A stretch of DNA of 44,617 bases, taken from assembly GCA_018607135.1 (NCBI GenBank), contig JABBCA010000009.1, positions 1 through 44,617 on the forward strand, read 5' to 3'. A program made the position numbers and the translations under genes. The stretch's first letter is position 1. Each line of letters begins with the position of its first letter. The notes below the pieces were generated by a model, which worked only from the letters and a program-made list of their open reading frames with translations, was not told the DNA's origin and did not search any database. Positions 1 through 44,617 of this stretch are shown here, piece after piece. Origin of the DNA: Opitutales bacterium. Lineage in GTDB: Bacteria > Verrucomicrobiota > Verrucomicrobiia > Opitutales > Coraliomargaritaceae.

Positions 1-9
1 CACGACGAC

Positions 10-162
10 TAATGCCGAATGAAAAAATGTTTGATCGGGTAGCGCTAACTGGCCCGGTCAGCACGATTAAAAGCTGCAGGCTCGTCGGATGAATGCGGTG
101 TGGGCCACACCGCGCTAACGAATACGAACGTAAAAGGATCCAACTTTACTGAATTTGGTATA
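10..162 (+). repeat. MITE-like element, copy 1
   Basis: This 153-bp non-coding element recurs at 43844-43996 in the same orientation, with most bases identical. Its ends form imperfect terminal inverted repeats of about 25 bp: ATRCCGAATGARAAAATG at the left against the complement of the right end, ATACCAAATTCAGTAAAG, both running on to GATC. A perfect 9-bp palindrome (GCGGTGTGG, one base, CCACACCGC) lies inside at 95-113. There is no coding capacity worth calling. The size, terminal repeats and lack of a gene fit a miniature inverted-repeat transposable element mobilised in trans. No transposase of a parent element is in the window. Confidence 0.75.
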
Positions 163-239
163 AGCCCACTCCCGCCTCTAATTTCACGCATCAGGTCTTC
201 AGATTCAGGTCTCAAGCCTCCAGCTTCAGGTCTCACCTC
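163..239. repeat. Purine/pyrimidine-biased minisatellite next to the nnr stop
   Basis: The stretch holds imperfect tandem units of the type CAGRYTTCAGGTCTC (for example 193-236: tcttcagattcaggtctc, then cctccagcttcaggtctc). Similar low-complexity CT/AG units lie next to other minus-strand gene ends at 36841-36920 and 42217-42260. They look like a dispersed intergenic repeat class, not a regulatory site. Confidence 0.5.
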
Positions 240-1829
240 TCAACCAAGATCGTTCCGCAACACCGAAGGGAGGTAATCTAACAACTGAGTGGTATTCACC
301 ATGACCTGCCCTTTGTCACGAGCAAGCTTCTGGGCCGCGAGTCCATGCAACATCACTCCTCGCGCGAGCGCAGTCTGAGTATCTGTATTTTCTTGAGCAA
401 CCATGCCGCCGATCAATCCAGACAATAGGTCGCCACTACCACCACGCGAAAGCACTGGGCCCCCGTGGGTATTGTATAAAACTGACTCGCCATCACAGAT
501 GCGTGTATTCGCCCCTTTTAGGACCGTCGTTACTTTATAATTCCTACAAAAGTTCATTAAAGTATCTACCGAAAAATCCGCTTCGGGCAGCTTTGCGACT
601 CGCATAAATTCACCCATGTGAGGCGTTAAAATCAATGGGCCATAATCCGACTTTCGCTTCGGCGCGATTTCAATCGCCTTCTGCCTCAATGCATCGGCAT
701 CTAAGATCACAGGGAGATGCACGAGCTTAATGATATCTTGAGAAAGTAATTCTGTGCTACGGTCGCGCCCCATTCCAGGGCCACATAACACTGCGCTTGC
801 ATAGTCCAATCGATCCAAAAGGAGTGGCATTGCTCGAGGATTAAGCGTGCCATTCGAGGTCTCAGGCCACGGCACCCACATCGCTTCAGGAACCTGTGCC
901 GACAAGATCGCTGCTACCGATTGCGGCGCAAACGCAGTGACCAAACCAACACCTGAACGAACAGCAGCCTGAACCGCCATGAGCAAAGCCCCAGGCATAT
1001 ATGCCGACCCACCTACGATGTAAAGATGCCCAAACTGACGCTTATCGACAGACGCCTCGCGAAGTTTTTGTAACGGAGCCAACACTCTTGGATGCAATAC
1101 ATGCTCAACGGTATCCATTGCTTTGCCGACCTCAGAGCCATAAAAACCTAAGTCAATGTAACGGACACGCCCACAGCTGGCTAAGCCATCAAACAACACC
1201 TGCTTCGCAATACCAGTCGCATAAGTAAACTCCGCACGAAATGAGATGTCGCCAGAGACATCACCACGACCACTGGGTAGATCAACTGCGGCTCGTAAAC
1301 GAATCGATTCAAACTGATTCACTGCCTCAATGATCATGTGAGTCACCGCTCGTAATGGCGGCTGAAACGAAACGCCCAACAATCCGTCTAGGCAAATATC
1401 AATCCCACGATCACTCGCACTCGACTCAAGCACCGAAGTAATTTCATCGACACTGGAAACTTCCTCTAAGATGTGCGTTTCCACACGACCTTCCAACTGA
1501 TCATAGGCACGCTTCGCCAAAGGCTTAAAGTGCCCCTCATCTGAGGACAACAATAAGTGAACCGTAGCACGTGGAAAGTTTGCCAATAGGGCTCCGCAGG
1601 CAATTAACGCATCACCTGCATTGTTTCCCTTACCAATCAATGCCAACACTCGCAACTGCTCTGGAGCTTCAAAGAGCTCCATGTAGTCACGAATGACTGC
1701 CTCAGCAATACCCGCTCCTGCCAGTTTCATCGCTTGCCATTCTTGATCGGCATCGAGCAATATCTTCGACTCGAATTTACGGGCCTGTTGACAATTAAGC
1801 ACTGAGTGGGCGTGGGATAGAGGCTTCAT
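240..1829 (-). CDS. nnr: Bifunctional NAD(P)H-hydrate epimerase / ADP-dependent NAD(P)H-hydrate dehydratase
   Basis: This 529-aa protein repairs damaged, hydrated NADH and NADPH in the cytoplasm. The N-terminal half (about residues 1-235) is the YjeF_N epimerase domain, with the nucleotide-binding motif GKGNNAGDALIA at residues 66-77. The C-terminal half is the ribokinase-like CARKD dehydratase, with LVGGSAYMPGALLMA-type sequence near residue 270 and the glycine-rich catalytic motif RGGSGDLLSGLIGG near residue 465. Both domains are full length, as in E. coli Nnr/YjeF. It heads a run of minus-strand housekeeping genes and sits about 105 bp downstream of pdxJ. The start at 1829 is the first in-frame Met before the conserved N-terminal domain. 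The function is secure. Confidence 0.93.
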   Translation of the reverse strand: MKPLSHAHSVLNCQQARKFESKILLDADQEWQAMKLAGAGIAEAVIRDYMELFEAPEQLRVLALIGKGNNAGDALIACGALLANFPRATVHLLLSSDEGHFKPLAKRAYDQLEGRVETHILEEVSSVDEITSVLESSASDRGIDICLDGLLGVSFQPPLRAVTHMIIEAVNQFESIRLRAAVDLPSGRGDVSGDISFRAEFTYATGIAKQVLFDGLASCGRVRYIDLGFYGSEVGKAMDTVEHVLHPRVLAPLQKLREASVDKRQFGHLYIVGGSAYMPGALLMAVQAAVRSGVGLVTAFAPQSVAAILSAQVPEAMWVPWPETSNGTLNPRAMPLLLDRLDYASAVLCGPGMGRDRSTELLSQDIIKLVHLPVILDADALRQKAIEIAPKRKSDYGPLILTPHMGEFMRVAKLPEADFSVDTLMNFCRNYKVTTVLKGANTRICDGESVLYNTHGGPVLSRGGSGDLLSGLIGGMVAQENTDTQTALARGVMLHGLAAQKLARDKGQVMVNTTQLLDYLPSVLRNDLG

Positions 1830-1934
1830 GAGTGAGTTAAAATCAAGCGTAGAGTAATGATCTAGTATAGACAGTAGCCACCTTGAAGACCAATGACACG
1901 CCCTTTTTTCACACGAAGAGTTCGAGCACGCAAA

Positions 1935-2693
1935 CTAAGCGAGAAACGCCTTCATTTCCTGCACCGCCTGTTTAATTCCAACAAAAAGTGCGCGACTGAC
2001 AATAGTGTGGCCAATATTCAATTCATGGAGGTGCGGAATCGTAATGACTTCCTTAATATTGGTGTAGTTGATACCGTGCCCCGCATTGACTACCAAGCCC
2101 AGTTGATGGGCAAATTCAGCACCCTGCTTGAGCACTTGAAGCTCCTTAGCGCGCCCTTCGTGGTAATACGCATTCGCATACGCACCCGTGTGTAATTCAA
2201 TCCATGGGCTTTTAATTTCTGCAGCTGCTTCAATTTGCGTAGGATCTGGGTCAATGAACAAACTCGTGATAATCCCGTGCTCAGTCATTGCAGCCACCAC
2301 ATCAGCGATGCGTGCTTTCTGCCCTGCTACATCCAAGCCACCTTCAGTCGTCACCTCTTCGCGGCTCTCTGGAACTAAACAAGCTGAGTGTGGCTTGAGG
2401 TCCAATGCCAGTGCTACTATTTCATCCGAACAGCCCATCTCAAAATTAAGACGTGTCTTAATCTGCTCATGGGCCCGCCTGATGTCAGAGTCCTGCACAT
2501 GACGACGATCCTCTCGCAAGTGCATGGTAATGCCATCTGCACCAGCTTCTTCACAGAGCAGCGCAAAGGCAACTGGATCTGGCTCTACTTCGTCGCCGTG
2601 ATCCAGCATATGTTCACGGAAACGGGCTTGGCGCACGGTGGCGCAGTGGTCGACATTTACGCCAAGTAAGATCGTTGAAGAGGGAGTAGTCAT
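1935..2693 (-). CDS. pdxJ: Pyridoxine 5'-phosphate synthase PdxJ
   Basis: This 252-aa protein condenses 1-deoxy-D-xylulose 5-phosphate with 3-amino-2-oxopropyl phosphate to pyridoxine 5'-phosphate, the last ring-forming step of the DXP-dependent vitamin B6 pathway. The family signature is clear: LGVNVDHCATVRQAR at residues 10-24, then PDPVAFALLCEEAGADGITMHLREDRRH in the first barrel strands, with the active-site Glu in the LNFEMG segment and ELHTGAYA further on. The length matches the TIM-barrel family (about 240-250 aa). It is transcribed with nnr downstream and recJ upstream on the same strand. The 2694-2896 spacer upstream would carry its promoter, but I see no convincing -35/-10 there. 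Confidence 0.95.
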   Translation of the reverse strand: MTTPSSTILLGVNVDHCATVRQARFREHMLDHGDEVEPDPVAFALLCEEAGADGITMHLREDRRHVQDSDIRRAHEQIKTRLNFEMGCSDEIVALALDLKPHSACLVPESREEVTTEGGLDVAGQKARIADVVAAMTEHGIITSLFIDPDPTQIEAAAEIKSPWIELHTGAYANAYYHEGRAKELQVLKQGAEFAHQLGLVVNAGHGINYTNIKEVITIPHLHELNIGHTIVSRALFVGIKQAVQEMKAFLA

Positions 2694-2896
2694 GATAAAA
2701 AACTGTCAGAAATGGGAGCTTTGTCGAATTGGATTTGCGAGTTAAGCACTTGGAAACTGTCTCAAAAAGACAAAACACTTACCATGATACCTGCACATCG
2801 GTTCCTAAATCTTCTTTATTGCTTATCGGTCTTTACCAGCCACGGCTCGATTAAGATAACGATTCAGAGGAGGATTGAGACCACAAGGGACGGATT

Positions 2897-4624
2897 TTAT
2901 AAATTGAGCGATTCCGACAGCTTCCAATCCACTAGCGTGATCTGGGGGTAACGACTACCGCGCCAATAGTTCCAGGAAAAGCGAATCGCCATATCAAATG
3001 CCTGTCCTGCGGCGGGAAACGTATCCATGCGCCATGCGATACCAGCAAGCCCACGTAGATTACTCGGACTAGAAGGAAGGCGAAAACGATAATTGCTTTG
3101 GCCAAATTCCTTGGCGTCGACATCCAAAACAACGCCGCGCACGCCAAAAACTGGTTCAGGATTTCCCTGCCCAAATGGATGCAAGCGATCCAGCTCATCC
3201 AGTAAGCTCTCATTCAATGCGTCCGCCTTAAGCCATGCCGAAATCGACAATGAAGGCTCTGGCAATCCCTCAGGGTAGAGTGCCTTCAAGCCTTCTATAA
3301 AGCGGGATTTGAAAGTATCCACATTGGCTGTAGGCATAGAAACCCCAGCTGCCATCGGATGACCGCCCCAATGATCTAACAGATCCGTGCAGCGCTGGAA
3401 AACCTCCACCAAATTCACCGTCGATACGCTACGCCCCGAGCCTTTCGCCAGGTCACCCTCAGCGCCCAATACGACAGTCGGCTTATGAAAATGACGACTT
3501 ACACGACTCGCAACAATGCCCACGACACCTGGATGCCAGTCCTCTCCAAAGAGCACGATCCCTGGCTCATCGGCAAACTCCGTAGCCGCCCGCGACTCTG
3601 CGTCTTGTGTCATGCCGCGCTCAATCGACTGGCGCTCACGATTCATTTCGTCGAGTTCATTCGCCATCTGCGTGCATTCGGCAAAATCATCGTTAAGCAA
3701 TAAGTGGATCGGCAACGTCGCATCCGCCAAGCGGCCGCTCGCATTGATACGTGGACCGAGCTTGAATGAAATATCCGAACTCGCCATCTCTTGCGTGGAA
3801 TCAATACCGCTCACCTGCGCAAGCGCACGAACACCCACTCGCCCATTCGCGCGTAAATGACGCAAACCAAACCACGAAAGAATACGATTCTCCCCATGCA
3901 GCGGCACCAAATCGGCCACCGTGCCCATCGCGACTAGATCTAAATAATCCTTCAGCTGAATCGACTCAACGCGCGGGTCTTCTGCCTCACGTCGCTTCTT
4001 GAGTAGCCCATGCAACAACTTAAATACTAGGCCCGCAGTGCACAGATCACGCCAAGGCGCATCCTCCCCATCATTCACATGTGGATTTACAAAAATACAG
4101 TCGACTGGCGCTTCGGTCTTCGTCTGGTGGTGATCCACAATGATCACATCGATTCCCAATTCTCGCAAGTAGGCAATCGGCTCATGCGCATTCGTGCCAC
4201 AGTCCAGAGCGATAAACAAATCAGGGATCTGACCATCAAACACACGATCAATCGCATCTTTGCTTAAACCATAGCCTTCGTCCATACGACGTGGCACACA
4301 GTAACGCGGATTCAGATCCAACGAGCGCAACATGCTCACCAGCTGCACCGTGCTCGTCACCCCATCCACGTCATAGTCGCCAAAGACGACGACACTCTGC
4401 TTGGATTCAATCGCTTGCTCAATACGAGTCACCGCAGCCTCCAGATTAGTCAGCTCAAACGGATTGTCTAAATGCGCCAAACGAGGACGCAAGAACTCCT
4501 CCGCCTTTTCAACCGACACGAGGCCGCGCTGTGCAAGCAACTCTCCAGCAACCGCAGATACACCGAGTTCACTGCTTAGCATAGCAGCTAAACTTTCATC
4601 GGTTTCTATAGTGGTCCAAAGCAT
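2897..4624 (-). CDS. recJ: Single-stranded-DNA-specific 5'-3' exonuclease RecJ
   Basis: This 575-aa protein is the RecJ nuclease, which resects 5' ends in RecF-pathway recombination, mismatch repair and base-excision repair. The DHH phosphoesterase core is intact: motif I GDYDVDGVTS (Asp83, Asp85, Asp87), motif II DCGTN at 141-145 and motif III VDHH at 163-166. The DHHA1 domain follows, with the metal/nucleotide loop DHWGGHPMAAG near residue 395. An OB-fold-like C-terminal part ends the protein. The length is normal (E. coli 577 aa). The start at 4624 gives the usual short lead before the core. The first in-frame codons and the conserved region leave little doubt about the start. Confidence 0.95.
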   Translation of the reverse strand: MLWTTIETDESLAAMLSSELGVSAVAGELLAQRGLVSVEKAEEFLRPRLAHLDNPFELTNLEAAVTRIEQAIESKQSVVVFGDYDVDGVTSTVQLVSMLRSLDLNPRYCVPRRMDEGYGLSKDAIDRVFDGQIPDLFIALDCGTNAHEPIAYLRELGIDVIIVDHHQTKTEAPVDCIFVNPHVNDGEDAPWRDLCTAGLVFKLLHGLLKKRREAEDPRVESIQLKDYLDLVAMGTVADLVPLHGENRILSWFGLRHLRANGRVGVRALAQVSGIDSTQEMASSDISFKLGPRINASGRLADATLPIHLLLNDDFAECTQMANELDEMNRERQSIERGMTQDAESRAATEFADEPGIVLFGEDWHPGVVGIVASRVSRHFHKPTVVLGAEGDLAKGSGRSVSTVNLVEVFQRCTDLLDHWGGHPMAAGVSMPTANVDTFKSRFIEGLKALYPEGLPEPSLSISAWLKADALNESLLDELDRLHPFGQGNPEPVFGVRGVVLDVDAKEFGQSNYRFRLPSSPSNLRGLAGIAWRMDTFPAAGQAFDMAIRFSWNYWRGSRYPQITLVDWKLSESLNL

Positions 4625-4672
4625 TGGTAAGGGCGATCTAAGGCGAAAAAATGGGGTTAACCTAAAAAAGAA

Positions 4673-4727
4673 GGAGAGGGTTTACGCCTCGACCCTCCTT
4701 GAGAGAGCCGAGGCATAAAACCTCTCC
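4673..4727. repeat. Long imperfect palindrome between secDF and recJ
   Basis: The arms GGAGAGGGTTTACGCCTCG (4673-4691) and CGAGGCATAAAACCTCTCC (4709-4727) are near-perfect inverted repeats. Between them lies a second small CTCC/GAGAG hairpin. In RNA this would form a strong cruciform-like stem just after the secDF stop codon, so it could end the secDF transcript. It lacks a clean T-run and looks more like a REP-type intergenic palindrome. Confidence 0.6.
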
Positions 4728-4753
4728 TACGGAAAGAGGAATCTCAATTACGA

Positions 4754-7306
4754 TTACTCAGCTGCGTCTTCTTTAGAGCTCTCCCACTCATAACGCTTCG
4801 GTGTGAGTTGACGCTCTTCTACGTGACGACGGTCACCCTTGTGCCACCAAAAGAAGACCGGGCTCGCGATGAAGATCGAAGAGAACGTTCCTGTCAAAAT
4901 ACCGATGATAAACACGAAAGAGAAATCAGTGATGACACCTGCGCCAAAGATATAAAGCGATGTCGCGGCAAGCAAGGTCGTGATACTCGTGAGCAATGTG
5001 CGAGAGAACACACGGCTGATTGCCAGATTGATAATCGTGCGCAGATCCGTGCCAGGATTCAACTCGAGCTCTTCACGAATACGATCGAAGGCAACGATGG
5101 TATCATTGATCGAGTAACCAACGATCATCAAAATCGCAGCCAACATCGGTGCCGTAAATTGGCCACTTACAAAAATACCCAATTCGCCGCAAATGACGAA
5201 GATACCAATAGTCATCAAGACGTCGTGCACCGTCGCAACCACCGCACCGATACCGTAGCCCACTTCGAAGCGTAGCGCCACGTAAAGCAAAATACCACCG
5301 AGTGCCGCAAGAACGGACCAGAGCGCATTCCACTGAATATTCTTAGAAACCGAAGCACCAATCTGAGTGATACCCGTTTCCTTAAGGTTCGCATCCGGGA
5401 AAGCTGCTTGCAGCTCTTCAAGAACAGGGCGCGCCTGGTCAAATGAAGTCTGAATCTTTAAAATCTCTTCGTTCTGACCAATCAAGCTCTGGTAGATCGG
5501 AGTGACATCGCCGAGTTCGCGATCTTCAACCACCTGCATGATCTCAGAGAGCTTCAATTGCTGGTCGTAAGAAACAGTGATCTCGTCACCCCCAGTAAAG
5601 TCCTTACCGAGAATGTTGTCATGGTGGATAACCACACTAACTACACCCGCAAGCACGATCAACCATGAGGCGATAAACGCAGGCTTACGAAACTTGAAGA
5701 AATCAATCTTACGAGTTGGGAAAATATCCAGACCCAAGACTTTGCTCACACCCATGCGGTGCACGAGGAAGTCGACGACGAAGCGAGTCACCACCAATGC
5801 GCAGAAGATCGACGCACAGATACCAATCGCAAGTGTCACACCAAAGCCCTTCACAGGACCGGTGCCGAGCCAGATGAGAATCGCTGCAGTGATCAATGTG
5901 GTCACGTTGGCGTCCACAATCGTAGACGTCACCTTCTGGAAAGCACCTGTAGTTGCATTCTTGATACTCTTACCCGACTTCAATTCTTCACGAATACGTT
6001 CGAAGATCAGAATGTTCGCATCCACACCCATACCGAGTGTGAGGACAAGCGCCGCGACACCTGGAAGCGTGAGCGTTGCGCCAAGGCTAGCAAGCACACC
6101 CAAAACGATGATCACGTTGACAATCGAAGAAGTCACACCGACGAGTCCACCCACCATATAGTAGATAATCATGAAGCCGATAACAAGGATCGCACCCCAC
6201 TGCGCTGCACGGATGGAACTATCACGGGCTTCCTCAGCAAGCGTTGGCTGCACCTCATACATTTGGTCGACACGAAGCTCAACGGAAAGCGGGTTATTCA
6301 AAACATTCGCCAGGTCCAAAGCCTCGCGCTGTGAATAGTTACCAGTAATTTGCGCATTCTTAGAAAGCTCTGCTTGAATCGTTGGCGCCGAGTAAAGCTT
6401 GCCGTCGAGAACGATCGCAAGCGGCTCACCAATCATCTTACCAGTGACCGCACGGAAGACATCCGAGCCTTCGTTGGTCATTACGAGGTTGATTTGGAAT
6501 CCACCTGTCTGCGTTTGTGACGCAAAGGCATCTTCAACGATCTCACCCGTTGCCTCTGGGATCAACTTAATGAACATACGACGCTCATACACTTCACCCG
6601 TCTTGCGATCTTCGATATCTTCAGTGAGCACTTCATATCCGACAGGGTAGCGATTTGCAGGAGTCGTATCTGGAGTCAACGTTGGGTGCACGCGGCGGAA
6701 CTCAAGGCGCGCAGGCTTCTTCAAGTCTTCCAGCACTTCTGGATTATCCTTTGTAGAGAGACCCGCGATTTGAATTTCAATCGCATCATCACCCACTGGG
6801 CGAATGATCGGCTCGGCAACACCATTACCATCTAATCGGCTGGCAAGAATTTCAATTGCATCTTGCAGTTGGTCGGCCTGTTCGAATGCACTCACCTGCC
6901 CCAGAGACTCTTCATCTATCTTAAGCGTCACACCGACACCGCCCTTAAGGTCTAGACCGAGGCGGAGATTACTTTGCGCAGAGCTCAAAAGGTGCTTCAA
7001 CAGAATGTCGTTACGCTTTTTTTGATTCGCAACGTCCTTCAAATTGATCTGCGGAAAGAACTTTGCGTAATCGATGCCTTCATCCACCCCCATGTCCCGC
7101 AATGCGACAAACAGAGTTTTCGCTTCCCCCGCTTCGACGCGTGCTTCTGCACGAATGATAATATCAGCAAACTCAGTAGTTTCCGCAGTCGCTTGATCAA
7201 CGATATAGTCCTCAAAAGGATGGTCCTTTAAAGGTGTGATACTCGCGATACACCAAAAAACGATGGCGGCAGTGAGAAGAAATTTCCAAAGAATGTTTCC
7301 GGACAT
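4754..7306 (-). CDS. secDF: Fused protein translocase subunit SecDF
   Basis: This 850-aa protein joins SecD (about residues 1-540) and SecF (about 545-850) in one chain. It uses the proton gradient to pull exported proteins through the SecYEG channel. Twelve membrane segments can be placed: one at the N terminus (WKFLLTAAIVFWCIASITPL), five after the SecD periplasmic domain, then the 1+5 set of SecF. The SecD motif GMGVDANILIFERIREEL is near residue 430 and the SecF motif GYSINDTIVAFDRIREEL near residue 740. Each carries the transmembrane Asp needed for proton movement. The large periplasmic head domain (LRLGLDLKGGVGVTLKI onward) is present. Fused SecDF occurs in PVC bacteria, Bacteroidota and Bacillus. 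yajC lies 39 bp upstream, probably in the same operon. Confidence 0.96.
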   Translation of the reverse strand: MSGNILWKFLLTAAIVFWCIASITPLKDHPFEDYIVDQATAETTEFADIIIRAEARVEAGEAKTLFVALRDMGVDEGIDYAKFFPQINLKDVANQKKRNDILLKHLLSSAQSNLRLGLDLKGGVGVTLKIDEESLGQVSAFEQADQLQDAIEILASRLDGNGVAEPIIRPVGDDAIEIQIAGLSTKDNPEVLEDLKKPARLEFRRVHPTLTPDTTPANRYPVGYEVLTEDIEDRKTGEVYERRMFIKLIPEATGEIVEDAFASQTQTGGFQINLVMTNEGSDVFRAVTGKMIGEPLAIVLDGKLYSAPTIQAELSKNAQITGNYSQREALDLANVLNNPLSVELRVDQMYEVQPTLAEEARDSSIRAAQWGAILVIGFMIIYYMVGGLVGVTSSIVNVIIVLGVLASLGATLTLPGVAALVLTLGMGVDANILIFERIREELKSGKSIKNATTGAFQKVTSTIVDANVTTLITAAILIWLGTGPVKGFGVTLAIGICASIFCALVVTRFVVDFLVHRMGVSKVLGLDIFPTRKIDFFKFRKPAFIASWLIVLAGVVSVVIHHDNILGKDFTGGDEITVSYDQQLKLSEIMQVVEDRELGDVTPIYQSLIGQNEEILKIQTSFDQARPVLEELQAAFPDANLKETGITQIGASVSKNIQWNALWSVLAALGGILLYVALRFEVGYGIGAVVATVHDVLMTIGIFVICGELGIFVSGQFTAPMLAAILMIVGYSINDTIVAFDRIREELELNPGTDLRTIINLAISRVFSRTLLTSITTLLAATSLYIFGAGVITDFSFVFIIGILTGTFSSIFIASPVFFWWHKGDRRHVEERQLTPKRYEWESSKEDAAE

Positions 7307-7345
7307 AATAGTGTGGGGTCTTATTTAAAAGAGTGAAAAAGCAAC

Positions 7346-7666
7346 TTACTCAGCAGAGCTGTTGACTCGGCTCGCAACAAAGCTCTTACCGAGCTCCACT
7401 TTGGTTCCGTCAGCGATACGGACGACATAACGATCCTCCTTCACATTAGTAATGGTGCCGTAAATACCACCGCTAGTGACGACCTCATCACCCGTTTTCA
7501 AGGCTGCGAGCATCGCATCGTGAGCTTTCTGGCGCTTACGCTGCGGTGCGATCACGAGAAACCACATACCGACAAAGAGTAAACCGATTGGTAATAGCTG
7601 TGCCATACCACCACCTGAGGAGGCTTGAGCGAGTGTCAAAAAGGAAGAAAAATCTGGAGTTGCCAT
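7346..7666 (-). CDS. yajC: Sec translocon accessory protein YajC
   Basis: This 106-aa protein is a small inner-membrane partner of SecDF. It has one N-terminal membrane segment (LLPIGLLFVGMWFLVIAPQRK, about residues 25-45). The family's basic, cytoplasmic tail follows: QRKRQKAHDAMLAALKTGDEVVTSGGIYGTI. The length is typical. It is the first gene of a yajC-secDF operon with a 39-bp gap. The tgt gene that often precedes yajC is not here. The assignment is secure. Confidence 0.94.
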   Translation of the reverse strand: MATPDFSSFLTLAQASSGGGMAQLLPIGLLFVGMWFLVIAPQRKRQKAHDAMLAALKTGDEVVTSGGIYGTITNVKEDRYVVRIADGTKVELGKSFVASRVNSSAE

Positions 7667-8017
7667 AAGTGCTTGTGTGTCGAAAAACCGCAGAAGGAAA
7701 GGCAGTCGGTATCAAATGGCAAGTTCCTATTCTCGGGGGATTTAAAGAAGTGAACGCGACTTGAGACTGATCAATCGACGAAAAGCGGTAATTGGCACCG
7801 AAGACGGAGGCCATAGCCAGTGATTTGCGTGGGAATACAGGAGCTCGTTCCTTCTCAAGCACTCTAGCCTGTGCCCCTGCAAACGGCCCCAATAATCACC
7901 AAATCGTTTCCGATTCGGCCTCATACAGTGTAGAACGCAAGGAATGCACGCCCACTCGACCACTCCTACATGCCCAATCGGAAAACGGTCAGACAAAAGT
8001 GCCTGACCGACGAATCA
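7667..8017. other. Gene-free spacer upstream of yajC
   Basis: This 351-bp stretch has no ORF that looks coding. The small minus-strand frames here have no recognisable domain. It should hold the yajC promoter. On the minus strand, hairpin-forming segments such as GGCCTCCGTCTTCGGTGCC (about 7796-7814) suggest a structured leader or small RNA, but I cannot match them to 6S, SRP or a known riboswitch. The palindrome at 7986-8009 is listed separately. Confidence 0.35.
7986..8009 (-). terminator. Hairpin after the EP-repeat protein gene; also a repeat-family member
   Basis: CGGTCAG (7986-7992) pairs with CTGACCG (8003-8009). It lies just after the stop of the minus-strand gene at 8018, and on that strand the stem is followed by TTTTCC. 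It may act as a weak terminator. The core CAGACAAAAGTGCCTG resembles the palindromes at 39899 and 40348, so it may equally be a dispersed repeat used as a terminator. Confidence 0.5.
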
Positions 8018-9403
<1,386 letters not shown>

Positions 9404-9419
9404 ACCTTCAACCTATTTA

Positions 9420-9540
9420 TAAAAAGAACGTCGAACATCGAAGGGTGGATTTCTAATTGAGAGCACCATTCAAGAAAAAACGCATCCACTATTCAAAATT
9501 GGACGTTCGGAGTTGGACGTTCAACGTTCGAGCGAAGCGA
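9420..9540. repeat. Low-complexity ACGTTC/GAACGT-type intergenic repeat
   Basis: Recurring units ACGTCGAACATCGAA, TTGGACGTTCGGAG and TTGGACGTTCAACGTTCG fill the space between rnpB and the EP-repeat gene. The same vocabulary (ACGTCGAACATCCAACG, GAACGTTCAATGG) recurs at 42170-42205. It looks like a dispersed simple repeat of the kind seen in PVC genomes. Confidence 0.55.
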
Positions 9541-9546
9541 AAAGGT

Positions 9547-9940
<394 letters not shown>

Positions 9941-10014
9941 GCTGAGGAAACTGCGCAACCAAGCCCCGGAGCGCAAGCGGGAAGTTACAACCCAAAAACA
10001 GGCACTACGTTACA

Positions 10015-10047
10015 GCGTCACACCAGCGTCACACTTCAGTCACGAAA
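10015..10047 (+). promoter_or_regulatory. Putative PHO box upstream of the TonB operon
   Basis: Three direct 11-bp units stand in tandem: GCGTCACACCA, GCGTCACACTT and CAGTCACGAAA. CGTTACA lies just upstream (10008-10014). This is the architecture of PhoB sites: a 7-bp CTGTCAC-like unit plus a 4-bp spacer, repeated on an 11-bp period. It ends about 60 bp before the start codon at 10108, with an AT-rich candidate -10 (TTAACCAT) at 10050-10057. Confidence 0.6.
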
Positions 10048-10107
10048 GCTTAACCATAGAACACTTTCATTTGAAAACAGCTTCTGATAGCGATCAGCGC
10101 CTAAACT

Positions 10108-10869
<762 letters not shown>

Positions 10870-10888
10870 ACTTTAAGCAAGCATCATC

Positions 10889-12292
10889 ATGCAACTAATA
10901 CGCAAATCTCTCATCGCCTGCAGCTTCGCGCTTCTAGCCAGCACATTCAGCGCGTCTGCCCAGACTATCGAGTCAGCAAACGCACAGGCCAAACAAGAAC
11001 TCGACACTGCACTCTCAGAGCTTTCCGAAGTGCGTGCAGGTATTGCGACCAAGAAGGTCCCCTTGCTACGCTCAGTCTCCGCACTCGAAGACGATGTGCG
11101 CCAGAAGACCGCCGAGCTGCAACGCATTCGCCGCCTACGAGATAATTCCGACCTCGGCCTCAACCGGCTCCGCGAGCAAGTCGACGGTATTGAAAAGCAA
11201 AACGAGTATGCCGCCGGTCTCCTAGACGAATTTGTTCGCTCTTTCGAGACACGCATCGATTTCAGTGAAACTCAGCTCTATCGCTCGGCCACAGAAGAAG
11301 CCCGTCTCGCACTTGAAGACTCCGACATGTCCCAAGCAGAGCGCTTTACCAAGCAAATCGATGTGATCGGTGTTGCCATCAATCGCCTCGGTGAAATCAC
11401 TGGCGGTTATACCTTCGAGGGTAAAGCACTCACACCAAGTGGTGCGATCGAAGAAGGCACCTTTGCCGCATTCGGCCCTACTGTTTACTTCGCCTCCAAA
11501 GAATCTGCACTCACCGGTATCACAGTGAATAAGATCAACGCAGCCGAAGCAGCGATCGCAGTGCCAGGTGAAGGTTTTGATGCGGGCATTCGCCAACTTA
11601 TCGAATCCGGTGAAGGCAATCTACCAGCAGACCCGACACTTGGCAAAGCACTCAAGATCGTCGAAGGCAATGACTCAATAGGCGAGCACCTGGCGAAGGG
11701 CGGCAGTGTCGGAATGGTCATTATCGGCCTCGGTTTAATCTGCTTACTGCTGGGTGCATTCAAGACATTTGAAGTGCTCAGCTTCAAAACGCCTTCGCCT
11801 GAGCAAGTGCAAAAAGTGCTCACTCAAATCGAAGCCAACGACCTTGAAGCCGCACAAAATGCAGCCAATGACATCTCCGGAACAGGCGGTGACCTCCTAC
11901 GTAAAGGCGTCAGCCACGCAGGCGCGAAAAGAGGCACCCTCGAAGAGATTCTTTACGAAAAAATCCTCGCAGTGCGCCCTCGCCTCGAACGTTTCCTTCC
12001 ATTTATCGCACTCACTGCGGCAGCCGCACCACTCCTCGGACTCCTTGGAACAGTGACTGGTATGATCAAGACCTTCAACTTGATCACCATCTTCGGCACC
12101 GGTGATGCCAAAAGCCTTTCCTCTGGTATTTCCGAAGCGCTCGTGACCACAGAACTGGGTCTCGTAGTGGCGATCCCAGCACTCATCATGCACGGCCTCA
12201 TTTCTCGCATGGCGCGTCAAAAAATTGGCGATCTCGAGCAAATCACTATCGGCTTCATCAACGGTGTGATTGGTTCTCGCAACCAAGACTAA
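10889..12292 (+). CDS. Long ExbB/TolQ-family protein, TtpC-like
   Basis: This 467-aa protein has a MotA/TolQ/ExbB proton-channel domain carried on a long periplasmic N-terminal part. In order: a signal peptide (ending SASAQ, about residue 25), a coiled coil (about 28-125), a small globular segment (about 150-240), a membrane segment ([18 protein letters not shown], about 273-290), a cytoplasmic loop, and the two conserved channel helices ([22 protein letters not shown] and [18 protein letters not shown], about 372-435). Length and architecture match TtpC, the extra component that Vibrio TonB2 systems need besides ExbB2-ExbD2-TonB2. It starts 19 bp after the DUF3450 gene, with the ordinary ExbB next. 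Confidence 0.88.
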
Positions 12293-12324
12293 TCCGTCGC
12301 CAAACACATAAACCGATACCACCC

Positions 12325-12930
12325 ATGGAAACTCTCGAGAAAATCGTTGATATATGGTTCAGCGGTGGCTGGGTGATGATTCCTTTGGCACTGCTTGCAC
12401 TACTGATCTATTCGACGGGAGTGCAGATGCTGCTCTTCCTGCGAAAAGGAAACATACAGCTAGGCCGTGAATCCGACTGGGTCACTTGGATCTACAACCC
12501 AGCACTCGCCCAAGGCCGTGCAGGGGAAATTATCCGTTACACTCAAGAAAACGTCAGTGCCTCCAAGCATGTTCGGAATCGCTTCGAAGAAGTGCGCCAA
12601 TCCATTCTCACCAATATTGAGCGTCGCCTACGCTTCCTCAACATGCTCGTCGCCACAGCGCCCCTGATGGGTCTGCTCGGCACCGTGATCGGTATGCTCG
12701 GAACCTTCGCTGCGATCTCAAGCGGCGGCGGTGCTGAAACGGCAGCCATGGTTGCAGACGGCATTTCCGAAGCACTCATCACCACACAAACCGGCCTATT
12801 CGTCGCACTCCCAGGAATCTTCCTCGTGCTGATCATCCGCCGTAAAATGCATGCCATCGAAGCAGCACTTGCGCGCATCGAAGCCATCAGCCTGACCAAA
12901 CTCGATCTAGACGAAGACATCAACTTCTAG
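12325..12930 (+). CDS. exbB: ExbB proton channel subunit
   Basis: This 201-aa inner-membrane protein has three membrane segments: [22 protein letters not shown] (about 19-40), [22 protein letters not shown] (about 108-130) and [16 protein letters not shown] (about 155-172). The [14 protein letters not shown] block is the MotA/TolQ/ExbB signature. The length is that of the short ExbB2 class. With ExbD it forms the proton channel that powers TonB. It lies between the TtpC-like gene (33 bp upstream) and exbD (20 bp downstream), so the set is one transcription unit. Confidence 0.93.
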
Positions 12931-12950
12931 CATCCAAACAATTTTATACT

Positions 12951-13349
12951 ATGCGCCGCAATCTAACAGCAGACGACCGTGACGATGTAGAGATTAACCT
13001 CTCTCCAATGATCGATATGGTCTTCATCCTTCTCATCTTCTTTATCGTCACCACAGTCTTCGTCGAAGAAACGGGTGTTGAAGTCAACAAGCCCGAAGCC
13101 GCCGCAGCCGTGCAGCTCGAGAAAAACAGCATCCTCATCGCGGTGACTGCCGACAACAAAGTCATCTATGGCGGCCGCGACATCGGCATCACAGGCGTCG
13201 CTCCCATCGTAAAGCGTCTCACGCTTAAAGAAGACGTGCCCGTCATCATCCAAGCCGACGCTGGTGCCAATCACGGTGTCTTCGCACGTGTTTATGGTGA
13301 AGCAAAGCTTGCGGGCGCTAAGGCCATCAACTTCTCCACCAAGCGATAA
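12951..13349 (+). CDS. exbD: ExbD proton channel subunit
   Basis: This 132-aa protein has one N-terminal membrane segment, in [21 protein letters not shown] (about 18-38). The Asp in PMIDMVF is the conserved protonatable residue of ExbD/TolR. A periplasmic domain follows ([28 protein letters not shown]), typical of the family. It partners the ExbB just upstream and probably the TtpC-like protein. Length is normal. Confidence 0.94.
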
Positions 13350-13396
13350 GCAAAAGTCCTCAATTTCAGCTTTTCCTAATTTCAGTTTTTCAAAAA

Positions 13397-14053
13397 ATGT
13401 GCTCACTCTATCATCCGCCACAACAGCGCAAGAGCATGGTTGCCACAGGCATCCTCGTGGGCTTCGGCGTGAGTGCGGTTCTCTTCCTCGCGATTCCACT
13501 CACTCAAATCTTTACCGAGTATAAAAAGGCTCCCGAGGAAATCGACGCATTGGAGATCGCTCCACCGCCACCGCCTCCACCACCTGAAGAACCTCCGCCA
13601 CCACCAGAACCCGAAGAAGAAGAACCACCACCAGAGCTCAACACACCGCCGCCACCGATTTCACTCGACCAAATCGACATGGCACTCAATCCAGGCACCG
13701 GCGGCTCGCTCGCAGGCGATTTCGCGCTCCCTACGTTTGAAGTGGGCGCGAAAGATCTCGGTGGACTCGAAATTTTCGACTTGGACGAAGTAGACTCTCC
13801 GCCACGCCCACGCACATCGCTAAAATTCTCCTACCCTGCACAGGCAAAGAGAAAAGGAATTACCGGCGTCGTTAAATTTGAATACATCGTTACCAGAGAC
13901 GGTCGAGTCGATAAGCTACTCATTAACAGCAGCCCTTCACCAATACTCTCCAAAGCAATCACCGACGTCATGAAAAACGCACGCTTCGAGCCTTCCACGA
14001 TACAAGGGCGCCCCGTTGCAGTCAAAATGACCGGCAACATCCCTTTCAATTAA
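13397..14053 (+). CDS. tonB: TonB energy-transducing protein
   Basis: This 218-aa protein has an N-terminal membrane anchor (about 15-37, VATGILVGFGVSAVLFLAI). Next comes a Pro/Glu-rich periplasm-spanning stretch (about 53-87), much shorter than in E. coli TonB and typical of TonB2 types. The folded C-terminal domain starts with the motif SYPAQAKRKGITGVVKFEYIV and ends with ITDVMKNARFEPSTIQGRPV. It carries energy from the ExbB-ExbD motor to TonB-dependent receptors in the outer membrane; the receptor at 20849-24226 is the obvious local partner. An in-frame ATG at 13436 is a possible alternative start. Confidence 0.93.
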   Translation: MCSLYHPPQQRKSMVATGILVGFGVSAVLFLAIPLTQIFTEYKKAPEEIDALEIAPPPPPPPPEEPPPPPEPEEEEPPPELNTPPPPISLDQIDMALNPGTGGSLAGDFALPTFEVGAKDLGGLEIFDLDEVDSPPRPRTSLKFSYPAQAKRKGITGVVKFEYIVTRDGRVDKLLINSSPSPILSKAITDVMKNARFEPSTIQGRPVAVKMTGNIPFN

Positions 14054-14072
14054 TTTAAGATTTTAAACCGAC

Positions 14073-15428
14073 ATGAAAAAGATCCTCAGCATCCTTATTG
14101 GCGCATCGCTCGCCACAGTCAGCCTCAACGCCCAAAGTCGCAACCTGCCGACCGACATGTGGAACGACCCAAGCTTTGTTAAAGAGTTCCTTGGCAGCTA
14201 TGGCTTCCTCGCTGGTGCCGAACCAACACTTTCTGAAGAAGAAAAAGAAGGCCTTCGCGCACTCGTCGACCTGATCAAGGTCAGCCCGAAAGCAGCCATC
14301 CAGCAGCTTGAGCCACAAATTGACAGCAGCAGTAGCGCCGCTTTCGACTTCATCCTAGCCAACCTCTACTTCCAAGAGGCCAACCTATCAAAAGCTGAAC
14401 AATACTATACCAGCGCGACGATCAAGCATCCAGACTTTCGACGCGCCTACAAGAACCTCGGTCTCGTCCAGGTCCAACAAGGCAATTTCCCAAAAGCTAT
14501 CAAGACCATCTCCAAGTCAATAGAGCTAGGCGAATCGGACGGCCGCTCCTACGGACTACTCGGCTATGGCTACCTCACACTTGAACGCTACTACCCAGCC
14601 GAAACCGCTTACCGGGAAGCGATTCTCATGCAACCAGACGTTGCCGACTGGAAAGTAGGCCTCGCACGTTGCCTACTAGAAACAGAGCGCTACGCCGATG
14701 CCATCGCCCTCTTTGACACACTCATCAAAGACGATCCAAACAATACCGACTATTGGATTCTTCAGAGCAACGCATACCTAGGCAACGAGCAACCATTACG
14801 CGCAGCAGAGAACATCGAGATCACCCACCGCCTAGGTGGCACAGACCTCACTACCATCTCCCTGCTCGGTGATATCTATATCAACCATGACTCCCCGGAC
14901 CTAGCGCTGATCGCCTATCTCGAAGCTGTTAAAATCGCAGACAACAAAGATATTAAATCACTCGTTCGCGCCGCCGACCTCTTTGCCCGCACAGGTAACT
15001 ACGAGCAAGCCGCAAGCATAGCTGCCGACACTCGTGCTAAATTCAATGAAATCGAAAAAGAGAACGACTTAAAACTACTCACAGTTGAAGCCAAGGTCGC
15101 ACGCGCCCAAGGTGATGACGATGCAGCTGTCGCTACGCTTAATAAAATCGTAGAACGCGACGCACTCAATGGCGAAGCACTCATCGAACTCGCGAATTAC
15201 TATGCTGAAAACGAAGACATGCCCAAAGCAATCAACCGCTTCGAGCAGGCACAAAAAATCGAGTCCTACGAGCGCCAGGCACTCGTCGCACACGCGCAAG
15301 CCCGTGTCCGCAATGGCGAATATAAAGCTGCCATGCCACTCCTACGCCGTGCACTCAGTATCGAATCAGACAACAACCTCGAAGAGTATACACAACGCGT
15401 CGAACGAGCGGCCAAGAACCAAAGCTAA
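14073..15428 (+). CDS. Exported TPR-repeat protein of the TonB operon
   Basis: This 451-aa protein has a signal peptide ([21 protein letters not shown]) and then tetratricopeptide repeats from about residue 90 to the end. Examples are [48 protein letters not shown] and [31 protein letters not shown] proteins close TonB2/TtpC-type operons in Vibrio and Shewanella, and this gene follows tonB by 19 bp. It is probably a periplasmic scaffold that helps TonB-dependent uptake. The exact partner cannot be told from sequence. A strong terminator follows it. Confidence 0.85.
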
Positions 15429-15452
15429 TTCAATTCGAATTCATTTACTTTC

Positions 15453-15483
15453 AAGGGCGGCATGTAACATGCCGCCCTTTTTG
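15453..15483 (+). terminator. Rho-independent terminator of the TonB operon
   Basis: AAGGGCGGCATG (15453-15464) pairs perfectly with CATGCCGCCCTT (15468-15479) around a TAA loop, followed by a T-run. It lies 24 bp after the TPR gene stop. Confidence 0.93.
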
Positions 15484-15613
15484 TCACTAAAGCCTGCCAC
15501 ATTGCAACAGACGTGCATTAAAGTGACAGACAGCCAACACACGTAGCCAAAGCTTAACTGACGTAACAGAGCTAAGTATTGATTCACGCAAGAGCTGCCG
15601 TGAATCTTACAAC

Positions 15614-16408
15614 ATGTTGCATTCAAAATTGCTCTTCCTTTTAAGCGTTGGCCTTTTATCCATACTCCCTCTTCAACTACAAGCAGGGACGCCCGAAGCA
15701 CTCAGCTTAAACGAAATCCTACAGCGCCACACTGAAGCAGTAGGAGGCCTTTACCACTGGCAAAAAGTAGAAAGCCTAAAATTGATCGGCACCGTAGAAC
15801 GCGACGGCCAGCTCGCCGACATTTGCATCATCAAGAAACGCCCAAATAAAATTCGAGCAACAGTCACATTAATCAACCCCGCACAGCCAAGTCAGACCAT
15901 TCAACTTATACGTGCACACAACGGGACTGAAGCATGGAGTGCTCAACGAGTTAAAGGCATTCAAACCTCTGAAAAGCAAATACTCTCAACTGGAGAAGCA
16001 CAATCACTACTCAATGATGCAAATATTCTCCCTCCCCTGTTAAATGCCACACAAGGAAACACGACCATAACACTCGAAAGCCCACAACAAATTGCAAACA
16101 ACGAAGTCTACACCATCAAGGCCACAGCATCGAAATCCAATGAAGCCACTCTATTCTATGTAGATAGCAAAACATTTCATGTCGTGAAATCGATTCACAC
16201 GACAGAATATTGCAAAACAACGACCCTTTTTGCTGAATACGAAAAAATAAACGAATTATACTTCCCAAGAGTTAGAACCATACAGGACAAAGGCGAAAAC
16301 ACTTCCATCCTAAACGTAAGTTCAATCAATATCGGCGTCGGAATCTATGAAGAGTATTTCAAGGATATTGAGCACGCTAGTTTAAAGGCGCTCTCGTTGG
16401 GAATCTGA
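15614..16408 (+). CDS. Exported protein resembling outer-membrane lipoprotein-sorting (LolA-like) proteins
   Basis: This 264-aa protein has a signal peptide (MLHSKLLFLLSVGLLSILPLQLQA) and then LNEILQRHTEAVGGLYHWQKVESLKLIGTV. That opening (periodic helix, 'x-A-x-G-G-xx-xWxxxxSLKxxG') is common to LolA-like, DUF4292-like beta-barrel-cup proteins. Later segments alternate short beta strands (EATLFYVDSKTFHVVKSIHT; NELYFPRVRTI). It is likely periplasmic and binds something lipid-like, but this is inference. It stands between the TonB operon and two further exported proteins, and has lower GC than the TonB genes. The upstream spacer holds CGTAACAGAG near a possible -10 TAAGTAT (15574-15580), a weak promoter candidate. 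Confidence 0.7.
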   Translation: MLHSKLLFLLSVGLLSILPLQLQAGTPEALSLNEILQRHTEAVGGLYHWQKVESLKLIGTVERDGQLADICIIKKRPNKIRATVTLINPAQPSQTIQLIRAHNGTEAWSAQRVKGIQTSEKQILSTGEAQSLLNDANILPPLLNATQGNTTITLESPQQIANNEVYTIKATASKSNEATLFYVDSKTFHVVKSIHTTEYCKTTTLFAEYEKINELYFPRVRTIQDKGENTSILNVSSINIGVGIYEEYFKDIEHASLKALSLGI

Positions 16409-16484
16409 CAAATGCCTATCCCCACAGTCAAAATTACAGGCGACACTTTTCAACCTAAAGGCACTGCAATCCGCCCCACGCGAA

Positions 16485-16513
16485 CCGTAACATAATCTTC
16501 ACACTACTAAGAT
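16485..16513 (+). promoter_or_regulatory. Putative PHO box and -10 upstream of the exported-protein pair
   Basis: CCGTAAC-ATAA-TCTTCAC-ACTAC is followed at once by TAAGAT (16508-16513). The 7+4+7 spacing and the CGTAAC/TTCAC units parallel the box before pstS, which also precedes a TAAGAT. The site ends 25 bp before the start codon at 16538. Confidence 0.45.
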
Positions 16514-16537
16514 CGCATCAGCGGAGTATACCTATTA

Positions 16538-17290
16538 GTGTCATCACCACTTACAATGGTCACATCTGTCACATCTCAGCGAGTAAGCATCGCATCCATT
16601 ACAACCAGAATTGGGAAAAGAATTATCGCGTTGCTAGCAATGCTTCTTTGCTCGGCTCTGAGCTTAGATGCGTCCCTTATCTTAGAACTTCGCGGCGTGC
16701 TACAAACCCCAAATGGGGAGTGGAAATTCAGCATTCATGAACCAGAATCAGGAAAGGCAGTCTGGCTATGGATGAACCAGGAACGCAATGGCTATCAAGT
16801 CACTAACTACAACCCGAATACTAAAACAATTGATCTACTTATCAACGGGCAGAGCTCTTATTTAGCACTCGTTGATAGCGACAACATCCCGCTGCAGGTT
16901 CTCTTTTCAGCCGACACGCTCACCAACTACAACCGCGAGCTACTCAAACATCATAAACAGCTGATCAAATACTCCAACGCAGCAACAAATAACTCGACAG
17001 CAGGGATAGCGATGCGCAAAGAGGCCTTGAGTAAAGCTAAGCAACTGAAAGATCTACTCATCACCAACCCAAGCGTCCAGAACGTTAATCAACTCATTGG
17101 CGAGCTTGGAGAAAGTATTGATTATGCAGCGTTAATGCAAATAGACCCAGGCCCCATCATAACTTCAAGAAATGAACAAAATACTGCAGGTTGGGGCATC
17201 AAAAAAGATGTCGACCATGAAAAACTTGCGGAAATCTTGGCAACCAATCCTAGCCTAAAAGCCATACATGAAATCGTCCTTGCTGAATAA
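16538..17290 (+). CDS. Unrecognised exported protein
   Basis: The family is not recognised. The 250-aa product has a long N-terminal leader with a hydrophobic core at about residues 30-45 (IIALLAMLLCSALSLDAS) and so should be exported. The mature N-terminal part (LILELRGVLQTPNGEWKFSIHEPESGKAVWLWM) looks like a small beta domain; the second half is helical and charged. The start is a GTG with GGAG 11 nt upstream (16523-16526); a later ATG at 16556 lacks such a site. Its end overlaps the next gene's start by 23 bp, so the two are translationally coupled. A putative PHO box sits before it. Confidence 0.7.
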   Translation: MSSPLTMVTSVTSQRVSIASITTRIGKRIIALLAMLLCSALSLDASLILELRGVLQTPNGEWKFSIHEPESGKAVWLWMNQERNGYQVTNYNPNTKTIDLLINGQSSYLALVDSDNIPLQVLFSADTLTNYNRELLKHHKQLIKYSNAATNNSTAGIAMRKEALSKAKQLKDLLITNPSVQNVNQLIGELGESIDYAALMQIDPGPIITSRNEQNTAGWGIKKDVDHEKLAEILATNPSLKAIHEIVLAE

Positions 17291-18035
17291 ATTTAAACTA
17301 AAATTGAAGGAGCACAGTGTCAGCTGCCTATTTGCAATCATCACTCCGAGCATCTGCATTGCGAGTAACAATGATTGTTTCGCCAATGCTTACGAAAACG
17401 ATAGCAACTGGCCTCAATTTGTAACACCTAGCGAAGCCATAGAGCTCGAAAACGGAACCAGACTTTCAGCATTTATCCCACTGGTCTTATCTCGCGCTTA
17501 TGAAGATGGCACGCTCGTTGTCATCGACCGCGCTGGCGCTACACTCATCGATCACTCAAAAACCAACTTTCTCGAATTAACACAGGATGACTCAACGAGT
17601 GAGCGTGAAGGGCAAAACTTCCATAACTTCATTCAACAGCTAGGACGACGCGTATTCGACCTAAGCCACAGCACAAGCAAAGCTGTCCCGGAAAAAGTCT
17701 TGTCTGAATATAAAAGCTTTTTGGTCATTCGCTGCGCGTTCTCTGTAGAACATATCAGTGAAGTCACAACAGAGCTAGATACGATTACAGAGTGGCTTAA
17801 CTCAAACAATTGCCGCCCCATCATCATTTTCAAAAAGAGTGTCGCAAATGCTCAATTCTACGAATTCCTGGAAACCAACAAGGTAAACTACCCGGTCGTC
17901 GTCCCGATCTTTACACAGGGTTTGACGGAGTTTATCTACACGGATCGGGAGTCCGAGACTCCAATTTTGTGGATCAACAAGAACGGCAAAAAGCTCAACC
18001 AAGCATCTTCGATCCAGGCGATCACTGAGCAATAA
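17268..18035 (+). CDS. Exported protein with a possible thioredoxin-like C-terminal half lacking CXXC
   Basis: The 255-aa protein has an N-terminal hydrophobic segment (VSCLFAIITPSICIAS). The first mature part reads like a short beta domain (AIELENGTRLSAFIP; DGTLVVIDRAGATLIDHSKTNFLEL). The second half has a thioredoxin-fold rhythm: KSFLVIRCAFSVEHISEV, RPIIIFKKSVANAQFYEFL, and the end ETPILWINKNGKKL, where a Pro before a strand and a terminal hairpin match the cis-Pro region of thioredoxin-like proteins. The catalytic CXXC is absent, so a redox role is unlikely if the fold guess is right. It overlaps the preceding gene by 23 bp (shared coding), indicating one functional pair. I cannot name a function. 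Confidence 0.65.
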   Translation: MKSSLLNKFKLKLKEHSVSCLFAIITPSICIASNNDCFANAYENDSNWPQFVTPSEAIELENGTRLSAFIPLVLSRAYEDGTLVVIDRAGATLIDHSKTNFLELTQDDSTSEREGQNFHNFIQQLGRRVFDLSHSTSKAVPEKVLSEYKSFLVIRCAFSVEHISEVTTELDTITEWLNSNNCRPIIIFKKSVANAQFYEFLETNKVNYPVVVPIFTQGLTEFIYTDRESETPILWINKNGKKLNQASSIQAITEQ

Positions 18036-18340
18036 TAAAAACTGTTTCACAACAAGGCCGATTACAGATTAGGCCATACTAATTATAGGCTCTGAGCTAG
18101 CTCAAGACACGTTAAGGGTCTATAAGCATTCTCCAAGCGCTGCCGATGTAACACGCATCATATAACACCGGCCTTAATGCAAACAGCTCTACTCACTCGC
18201 CGCAGAAAAATACCTGCGAGAAAGGCAGAGCACACCCTAGCCATTCACTTCACCACTGAATAAAATCCAGGGAACCGCCATGCCTGCAGTGGTTGAATTA
18301 CTCCACACCCACATACCAAATCAGTCGTGAGATACAGACA
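18036..18340. other. Gene-free spacer between convergent genes
   Basis: About 300 bp between the plus-strand gene ending at 18035 and the terminator of the minus-strand PEP-CTERM gene. I see no ORF, tRNA or clear repeat here. Confidence 0.5.
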
Positions 18341-18371
18341 AAAAAAGGTGCGGAATCGCTTCCGCACCTTT
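18341..18371 (-). terminator. Rho-independent terminator of the PEP-CTERM gene
   Basis: On the minus strand AAAGGTGCGGA pairs with TCCGCACCTTT around a short loop (GCGAT), followed by a run of seven T. It lies 24 bp after the stop at 18395. Confidence 0.9.
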
Positions 18372-18394
18372 GAGAGTATGTATGTATTCAGCGC

Positions 18395-19033
18395 TTACTT
18401 GCGACGGCGAACCGCGACAAAGCCGAGTGCTACTACACCAAGAATTGCAGCATATGCAGAAGGCTCAGGAACAGCGTTTCCAGTAACCTGAACGTTGTCC
18501 AATAGGAAGTTCTCAGCTCCAGAGAAGTTGGAGAGAGAGAACTCGATATTTGCAAGACCACCTTCAAGCGCATCCAAATCAACAGAGCCAAGTGCGTCAG
18601 ATGCTGGACTGAAGCTTTGACCTGCTGCAGTAAGATCGAAGGAGCCGTTTTGCCCTGCATATGCGAAGGTCAATTCGGCATCGATGATGTTAGTCAAATC
18701 AACTTGGAAGGTAAGCACTGCACCAGAGCTACCGTTAGCGTCCACCAACCATCCGAAACCTGCACCCAATGGATCTAGAAGTCCTGGGCGAAGCAAGTTG
18801 TTCGAACTCAAGTTAGCAGAGTTGGATAAGCCACTGGTAGGCTGACTAGCCCAAGAGAATGTGCCAGTGCCAAAGGTTGCAGCAGCAGATGTGTCTGGAG
18901 CGAAATCTCCATTGATGTCTTGTCCACCGAAGCTATCTGGGTAGTTAAAGTCCCACGCAGCGATCAAGCTTTGAGCGTTCGCGGAAACTGTTGCGAGTGC
19001 AGCAAGTGCTGCGATTGTTAATACTTTTTTCAT
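18395..19033 (-). CDS. PEP-CTERM sorting-signal protein
   Basis: This is a secreted protein of 212 aa from the preferred ATG at 19033 (a TTG 15 bp upstream is also in frame). It has a signal peptide (MKKVLTIAALAALATVSANAQ) and a beta-rich body with Gly/Ser/Asn-rich strands. It ends in the textbook PEP-CTERM tripartite signal: VPEPSAYAAILG, a hydrophobic helix (GVVALGFVAV) and the basic tail RRRK. Such proteins are cut at the inner membrane by an exosortase and end up at the surface or in extracellular polymer. The body (AAWDFNYPDSFGG..., DNVQVTGN) resembles the many concanavalin-like PEP-CTERM proteins of Verrucomicrobia. It is 46 bp downstream of the 550-aa secreted protein; no exosortase lies in the window. 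Confidence 0.9.
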   Translation of the reverse strand: MKKVLTIAALAALATVSANAQSLIAAWDFNYPDSFGGQDINGDFAPDTSAAATFGTGTFSWASQPTSGLSNSANLSSNNLLRPGLLDPLGAGFGWLVDANGSSGAVLTFQVDLTNIIDAELTFAYAGQNGSFDLTAAGQSFSPASDALGSVDLDALEGGLANIEFSLSNFSGAENFLLDNVQVTGNAVPEPSAYAAILGVVALGFVAVRRRK

Positions 19034-19079
19034 ATTATTGTCTTTCAAATTAGCAGTTTAAAACGTGCTAGTATGGATT

Positions 19080-20732
19080 TTAGTCGACGCTTACGCCGTC
19101 CCCACGGTCAACAAGGACTCCGCGCTTGTTCAAAGCAGTCCAACCGGTGGTCCAAAGTGTAACCGCATTGCTGTTTTCAAACGCACCCTTGTAGGCAACG
19201 TCAGTGAAGAATGTAGATGTTTCTGTCACACCAAGACCGTTACCAGAACCGTTGTTTGCAGAAGCAAGGTTAACTGGAGGAACTGGGTTTGCACCGTTCG
19301 CAGCGCGACGGTTCATTGATGGGAATGCAGGATCAGTGATTACATTCGCAGCTGTAGGAGCTGCGCCGAATTGCCCCTCGAAAGCAGTTTCCAAGCCAGC
19401 GGTTGGCATCTTAACGATCGCAGCAGCAGTGTTAGCGACAGGAGCGTTATAGATAGCGTTACCACTGAAGAGAACTTCTCCAAGAGCGAAACGTGCTTCG
19501 CCGTCTGCTTCAAACTCGATACCGTCAGAACCGCCGAAACCGTAGAAGATCGAATTGTGATATTCACCACCCCAGTTGTCGCGGATACGTAATACTTCGG
19601 TAGCTTTATTTGGATTACCGATGTATGTCGCATTATAAACGACTGCGTATGTGCGAGGGATAGAGTATGTTGTGCCGAAAGTAGCGTCGTTGCCGTCGCC
19701 AGTTTCACCATCGTGCTCACCACCCTTATCACCATTTACAGTGTCTCCATTCATCAAGCAGAACCAGAACTGGCCCAGACCTGTGAAACCTTCGTCAATA
19801 TCGAAGGCGTCGTCATTGTTGAAGATAGAAGTCAGATACTTTGTGTTTACAGTGCCACCAAACCACTCGTAACCGTCGTCTGCATTACAGTAAACGTCGA
19901 CGTGATCGATCTTTGTGCCGAAACCAACACCACCCATTGTGAGGCCGTTGATTTCGTTCGCAGAACCGATAACCGCACCACCGTGACGGATGGAAACGTA
20001 AGAGAAAATACCGGAGTTGTCATTCGGGTTGAAACCACCAAAAGCGGAGTTTGAACCTTCAGGAAGACCTTCGATGAATTGACGGTTAAGACCACCAGCA
20101 GCAACAACGTCTGTATTAACTGGAGCTTCACCAAGAATGATCACACCACCCCAAAGTTGGCGGAATTCATGATCAACAGTGTCACCACTTTCATCGAGGA
20201 AAGTTGCAATCGCGTCGAACTCGCCTGAACCTGTATAGATAGCTGCAGGAAGTGGGCTGTTCTTAGGATCTGCGTCCAAGAAAGGGCCGTTTTGTAGAAC
20301 ACCGCCACTAACAACTGTTTGTGTAGCAGTTACACGGTCTGCATCATCATCTGTGTCAGATGGAGTGCCGTTATCATCAAGGAAGAAATCGTAACCATCA
20401 GCGATTTGATCGCTATTGGAGTCCAACGCCGCAGTTGTGAAGATGATTGGGTTAGTAGGTGTGCCTTGCGCATTGATGCGGCCTGCGGCAGTAACAACAA
20501 GAGCACCTGGATCAAAGTTACCGATACCGGTAGATGGCTCACCGCGAATGATGGTGCCCGGTTCGATGGTCAATGTGCCACCAGTAACATAGATGATATC
20601 TGTAAGGATATATTCGTTGGATGCAGTCCAAGTAGTGTCAGCAGCGATATTTGCTGTCACTTGAACGATCGCAGCTTGAGCTGCTGTCGCACTAAGACCT
20701 GCAATAAGAGCAGATGAGATCAGTTTTTTCAT
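19080..20732 (-). CDS. Secreted repetitive beta-rich protein found beside TonB-dependent receptors
   Basis: This 550-aa protein has a signal peptide (MKKLISSALIAGLSATAAQA) and then ITANI...WTASNEYILTDIIYVTGGTLTIEPGTIIRGEPSTG, a right-handed beta-helix style opening. Characteristic later blocks are QLWGGVIILGEAPVNT, FNPNDNSGIFSYVSIRHGG, EINGLTMGGVGFGTKIDHVDVY and DDGYEWFGGTVNTKYL. I know this type of protein from Bacteroidota and other Gram-negatives, often next to a TonB-dependent receptor, but no enzyme activity is established to my knowledge. Asp/Asn-rich stretches (DSNSDQIADGYDFFLDDNG) look like calcium-binding loops. There is no sorting signal at the C terminus. The receptor gene is 116 bp upstream on the same strand; the two are probably cotranscribed and act together on one ligand. 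Confidence 0.8.
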   Translation of the reverse strand: MKKLISSALIAGLSATAAQAAIVQVTANIAADTTWTASNEYILTDIIYVTGGTLTIEPGTIIRGEPSTGIGNFDPGALVVTAAGRINAQGTPTNPIIFTTAALDSNSDQIADGYDFFLDDNGTPSDTDDDADRVTATQTVVSGGVLQNGPFLDADPKNSPLPAAIYTGSGEFDAIATFLDESGDTVDHEFRQLWGGVIILGEAPVNTDVVAAGGLNRQFIEGLPEGSNSAFGGFNPNDNSGIFSYVSIRHGGAVIGSANEINGLTMGGVGFGTKIDHVDVYCNADDGYEWFGGTVNTKYLTSIFNNDDAFDIDEGFTGLGQFWFCLMNGDTVNGDKGGEHDGETGDGNDATFGTTYSIPRTYAVVYNATYIGNPNKATEVLRIRDNWGGEYHNSIFYGFGGSDGIEFEADGEARFALGEVLFSGNAIYNAPVANTAAAIVKMPTAGLETAFEGQFGAAPTAANVITDPAFPSMNRRAANGANPVPPVNLASANNGSGNGLGVTETSTFFTDVAYKGAFENSNAVTLWTTGWTALNKRGVLVDRGDGVSVD

Positions 20733-20848
20733 TAGTATATTATAGTTTTGATTAGTGATAGTTGCTTTCGTGGTCGTGAAAGCAGACCAAATAGTAAGCT
20801 AGCTTAGTGAACCTAAAGAGTAGTTTATGTTACACTTTGGTGAATACC

Positions 20849-23800
20849 TCAGAAACTGCGGCTAACTGAGAGCGAATACTTACGACCGACAGTCTCGGCA
20901 GACCTGCGCTCAACTACATCTGCAGCATCACCTCCTGCTCTATTTCGCGCCTCAAAGTAGGTATTGTAACCTTCATCAGTCAGGTTCTTAACCGCTGCAC
21001 TAACTTTCCAGCCGCTCTCAAACTCATGAGAGATAATAAGGTCCAATCGTTCGGTTGAATCACGATACGCATCCAGCGATGATTGAGACCCAATACTCTC
21101 AAGAACCTCAGACGTATTGTTATAAGCAAGCGTCACACGTGTGCCCCACTCCGGATGCTCATAAGTCAAATTAAGATTAATAATCTGTTCTGGTTGCTCA
21201 GTGAGTGGGCGAGTATCATCAAAGCCAGACTCGTCTTCATTAATATTCAGTGCCAGAGCATTTCTTTCCGCCTCGGAGACCCCGGCCTCTGCAACTGTGA
21301 AAGAAATATTACCACCCAGCGTCAAATCACGTAGCACTGGAACTTCCAAGAATGCAAAGCTCTTGCTAAACTCAAACTCTACACCTTCAGCAGTCGCACC
21401 TTCTGCATTGTTAAAAGGTATTTCATCGATGATTTCGTAAGTCGGACGAATAAACTCGATCGGATTCTCGACTTCCTTGTAGAAGACGCTAATCCCAAAC
21501 ATATCATCTGGAACAATCAACGATTCCAATACTGGCAGATCAAAAGAAAATTGATCTGGGTAAAACTCAACACGCAGATCATAGCTGCTAGATGTCGATG
21601 AAGTCAGGAAAGGATTACCAGCCAACAAATCGCCATTTTCGATATCGACGAAAATATCCGAGGTAATCTCACGGAATGATGGACGGTTAATGGTCTCATA
21701 GTATCCCAACTTGAATTGAACACCTTCGGTAGGCTCAATTGTTGCCGTCAACGATGGCAGGTATATGCTATCTTCCAAACTCGATTCAATGGTAGATCCC
21801 GCTGTATTACGAAAACCATCGGGAATCCCAAGAATGGTTGCTTCAGTGCCACGGATGATTGAGTTCGCTGTTGGCGGTATCTGAGCACGGGCAATATCTG
21901 AATCACGAAAGAGCGCTGCCAGCGAATTCGAGGAATCTAAAACCGTCTCACTATCTACAGAAATCACTGAATCCTCAAAGCGATAGCCCCCGACCAACGT
22001 CAACCAATCAAATGGCTCATACTTAGCAGACAGGTAATATGCATCGATATCGCGTTCCGCATCCGATGCACCACGAATCGCACGACTAGCATTATTAAAG
22101 TTACCCACACTGATACCTTCCGAGGTCACTGTTGTTCCGGATGGATTCGTATCAGAACGGTTCTCGAAGTAACTCTGAATCTGAGATTCACGCTCGGCAC
22201 GACGCCACAAACCACCGGAAAAGACAGTAACATTCTCCAAAGGAGACAGCTCTAAATCCAACTTCCTAGAGTCCTCATCTTCCTCAACATAGCGCCATGA
22301 ATTTGAAGACTCAGAGACATTATCCGCGCTGTTTACATTATAGGAAGTGTTATCGCGATCGACAGACTGCGGGACTTCACCTCCTGCGTAATCAGAATAG
22401 CGCAACAATGTAGTAGTATCTCGAAAATCAGGCTCATTTTGCACTGTATTTGCACGCTGCATACTCCAATTGAGTGTCGGCTCAAAAGGCGCTTTCACAA
22501 ATGTGTGCTCACCACCTAGCTGTCCGATACTCAACGAACGCTCAACATAATACAAACGCTCACGGATAAGTAGCAGGTCATCTTCCAGTGTAATATCTTC
22601 ATCAGGATTTACCCCATTAAAGTTACGCTTAACCACCAGATCATTAGTGCGACTGGTGAACGCATTCGCATACATACGATGATTTTCACCAAGAGAATAC
22701 GAGAGCCCAAGTAGTGCTCCCAATTTCACATTCTCCTCAAACTCTTCGTAGTCGAATTGCGCTTCATCACCAAACGGAATGGGTTGGTTAACCGGAACAT
22801 CAACTGTGCCGCCCCCCAGAAAAGGAGGTAGAGTCACTTGCTCAATCACAGTTGTATCCGCTCCTGAAAAATCATAACCTTGGTTATCAGTAGCATCCAA
22901 AACCGCTGAAGTGTCACGCTTATGGTAGCCGGCAAAGACTACTCCCAAACGGCGATCATTCTTAAACTCAAAAGTGTTTCCAATTGCCAAAGAGAACGAG
23001 GTATTCGGACCCGCATCTTTTTCATGAGAGCCCAATTTTCCAGAACGCTCGAAATCAGCGTCTGCCAAGCCCTGTAATGGATCTGTTCGAGGCGCCTGAT
23101 TCAGCGAACCGGCCCCATCCGCCACTAAATAGGAATCACCCTTATCAAAACTCCTAAAGTCTTCGATGGATCCACTATGCCAGCCAGCACCGATGGAAAC
23201 CTTCACAAAGAACTCCTCGGGAAGTTGCTTTGTGATCAAATCAAAATTGGCTGCTGTCGACTCTCCATCGAGATCCGGAGTTGCCGACTTACTGACAATA
23301 ATCGCATCCAGTAGTGACGATGGAAAAATGTCGAATTGCGGCGACTTACGAAATGGATCCGGACTCGGCAAAGGCATACCGTTAAGCGTCGTCACAGTGT
23401 AGCGGTCATTTAAACCACGCACTGAAGGAAATTTGCCATCATTAACCGAAACACCCGCAATTCGTTTCACTGCATCTGCAACATCACTCGCAGCAAACTT
23501 AGAGAAGTCCTCACTGCTAAACACATCCAAGGCACGAGCACTATCAAACTTGATATCCAACTTAGCCATCAAGTCATTCGCTTCCTCCGCGGTAACAGAG
23601 AAATCAATCAATTCATACTCTTTGTCCGACATCTCTGCAGGACGCGGAGGCAATGCGAATGGGAACACACTCACCTCGTCGGCTTTAACTGCATAATCGG
23701 TCACATTCGCCTCGAGGTATCCACTCTTAACAAAAGTCAGTGTGTAGGAACCAGCAGCCGCAGGACCGATACTGTAGCGGCCCTCGGGATCCGTAATCGT

Positions 23801-24226
23801 GCCGATATCTGTGCCCTCCAAGATAATCGCAACACCTTCAACCGGAGCGCCGGTTTCCTTATCCAAAACTTGCCCAGAGACTAATCCGTGATCCGCAGGG
23901 AGCTCACCGCCAAAGGCTTCGACAACACCTTCAGCCTCTTCCAGAGAGCCCTTTAGGACACTTTGTGATGACGCATCGGCTGCGCTCGCTTCGACACTCC
24001 CTACAGCACCAGTCCCCACCTCAGATCCTCCTGCAGCGCCTTGCTCAAGGGCCTTTTCGACCTCTGCAGCTTCCTCAGCCTTCAGCTCTTGTAGTTCCGC
24101 TTCATACTGCTTCGGAATCTCAATTTTAATCGCATGCGCAACTGTCAATAGTGCCACGGAAACAGCCGCCGCTAAAGTTAGTTTTTTGTCTTTTAGAATC
24201 TTCATAGTGTGCATCGGTATAAACAC
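20849..24226 (-). CDS. TonB-dependent outer-membrane receptor with CarboxypepD-reg-like domain
   Basis: This 1125-aa protein takes a scarce substrate across the outer membrane with energy from TonB. In order: signal peptide (LTLAAAVSVALLTVAHA); an Ala/Glu-rich helical stretch (about 35-110); a carboxypeptidase-regulatory-like beta domain (about 117-195, SGQVLDKETGAPVEGVAIILEG); the plug domain (about 240-350, AVKRIAGVSVNDGKFPSVRGLNDRYTVTTLNGMPLP); and a 22-strand-type barrel ending in the aromatic residue of YSLSVSRSF. Substrate cannot be read from sequence; the neighbours (phosphate porin, pst, a TonB operon behind a PHO box) suggest a phosphorus-containing compound. Starts at 24226 (GTG), 24214 and 24205 are all possible; 24205 (MKILKDKK) gives the most ordinary signal peptide. 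Confidence 0.93.
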   Translation of the reverse strand: MFIPMHTMKILKDKKLTLAAAVSVALLTVAHAIKIEIPKQYEAELQELKAEEAAEVEKALEQGAAGGSEVGTGAVGSVEASAADASSQSVLKGSLEEAEGVVEAFGGELPADHGLVSGQVLDKETGAPVEGVAIILEGTDIGTITDPEGRYSIGPAAAGSYTLTFVKSGYLEANVTDYAVKADEVSVFPFALPPRPAEMSDKEYELIDFSVTAEEANDLMAKLDIKFDSARALDVFSSEDFSKFAASDVADAVKRIAGVSVNDGKFPSVRGLNDRYTVTTLNGMPLPSPDPFRKSPQFDIFPSSLLDAIIVSKSATPDLDGESTAANFDLITKQLPEEFFVKVSIGAGWHSGSIEDFRSFDKGDSYLVADGAGSLNQAPRTDPLQGLADADFERSGKLGSHEKDAGPNTSFSLAIGNTFEFKNDRRLGVVFAGYHKRDTSAVLDATDNQGYDFSGADTTVIEQVTLPPFLGGGTVDVPVNQPIPFGDEAQFDYEEFEENVKLGALLGLSYSLGENHRMYANAFTSRTNDLVVKRNFNGVNPDEDITLEDDLLLIRERLYYVERSLSIGQLGGEHTFVKAPFEPTLNWSMQRANTVQNEPDFRDTTTLLRYSDYAGGEVPQSVDRDNTSYNVNSADNVSESSNSWRYVEEDEDSRKLDLELSPLENVTVFSGGLWRRAERESQIQSYFENRSDTNPSGTTVTSEGISVGNFNNASRAIRGASDAERDIDAYYLSAKYEPFDWLTLVGGYRFEDSVISVDSETVLDSSNSLAALFRDSDIARAQIPPTANSIIRGTEATILGIPDGFRNTAGSTIESSLEDSIYLPSLTATIEPTEGVQFKLGYYETINRPSFREITSDIFVDIENGDLLAGNPFLTSSTSSSYDLRVEFYPDQFSFDLPVLESLIVPDDMFGISVFYKEVENPIEFIRPTYEIIDEIPFNNAEGATAEGVEFEFSKSFAFLEVPVLRDLTLGGNISFTVAEAGVSEAERNALALNINEDESGFDDTRPLTEQPEQIINLNLTYEHPEWGTRVTLAYNNTSEVLESIGSQSSLDAYRDSTERLDLIISHEFESGWKVSAAVKNLTDEGYNTYFEARNRAGGDAADVVERRSAETVGRKYSLSVSRSF

Positions 24227-24324
24227 GCACCCTCTGAAAATTAAAAAAAGGGAGCGTCCTTAAAACGCGCCCCTATGTGCCTTCGCCAAATCACCGCTCA
24301 ACTGCAAAACGGCCCCGTATCACG

Positions 24325-24352
24325 ATTATAACACGGCTGTAACTATTGTCAC
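24325..24352 (-). promoter_or_regulatory. Candidate promoter of the TonB-dependent receptor
   Basis: On the minus strand GTGACA (24352-24347) and TATAAT (24330-24325) are separated by 16 bp, a good sigma-70-type pair about 100 bp before the receptor start. The overlapping AGTTACAG segment resembles PHO-box units, but in inverted order relative to the gene, so I do not call a PHO box here. Confidence 0.45.
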
Positions 24353-24393
24353 TCGCACGGAATTATACCGTAACCCATTAGAAACAATGTGAC

Positions 24394-24431
24394 AAAAAGA
24401 AGCCCGAAGTGTGTAACACACTCCGGGCTTT
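24394..24431 (-). terminator. Rho-independent terminator of the porin gene
   Basis: On the minus strand AAGCCCGGAGTGTGT pairs with ACACACTTCGGGCTT, followed by CTTTTTG. It begins about 30 bp after the porin stop and separates that gene from the receptor gene. Confidence 0.9.
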
Positions 24432-24462
24432 CAAAACAATACCTGTAAAAAACGACTCGAAC

Positions 24463-25638
24463 CTACCAGAGGATTTGAAGACGAGCACGAAGACCGTCGA
24501 CGTCAACTTCGTCATCAGTATCGCTGTCTGTTTCAGCAAACTCGTAGCCCACCATAAAGCTTACCGCTTTATTGTGGTAGTAGTTCAAACCTACATAGTA
24601 AGAGTCGATTTCGTTGTTGCCACCAGAAACAGTGCCACCACTTGGCGCACGACGGATCAATTCATCCGTATCGATAACAAACATATCAGAGCTGACATGC
24701 GAGTAACGAACCACTGGCTCGAACTTACCAATCTTGTAAGCAACGCGCACAGAGTAACCGTCAACATCCTCGAGCTCATCCAAATCTCCGTGGAAGTATT
24801 CACCCAAAACGTCGAATCCTTCAAACACATAGTTGAAGTAACCTGTATACGCAGTCACGTTGTTGAAATCACCCACTACGCTGTTGTTAGACTGATGCCC
24901 CGCGTCGACCCCGAGCGTGAGACCATTCGATTCCCACTGCAGACGACCGAAGTAAGCGATGTCGTTGTCATTATTAGACGCACCGAGGAGGCGAGAGCCT
25001 TCACCTTGAGCCGCATTGACCAGCGCTGCAGCATAGCTGAATCCAGCACCGAGGTCACCTGTGGCGTGTATACCAGTGTGACGACCCGCGAAATCGATGT
25101 CGTCCGCAAAGAAGCGATTCGCAGCAGAACGCTCAATAGTCTTAATCTTAGAAGAGGAAGTCGTTTCTTGGAAACCAAACGGCACTTTTTGGTAACCGAC
25201 ACTTGCAGTTAAGAGGTCACTAAATTCATAACCTGCGACCGCCTTGTCGATAGAAAGATCGTTTTCAGCGAAATCGACCACCGTTTCAGCGAAAATGCCA
25301 CTTTCATGAGTGGCTTTGGCGCCTAAACGTAAGCGACGGAAGTAGAAGTGATTCGTAGAAGCTTGGTCTACTCCGTTATCATCCATATCCAAGCTATCAT
25401 ACTGGAAGTGCATGCGTCCATTGAAACGAAGCTTTACCGTATCGCTTCCCTTCGCAGAGAAAGTAACGCCTTTGTTTTCCTCCTTAAGTTCAGCAGCAAC
25501 GGCAGTTGCTTCATTAGATGTAAGCACACCCTTCTTTACCAATAGGTCAAGAAGCGCGTCGTTAGATGCTGCAAATGCTGATGTGCCAAGAAGCGCAGCA
25601 GACAGTGCAGATATTTGTGTGAGTTTATTTAGTTTCAT
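24463..25638 (-). CDS. OprO/OprP-type phosphate/polyphosphate porin
   Basis: This 391-aa outer-membrane protein has a signal peptide (MKLNKLTQISALSAALLGTSAFAAS). A short helical lead follows (NDALLDLLVKKGVLTSNEATAVAAELKEE), typical of OprO/OprP relatives, and then alternating amphipathic beta strands (FNGRMHFQYDSLDMDD, FYFRRLRLGAKATHESGIFAETVVDFAEND, EPVVRYSH). It ends in an aromatic residue (RARLQILW). The family forms anion-selective trimeric channels for phosphate or pyrophosphate. It is divergent from pstS across a spacer with a PHO box facing each way, which supports a role in phosphate entry. Anion selectivity itself is not proven by the sequence. Confidence 0.88.
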   Translation of the reverse strand: MKLNKLTQISALSAALLGTSAFAASNDALLDLLVKKGVLTSNEATAVAAELKEENKGVTFSAKGSDTVKLRFNGRMHFQYDSLDMDDNGVDQASTNHFYFRRLRLGAKATHESGIFAETVVDFAENDLSIDKAVAGYEFSDLLTASVGYQKVPFGFQETTSSSKIKTIERSAANRFFADDIDFAGRHTGIHATGDLGAGFSYAAALVNAAQGEGSRLLGASNNDNDIAYFGRLQWESNGLTLGVDAGHQSNNSVVGDFNNVTAYTGYFNYVFEGFDVLGEYFHGDLDELEDVDGYSVRVAYKIGKFEPVVRYSHVSSDMFVIDTDELIRRAPSGGTVSGGNNEIDSYYVGLNYYHNKAVSFMVGYEFAETDSDTDDEVDVDGLRARLQILW

Positions 25639-25696
25639 TGTTTGTTTAATGTTAATTTGTTGCGGAACAACGTCACAAACTTAACCAAGCAGTGTT

Positions 25697-25725
25697 ACAG
25701 AACTGTCGCCTTTTTGTTACAGATG
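25697..25725 (-). promoter_or_regulatory. Putative PHO box of the porin gene
   Basis: Read on the minus strand: CTGTAAC-AAAA, AGGCGAC-AGTT, CTGTAAC-ACTG, three units on an exact 11-bp period. CTGTAAC recurs identically in the box before pstS. A further TGTAACAG lies just upstream (25733-25740). It sits about 60-90 bp from the porin start at 25638, the right distance for a PhoB-activated promoter. Confidence 0.65.
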
Positions 25726-25954
25726 CGTTAACTGTTACATATTAGAGCTATTTGTTTCGTTTACATGTAATTCGCGAAACATTTAGCCTCGAATTGTTTC
25801 AATCGACTTACGGTCACAAAAATCCACCCAAAGTGCCCAAAGGAAAAAATGCGCCAGCCAACATACTAAGAGACTAATAAACACACACTTAAGCAACAAT
25901 TAGGCGATTTCACCTCATCAAATAAATGCCACAAATATCGTTTAATTCACAGTT

Positions 25955-25994
25955 CTGTAACATTTTAGCCACACAGACGAAACAATCGTAAGAT
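25955..25994 (+). promoter_or_regulatory. Putative PHO box and -10 of the pst operon
   Basis: CTGTAAC-ATTT-TAGCCAC-ACAG (25955-25976) follows the 7+4+7 pattern, and TAAGAT (25989-25994) is a good -10 about 16 bp on. Transcription would then start near 26001. This rules out the upstream ATG at 26000 as the pstS start and supports the one at 26069. Confidence 0.6.
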
Positions 25995-26068
25995 AACTTA
26001 TGGGCAGGATGTGCGGGTCTCTTCTGGATCCATCACATTCAACAATCTCCAATATAAATAGAATATAT

Positions 26069-26896
26069 ATGAAAACACAAACAATCCTACGCACACTGAC
26101 TGCAGCAGCAGCTTTTGCATTCGCAACTCAGGCATTCGCTACTGAAACCATCGTCATCAAGGGCTCCGATACATTGGGCGCAAAAATGGTTCCACAAATC
26201 GCGGAAGCATTCAAGGCTGCTAAAGCTAAAGACGGCGTTGACGTCGCTTTCGAAATCGCAGCTGAAGGCTCCTCAACTGGTGTGGCTTCCGTAATCGACG
26301 GCACTGCTGAAATCGGAATGTCGTCTCGTGACCCGAAAGCTAAGGAAATCGCTAAAGCGAAGACTAATGGTATCGACATGCAAACGATCACAGTGGCTAA
26401 AGATGGCATCGCGATCATCGTTAATGAGTCCAACCCACTCGAAGCAATCAGCCTCGAAGAAATCGAGCTTATCTTCTCTGGCGACGTCACTGACTGGTCT
26501 GGCATTACAGCACAAACCGGCGGCATCTCTGCTTACACACGTAACACATCTTCTGGCACCTACGCTGTTTTCCAAAAGCTAGGCATGAGCTCTCGCGACT
26601 ACGGTAGCGACACTCAAAAGATGGCTGGTAACGAGCAAATCGCTTCTGAAGTCGCGAAGAATCCAAATGGTATCGGCTACGTCGGCCTTGCTTACATCAA
26701 CACACCAGGAGTTAAAGTGCTCCCAGTGAACGGTGCAGCTCCAGACACTGCTGAATACCCGCTCGCTCGCCCACTTTACTACCTAGTAAACAATGGCAAA
26801 GCACTGACACCACTTGCTGACGAGTTCATCAAGTTCAGCCTCAGCGCAGAAGGTCAAGAAATCGTCAAGCGCGTGCACTTCCTTCCTGTTAAGTAA
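26069..26896 (+). CDS. pstS: Periplasmic phosphate-binding protein PstS
   Basis: This 275-aa protein has a signal peptide ([24 protein letters not shown]). The phosphate-binding fold opens with [21 protein letters not shown], where Ser/Asp of the GSDT loop bind phosphate, followed by [26 protein letters not shown] and [17 protein letters not shown], the second ligand loop. It captures inorganic phosphate for the PstCAB transporter. The start at 26069 is preferred over the in-frame ATG at 26000 because only it gives a clean signal peptide and it lies after the likely transcription start. A strong hairpin separates it from pstC, so pstS may be made in excess. Confidence 0.95.
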
Positions 26897-26921
26897 AGAT
26901 TACTTACAACAAGATCCTTTC

Positions 26922-26956
26922 AAAGGGGCCGTTGCCCACAAGCAACGGCCCCTTTT
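26922..26956 (+). terminator. Intra-operon terminator/attenuator between pstS and pstC
   Basis: AAAGGGGCCGTTGC (26922-26935) pairs perfectly with GCAACGGCCCCTTT (26942-26955) around CCACAA. The T-run is only four bases. It lies 25 bp after the pstS stop. Partial termination or 3'-end stabilisation here would keep the binding protein more abundant than the permease. Confidence 0.8.
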
Positions 26957-27044
26957 CATGTATACATATCTTTACTCGTTTGTAACTAGAAAGCGAAAAG
27001 CAGAGGTTGCACAGTGCGACCAAAAAACCAAACTTCGCAGCTTT

Positions 27045-28817
27045 ATGGCAGCTAAATCACCAACCGATCCGAAGAAACCCGCTTTCAGTAAGCGCCGGGC
27101 GCTCTTTTTGGGGCAGGATTCCGACAGCATCATTAAGACGTTTTTCGGCAGTAATGCGATGGTCGCAATTGTTGTCTTGGCACTCATCACCATCTTTCTA
27201 TTTAAAGAAGGTGCAGGATTTGTCGGCCTCTACCATAAAAGCCTAGAAGAATACCGACTTTCAGGCCTCGAATACGTCGACGTGCTTAAAGAAAAGCGAG
27301 AAGACTACACTGAACTCACTCGCTACCTAAACGACGTTAAGGCAGACTGGATCAACGACTTAAAAGATTCTGGAGCGTCTCAATCCGAAATTAACAAGGC
27401 AGTCTTCTCACCAGAAGCAAAAACACTCTTCCTCGGCTACATGCGAGCAGGCTCGGACTTAAAGAAGTTCGTAAAAAAGAAAATGGATGTCGCGATCAAG
27501 ATCCGCGACCAACACACCACCAACGAAAATCTACAAGAAACTGTAGACAATTACTTAGAGCGCATCGCCCTAGTTCGCTCGGAGAAATACAAGTTCTCAC
27601 CAGAAGATCGGGCCAAATACACCTTATTACTCAAAGACATTCCGGAGCTTCAGGACAAAGCCAACGCCATGACCGAAGAAACTCTGCTCAGCGCAGAGGA
27701 CAGTGAGCGTTTCGCAAGCCTACTTGAAGCAGAAGCCAAAAAAATCGCGGCGAGCATCCAGCCAATAGATTTCAGCAAGACCATCGTCGATGTTACCAGC
27801 GAGCAGGATCAATATGCCACGATCCTAGCCGAGCTTGAGGTCAAACTCGAAGAGCTCGCTGCCAGTGCAAATGCAGTCGATTTCAACAATGCGGACATCG
27901 ATGAGCGCATCGAAACCTTTAAAGGCCTAAATACCGTCTTCTTTTCTAATATCGATGCTCACCTTCAGAAACTAGCGAAGTGGGATCAATCTGCAGCCGT
28001 TTCAATTCCACAAGCAATCGGCGCATTCGTCACAGGCAAGGACTGGATCACCGCCAGTGACCAACAAGACTGGTATGGCCTCCTGCCACTCCTCACTGGC
28101 TCACTACTCATTTCCGCGATCGCCCTATTCTTTGCGATTCCATTTGGAGTGGGTGCTGCCATCTACGTCAATCAAATCGCAGGTCCAGCAGAGCGCAACT
28201 TTATCAAACCTTACGTCGAGTTCATCTCCGCTATCCCATCCGTGGTGATCGGTTTCTTCGGCGTCGTGGTATTTGGTGAGGCCATTCGCTTACTCTCACA
28301 ACTGGATGCCCTGCAGTGGGTGCCGTTCTTTCCCGTGCAGGAACGCTTAAACGCATTTACCGCAGGCTGCCTGCTCGCACTCATGGCGATTCCAACCATC
28401 TTCACTCTGGCTGAAGATGCGATCAACAACATCCCTCGTCACTTCAAAGAAGCGTCGCTAGCAATGGGCGCGACTCAGCTACAGACAACGATGCGAGTCA
28501 TCGTGCCTACTGCCCTCTCGGGTATTATTTCGGCCATCATGCTAGGCTTCGGTCGTGTGATTGGCGAGACCATGGTGGTGCTGCTTTGCGCAGGTAACCG
28601 CATTAAAATTCCCGACTTCACCGAAGGCGTCGGCGTGTTCGTCGAACCAGTGCATACCATGACAGGTATCATCGCACAGGAAATGGGTGAAGTGGTGCAT
28701 GGCAGTCTGCACTATCGCGCACTCTTCATGGTCGGTATCGTTCTCTTTTTTATCTCGTTGCTCATTAACTACAGCGCCCAGTGGGTAGTGAAACGCTACA
28801 GCAAACTAGGAGATTAA
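27045..28817 (+). CDS. pstC: Phosphate ABC transporter permease PstC, long form
   Basis: From the preferred ATG at 27045 this is a 590-aa permease, far longer than the 300-aa E. coli PstC. A first membrane segment ([16 protein letters not shown], about residues 38-53) is followed by a roughly 285-residue charged, helical insertion with coiled-coil character. The ordinary permease domain begins near residue 345 ([26 protein letters not shown]) and has the ABC-coupling EAA loop ([25 protein letters not shown]). Long PstC forms are known in Pseudomonas. The reading frame stays open upstream to 26814, inside pstS; ATG 26958 is another option but touches the terminator. With PstA it forms the channel for phosphate. 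Confidence 0.92.
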
Positions 28818-28835
28818 TTCGAAATTTCACGCATC

Positions 28836-30041
28836 ATGTCTGCAAAAAAAGCAACACACGCATTTTCAAAACGCCCGTCTCGCCAAAAGTCGTTTGAGAC
28901 CTTCATCGCGGGCTTCTATCGAGTCGCCACCTATCTAGTTATCATCGCGGCAGGCTACATTTTCATCAATATCGCATGGAATGGCTCTAAAGCAGTCTTC
29001 ACGACCAAAGCTCCATTTATCAACATCGCCTTTCTAACTCAAAAGCCGCAGACACTCCACGTCTATGAGCCCAAGGAAATCTATAACGAGCTGAAGTCTA
29101 TCAACGCTCAGATCGTCAGCACTAAGGCCAAAAGCAAAGCGCTCGGCTCTGGTGAAAAGGAACAAATTGCAATGTTTAAGGCAGATGTTGAAGCGCTCGA
29201 AGAACGTTACGAAATGCTCGATGAAGAGCGCAAGGAAGGGCGCCTCATGTATAGCGACTCTGAATACCGTAAACTAGACGAGAGTCCCTCCGAAGAACTC
29301 TACGCATACAATAATTACGCTTACAGCGGTGGTGGGATTGGCCCCGCAATCGTTGGCACCTGCCTACTCGTTGCTGGATCCATTGCCATTGCACTGACCC
29401 TTGGTGTGTTGTGCGCGGTTTATCTGAGTGAATACAGTCGCCCAGGCAGAATGCTTCAAGCAATTCGCCTCTCGATCATGAATTTGTCGGGTGTGCCTTC
29501 GATTGTGTTCGGCCTCTTCGGGTTTGGCATGTTCGTGCTCTTCTTTGGTTGGGGCGTCTCGATGATTGCTGGCTGGTTTACACTAGCGATCATGGCACTC
29601 CCAGTGATCATCACCGCGAGTGAAGAATCCATGCGCGCGATCCCTAAAGGATTCAGAGAAGGCTCGCTCGCGCTCGGCGCTTCCAAATGGACTTCTATTC
29701 GCACCAACGTATTGCCCTACGCGCTCCCAGGTATCCTCACCTCATCCATTATGGGTATTGCACGGGTTGCGGGTGAAACCGCCCCCATTATGTTTACCGC
29801 AGCCTTTGCGCTCAGAGACCAGCTCCCATGGGAAGGCCTCAAAGAACCCACCGACTTTTTCTTTCAAGGCGTCATGGCACTGCCCTACCACATCTATGTG
29901 GTCAGTGCTAAAATTCCACAAAACGAATACACACGTAATATGCAATACGGTGCCGCATTCGTCTTCTTATTCATCGTAGGTTTCTTCGCCTTAAGTAGCA
30001 TCGTCTTACGCGTAAAAATCCGCAAAAAATACAAGTGGTAA
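28836..30041 (+). CDS. pstA: Phosphate ABC transporter permease PstA
   Basis: This 401-aa permease has a first membrane segment ([21 protein letters not shown], about 28-48) and then a 110-residue charged helical insertion (about 60-165), echoing the longer one in PstC. The core domain follows from about residue 170 ([32 protein letters not shown]). The EAA coupling loop [26 protein letters not shown]-type sequence (seen as [18 protein letters not shown]) contacts PstB. It follows pstC by 18 bp. The paired insertions in the two permeases may pack against each other or against PhoU-type regulators; that is inference. Confidence 0.93.
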
Positions 30042-30083
30042 GCCCACCATCGATCATCGATTTACACAGAGAATAGTTCACTC

Positions 30084-30884
30084 ATGTCTGAAACAAGCAC
30101 ACCTACCACTCGCAACGAAAGCGAGAAGCCCACCATTATCGAAATCCGTAATTTCGATTTCGCATACGGCGACTCGCAGGCTCTCTTTGATATCAACATG
30201 GACATCAAAGAAAAAGAAGTCACCGCGTTCATCGGCCCCTCTGGTTGCGGCAAGTCCACTTTCCTACGTTGCTTCAATCGCATGAACGATCTGATCGACA
30301 TCGCAAAAATCAAAGGCGGCGAAATCAAGATCAGCGATGTGAACATTTACGACAAAGACGTAGACGTCATCGAACTACGTAAACACGTCGGCATGGTGTT
30401 CCAAAAATCGAATCCATTCCCCAAGTCCATTTACGATAACATCGCATACGGGCTCCGCATCCAAGGGGTAAAAAAGAAAAGCGCCTTAGATGAGGTAGTT
30501 GAAGAGTGCCTACGTGGTGCCGCTCTTTGGGACGAAGTAAAAGACCGCTTAAACGAAAGCGCCTTAGGCATGTCTGGAGGCCAGCAACAACGTCTCTGTA
30601 TTGCTCGAGCACTCGCAGTGAAACCTAAGATCCTGCTAATGGATGAGCCCTGCTCCGCGCTCGACCCTATAGCAACCGCCAAAGTTGAAGAGTTGATTCA
30701 CCAACTTAAAAAAGAGTATACCATTGTAATCGTTACGCACAACATGCAGCAGGCAGCACGTGTATCTGATAAAACGGCCTTCTTCTACATCGGTAAACTT
30801 ATCGAGTTCAGTAAGACTGATGACATTTTCATGAACCCGAAAGATCCACAGACAGAGGCATACATCTCTGGTCGATTTGGTTGA
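30084..30884 (+). CDS. pstB: Phosphate ABC transporter ATPase PstB
   Basis: This 266-aa protein is the ATP-hydrolysing subunit that drives phosphate import through PstCA. It carries Walker [10 protein letters not shown] (about 54-62), the Q-loop in [15 protein letters not shown], the ABC signature MSGGQQQRL (about 158-166), Walker [14 protein letters not shown] (about 178-190) and the H-loop VTHN. Length and motifs are standard. It sits between pstA and phoU in the usual order. Confidence 0.97.
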
Positions 30885-30930
30885 TCCCTCATCTCAGTAA
30901 TTCCAGTATTCAAAGCATCCATAAATCACC

Positions 30931-31569
30931 ATGAACCGCTATTTTCACAACGAGCTGTATGACCTCAGGTCTAAGCTAATTCTCATCGCAGAGAAAGCCA
31001 CCCAAGCCGGCAGACTCGCAGTCGAAGGCTTCCTCACCAGCGATCTCGAAAAAACACAACAAGCGATCAAACTTGATGACGAAATCGACGAGCTTGAGAT
31101 CGCCATCGACCGTGCCTCGGTTCGCTACATTACACTACGCTCTCCAGTTGCCAGTGACGTGCGGTTGATTTTCGTCGCCATTAAAGCAAGCCACGATCTC
31201 GAACGCGCAGGTGACGAAGCACACAGCATAGCGAAGCGCACTCGCAACATCCTCACCCGTGACGGCACTGTTAAAAATACGGTAGCCATTGAGGAAATGA
31301 GTAAGGTCGCGTTCGCGATGATGAAAGACGCGATCAACTGCTTTCTAGAGGAAGATCTCGAAGTCGCTCAAAGCATCATGATTCGCGACAAAGAAGTCGA
31401 CCGCTTGAACAAGGAAAACTTCAAGAAGCTCTCGGCCGCGCTACGCGAAGGTAGCATCGATCCAGCAACGGAGATCGAGACCATCTTCATTTCTAAATCG
31501 ATTGAACGAATCGCAGATCACGCGAAGAATCTAGCTGAGGAAGTGATCTACCTCCTCACCGGAGAGTAA
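30931..31569 (+). CDS. phoU: Phosphate signalling regulator PhoU
   Basis: This 212-aa all-helical protein has two copies of the PhoU three-helix module. Each carries the metal-binding motif class E/DxxxD: DDEIDELEIAIDRASVRYITLRSP (about 50-72) and RDKEVDRLNKENFKKL (about 152-167). It links the Pst transporter to the PhoR kinase and keeps the Pho response off when phosphate is plentiful. It is last in pstSCAB-phoU, as in E. coli. No phoR/phoB lies nearby, so these must be elsewhere in the genome. Confidence 0.96.
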   Translation: MNRYFHNELYDLRSKLILIAEKATQAGRLAVEGFLTSDLEKTQQAIKLDDEIDELEIAIDRASVRYITLRSPVASDVRLIFVAIKASHDLERAGDEAHSIAKRTRNILTRDGTVKNTVAIEEMSKVAFAMMKDAINCFLEEDLEVAQSIMIRDKEVDRLNKENFKKLSAALREGSIDPATEIETIFISKSIERIADHAKNLAEEVIYLLTGE

Positions 31570-31731
31570 GGAGCGCGTTTACTTAAATCATTCATAGATA
31601 ATTTTTTATATTTTTTTAGTATCCATTTGGCTCTATTTCTGCTATGCACCCACGCATCGGACAACTTGTCGTTAGAAATATCGCAGAAGGCCGAGCAAAC
31701 AACACACTCATTAAAATTAGAAATTATTCAA

Positions 31732-32217
31732 ATGGCTAAAAAAACCACAACTAAAGCAACTAAGAAAGTTGCGGCTAAGAAAGTTGCTAAAAAAGCTCCT
31801 GCCAAAAAGGCAGCGGCCCCTAAGAAGGCACCTGTTAAAAAAGTGGCAGTTAAAAAAGCTCCTGCTAAAAAGGCTGCGGCACCTGCGAAGGCGGCACCGG
31901 TCAAGAAAGCAGCCGCGCCTAAAAAAGCTCCTACCAAAAAAGCAGTGGCTAAGAAAGTTGAGCAAACTTCTCTCATCGCCCGCGTTGATGTCGGATTCGG
32001 CAACAGCCTCTACGTTCGCGGTTCAGGTGCTGGCCTCAGTTGGGCAAAAGGCACACTCCTCGACAACGTTTCTCCATACGAGTGGGCCTTCAAGTCCACA
32101 AAAGCTAAGGGTGAAGTCGAATTCAAGTTCGTGCTTAACGACGAAATTTGGGCAGACGGTGAAAACCTCACTGTTGCAGCAGGTGGCACATCCATCAGCT
32201 CTCCGATCTTCGGTTAA
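31732..32217 (+). CDS. Lys/Ala-rich histone-like protein with a C-terminal beta-rich domain
   Basis: From the ATG at 31732 this is a 161-aa protein. Residues 1-80 are tandem KKA/AKKAP-type repeats like histone H1 tails, AlgP or the chlamydial Hc proteins. They should bind DNA or another polyanion. Residues 83-161 form a folded domain (LIARVDVGFGNSLYVRGSGAGLSWAKG..., EFKFVLNDEIWADGENLTV) that matches, with gaps, the C terminus of the protein at 8018-9403. Its W-containing strands recall CBM20/48-like carbohydrate-binding sandwiches; that is a guess. The frame is open upstream to 31627, but that part has no histone-like character. A clean terminator follows. Being next to the pst operon may be chance. 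Confidence 0.85.
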   Translation: MAKKTTTKATKKVAAKKVAKKAPAKKAAAPKKAPVKKVAVKKAPAKKAAAPAKAAPVKKAAAPKKAPTKKAVAKKVEQTSLIARVDVGFGNSLYVRGSGAGLSWAKGTLLDNVSPYEWAFKSTKAKGEVEFKFVLNDEIWADGENLTVAAGGTSISSPIFG

Positions 32218-32241
32218 TTCACCGACCTCATTATTTATAAC

Positions 32242-32272
32242 AAAGCCCGCCGAATTCTCGGCGGGCTTTTTT
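32242..32272 (+). terminator. Rho-independent terminator of the histone-like gene
   Basis: AAAGCCCGCCGA (32242-32253) pairs perfectly with TCGGCGGGCTTT (32258-32269) around ATTC, followed by TTT. It lies 25 bp after the stop. Confidence 0.93.
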
Positions 32273-32278
32273 GTGTTT

Positions 32279-32343
32279 AGGAGCAAGGACATTCCTGTCC
32301 TTGTTTTTCGATAGATAGAACGGACAAGAATGTCCGTCCTCCT
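32279..32343 (+). repeat. Double-palindrome repeat element (GGACAAGAATGTCC type), copy 1
   Basis: AGGAGCAAGGACATTCCTGTCCTTG is followed by a TTTTTCG spacer and CGGACAAGAATGTCCGTCCTCCT. There are two adjacent hairpins, and the outer ends AGGAG/CTCCT are also inverted. The same element in the opposite orientation lies at 37662-37737. (Written in pieces: left hairpin 32279-32303, right hairpin 32321-32343.). Confidence 0.8.
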
Positions 32344-32364
32344 GAGAAACTCACTCCTGCTTAA

Positions 32365-33723
32365 TCAATGTGCCACATGCGCACGCATAAATGCTTTGAT
32401 CGCTTCAGGCGTAGGCTCAACTGCATGCTTCACAATATCTCGGCTTTTTAACGCCTCAAGGGATGGGTGAATCGAATCTTCGCCAATGGCATCTTGAATG
32501 GTCTCTGGGAACTTTGCTGGATGAGCTGTAGCAAGCACCATTTGAGGTCCCGTAAAATCACCCGCAAAACCACATGCGGTATGCGGATCCACCACATAAC
32601 CATATTGCTGGTAGACCCGCTTGATGATCTCCGCAATTTCAGAATCATTCGTGCGTGAACTACTGAAGCCAGTTGCCTTGAAATCGTTAAAAACATACTC
32701 CCCATTCGACTTAAAACGATGCATGATTTCACGAACTTTTTCACCATCGCAGCCTTCTGCATAATAGATGAAGCGCTCAAAATTCGAAGCCACCTGAATG
32801 TCCATCGAAGGCGCAAGACTCGGAGCCACCGCATCCAACTTATACACACCAGTCTGAAACAAACGATGTAAAATATCATTCTGATTGGTGGCCACACGAA
32901 AGCCTTGAATCGGCACACCCATTTGCTGAACGAGCCATCCAGCCAAGACATTACCAAAATTACCCGTGGGCACCACGAATGTCACCTGCTCGCGCTTATC
33001 TGCGGGCAAACGGAAAAACGCTGAGATATAGTAAACACACTGCGCGAGAATACGAGCTAGGTTGATTGAATTGACCGCCGACAAGCCGACTTCAGCAGCA
33101 AAGGCTTGATCCTCAAACACCGTCTTCATCGCAGTCTGCGCATCATCAAAACTCCCCTTGATAGCCAACGGAAATACATTATCCGCGCCAGTGCAGGTCA
33201 TTTGTCGTTCCTGCAACGGAGAGATCCGACCGTCTGGATAAAGAATAAACGTAGTCACCCCTTGCTTGCCGAGCAAACCATGAATCGCAGCGGCACCGGT
33301 ATCCCCCGAAGTCGCGCCAAGCACAGATATTGGATTACCCGTGCGCGCAATCTGCGACGCATACAGATTACCCAATAGTTGCAAGGCAAAGTCCTTAAAG
33401 GCCAATGTCGGTCCATGAAAGAGCTCCAACACAAATAGGTCATCACTCAGCTTCACAATGGGTGCAATCTCCTCATGATCAAACTTGGTGTAGGAACGAC
33501 TCACGACTGCCTTCAACTCATTGCGATCGATGTCTGTAGCGAAAATAGCAAAGAATGCCTCACAGAGCTCCGCATAGCTAAGACTTTCCCACTCTTTCAA
33601 ATAACCAGATAGGTCGGGCAATGATTCTGGCAGATATAAACCGGCATCCGGTGCAAGCCCCTGAGCGACCGCTTTAGAAAATGAAACTGGGGGCACTTGG
33701 CCACGTGTGCTAATAAATTGCAT
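32365..33723 (-). CDS. thrC: Threonine synthase
   Basis: This 452-aa PLP enzyme makes threonine from O-phospho-homoserine. The N-terminal FISTRGQVPPVSFSKAVAQGLAPDAGLYLPE is the threonine synthase opening. The PLP lysine is in HGPTLAFKDFALQLLGN (about residues 104-120), and the phosphate-binding loop GATSGDTGAAAIHG is near 155-168. The length fits the fungal/proteobacterial long type. With lysC further up the same strand it covers the first and last steps of the aspartate-to-threonine route, although an unrelated gene lies between them. The start at 33723 is supported by the conserved N-terminus. Confidence 0.96.
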   Translation of the reverse strand: MQFISTRGQVPPVSFSKAVAQGLAPDAGLYLPESLPDLSGYLKEWESLSYAELCEAFFAIFATDIDRNELKAVVSRSYTKFDHEEIAPIVKLSDDLFVLELFHGPTLAFKDFALQLLGNLYASQIARTGNPISVLGATSGDTGAAAIHGLLGKQGVTTFILYPDGRISPLQERQMTCTGADNVFPLAIKGSFDDAQTAMKTVFEDQAFAAEVGLSAVNSINLARILAQCVYYISAFFRLPADKREQVTFVVPTGNFGNVLAGWLVQQMGVPIQGFRVATNQNDILHRLFQTGVYKLDAVAPSLAPSMDIQVASNFERFIYYAEGCDGEKVREIMHRFKSNGEYVFNDFKATGFSSSRTNDSEIAEIIKRVYQQYGYVVDPHTACGFAGDFTGPQMVLATAHPAKFPETIQDAIGEDSIHPSLEALKSRDIVKHAVEPTPEAIKAFMRAHVAH

Positions 33724-33800
33724 ACTATTGAGTTTGTCTCCCCACCAAGAGAGTCAACCAACAATTGCCATACCGAGAGAAATCCAAACTCGGTGAGCCT

Positions 33801-35171
33801 TTAAAACGTCGAAGCAAAGCTAGCCCGCAAAAGTTCCTTTGCCGCAGCACCCGTTGTCCATTCGTTTCCAACCAGACCATACACCAGAACGGGCTCAAAC
33901 CATCCATTCGTAACCGTCTGATTAATCAGATCTTCGGCGGAGAGGCAGACACGCCCTGCATGTGGTTCAAGTTTCAGCTGAACAGGCCCTACACCATGAT
34001 ACGAACGATACACCAACTCCGTGCATGCAAGCCGATCCGCAGCAGTGAAATCAAAAATAAAATCGTAAAGTTTACCCGCATGGCTCATTCCACGGCCAAT
34101 CGCTTCTGAGATCTGGGTATCTGCAAACGTAGGTCGTAGCACCACAAACGCATCCACCTGCAAAGTATCATCCGCAGGCCTCAGTAAGACGCCATCGCGC
34201 TTAGATTCAACAAACCTCACATCCTCCTGAACTGAGTCGTCCGTAATGACACCCATGGTGCCACGTTGGCCATTGCTCCCGATGTAAAACGCCGCATGCG
34301 GCCAGTAGCCCGGTAAAAAAAGATTACTCAAGGCATCATCATGACGAGTCACTATAACATCTCCAGGCTTTAAGAACGCTTCCAGCCGCTCACGCACCGA
34401 AGCATCGACCCGCTTTGGCGCTCCAGCCGGTTTTACAAATGGCTGCTTCAATTCCGCAATACTACAGCCACTCAATTGAAATAAACTAAACATCGTCTTA
34501 CGATAAGCCGATGAATTGCGACGCAGTAGTGAATGCATACGATAACTTAGACGCCGCTTCAGAAGATCATCACGCCGTAGATCAATCAAGCCCTCCTCCG
34601 CTTTCAGTAGGGCAATCACAGGAGCCAGTTCCGCATCCGCTTCTAACTCTAAAAGAGCATTTCGATGCTTTTTGTAATAAGTCGTCGCATCGAAAAAACC
34701 CCACCACCTTCGCGGTGAAGTGAGGCTGCGATAGATTTGAGTAAAGGTCTTAGCCTCCAAATGAAAACGAGGCTCGGGCTCGTCCAATTTTTTCCGAGTA
34801 ATCGGAGCACCATCCGTTAAATCGATTAAATAACTGGCTGCTCTGACCAATAAGCACGCAGCCGCATAAGCCACCGCAAATTCCCGTAGATCTCCCGAGG
34901 CTTGGTGTGACCATCGCCCACGACTGAGCTCTTCCAAACACTGCAACAACGACGATCGCACCGCTAAATAGCGCGCATAAATACCACGCAGCCGTTCATC
35001 TTCATCTGGTAAAAAATACCCGCGCGCCTCAGCTCGTTGAACGTCCTCGATGTAATCGCCCAAGTCTTGGCGCCGAGGCAAGGCAGCTGCAGCTGCGAGT
35101 AGTATAGATACGTGCTTCACGCCTCCAATCAAAAGAAGCCACAGAGAGTGCGGCGAGAAATTTATAAACAA
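33801..35171 (-). CDS. Putative permuted papain-fold (YiiX/C92-like) cysteine hydrolase with a helical N-terminal region
   Basis: The 456-aa protein has a mostly helical first half (about 1-260) of unknown family. A C-terminal domain of about 190 residues has the order typical of circularly permuted NlpC/P60-papain proteins: FLKPGDVIVTRHDDALSN, then the His in GYWPHAAFYIG (the catalytic His comes first), then the Cys in RLACTELVYRSYHGVG. This matches the YiiX/YebB-like (peptidase C92) group, thought to be amidases or acyl hydrolases. The first 25 residues are hydrophobic enough for a weak signal or anchor. It sits between thrC and lysC without obvious link. The substrate is unknown. Confidence 0.72.
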   Translation of the reverse strand: MFINFSPHSLWLLLIGGVKHVSILLAAAAALPRRQDLGDYIEDVQRAEARGYFLPDEDERLRGIYARYLAVRSSLLQCLEELSRGRWSHQASGDLREFAVAYAAACLLVRAASYLIDLTDGAPITRKKLDEPEPRFHLEAKTFTQIYRSLTSPRRWWGFFDATTYYKKHRNALLELEADAELAPVIALLKAEEGLIDLRRDDLLKRRLSYRMHSLLRRNSSAYRKTMFSLFQLSGCSIAELKQPFVKPAGAPKRVDASVRERLEAFLKPGDVIVTRHDDALSNLFLPGYWPHAAFYIGSNGQRGTMGVITDDSVQEDVRFVESKRDGVLLRPADDTLQVDAFVVLRPTFADTQISEAIGRGMSHAGKLYDFIFDFTAADRLACTELVYRSYHGVGPVQLKLEPHAGRVCLSAEDLINQTVTNGWFEPVLVYGLVGNEWTTGAAAKELLRASFASTF

Positions 35172-35263
35172 TTACGAAACGTATAGCCTTTGCTGAGAAG
35201 CTGCCCCAAGCATGCGCTGCACTGCTGAAATATGGCAAATTCTCGCACGGTGATTATCGCGGT

Positions 35264-35308
35264 CTTAATCTTAATCGAGTTTCTGGAAGCTAGACGATTA
35301 CGATTAAG
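35264..35308. repeat. Inverted repeat of TTAATC units
   Basis: CTTAATCTTAATCG (35264-35277) and CGATTACGATTAAG (35295-35308) are inverted with one mismatch. The loop is not GC-rich and no T-run follows, so it looks like a member of a simple-repeat palindrome family, not a terminator. Confidence 0.5.
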
Positions 35309-35405
35309 AAACAAACACGTAGGGATCACGGGGGACGTTTTTTCTTTTTAAGAGAGTCTCCTTGAAAAGCGCCGACACTAGATCAGCCGCAGGCTCTAAA
35401 ACGGA

Positions 35406-36620
35406 CTACTGACCTAAACCAAACGCAGCATGCACAAGGCGTGTTGCTTCTTCAGCATCCTTAGGATCAATACCTACTGAAATTTTAATCTCAGAGGTGC
35501 TGACCAGTTGAATGTTGACGGCCCCTTCAGCAAGTGCCGCAAATAACTTTGCTGCCACACCAGAGTGCGACCTCATGCCGACACCGACTACAGAGACCTT
35601 GGCAATATCACTCGCCTCAAAAAGCTTCCCTTCAGCTTCATTAGGAAACGCCTCTGATACTGCTTTTTCGGCGCGATAGATATCCTCACGCGGCACAGTG
35701 AAGGTAAGGTTTGCCATACCATCACGACCAATGTTTTGCACAATCATATCGACGCTGATGCCCGCATGCCCAAGTGCTTCGAAAAGCTTGGCGGCAGTGC
35801 CTGGACGATCTGGCAGATCACTCACGACGATCTTGGCTTGGTTCTTGTCAAGTGCGACGCCGCTCACCACGACATCTTCCATAGAGGCGACTTCTTCTTT
35901 CACAATTGTTCCAGGGTTGTTGTTAAAACTAGAGCGGACTTCGAAAATAACATTAAACTTTTGAGCAAACTCGACTGCGCGATTTTGCATCACCTTCGAG
36001 CCGCTGCTGGCAAGCTCAAGCATTTCTTCATAAGAGATTTCATCCAACTTACGTGCATCCGGCACTAAACGTGGATCCGCGGTGTAAACACCATCCACGT
36101 CCGTGCAAATCTGACAGAGATCCGCATTCAGTGCTGCTGCGATCGCAATCGCACTGAGGTCAGATCCACCTCGCCCGAGCGTTGTAATTTGTCCCTCATG
36201 CGAATGCCCTTGAAAGCCTGCCAAGATCACGACCTTACCCGAATCAAGCTGATCTTTTAAATCACCCCCAGTGATTTGAGTGATACGGGCACGTGTATGC
36301 GCTGGGTCGGTTAAGATGCCCGCCTGCATACCAGTGCGAGAAACCGCTGGCACACCGATCGCATGCAAGGCCATTGCAGTCAAAGCGATGGTCTCTTGCT
36401 CTCCTACAGTGAGCAGCATGTCCATCTCGCGCTCGTCAGGATTCGGGTTCAGCGCCTTGGCGCGAGCGATCAATTCATTGGTCACTCCTGAACGCGCCGA
36501 AACCACCACGACGACTTGATTTCCAGCCTCATAGGTCTCCTTAACGCGTTGGGCCACATTTTTAATGCGGTCCACATCGCCGACTGATGTGCCGCCGTAT
36601 TTTTGAACAATGAGTGCCAT
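35406..36620 (-). CDS. lysC: Aspartate kinase
   Basis: This 404-aa monofunctional aspartokinase phosphorylates aspartate, the first step to lysine, threonine and methionine. The kinase domain opens with MALIVQKYGGTSVGD and includes TLGRGGSDLSAIAIAAALNAD and QICTDVDGVYTADPRLVPDA. Two ACT domains follow from about residue 265 (DLPDRPGTAAKLFEALGHAGISVDMIVQN; VSVVGVGMRSHSGVAAKLFAALAEGAVNIQLVSTSEIKISV), so feedback control by Lys and/or Thr is expected. Length and class match the Corynebacterium/Pseudomonas type. I looked upstream for a lysine riboswitch and did not find one. The gene stands alone between repeat-rich spacers. Confidence 0.96.
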   Translation of the reverse strand: MALIVQKYGGTSVGDVDRIKNVAQRVKETYEAGNQVVVVVSARSGVTNELIARAKALNPNPDEREMDMLLTVGEQETIALTAMALHAIGVPAVSRTGMQAGILTDPAHTRARITQITGGDLKDQLDSGKVVILAGFQGHSHEGQITTLGRGGSDLSAIAIAAALNADLCQICTDVDGVYTADPRLVPDARKLDEISYEEMLELASSGSKVMQNRAVEFAQKFNVIFEVRSSFNNNPGTIVKEEVASMEDVVVSGVALDKNQAKIVVSDLPDRPGTAAKLFEALGHAGISVDMIVQNIGRDGMANLTFTVPREDIYRAEKAVSEAFPNEAEGKLFEASDIAKVSVVGVGMRSHSGVAAKLFAALAEGAVNIQLVSTSEIKISVGIDPKDAEEATRLVHAAFGLGQ

Positions 36621-36923
36621 TTTGAAGGATTAAGTAGGTAGTCGTCGGGAGTTAGAAGCGAAAAGGTGATCTCAGAATGAAATTACGAAGATGCAACGCA
36701 ATACTAGCAGCCACAAGTTTCAAGGTGTTTATCCTTAAAAGAATAGTCAGGAGGCAGAATTCAGGATTCAGTTGTTTTCAACGAGACGTTTAAAGGCCTC
36801 TGGAGCGTAGCTCTTTGGTGTAAAATTTAAGGCTCACAGCTCCATCGCATTCGATTCCGATCTCCAGCTTCCAGTCTCAGGCCTGCAAGCCTTGGTTCTC
36901 AGGCCTTCTGCCCCAGTCTGCTC
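36621..36923. other. Repeat-rich spacer upstream of lysC
   Basis: About 300 bp without a gene. It holds simple-repeat units of the CCAGCTTCCAGTCTCAGGC and CTTGGTTCTCAGGCC type (36860-36905), the same vocabulary as 163-239, and CAGGAGGCAGAATTCAGGATTCAG (36749-36772), another low-complexity run. I see no riboswitch or tRNA. The lysC promoter should lie at its left end. Confidence 0.45.
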
Positions 36924-37601
36924 TTAATCATGCGCATGGACCCATGTATCCTCTGTAATCGCATCCATCCGTGATTTGAGTATCTGCGCTGCAGCTTTCG
37001 GGTCCTCGGTTCCCAATTCTGAATAATGACCCACCAAATCGGCTTTCACCTGAATACAGCTAAATGGATATGGAAGATAAAACTTATCCCAACTCTTTAG
37101 GCGCCACGCGCCCCCAAAATTGAGTGACAGCAGTAGTATAGGTGCCTCAGTCTTCATCGCCACAGTGACCGCACCTGCCTTCATGTCATAAATCGGGCCA
37201 CGTGAACCGTCGGGTGTCACCGAAACATCGTAACCTTCATCATGCGCGGCAAGCAGCTCACGAAACGCTTGAGCACCCCTGCCATAGCGTGATCCACGCA
37301 CTGGTTTGATGCCTAAAGTCTCAAAAAAACCAGCTAACCAGCCGCCATCCGAACTCGCACTGATCAAGGTCGCAACTTTACGTTGAGAAAAATAACGTCG
37401 GAAAAACTCTGGCGAAGCAAACAGACGATTGTGCCAAGTAATCGCAACTACTGGCGGAAAGTGCTGATCCATCAGCGCTTGCACATCGCTCCCCCATTTA
37501 AAGCGCAGCGTTCTAGACCAGACCCGAATCAAAAATACTACAAGCCATAGCAATAGGCGCTCATGCCCTTTCAATTGCTTCGGTGAGGTAGACTGACTCA
37601 T
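36924..37601 (-). CDS. DUF374 family lysophospholipid acyltransferase-like protein
   Basis: From the preferred ATG at 37601 this is a 225-aa protein. It has one N-terminal membrane segment (LLLWLVVFLIRVWS). The DUF374 motifs follow: AITWHNRLFASPEFFRRYF, where the His-Asn replaces the HX4D box of PlsC enzymes, SASSDGGWLAGFFETLGIKPVRGSR, and VTPDGSRGP, the family's substrate loop. The family is placed with 1-acyl-glycerol-3-phosphate acyltransferases and is found near envelope-lipid genes; it probably acts on lipid A or phospholipid precursors at the inner membrane. The frame stays open to 37745, but that extra part runs through the palindromic repeat at 37662-37737, so it is unlikely to be translated. 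Confidence 0.82.
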   Translation of the reverse strand: MSQSTSPKQLKGHERLLLWLVVFLIRVWSRTLRFKWGSDVQALMDQHFPPVVAITWHNRLFASPEFFRRYFSQRKVATLISASSDGGWLAGFFETLGIKPVRGSRYGRGAQAFRELLAAHDEGYDVSVTPDGSRGPIYDMKAGAVTVAMKTEAPILLLSLNFGGAWRLKSWDKFYLPYPFSCIQVKADLVGHYSELGTEDPKAAAQILKSRMDAITEDTWVHAHD

Positions 37602-37661
37602 AACAAAAAGATGATCCCTGAACCTGACTTGGCAACCCACGAAATACTGAGTTTGGGATCC

Positions 37662-37737
37662 AAGGGGACGGACGTTCTTGTCCGTCGATTTGGAGTTCAA
37701 CTCGTAAAACAAGGACAAGAATGTCCTTGCTCCTTTG
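37662..37737 (-). repeat. Double-palindrome repeat element (GGACAAGAATGTCC type), copy 2
   Basis: Read on the minus strand it starts AAGGAGCAAGGACATTC, TTGTCCTTGTTTTACG and ends CGACGGACAAGAACGTCCGT. It is the same element as 32279-32343 with a longer loop, inverted. It lies between gltA and the acyltransferase gene. Confidence 0.8.
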
Positions 37738-37790
37738 AGCCGCAACCCGAACTAGGGCATACCCAAAATCTGAAACACTCCAAATCGCGC

Positions 37791-39080
37791 TTAGCGATCC
37801 CCAAGCTTGACGAAATTACGGCTCGGGTGACCGGTGTAAATCTGACGCGGGCGGTGGATACGACTCTTCGGATCTTGCGCGATTTCCTTCCAATTTGCGA
37901 TCCAACCTGGCATGCGCCCAATCGCAAACATCACCGTAAACATCTCTACTGGAATACCGATCGCCTTCAAAATGATACCACTGTAGAAATCAACATTCGG
38001 ATAGAGCCTACGCTTCACGAAATAGTCATCTTCTAGAGCGGCCTGCTCTAAGTGCTTAGCAATGTCCAAGAGCGGATCATCGATACCTATTCCGGAGAGC
38101 ACGTGCTCGGCACTCTTACCCAAGATCTTCGCACGTGGATCATAGTTCTTATAGACGCGGTGACCAAAGCCCATGAGCTTCGCCTTCCCCTCTTTAGCGG
38201 CTTTGATGAAACGTGAACCGTCATCTCCTGCAGCGTGAATATCCTCAAGCATCTTAATCACCGCCATGTTGGCACCCCCATGAGAGGGGCCCCAGAGCGC
38301 ACAGACACCTGCAGCCACCGAGGCAAATAAGTTCGCGCCGCCTGAAGCCACCATGCGCACTGTAGACGTAGAGCAATTCTGCTCATGGTCTGCATGTAAC
38401 AACAGGAAGAGATCCAATGCATCTGCAGCACCACACTTATCGATGTAATTGTTGTAAGGCTCAGAAAACATCATGTGTAAGAAGTTTTCTGCATAGCGCC
38501 GCTTCGGATCTGGATGAACGAATGGCAAGCCTTGCTTCATTCGGTAGGTCATTGCCGCAATCGTGCGGACCTTCGAAATGAGTAACGCAGCAGTGTCATC
38601 AAAGTGGGCCAAATCTTGCTCACGATCATTTGAAGACATTTCTGGGTAATACGCACCCAGAGAGTTCAACATCGAAGATAAAATCGCCATCGGATGAGCG
38701 TTGCTCGGAAACCCATCAAAGTGACTGTGCATTCCAGTATGAATCGCCGCGTTGTTTCGCACTTTTAGGCGAAAATCCGCCAACGCATCTGCCTTTGGCA
38801 ACTCACCGTAGATCACCAGCATCGCCGCCTCTAAAAAGGTCGATTGCTCCGCCAATTGCTCTATTGGATACCCGCAATGACGCAAAATACCATTCTCACC
38901 ATCGATGAAGGAGATCTTACTCAGACAGGAACCCGTGTTGCCGTAACCCTCATCAAACATGATGTGCCCCGTCTTGGCTCGCAAAGTGCGTGTATCTAAA
39001 GCCTTTTCGCCTTCAGTTCCCTGTATGATTGGGAATTCAAAATTCTCGTTTCCAAGTCGGATAGTGCCGGTGGTTTCCAT
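37791..39080 (-). CDS. gltA: Citrate synthase
   Basis: This 429-aa enzyme condenses oxaloacetate and acetyl-CoA to citrate at the entry of the TCA cycle. It is the type II, hexameric class with an N-terminal beta segment ([19 protein letters not shown]). Catalytic residues are in the expected places: [22 protein letters not shown] (His near 232), [15 protein letters not shown] (His near 305) and [19 protein letters not shown] (Asp near 363), with PGWIANWKE near the end. It stands alone between hisH and the acyltransferase gene. The start at 39080 is certain from the conserved N-terminus. Confidence 0.97.
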
Positions 39081-39141
39081 AATAATTATGATGTAATTCG
39101 ATTTTTAAAGGCTTTGCAAGTAAGGGGACTATGAAATTCGT

Positions 39142-39780
39142 TTATAAGAGCTGCAAAAAATTACGATACAACTGCAGGCCCTTAGCCTGACTTTTTTCTG
39201 GGTGAAATTGGGTAGCGTAGCAGTTTCCAGACCGAATTCCCGAGACAAACCGACCTCCATAATCAGTGGTAAACAGCGTCAACTGAGGGTCCTCAGGTGC
39301 GATGAAGTAACTGTGCACAAAATAAAACTGATCCACGCCGCTTTCAAGGCCATCCACGATTGGATCTGAACTCTCAAAGGAAACCGCATTCCAGCCCATG
39401 TGCGGAATTTTTAAACTAGGATCGATTTGGAAGCGCTTCACACGCCCCTTAAACACACCCAGCGCTTCACTGTCGCCCTCTTCCGAGTGCTCAAACAGCG
39501 CTTGCAGGCCAAGACAGATCCCAAAAAACGGCTTGTCGGCAGCGATCCATTCACGAATGGACCGATCAAAACCTGTTTCTTTAAGCAGGCGCATCGCATC
39601 GACAATCGCGCCTTGCCCTGGAAAAATGAGCGCGTCCGCACCTACAATTTGATCTGGACGATCCACCAACTGCGCATCTGCACCCACATGCTCCCACGCC
39701 CTCACTACACTACGCAGATTACCCATACCGTAATCAATTACGGCAAGGCGTGGTTTTGCTGCGAGTTTAGATGAGTCCAT
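39142..39780 (-). CDS. hisH: Imidazole glycerol phosphate synthase, glutaminase subunit HisH
   Basis: From the ATG at 39780 the product is 212 aa. It hydrolyses glutamine and channels ammonia to HisF in histidine synthesis. The class I glutamine amidotransferase triad is present: Cys in [15 protein letters not shown] and His/Glu in [13 protein letters not shown]. The N-terminus [14 protein letters not shown] is diagnostic for HisH. The in-frame ATG at 39807 adds nine residues without homology, so 39780 is preferred. HisF and hisA are not in the window; hisB and hisC lie upstream beyond a 600-bp repeat-rich spacer. Confidence 0.94.
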
Positions 39781-39898
39781 GGGGAAACGCAATACGCTGT
39801 GGATCAAGCCATAAGATGCAAGCCGACAAAGTTTTCTATTCCGAAAAATTATCTAATAGGCCCTATTAGCAAATCACCGCGGGAGCAACGCATCCAAC

Positions 39899-39922
39899 GT
39901 AGGTCAGACACTCTTGCCAGAC
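39899..39922 (-). repeat. Short palindrome (GTCAGACACTCTTG type), left copy
   Basis: GTAGGTCAGACACTCTTGCC runs on to AGACC. It is the reverse complement, with a few changes, of 40348-40372, and akin to the hairpin at 7986-8009. Confidence 0.6.
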
Positions 39923-40347
39923 CACCCAATGCCGATGACCAAGCGACCACGTTTTTCTCTATTTTTAATGGTTCAAACAAAGTATCGCTAAAAACTGAAA
40001 CGAGGATTATTTTTACCTCGGAGGCACCGAGGCACGGAGCTGTGATGCTAAAATCAAAGAACTAGTCGCCGGATTCCATCTTTCAAAACGGGCACATTAA
40101 AATTCATTAACAATCCAACTCGGCACTGCGTCAGCCTCATATTAGTCAGCAATTGAGCGTCAAAGATAGGTGCCAGCTCTCTGACTACTTCTAATTCTAC
40201 TTAATAGGCAAGTCTCCTCCGTGTCTCAGTGCCTCCAGCGACCTGCCCACCGTAGCCTAAAAGGCGAAGGAGGGAGCGGGTGGTTTAAAATCCAGAGCAC
40301 CGACGCCCCGATCGATTAAAACGGCCCATGACCAGGCGACCACACAG

Positions 40348-40372
40348 GGTCAGACAAGAGTGTCCGACCTAC
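40348..40372 (+). repeat. Short palindrome (GTCAGACAAGAGTG type), right copy
   Basis: GGTCAGACAAGAGTGTCCGA runs on to CCTAC, an internal hairpin (GGTCAGACA/TGTCCGACC). It is inverted relative to 39899-39922. It begins just after the hisB stop on the minus strand and may also act as its terminator. Confidence 0.6.
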
Positions 40373-40378
40373 AAGCCA

Positions 40379-40962
<584 letters not shown>

Positions 40963-40981
<19 letters not shown>

Positions 40982-42054
40982 GAGTCGACGACGGTTAAAA
41001 AAACATCCATTTCAGCATTAGTTCCTATGCTGACACGAATGAAAGAGCAAGTTAAAGGATGGCTGGGGAAATAACGAACCAAGACCTTCGATTCCTTCAA
41101 AAACTCAAATAAAGATCGAGCCACCTCTGCCCCCGTCTCTCCCGCAGTGTTCTTGGGCTCCGTGAACAACAGATTTGCAGCCGAAGGATAGGTAAACCAA
41201 CCCAGCACATCCAAGCGCTCACGAGTCGATTCACGAGTCTGAATGACCTTGGCACAGTGCGTATCAAAATACTTCACATCTTCAAACGCAGCCAAAGCAG
41301 CAGCCTGTGCAATGCGGTCCAAATTGTAAGCATCACGCACACGATCGAGCATCCCAATGATACTTGCAGCCGCCATAGCAAAGCCCACACGCATACCAGC
41401 CAAGCCGTAGGATTTCGAAAACGTGCGCACCACAATCAAATTTTCATAGTCCGCAAGCAATGGAGCCGCAGTCTCCCCACCGAAGTCGACATACGCTTCA
41501 TCGACTACCAACAAGCCATCGATACGATCAAGCACACTGGCAATCTCGGCACGCGTAAATGCGACTCCTGTAGGCGCATTTGGAGAGGTCAGAAAAAACA
41601 CCGACGCATTCAGCGCTACGATCGCCTCTACATCCAACTTCATCTTACGGGTGAAGGGCACGTCCACCAAGCCCTTGTCGGACATTCCCGCGACCACAGG
41701 ATACAGCGAATAGCTCGGCACCGTGTGCCCCGCGCCTTCACTATCCACAAAACAGCGCGTAATCAAATCCAAGAGGTTATCCGAACCATTGCCAATGATT
41801 ACATTTGACTGCGACAGCCCAAAGCGCTTCCCAATCGCAGCACGCAAACGCGCACTCACTGGCTCCGGGTATTTACGTAAATGCGCCACTTCCGCCGCAA
41901 TTGCAGAGGCCACATTCGGAGACGGCGGATACGGATTCTCGTTCGTATTCAACTTCACCCAACCTTCACCCTGCGGCTGTTCGCCAGGCACATAGGCGTG
42001 CAGGTTCTGGACATGCGGCAAAGCCCGCTTCGATGCATCAAAAGACTTTTTCAT
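40963..42054 (-). CDS. hisC: Histidinol-phosphate aminotransferase HisC
   Basis: From the ATG at 42054 this 363-aa PLP enzyme makes histidinol phosphate from imidazole acetol phosphate. It opens with [36 protein letters not shown]. The fold-type I features follow: [11 protein letters not shown] (cofactor-binding Asp and Tyr) and [19 protein letters not shown], whose Lys binds PLP. The reading frame continues upstream to 42231, but that part encodes the low-complexity repeat region (42100-42220) and is not conserved, so 42054 is chosen. hisB follows with an overlap. Confidence 0.94.
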
Positions 42055-42137
42055 AAATGAACACAGATTTGAAATCACGAAGCATCGAAAGTTGCACTCA
42101 AATAATACTTCAGAACTCAGAATACGGAAGACAGAAA

Positions 42138-42260
42138 GCGGGAGGCGGGAGGCGGGAGGCGGAGGAACGTCGAACATCCAACGCAGAACGTTCAATGGTG
42201 AATGGGGAGCGATCAGCCTCACACCTCTCACCCCTCACCTCTAACCTCTCACCCTCTTCG
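42138..42260. repeat. Low-complexity repeat block between hisC and rlmN
   Basis: Three tandem GCGGGAG units (42138-42163) are followed by ACGTCGAACATCCAACGCAG (42168-42187), GTTCAATGGTGAATGG, then a CT-rich run CACACCTCTCACCCC, TCACCTCTAACCTCTCACCC (42220-42253). The last part runs through the rlmN stop codon at 42241-42243 and encodes the protein's final Arg-Val-Arg-Gly. It shares its vocabulary with 163-239 and 9420-9540. Confidence 0.6.
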
Positions 42261-43302
42261 CCTTCAACTGACCACAGCCTGCATTGACATCGATACCGCG
42301 CCGCTGACGCACCGTGCTCGGCAAACCCGCATCCTGTATCATCTGCTGGAAGGCTCGCACCCGCGACTCATCAGGCGCCTGCCCATCAAATCCCTCAGTT
42401 GCATTCAACGGGATCAAATTCACGTGCGCGTCCATCCCCTTCAAGAGTTCGGCCAAACGCCGAGCGTGATCGTCACTGTCATTCACCCCGCGAATCAAGG
42501 TCCATGCAAAGAAGACTCGCGCTCGCTTTATCGCCGAATACTCACGACACGCCTCAATCAGCTCCGACAACGGCCAGCGCTTATTGATCGGAATCAATTT
42601 ACCACGCTCCTCATCACTCGCTCCATGCAGACTCACAGCTAATGAGTAGCGCTTCGGGTGCCTTGCCAATTGTTGAATGCCTGGAATATAGCCCACCGTG
42701 CTAATCGCCACACGTGCAGGCCCAATATTTAAGCCACGGTTGTCGGTTAAAATACCCAAGGCCTCCATCGTCGGCTCAAAATTGTGTAAGGGCTCACCCA
42801 TCCCCATCATCACGATGTTGCGCAGCCGCTCGCCAGGATTCGTCCGCCGCAACTCGCGCTCTACGTGATGCGCTTGCGCGACCATCTCCCCCGCAGTCAA
42901 ATTTCGCGAAAAGCCCATCTGGCCGGTCGCACAAAAGACACATCCCATCGCGCACCCCACTTGACTACTCAAACAGGCCGTAAACCGCCCAGGGAAGCCC
43001 ATCTGCACCGACTCCACCTCCGCGCCATCTTCCATTCGCAAGAGATACTTGCGAGTGAACCCATCCGCGCTCGGCGTTTCATCCACCAGTTGAATGCCCG
43101 CTGTGGGCACCGCCCTTTCACTACTCAGCCATCGTTGCACCGGTGGCAGGAGACCCTCAGCAGTATCCAAGTCGTCCCCCACAAGCTGACGCTGCACCGC
43201 GCTAAAGACAGGCTTCGCATGCACGGGGTTTACACCTGCTGTTTCCAGCACCGATTCCAATGCCGAATAACTTAAGCCCTCTAATGTCTGCTGCGTGTTC
43301 AT
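42241..43302 (-). CDS. rlmN: 23S rRNA (adenine2503-C2)/tRNA (adenine37-C2) methyltransferase RlmN
   Basis: From the ATG at 43302 this is a 353-aa radical-SAM enzyme that methylates C2 of A2503 in 23S rRNA and of A37 in some tRNAs. The 4Fe-4S cysteines are in SQVGCAMGCVFCATGQMGF (Cys 117, 121, 124 in this numbering). Family blocks NIVMMGMGEPLHNFE and SLHGASDEERGKLIPINKRW follow, with the mechanistic Cys in DVNAGCGQL near the C terminus. The frame stays open to 43389, but those 29 residues lack homology, so the MNTQQTLEG start is used. It is the first gene of the minus-strand run toward hisC. Confidence 0.95.
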   Translation of the reverse strand: MNTQQTLEGLSYSALESVLETAGVNPVHAKPVFSAVQRQLVGDDLDTAEGLLPPVQRWLSSERAVPTAGIQLVDETPSADGFTRKYLLRMEDGAEVESVQMGFPGRFTACLSSQVGCAMGCVFCATGQMGFSRNLTAGEMVAQAHHVERELRRTNPGERLRNIVMMGMGEPLHNFEPTMEALGILTDNRGLNIGPARVAISTVGYIPGIQQLARHPKRYSLAVSLHGASDEERGKLIPINKRWPLSELIEACREYSAIKRARVFFAWTLIRGVNDSDDHARRLAELLKGMDAHVNLIPLNATEGFDGQAPDESRVRAFQQMIQDAGLPSTVRQRRGIDVNAGCGQLKAKRVRG

Positions 43303-43843
43303 ACAATAGGGCAGAAATAGACAACACGCACCCCGATGCGCAACCATGGAGTCAAAAACGTAGCTCAGGCACTCATTCCTGACACCCACTGAATCGAGGC
43401 AAACTCATTAAAGGCAAACTCATTTTTCACCAGAGAGCATCGCGCGGATCATTGAACCGTGAATGGACGTAAATCAAAACCACCTCACACGAATGAGCCG
43501 AAATGATGTTGCTTACCCTTATTTTACCTAAACACAGATACAAAGCACGGCACTACCTTCCAGCAGAGCTAGAGACCGTATATATCGAATAGTTGAATGC
43601 TAGCACCACTCATTGACTTTTCTGTAGTATCGAAAATCTCACATAGCGCCATTTTAAAGGGACCCTACGTTTTTTAAACTGGCCCGTTTCGCTAGAGTTC
43701 GCAGAGCCCGCAGAGAGCTGACGCAGAGTATTTCAGTGGCTCCCCCCTCCTCTGCGCACTCAGCGCTCTCCGCAGTTAAACTTTTACCAGATCTAGCGAG
43801 TGATTTACAGTATACAGACCATACACATCAACCAAGTCATCTC
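43303..43843. other. Gene-free spacer with short repeats
   Basis: About 540 bp upstream of rlmN without a gene I can support. Contents: a palindrome-like CTCAGGCACTCATTCCTGAC (43364-43383), a perfect tandem copy of AGGCAAACTCATT (43397-43409 and 43412-43424), and an inverted CGCAGAG-type block (43704-43784: CGCAGAGCCCGCAGAGAG against CTCTGCG...CGCTCTCCGCAG). The rlmN promoter should be near its left end. Confidence 0.45.
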
Positions 43844-43996
43844 TAATACCGAATGAGAAAATGTTTGATCGGGTAGCGCTGATTAGCTCAGTCAGCACGA
43901 TTGCAAGCTGCGGGCTCGTCGGATGAATGCGGTGTGGGCCACACCGCGCTACCGAATACGAACGTATAAGGATCCAACTTTACTGAATTTGGTATA
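43844..43996 (+). repeat. MITE-like element, copy 2
   Basis: Same 153-bp element and orientation as 10-162, with the internal palindrome GCGGTGTGG/CCACACCGC at 43930-43948. The left end reads TAATACCGAATGAG, the right end CTGAATTTGGTATA. Differences from copy 1 cluster at 43880-43905, away from the ends and the palindrome. Confidence 0.75.
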
Positions 43997-44162
43997 ACAA
44001 TCATCGTCCTCCAGCCTATTAACGCACATTCACGTCCATTAACGTTTCTAATTCATCCTCTAGGATTTTGTGAGCCTCTTTTTGAGCTTCCATCCACTCT
44101 AATTGAGTATTCAATAAACAACTGCCGATTCGGCATTACATATAATCAAACTACAGTATATT

Positions 44163-44321
44163 ATGAAAAAACTCACTACACTTGCACTCGCAACACTCAT
44201 GCTCGGTGGTATCGCATTCCTCACTGGATGTGGCGAAAAGAGCGAAGCTGAAAAAGCTGCGGACGCCATCGAAGACGCGGGCGAAAGCGCAGCAGATGCA
44301 CTTAAAGACGCGACTAAGTAA
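44163..44321 (+). CDS. Small lipoprotein (entericidin-like in layout)
   Basis: A 52-aa ORF with a lipoprotein signal peptide: KK at positions 2-3, a hydrophobic core (LALATLMLGGIAF) and the lipobox LTGC with the lipidated Cys at residue 23. The mature part is 30 residues, Ala/Asp/Glu-rich and helical (AEKAADAIEDAGESAADAL). It resembles entericidin-type small lipoproteins in size and layout, not clearly in sequence. The T/A-rich stretch before it (44140-44160) is a plausible promoter end, and a strong terminator follows. The gene is very likely real; its role is unknown. Confidence 0.78.
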   Translation: MKKLTTLALATLMLGGIAFLTGCGEKSEAEKAADAIEDAGESAADALKDATK

Positions 44322-44350
44322 GTCCGCTTTCTAAAATACATCCTTCACGA

Positions 44351-44379
44351 AGGGCACTCAGCAATGAGTGCCCTTTTTT
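44351..44379 (+). terminator. Rho-independent terminator of the small lipoprotein gene
   Basis: AGGGCACTCA (44351-44360) pairs perfectly with TGAGTGCCCT (44365-44374) around GCAA, followed by five T. It starts 30 bp after the stop. Confidence 0.93.
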
Positions 44380-44617
44380 GTGGTTTCATCGCGAAGCAAG
44401 TGATTACGGGAGCGTCGAGCTCCGCGCGGTTCTTTACCACATCTCATTATAATGAAAAGCTGCTGGCTAAAGTAGTGTGCGAGCTTGCTCGCGCCTCAGA
44501 AGACCCTACCCCTCAACAGCAGGCCCGCGCAAGCGCGGACATTACCAAAGGAAATGCCCTTATGGGTAAAGAACAGCCTCCGTGTCGACACCGAGGGCTC
44601 AGGAAAGCACCACATCG
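44380..44617. other. Window end: no gene seen
   Basis: About 240 bp without a supportable ORF. It holds GTGCGAGCTTGCTCGCGCC (44479-44497) and GGCCCGCGCAAGCGCGGAC (44522-44540), two hairpins of REP-like appearance. A gene may begin beyond the window edge. Confidence 0.4.

What the first reader, a model, noticed from the sequence alone, without database searches (positions are those of the whole stretch)
10015..10047. Tandem 11-bp repeats (PHO box) in front of the TonB operon
Three consecutive units GCGTCACACCA, GCGTCACACTT, CAGTCACGAAA are on an exact 11-bp period with a conserved GTCAC core. This is the hallmark of PhoB binding and is unexpected before exbB/exbD/tonB genes, which are usually iron-regulated by Fur.
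Basis: partly seen in the sequence, partly recalled or inferred. Interest (0 to 1): 0.68.

Follow-up and report, generated by a model that had tools for sequence, protein, structure and literature searches.

The report
Phosphate-starvation switch before TonB operon
The repeats are very probably landing sites for the bacterium's phosphate-starvation regulator in front of a set of genes that powers uptake through the outer membrane, which suggests that this bacterium and its relatives pull in phosphorus actively rather than by diffusion alone.

Summary
Confirmed and extended. Window 10017-10043 carries GTCAC three times on an exact 11-bp period, the only exact triple in the 3.53-Mb genome; a fourth unit (TTAAC, 10050) follows. 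A three-unit matrix from pstS promoters of nine other genomes ranks the site third in the window, after the porin and pstS promoters; in 400 kb of the same genome one position scores as high, upstream of phoB. An E. coli matrix scores it weakly. The box recurs before the orthologous operon in relatives that share its neighbourhood, and is missing before most unlinked copies, including this genome's second TonB operon. Promoters of the operon in a second family show the 11-bp period too. The operon is a six-gene TtpB-TtpC-ExbB-ExbD-TonB-TtpD system, Fur-regulated in Vibrio; here no Fur box stands out. It sits with a TonB receptor, a secreted 550-aa protein, an OprP-type porin and pstSCAB-phoU. 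The receptor/550-aa pair recurs in other phyla, near pst genes in 19 of 78 loci. Best reading: PhoB-activated, TonB-powered phosphorus uptake; binding, regulation and cargo are inferred. PhoB control of TonB genes has precedent; this arrangement is a new variant.

The parts
10015..10047 (+). three tandem 11-bp units with GTCAC core (PHO box)
10048..10058 (+). fourth unit GCTTAACCATA; TTAAC in register, and present in the 16 promoters aligned, which were chosen for carrying it
10059..10107 (+). leader to the ATG, partly conserved (CTTTC.TTT.AAA..GCTTTCTG); no sigma-70 promoter matching both hexamers in 9930-10130
10108..10869 (+). DUF3450 / TtpB-like first gene
   Evidence: Pfam PF11932 E 4.2e-31; name from PMC6957404
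10889..12292 (+). TtpC-like long MotA/TolQ/ExbB protein
12325..12930 (+). ExbB
12951..13349 (+). ExbD
13397..14053 (+). TonB
14073..15428 (+). TPR protein, TtpD-like
16487..16513 (+). PHO-box-like site (18.1 bits) before the 16538 gene; a like site precedes that gene in the same-genus genome G001
15614..18035 (+). LolA-like gene (below Pfam's cut-off) and two genes of unknown function
19080..20732 (-). 550-aa protein, apparently secreted (signal peptide judged by eye; called X550 here), paired with the receptor in many phyla
20804..20844 (-). weaker PHO-box-like site upstream of the 550-aa protein (10.4 bits with the four-unit matrix; no background position as high)
20849..24226 (-). TonB-dependent receptor with CarboxypepD_reg domain
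24463..25638 (-). Porin_O_P (phosphate-selective porin family)
25691..25731 (-). PHO box of the porin promoter (40.2 bits)
25946..25986 (+). PHO box of the pstS promoter (38.9 bits; own genome held out of training)
26069..31569 (+). pstS, pstC, pstA, pstB, phoU
   Evidence: gene names from Pfam families and order

Best explanation
10015-10058 is a four-unit PHO box. When phosphate is scarce, phosphorylated PhoB (its gene is next to phoR on contig C100) binds the 11-bp direct repeats as tandem dimers. It then recruits RNA polymerase to a promoter without a good -35 hexamer and switches on ttpB-ttpC-exbB-exbD-tonB-ttpD. The product is a TonB energiser dedicated to the neighbouring TonB-dependent receptor, which with the secreted 550-aa protein, the OprP-type porin and PstSCAB forms one phosphorus-scavenging locus. 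Shown by computation: the box, its likeness to pst boxes, its conservation, and the gene linkage. Inferred: PhoB binding, activation, and that the receptor carries a phosphorus compound.
For: Three-unit matrix from nine other genomes' pstS promoters ranks the site third in the window, after porin and own pstS. Score of 12 or more: 7 of 48 distinct DUF3450 upstreams against 0 of 318 background ORF upstreams. Chains of 2 or more core units at 11 bp: 8 of 8 operons with the receptor/550-aa/porin/pst neighbourhood, 1 of 11 without it, 88 of 5000 random windows; 3 or more: 5 of 8, 0 of 11, 0 of 5000 (15 further copies whose neighbourhood was not visible or not fetched: 6 of 15 and 1 of 15). Second family: identity excess at shift 11 (z 6.2, next highest 2.0), 17 core pairs at 11 bp against 0.22 expected in 10 promoters; receptor follows the operon in 10 of 10 loci and the 550-aa protein in 9 of 10, the tenth locus ending first. 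phoB and phoR adjacent; PhoB candidate 41% identical to E. coli PhoB. Fur-site likeness at background (11 of 19). Receptor/550-aa loci of other genomes: pst or phoU in 19 of 78 (no control set counted); chains of 3 or more upstream of 11 of 64 receptors against 7 of 493 other genes.
Against: The E. coli matrix gives only 4.8 bits (rank 55 of 89,192 positions). With the four-unit pst matrix the site has 9.5 bits and is fifth in the window, behind a 13.4-bit hit inside an unrelated gene (34445). The 41-position profile search of the genome, which scored 150 of 450 candidates, returned pstS, the porin and one partial hit, not this site. In G032 one spacing is irregular and the score is 6.9. The f1-trained matrix does not fit the second family (G061: 6.1, no site of 11 or more in its locus). 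Family-f1 copy G010 without the neighbourhood has a chain of 2, and this genome's second copy an off-register 11.1-bit match. In other phyla the chain test finds boxes at only 1 of 11 pstS, 1 of 73 X550 and 0 of 43 other pst/phoU genes, so it is a poor detector of Pho promoters there. The nine training sites were picked from 27 pst upstreams because they show the box; the 16 aligned promoters were picked after seeing TTAAC. Neither PhoB nor PhoR reaches the NCBIfam cut-off (228 against 296.2; 270.7 against 334.2). No expression or binding data exist here.
Confidence: 0.88

Rival explanations
1. The repeats bind another OmpR-family regulator (these also use roughly 10-11-bp direct repeats, recalled), not PhoB.
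For: The genome has two further regulators matching the PhoB model over its full length (C62 and C64), and the E. coli PhoB matrix fits weakly.
Against: The same matrix describes the pstS and porin promoters and a site upstream of phoB in this genome, and the box goes with the copies that have the receptor/porin/pst neighbourhood.
Confidence: 0.08
2. Ordinary iron control: the operon is a Fur-regulated TonB2-type system and the repeats are incidental.
For: TonB2 of Vibrio vulnificus, with the same six genes, has a Fur site and is iron-regulated (PMC6957404, passages); three Fur-family genes are present.
Against: Best Fur-consensus match is 11 of 19, as in random windows; the repeats are conserved; the neighbours are phosphate genes.
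Confidence: 0.03
3. Chance tandem repeat.
For: Two-unit matches with one mismatch are not above chance in the window; degenerate triples are not enriched in the genome.
Against: Exact triple unique in the genome; conserved in orthologues and missing from most unlinked copies; separate 11-bp signal in a second family.
Confidence: 0.01

Closest known systems
Pho regulon / PHO box bound by PhoB (E. coli, Pseudomonas, Caulobacter)
   Same: 11-bp direct repeats with a TGTCA/GTCAC-like core, in front of pst and a phosphate porin; phoBR present
   Different: Four units here; cores vary as GTCAC, GTAAC, GCCAC, GAAAC, TTAAC; poor fit to the E. coli matrix
Vibrio TonB2/TonB3 systems (TtpB-TtpC-ExbB-ExbD-TonB-TtpD)
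   Same: Same six kinds of gene; ttpB first and ttpD last in both (PMC6957404, passages)
   Different: TonB2 is iron/Fur-regulated and takes up siderophores; here a PHO box and phosphate neighbours. TonB3 is reported not to be iron-regulated and not to transport iron compounds.
P. aeruginosa PUMA3 locus: phdA-pdtB-exbB2D2-tonB4 under PhoB and sigma VreI (PMC4971064, passages)
   Same: PhoB binds a pho box in front of a transcript carrying ExbB, ExbD and TonB
   Different: Needs an ECF sigma factor; no Ttp genes and no pst or porin linkage in the passages read
Flavobacterium phosphate-induced TonB-dependent transporters and exoproteins (PMC8115612, passages)
   Same: TonB transporters and secreted proteins induced by phosphate depletion, some encoded side by side
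   Different: Bacteroidetes, partly SusCD-type complexes; 'exbB' and 'pho box' do not occur in that text; homology of its exoproteins to the 550-aa protein not tested

Membership tests
PHO box / Pho regulon | direct repeats on an 11-bp period upstream of the gene | tested here: met
PHO box / Pho regulon | match to a matrix from the lineage's own pst promoters | tested here: met
   three-unit matrix: 18.6 bits, third in the window; four-unit matrix: fifth; profile search of the genome: missed
PHO box / Pho regulon | match to the E. coli PHO-box matrix | tested here: inconclusive
   4.82 bits, rank 55 of 89,192
PHO box / Pho regulon | phoB-phoR pair in the genome | tested here: met
   adjacent at C100; best hits, though below NCBIfam cut-offs
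PHO box / Pho regulon | PhoB binding and phosphate-dependent transcription | not testable with these tools
   needs a gel shift and expression data
TtpB/C/D-type TonB system (TonB2/3-like) | genes for TtpB (DUF3450), TtpC, ExbB, ExbD, TonB and TtpD (TPR) in one operon | tested here: met
   relatives
TtpB/C/D-type TonB system (TonB2/3-like) | Fur control (TonB2 subtype only) | tested here: not met
   best Fur-consensus match 11 of 19, background level; consensus from proteobacteria
Phosphorus-specific TonB-dependent uptake | receptor transports a phosphorus compound | not testable with these tools
   only linkage and promoter evidence

The most novel reading that the evidence does not exclude
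The receptor plus 550-aa secreted protein is a cross-phylum, phosphate-controlled module for active, TonB-powered import of a phosphorus compound through the outer membrane. In Opitutales-type Verrucomicrobiota it has its own PhoB-controlled TtpB/C/D-type TonB energiser, split from a second, non-phosphate copy; the same could explain TonB3-like systems whose cargo is unknown.
Probability: 0.42. Interest if true: 0.75.

Novelty: new variant of a known kind. Interest (0 to 1): 0.58.

Why it matters
Phosphate is usually thought to cross the outer membrane passively through porins, with active uptake only at the inner membrane (general knowledge, recalled). A whole TonB energising operon inside the Pho regulon, conserved with a receptor and a secreted protein, points to active outer-membrane phosphorus uptake. 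It also gives a testable cargo class for TonB systems that do not respond to iron.

Tried and rejected
E. coli matrix as the main test: weak, kept as evidence against; its nine sites were picked by likeness to the recalled consensus in promoters of seven recalled Pho genes (yjdN looked at, not used). Profile search of the genome: missed the site. Fourier test of column conservation: no 11-bp signal, conservation rises towards TTAAC; replaced by within-sequence shift identity. A count of any 5-mer triple gave about 300 at each spacing tried, mostly N runs; redone without N. First promoter alignment had some loci in the wrong orientation and a helper script printed nothing useful; both replaced. 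AlphaFold models of the 550-aa protein: mean pLDDT 38 and 31, not used, no fold search made. PDB sequence search for it: 0 hits. In one search identical upstreams, upstreams under 140 nt and partial hits were dropped before the count. In one search G030 is counted as unlinked although its contig ends inside the operon; without it the count is 1 of 10. G004 and G011 promoters, and those of G022, G028, G033 and G035, are identical or nearly so, so counts overstate independence. Six of the seven 'other' genes with chains lie in the same loci as receptor hits and may share the site. Promoters of DUF3450 operons in other families of the order (f4, f5, f8, f9, f21) score 7.4 or less; G086 and G093 (L159, L160) were fetched but their promoters not scored.

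Full report
WHAT IS THERE. The sequence is as described. GTCAC begins at 10017, 10028 and 10039, and TTAAC at 10050, all 11 bp apart, ending 53 bases before the ATG of the first gene. In the whole genome (3,530,185 bases, 106 contigs) the exact triple occurs only here; 0.006 are expected by base composition, with the caveat that the core was chosen after seeing it. An exact 5-mer of three or more letter types repeated three times at 11 bp occurs in 1 cluster in 400 kb of the genome. Pairs with one mismatch are not above chance in the window, nor are triples with up to two mismatches in the genome (4 against 8 for the reversed pattern).

SURROUNDINGS. On the other side of the intergenic region lies a class A RNase P RNA gene, 9549-9934 minus. 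Downstream are DUF3450, a long MotA/TolQ/ExbB protein, ExbB, ExbD, TonB and a TPR protein. These are the six genes of the Vibrio TonB2/TonB3 systems, where the DUF3450 and TPR proteins are called TtpB and TtpD and TonB2's are needed for siderophore uptake (PMC6957404; abstract and passages read). Then come a LolA-like gene, two unknown genes, a PEP-CTERM protein, a 550-aa protein, a TonB-dependent receptor with a CarboxypepD_reg domain, a Porin_O_P porin, and pstS, pstC, pstA, pstB and phoU. The setting is thus a phosphate locus. phoB and phoR lie together on contig C100; the PhoB candidate is 41% identical to E. coli PhoB. The phylum is inferred: an f20 genome of the same order (G153) shares contig length and gene order with a record titled Verrucomicrobiia (L150, L233).

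MATRIX TEST. Upstreams of pstS were taken from relatives. Of 27 aligned, nine with a clear box were used (near-duplicate L074 and 17 weaker ones dropped; own genome held out). The four-unit 41-bp matrix puts the porin promoter (40.2 bits) and the own pstS promoter (38.9) on top of the window; third is a hit inside an unrelated gene (34445, 13.4), fourth the site before the 550-aa gene (10.4), fifth this site (9.5). The three-unit 27-bp matrix gives 31.4 for the porin, 25.0 for pstS and 18.6 for 10017-10043, third in the window; a site at 16487, before an unknown gene of the cluster, has 18.1. In 400 kb of the same genome, both strands, one position reaches 18.6, and it lies between phoB and its upstream neighbour, oriented away from phoB. 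Against the reading: a matrix of nine E. coli sites gives only 4.8 bits, rank 55 of 89,192, and a genome search with the 41-position profile (150 of 450 candidates scored) returned only porin, pstS and one partial hit.

CONSERVATION AND CONTRAST. DUF3450 copies were found in 54 of 74 genomes searched, the window's own among them. Among 48 distinct upstreams, 7 score 12 or more, against 0 of 318 background ORF upstreams; 10 of 48 against 3 of 318 reach 10. One of the ten is the window genome's second TonB operon (C94, 11.1 bits, without 11-bp cores). Sixteen promoters, chosen because they carry TTAAC, line up without gaps; most read as variants of GTCAC-GTCAC-GTCAC-TTAAC, while G005, G008 and G061 keep little beyond the last one or two units. 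In eight of them identity at shift 11 was reached by 0 of 1000 shuffles. Gene maps separate operons with the receptor/550-aa/porin/pst neighbourhood from those without. pstS itself is on the same contig in 5 of the 8 linked genomes (G000, G001, G004, G011, G032; in G004 and G011 a distant pstS 15-16 kb away). Chains of two or more cores at 11 bp occur in 8 of 8 linked, 1 of 11 unlinked and 88 of 5000 random windows; three or more in 5 of 8, 0 of 11 and 0 of 5000. Fifteen more copies whose neighbourhood was cut off or not fetched have 6 of 15 and 1 of 15. The window genome and two same-genus relatives hold one copy of each kind.

A SECOND FAMILY. In family f20 of the same order, ten genomes had a match at E 1e-45 or better among 376 genomes searched. 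One locus of each was examined. The operon is followed by the receptor in 10 of 10 and by the 550-aa protein in 9 of 10; the tenth locus ends first. Their promoters show excess identity at shift 11 (z 6.2; next highest 2.0 at 19) and 17 core pairs at 11 bp against 0.22 expected, with smaller peaks at 18 and 19 bp (6 and 5 pairs). Several of these promoters are closely related, so this is fewer than ten independent events, and the f1 pst matrix does not pick them out (G061: 6.1).

WIDER MODULE. A receptor is present in 69 of 78, and pst or phoU genes in 19 of 78, two or more of them in 15; among loci of 16 kb or more 15 of 45. No control set was counted for this linkage. Chains of three or more 11-bp cores, on either strand, lie upstream of 11 of 64 receptors against 7 of 493 other genes (Fisher p 3e-7; an earlier count was 11 of 55 against 0.5% of 2200 random windows). 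In the same call they lie upstream of only 1 of 73 550-aa genes, 1 of 11 pstS, 1 of 2 porins and 0 of 43 other pst/phoU genes. Related loci inflate the receptor count. In some the unit is TTAACA, which resembles the Bacillus PhoP unit (recalled).

ALTERNATIVES. Fur: three Fur-family genes exist, but the best Fur-consensus match in this promoter is 11 of 19, as in random windows. Another OmpR-family regulator cannot be excluded without binding data, but the shared pst motif and the linkage favour PhoB. No sigma-70 promoter with both hexamers is found in 9930-10130, as expected if the activator replaces the -35 element.

LITERATURE. Search listings and passages only. PhoB binds the phdA promoter of P. 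aeruginosa, whose transcript includes exbB2D2 and tonB4 (PMC4971064). Caulobacter PhoB controls TonB receptors (PMC11208175). Flavobacterium induces TonB transporters and exoproteins on phosphate depletion (PMC8115612). A paper on phosphate and a fucoidan-degrading verrucomicrobium mentions TonB receptors and pst genes; 'PhoB' and 'Pho regulon' do not occur in its main text (PMC12872454). Searches for DUF3450 with TonB, for PhoB or Pho terms with TonB, ExbB or ExbD, for TtpC/TonB2 with PhoB terms and for Verrucomicrobia with Pho regulon and TonB listed no paper whose title or shown abstract describes a PHO box before a TtpB-type TonB operon; only open-licence papers are held, and most listed papers were not opened.

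VERDICT. A PHO box by the comparative tests, though not by the E. coli matrix or the strictest profile; ordinary as a kind of site, in front of an operon where my searches found none described. The more interesting result is the conserved locus: a TonB energiser apparently specialised for phosphorus uptake. Regulation and cargo remain to be shown.

Noticed in passing
9549-9934 (-): Bacterial class A RNase P RNA gene (228.9 bits), divergent to the TonB operon and sharing its intergenic region.
   Followed up: partly
19080-20732 (-); loci L161-L238: A 550-aa family without a Pfam match at E 0.001, next to a TonB receptor in 69 of 78 loci across phyla and near pst genes in 19; tandem copies in several loci.
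   Followed up: partly
L035 (genome contig C94, 14017 onwards): A second complete TtpB-TtpC-ExbB-ExbD-TonB-TtpD operon in the same genome, without an 11-bp box or the receptor/porin/pst neighbours.
   Followed up: yes
L129:8570-8610 (genome contig C100): PHO-box-like site between phoB and its upstream neighbour, oriented away from phoB; reversed sites also lie near the receptor in some relatives (L095, L098, L100, L101).
   Followed up: partly
10059-10097: Parts of the leader between the box and the start codon (CTTTC.TTT.AAA..GCTTTCTG) are about as conserved as the box; it may hold the -10/start region or a further element.
   Followed up: no
8392-8449: Perfect hexamer array (CTGGCT, 9.7 copies) inside the minus-strand ORF 8018-9403; a possible slippage site.
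   Followed up: no
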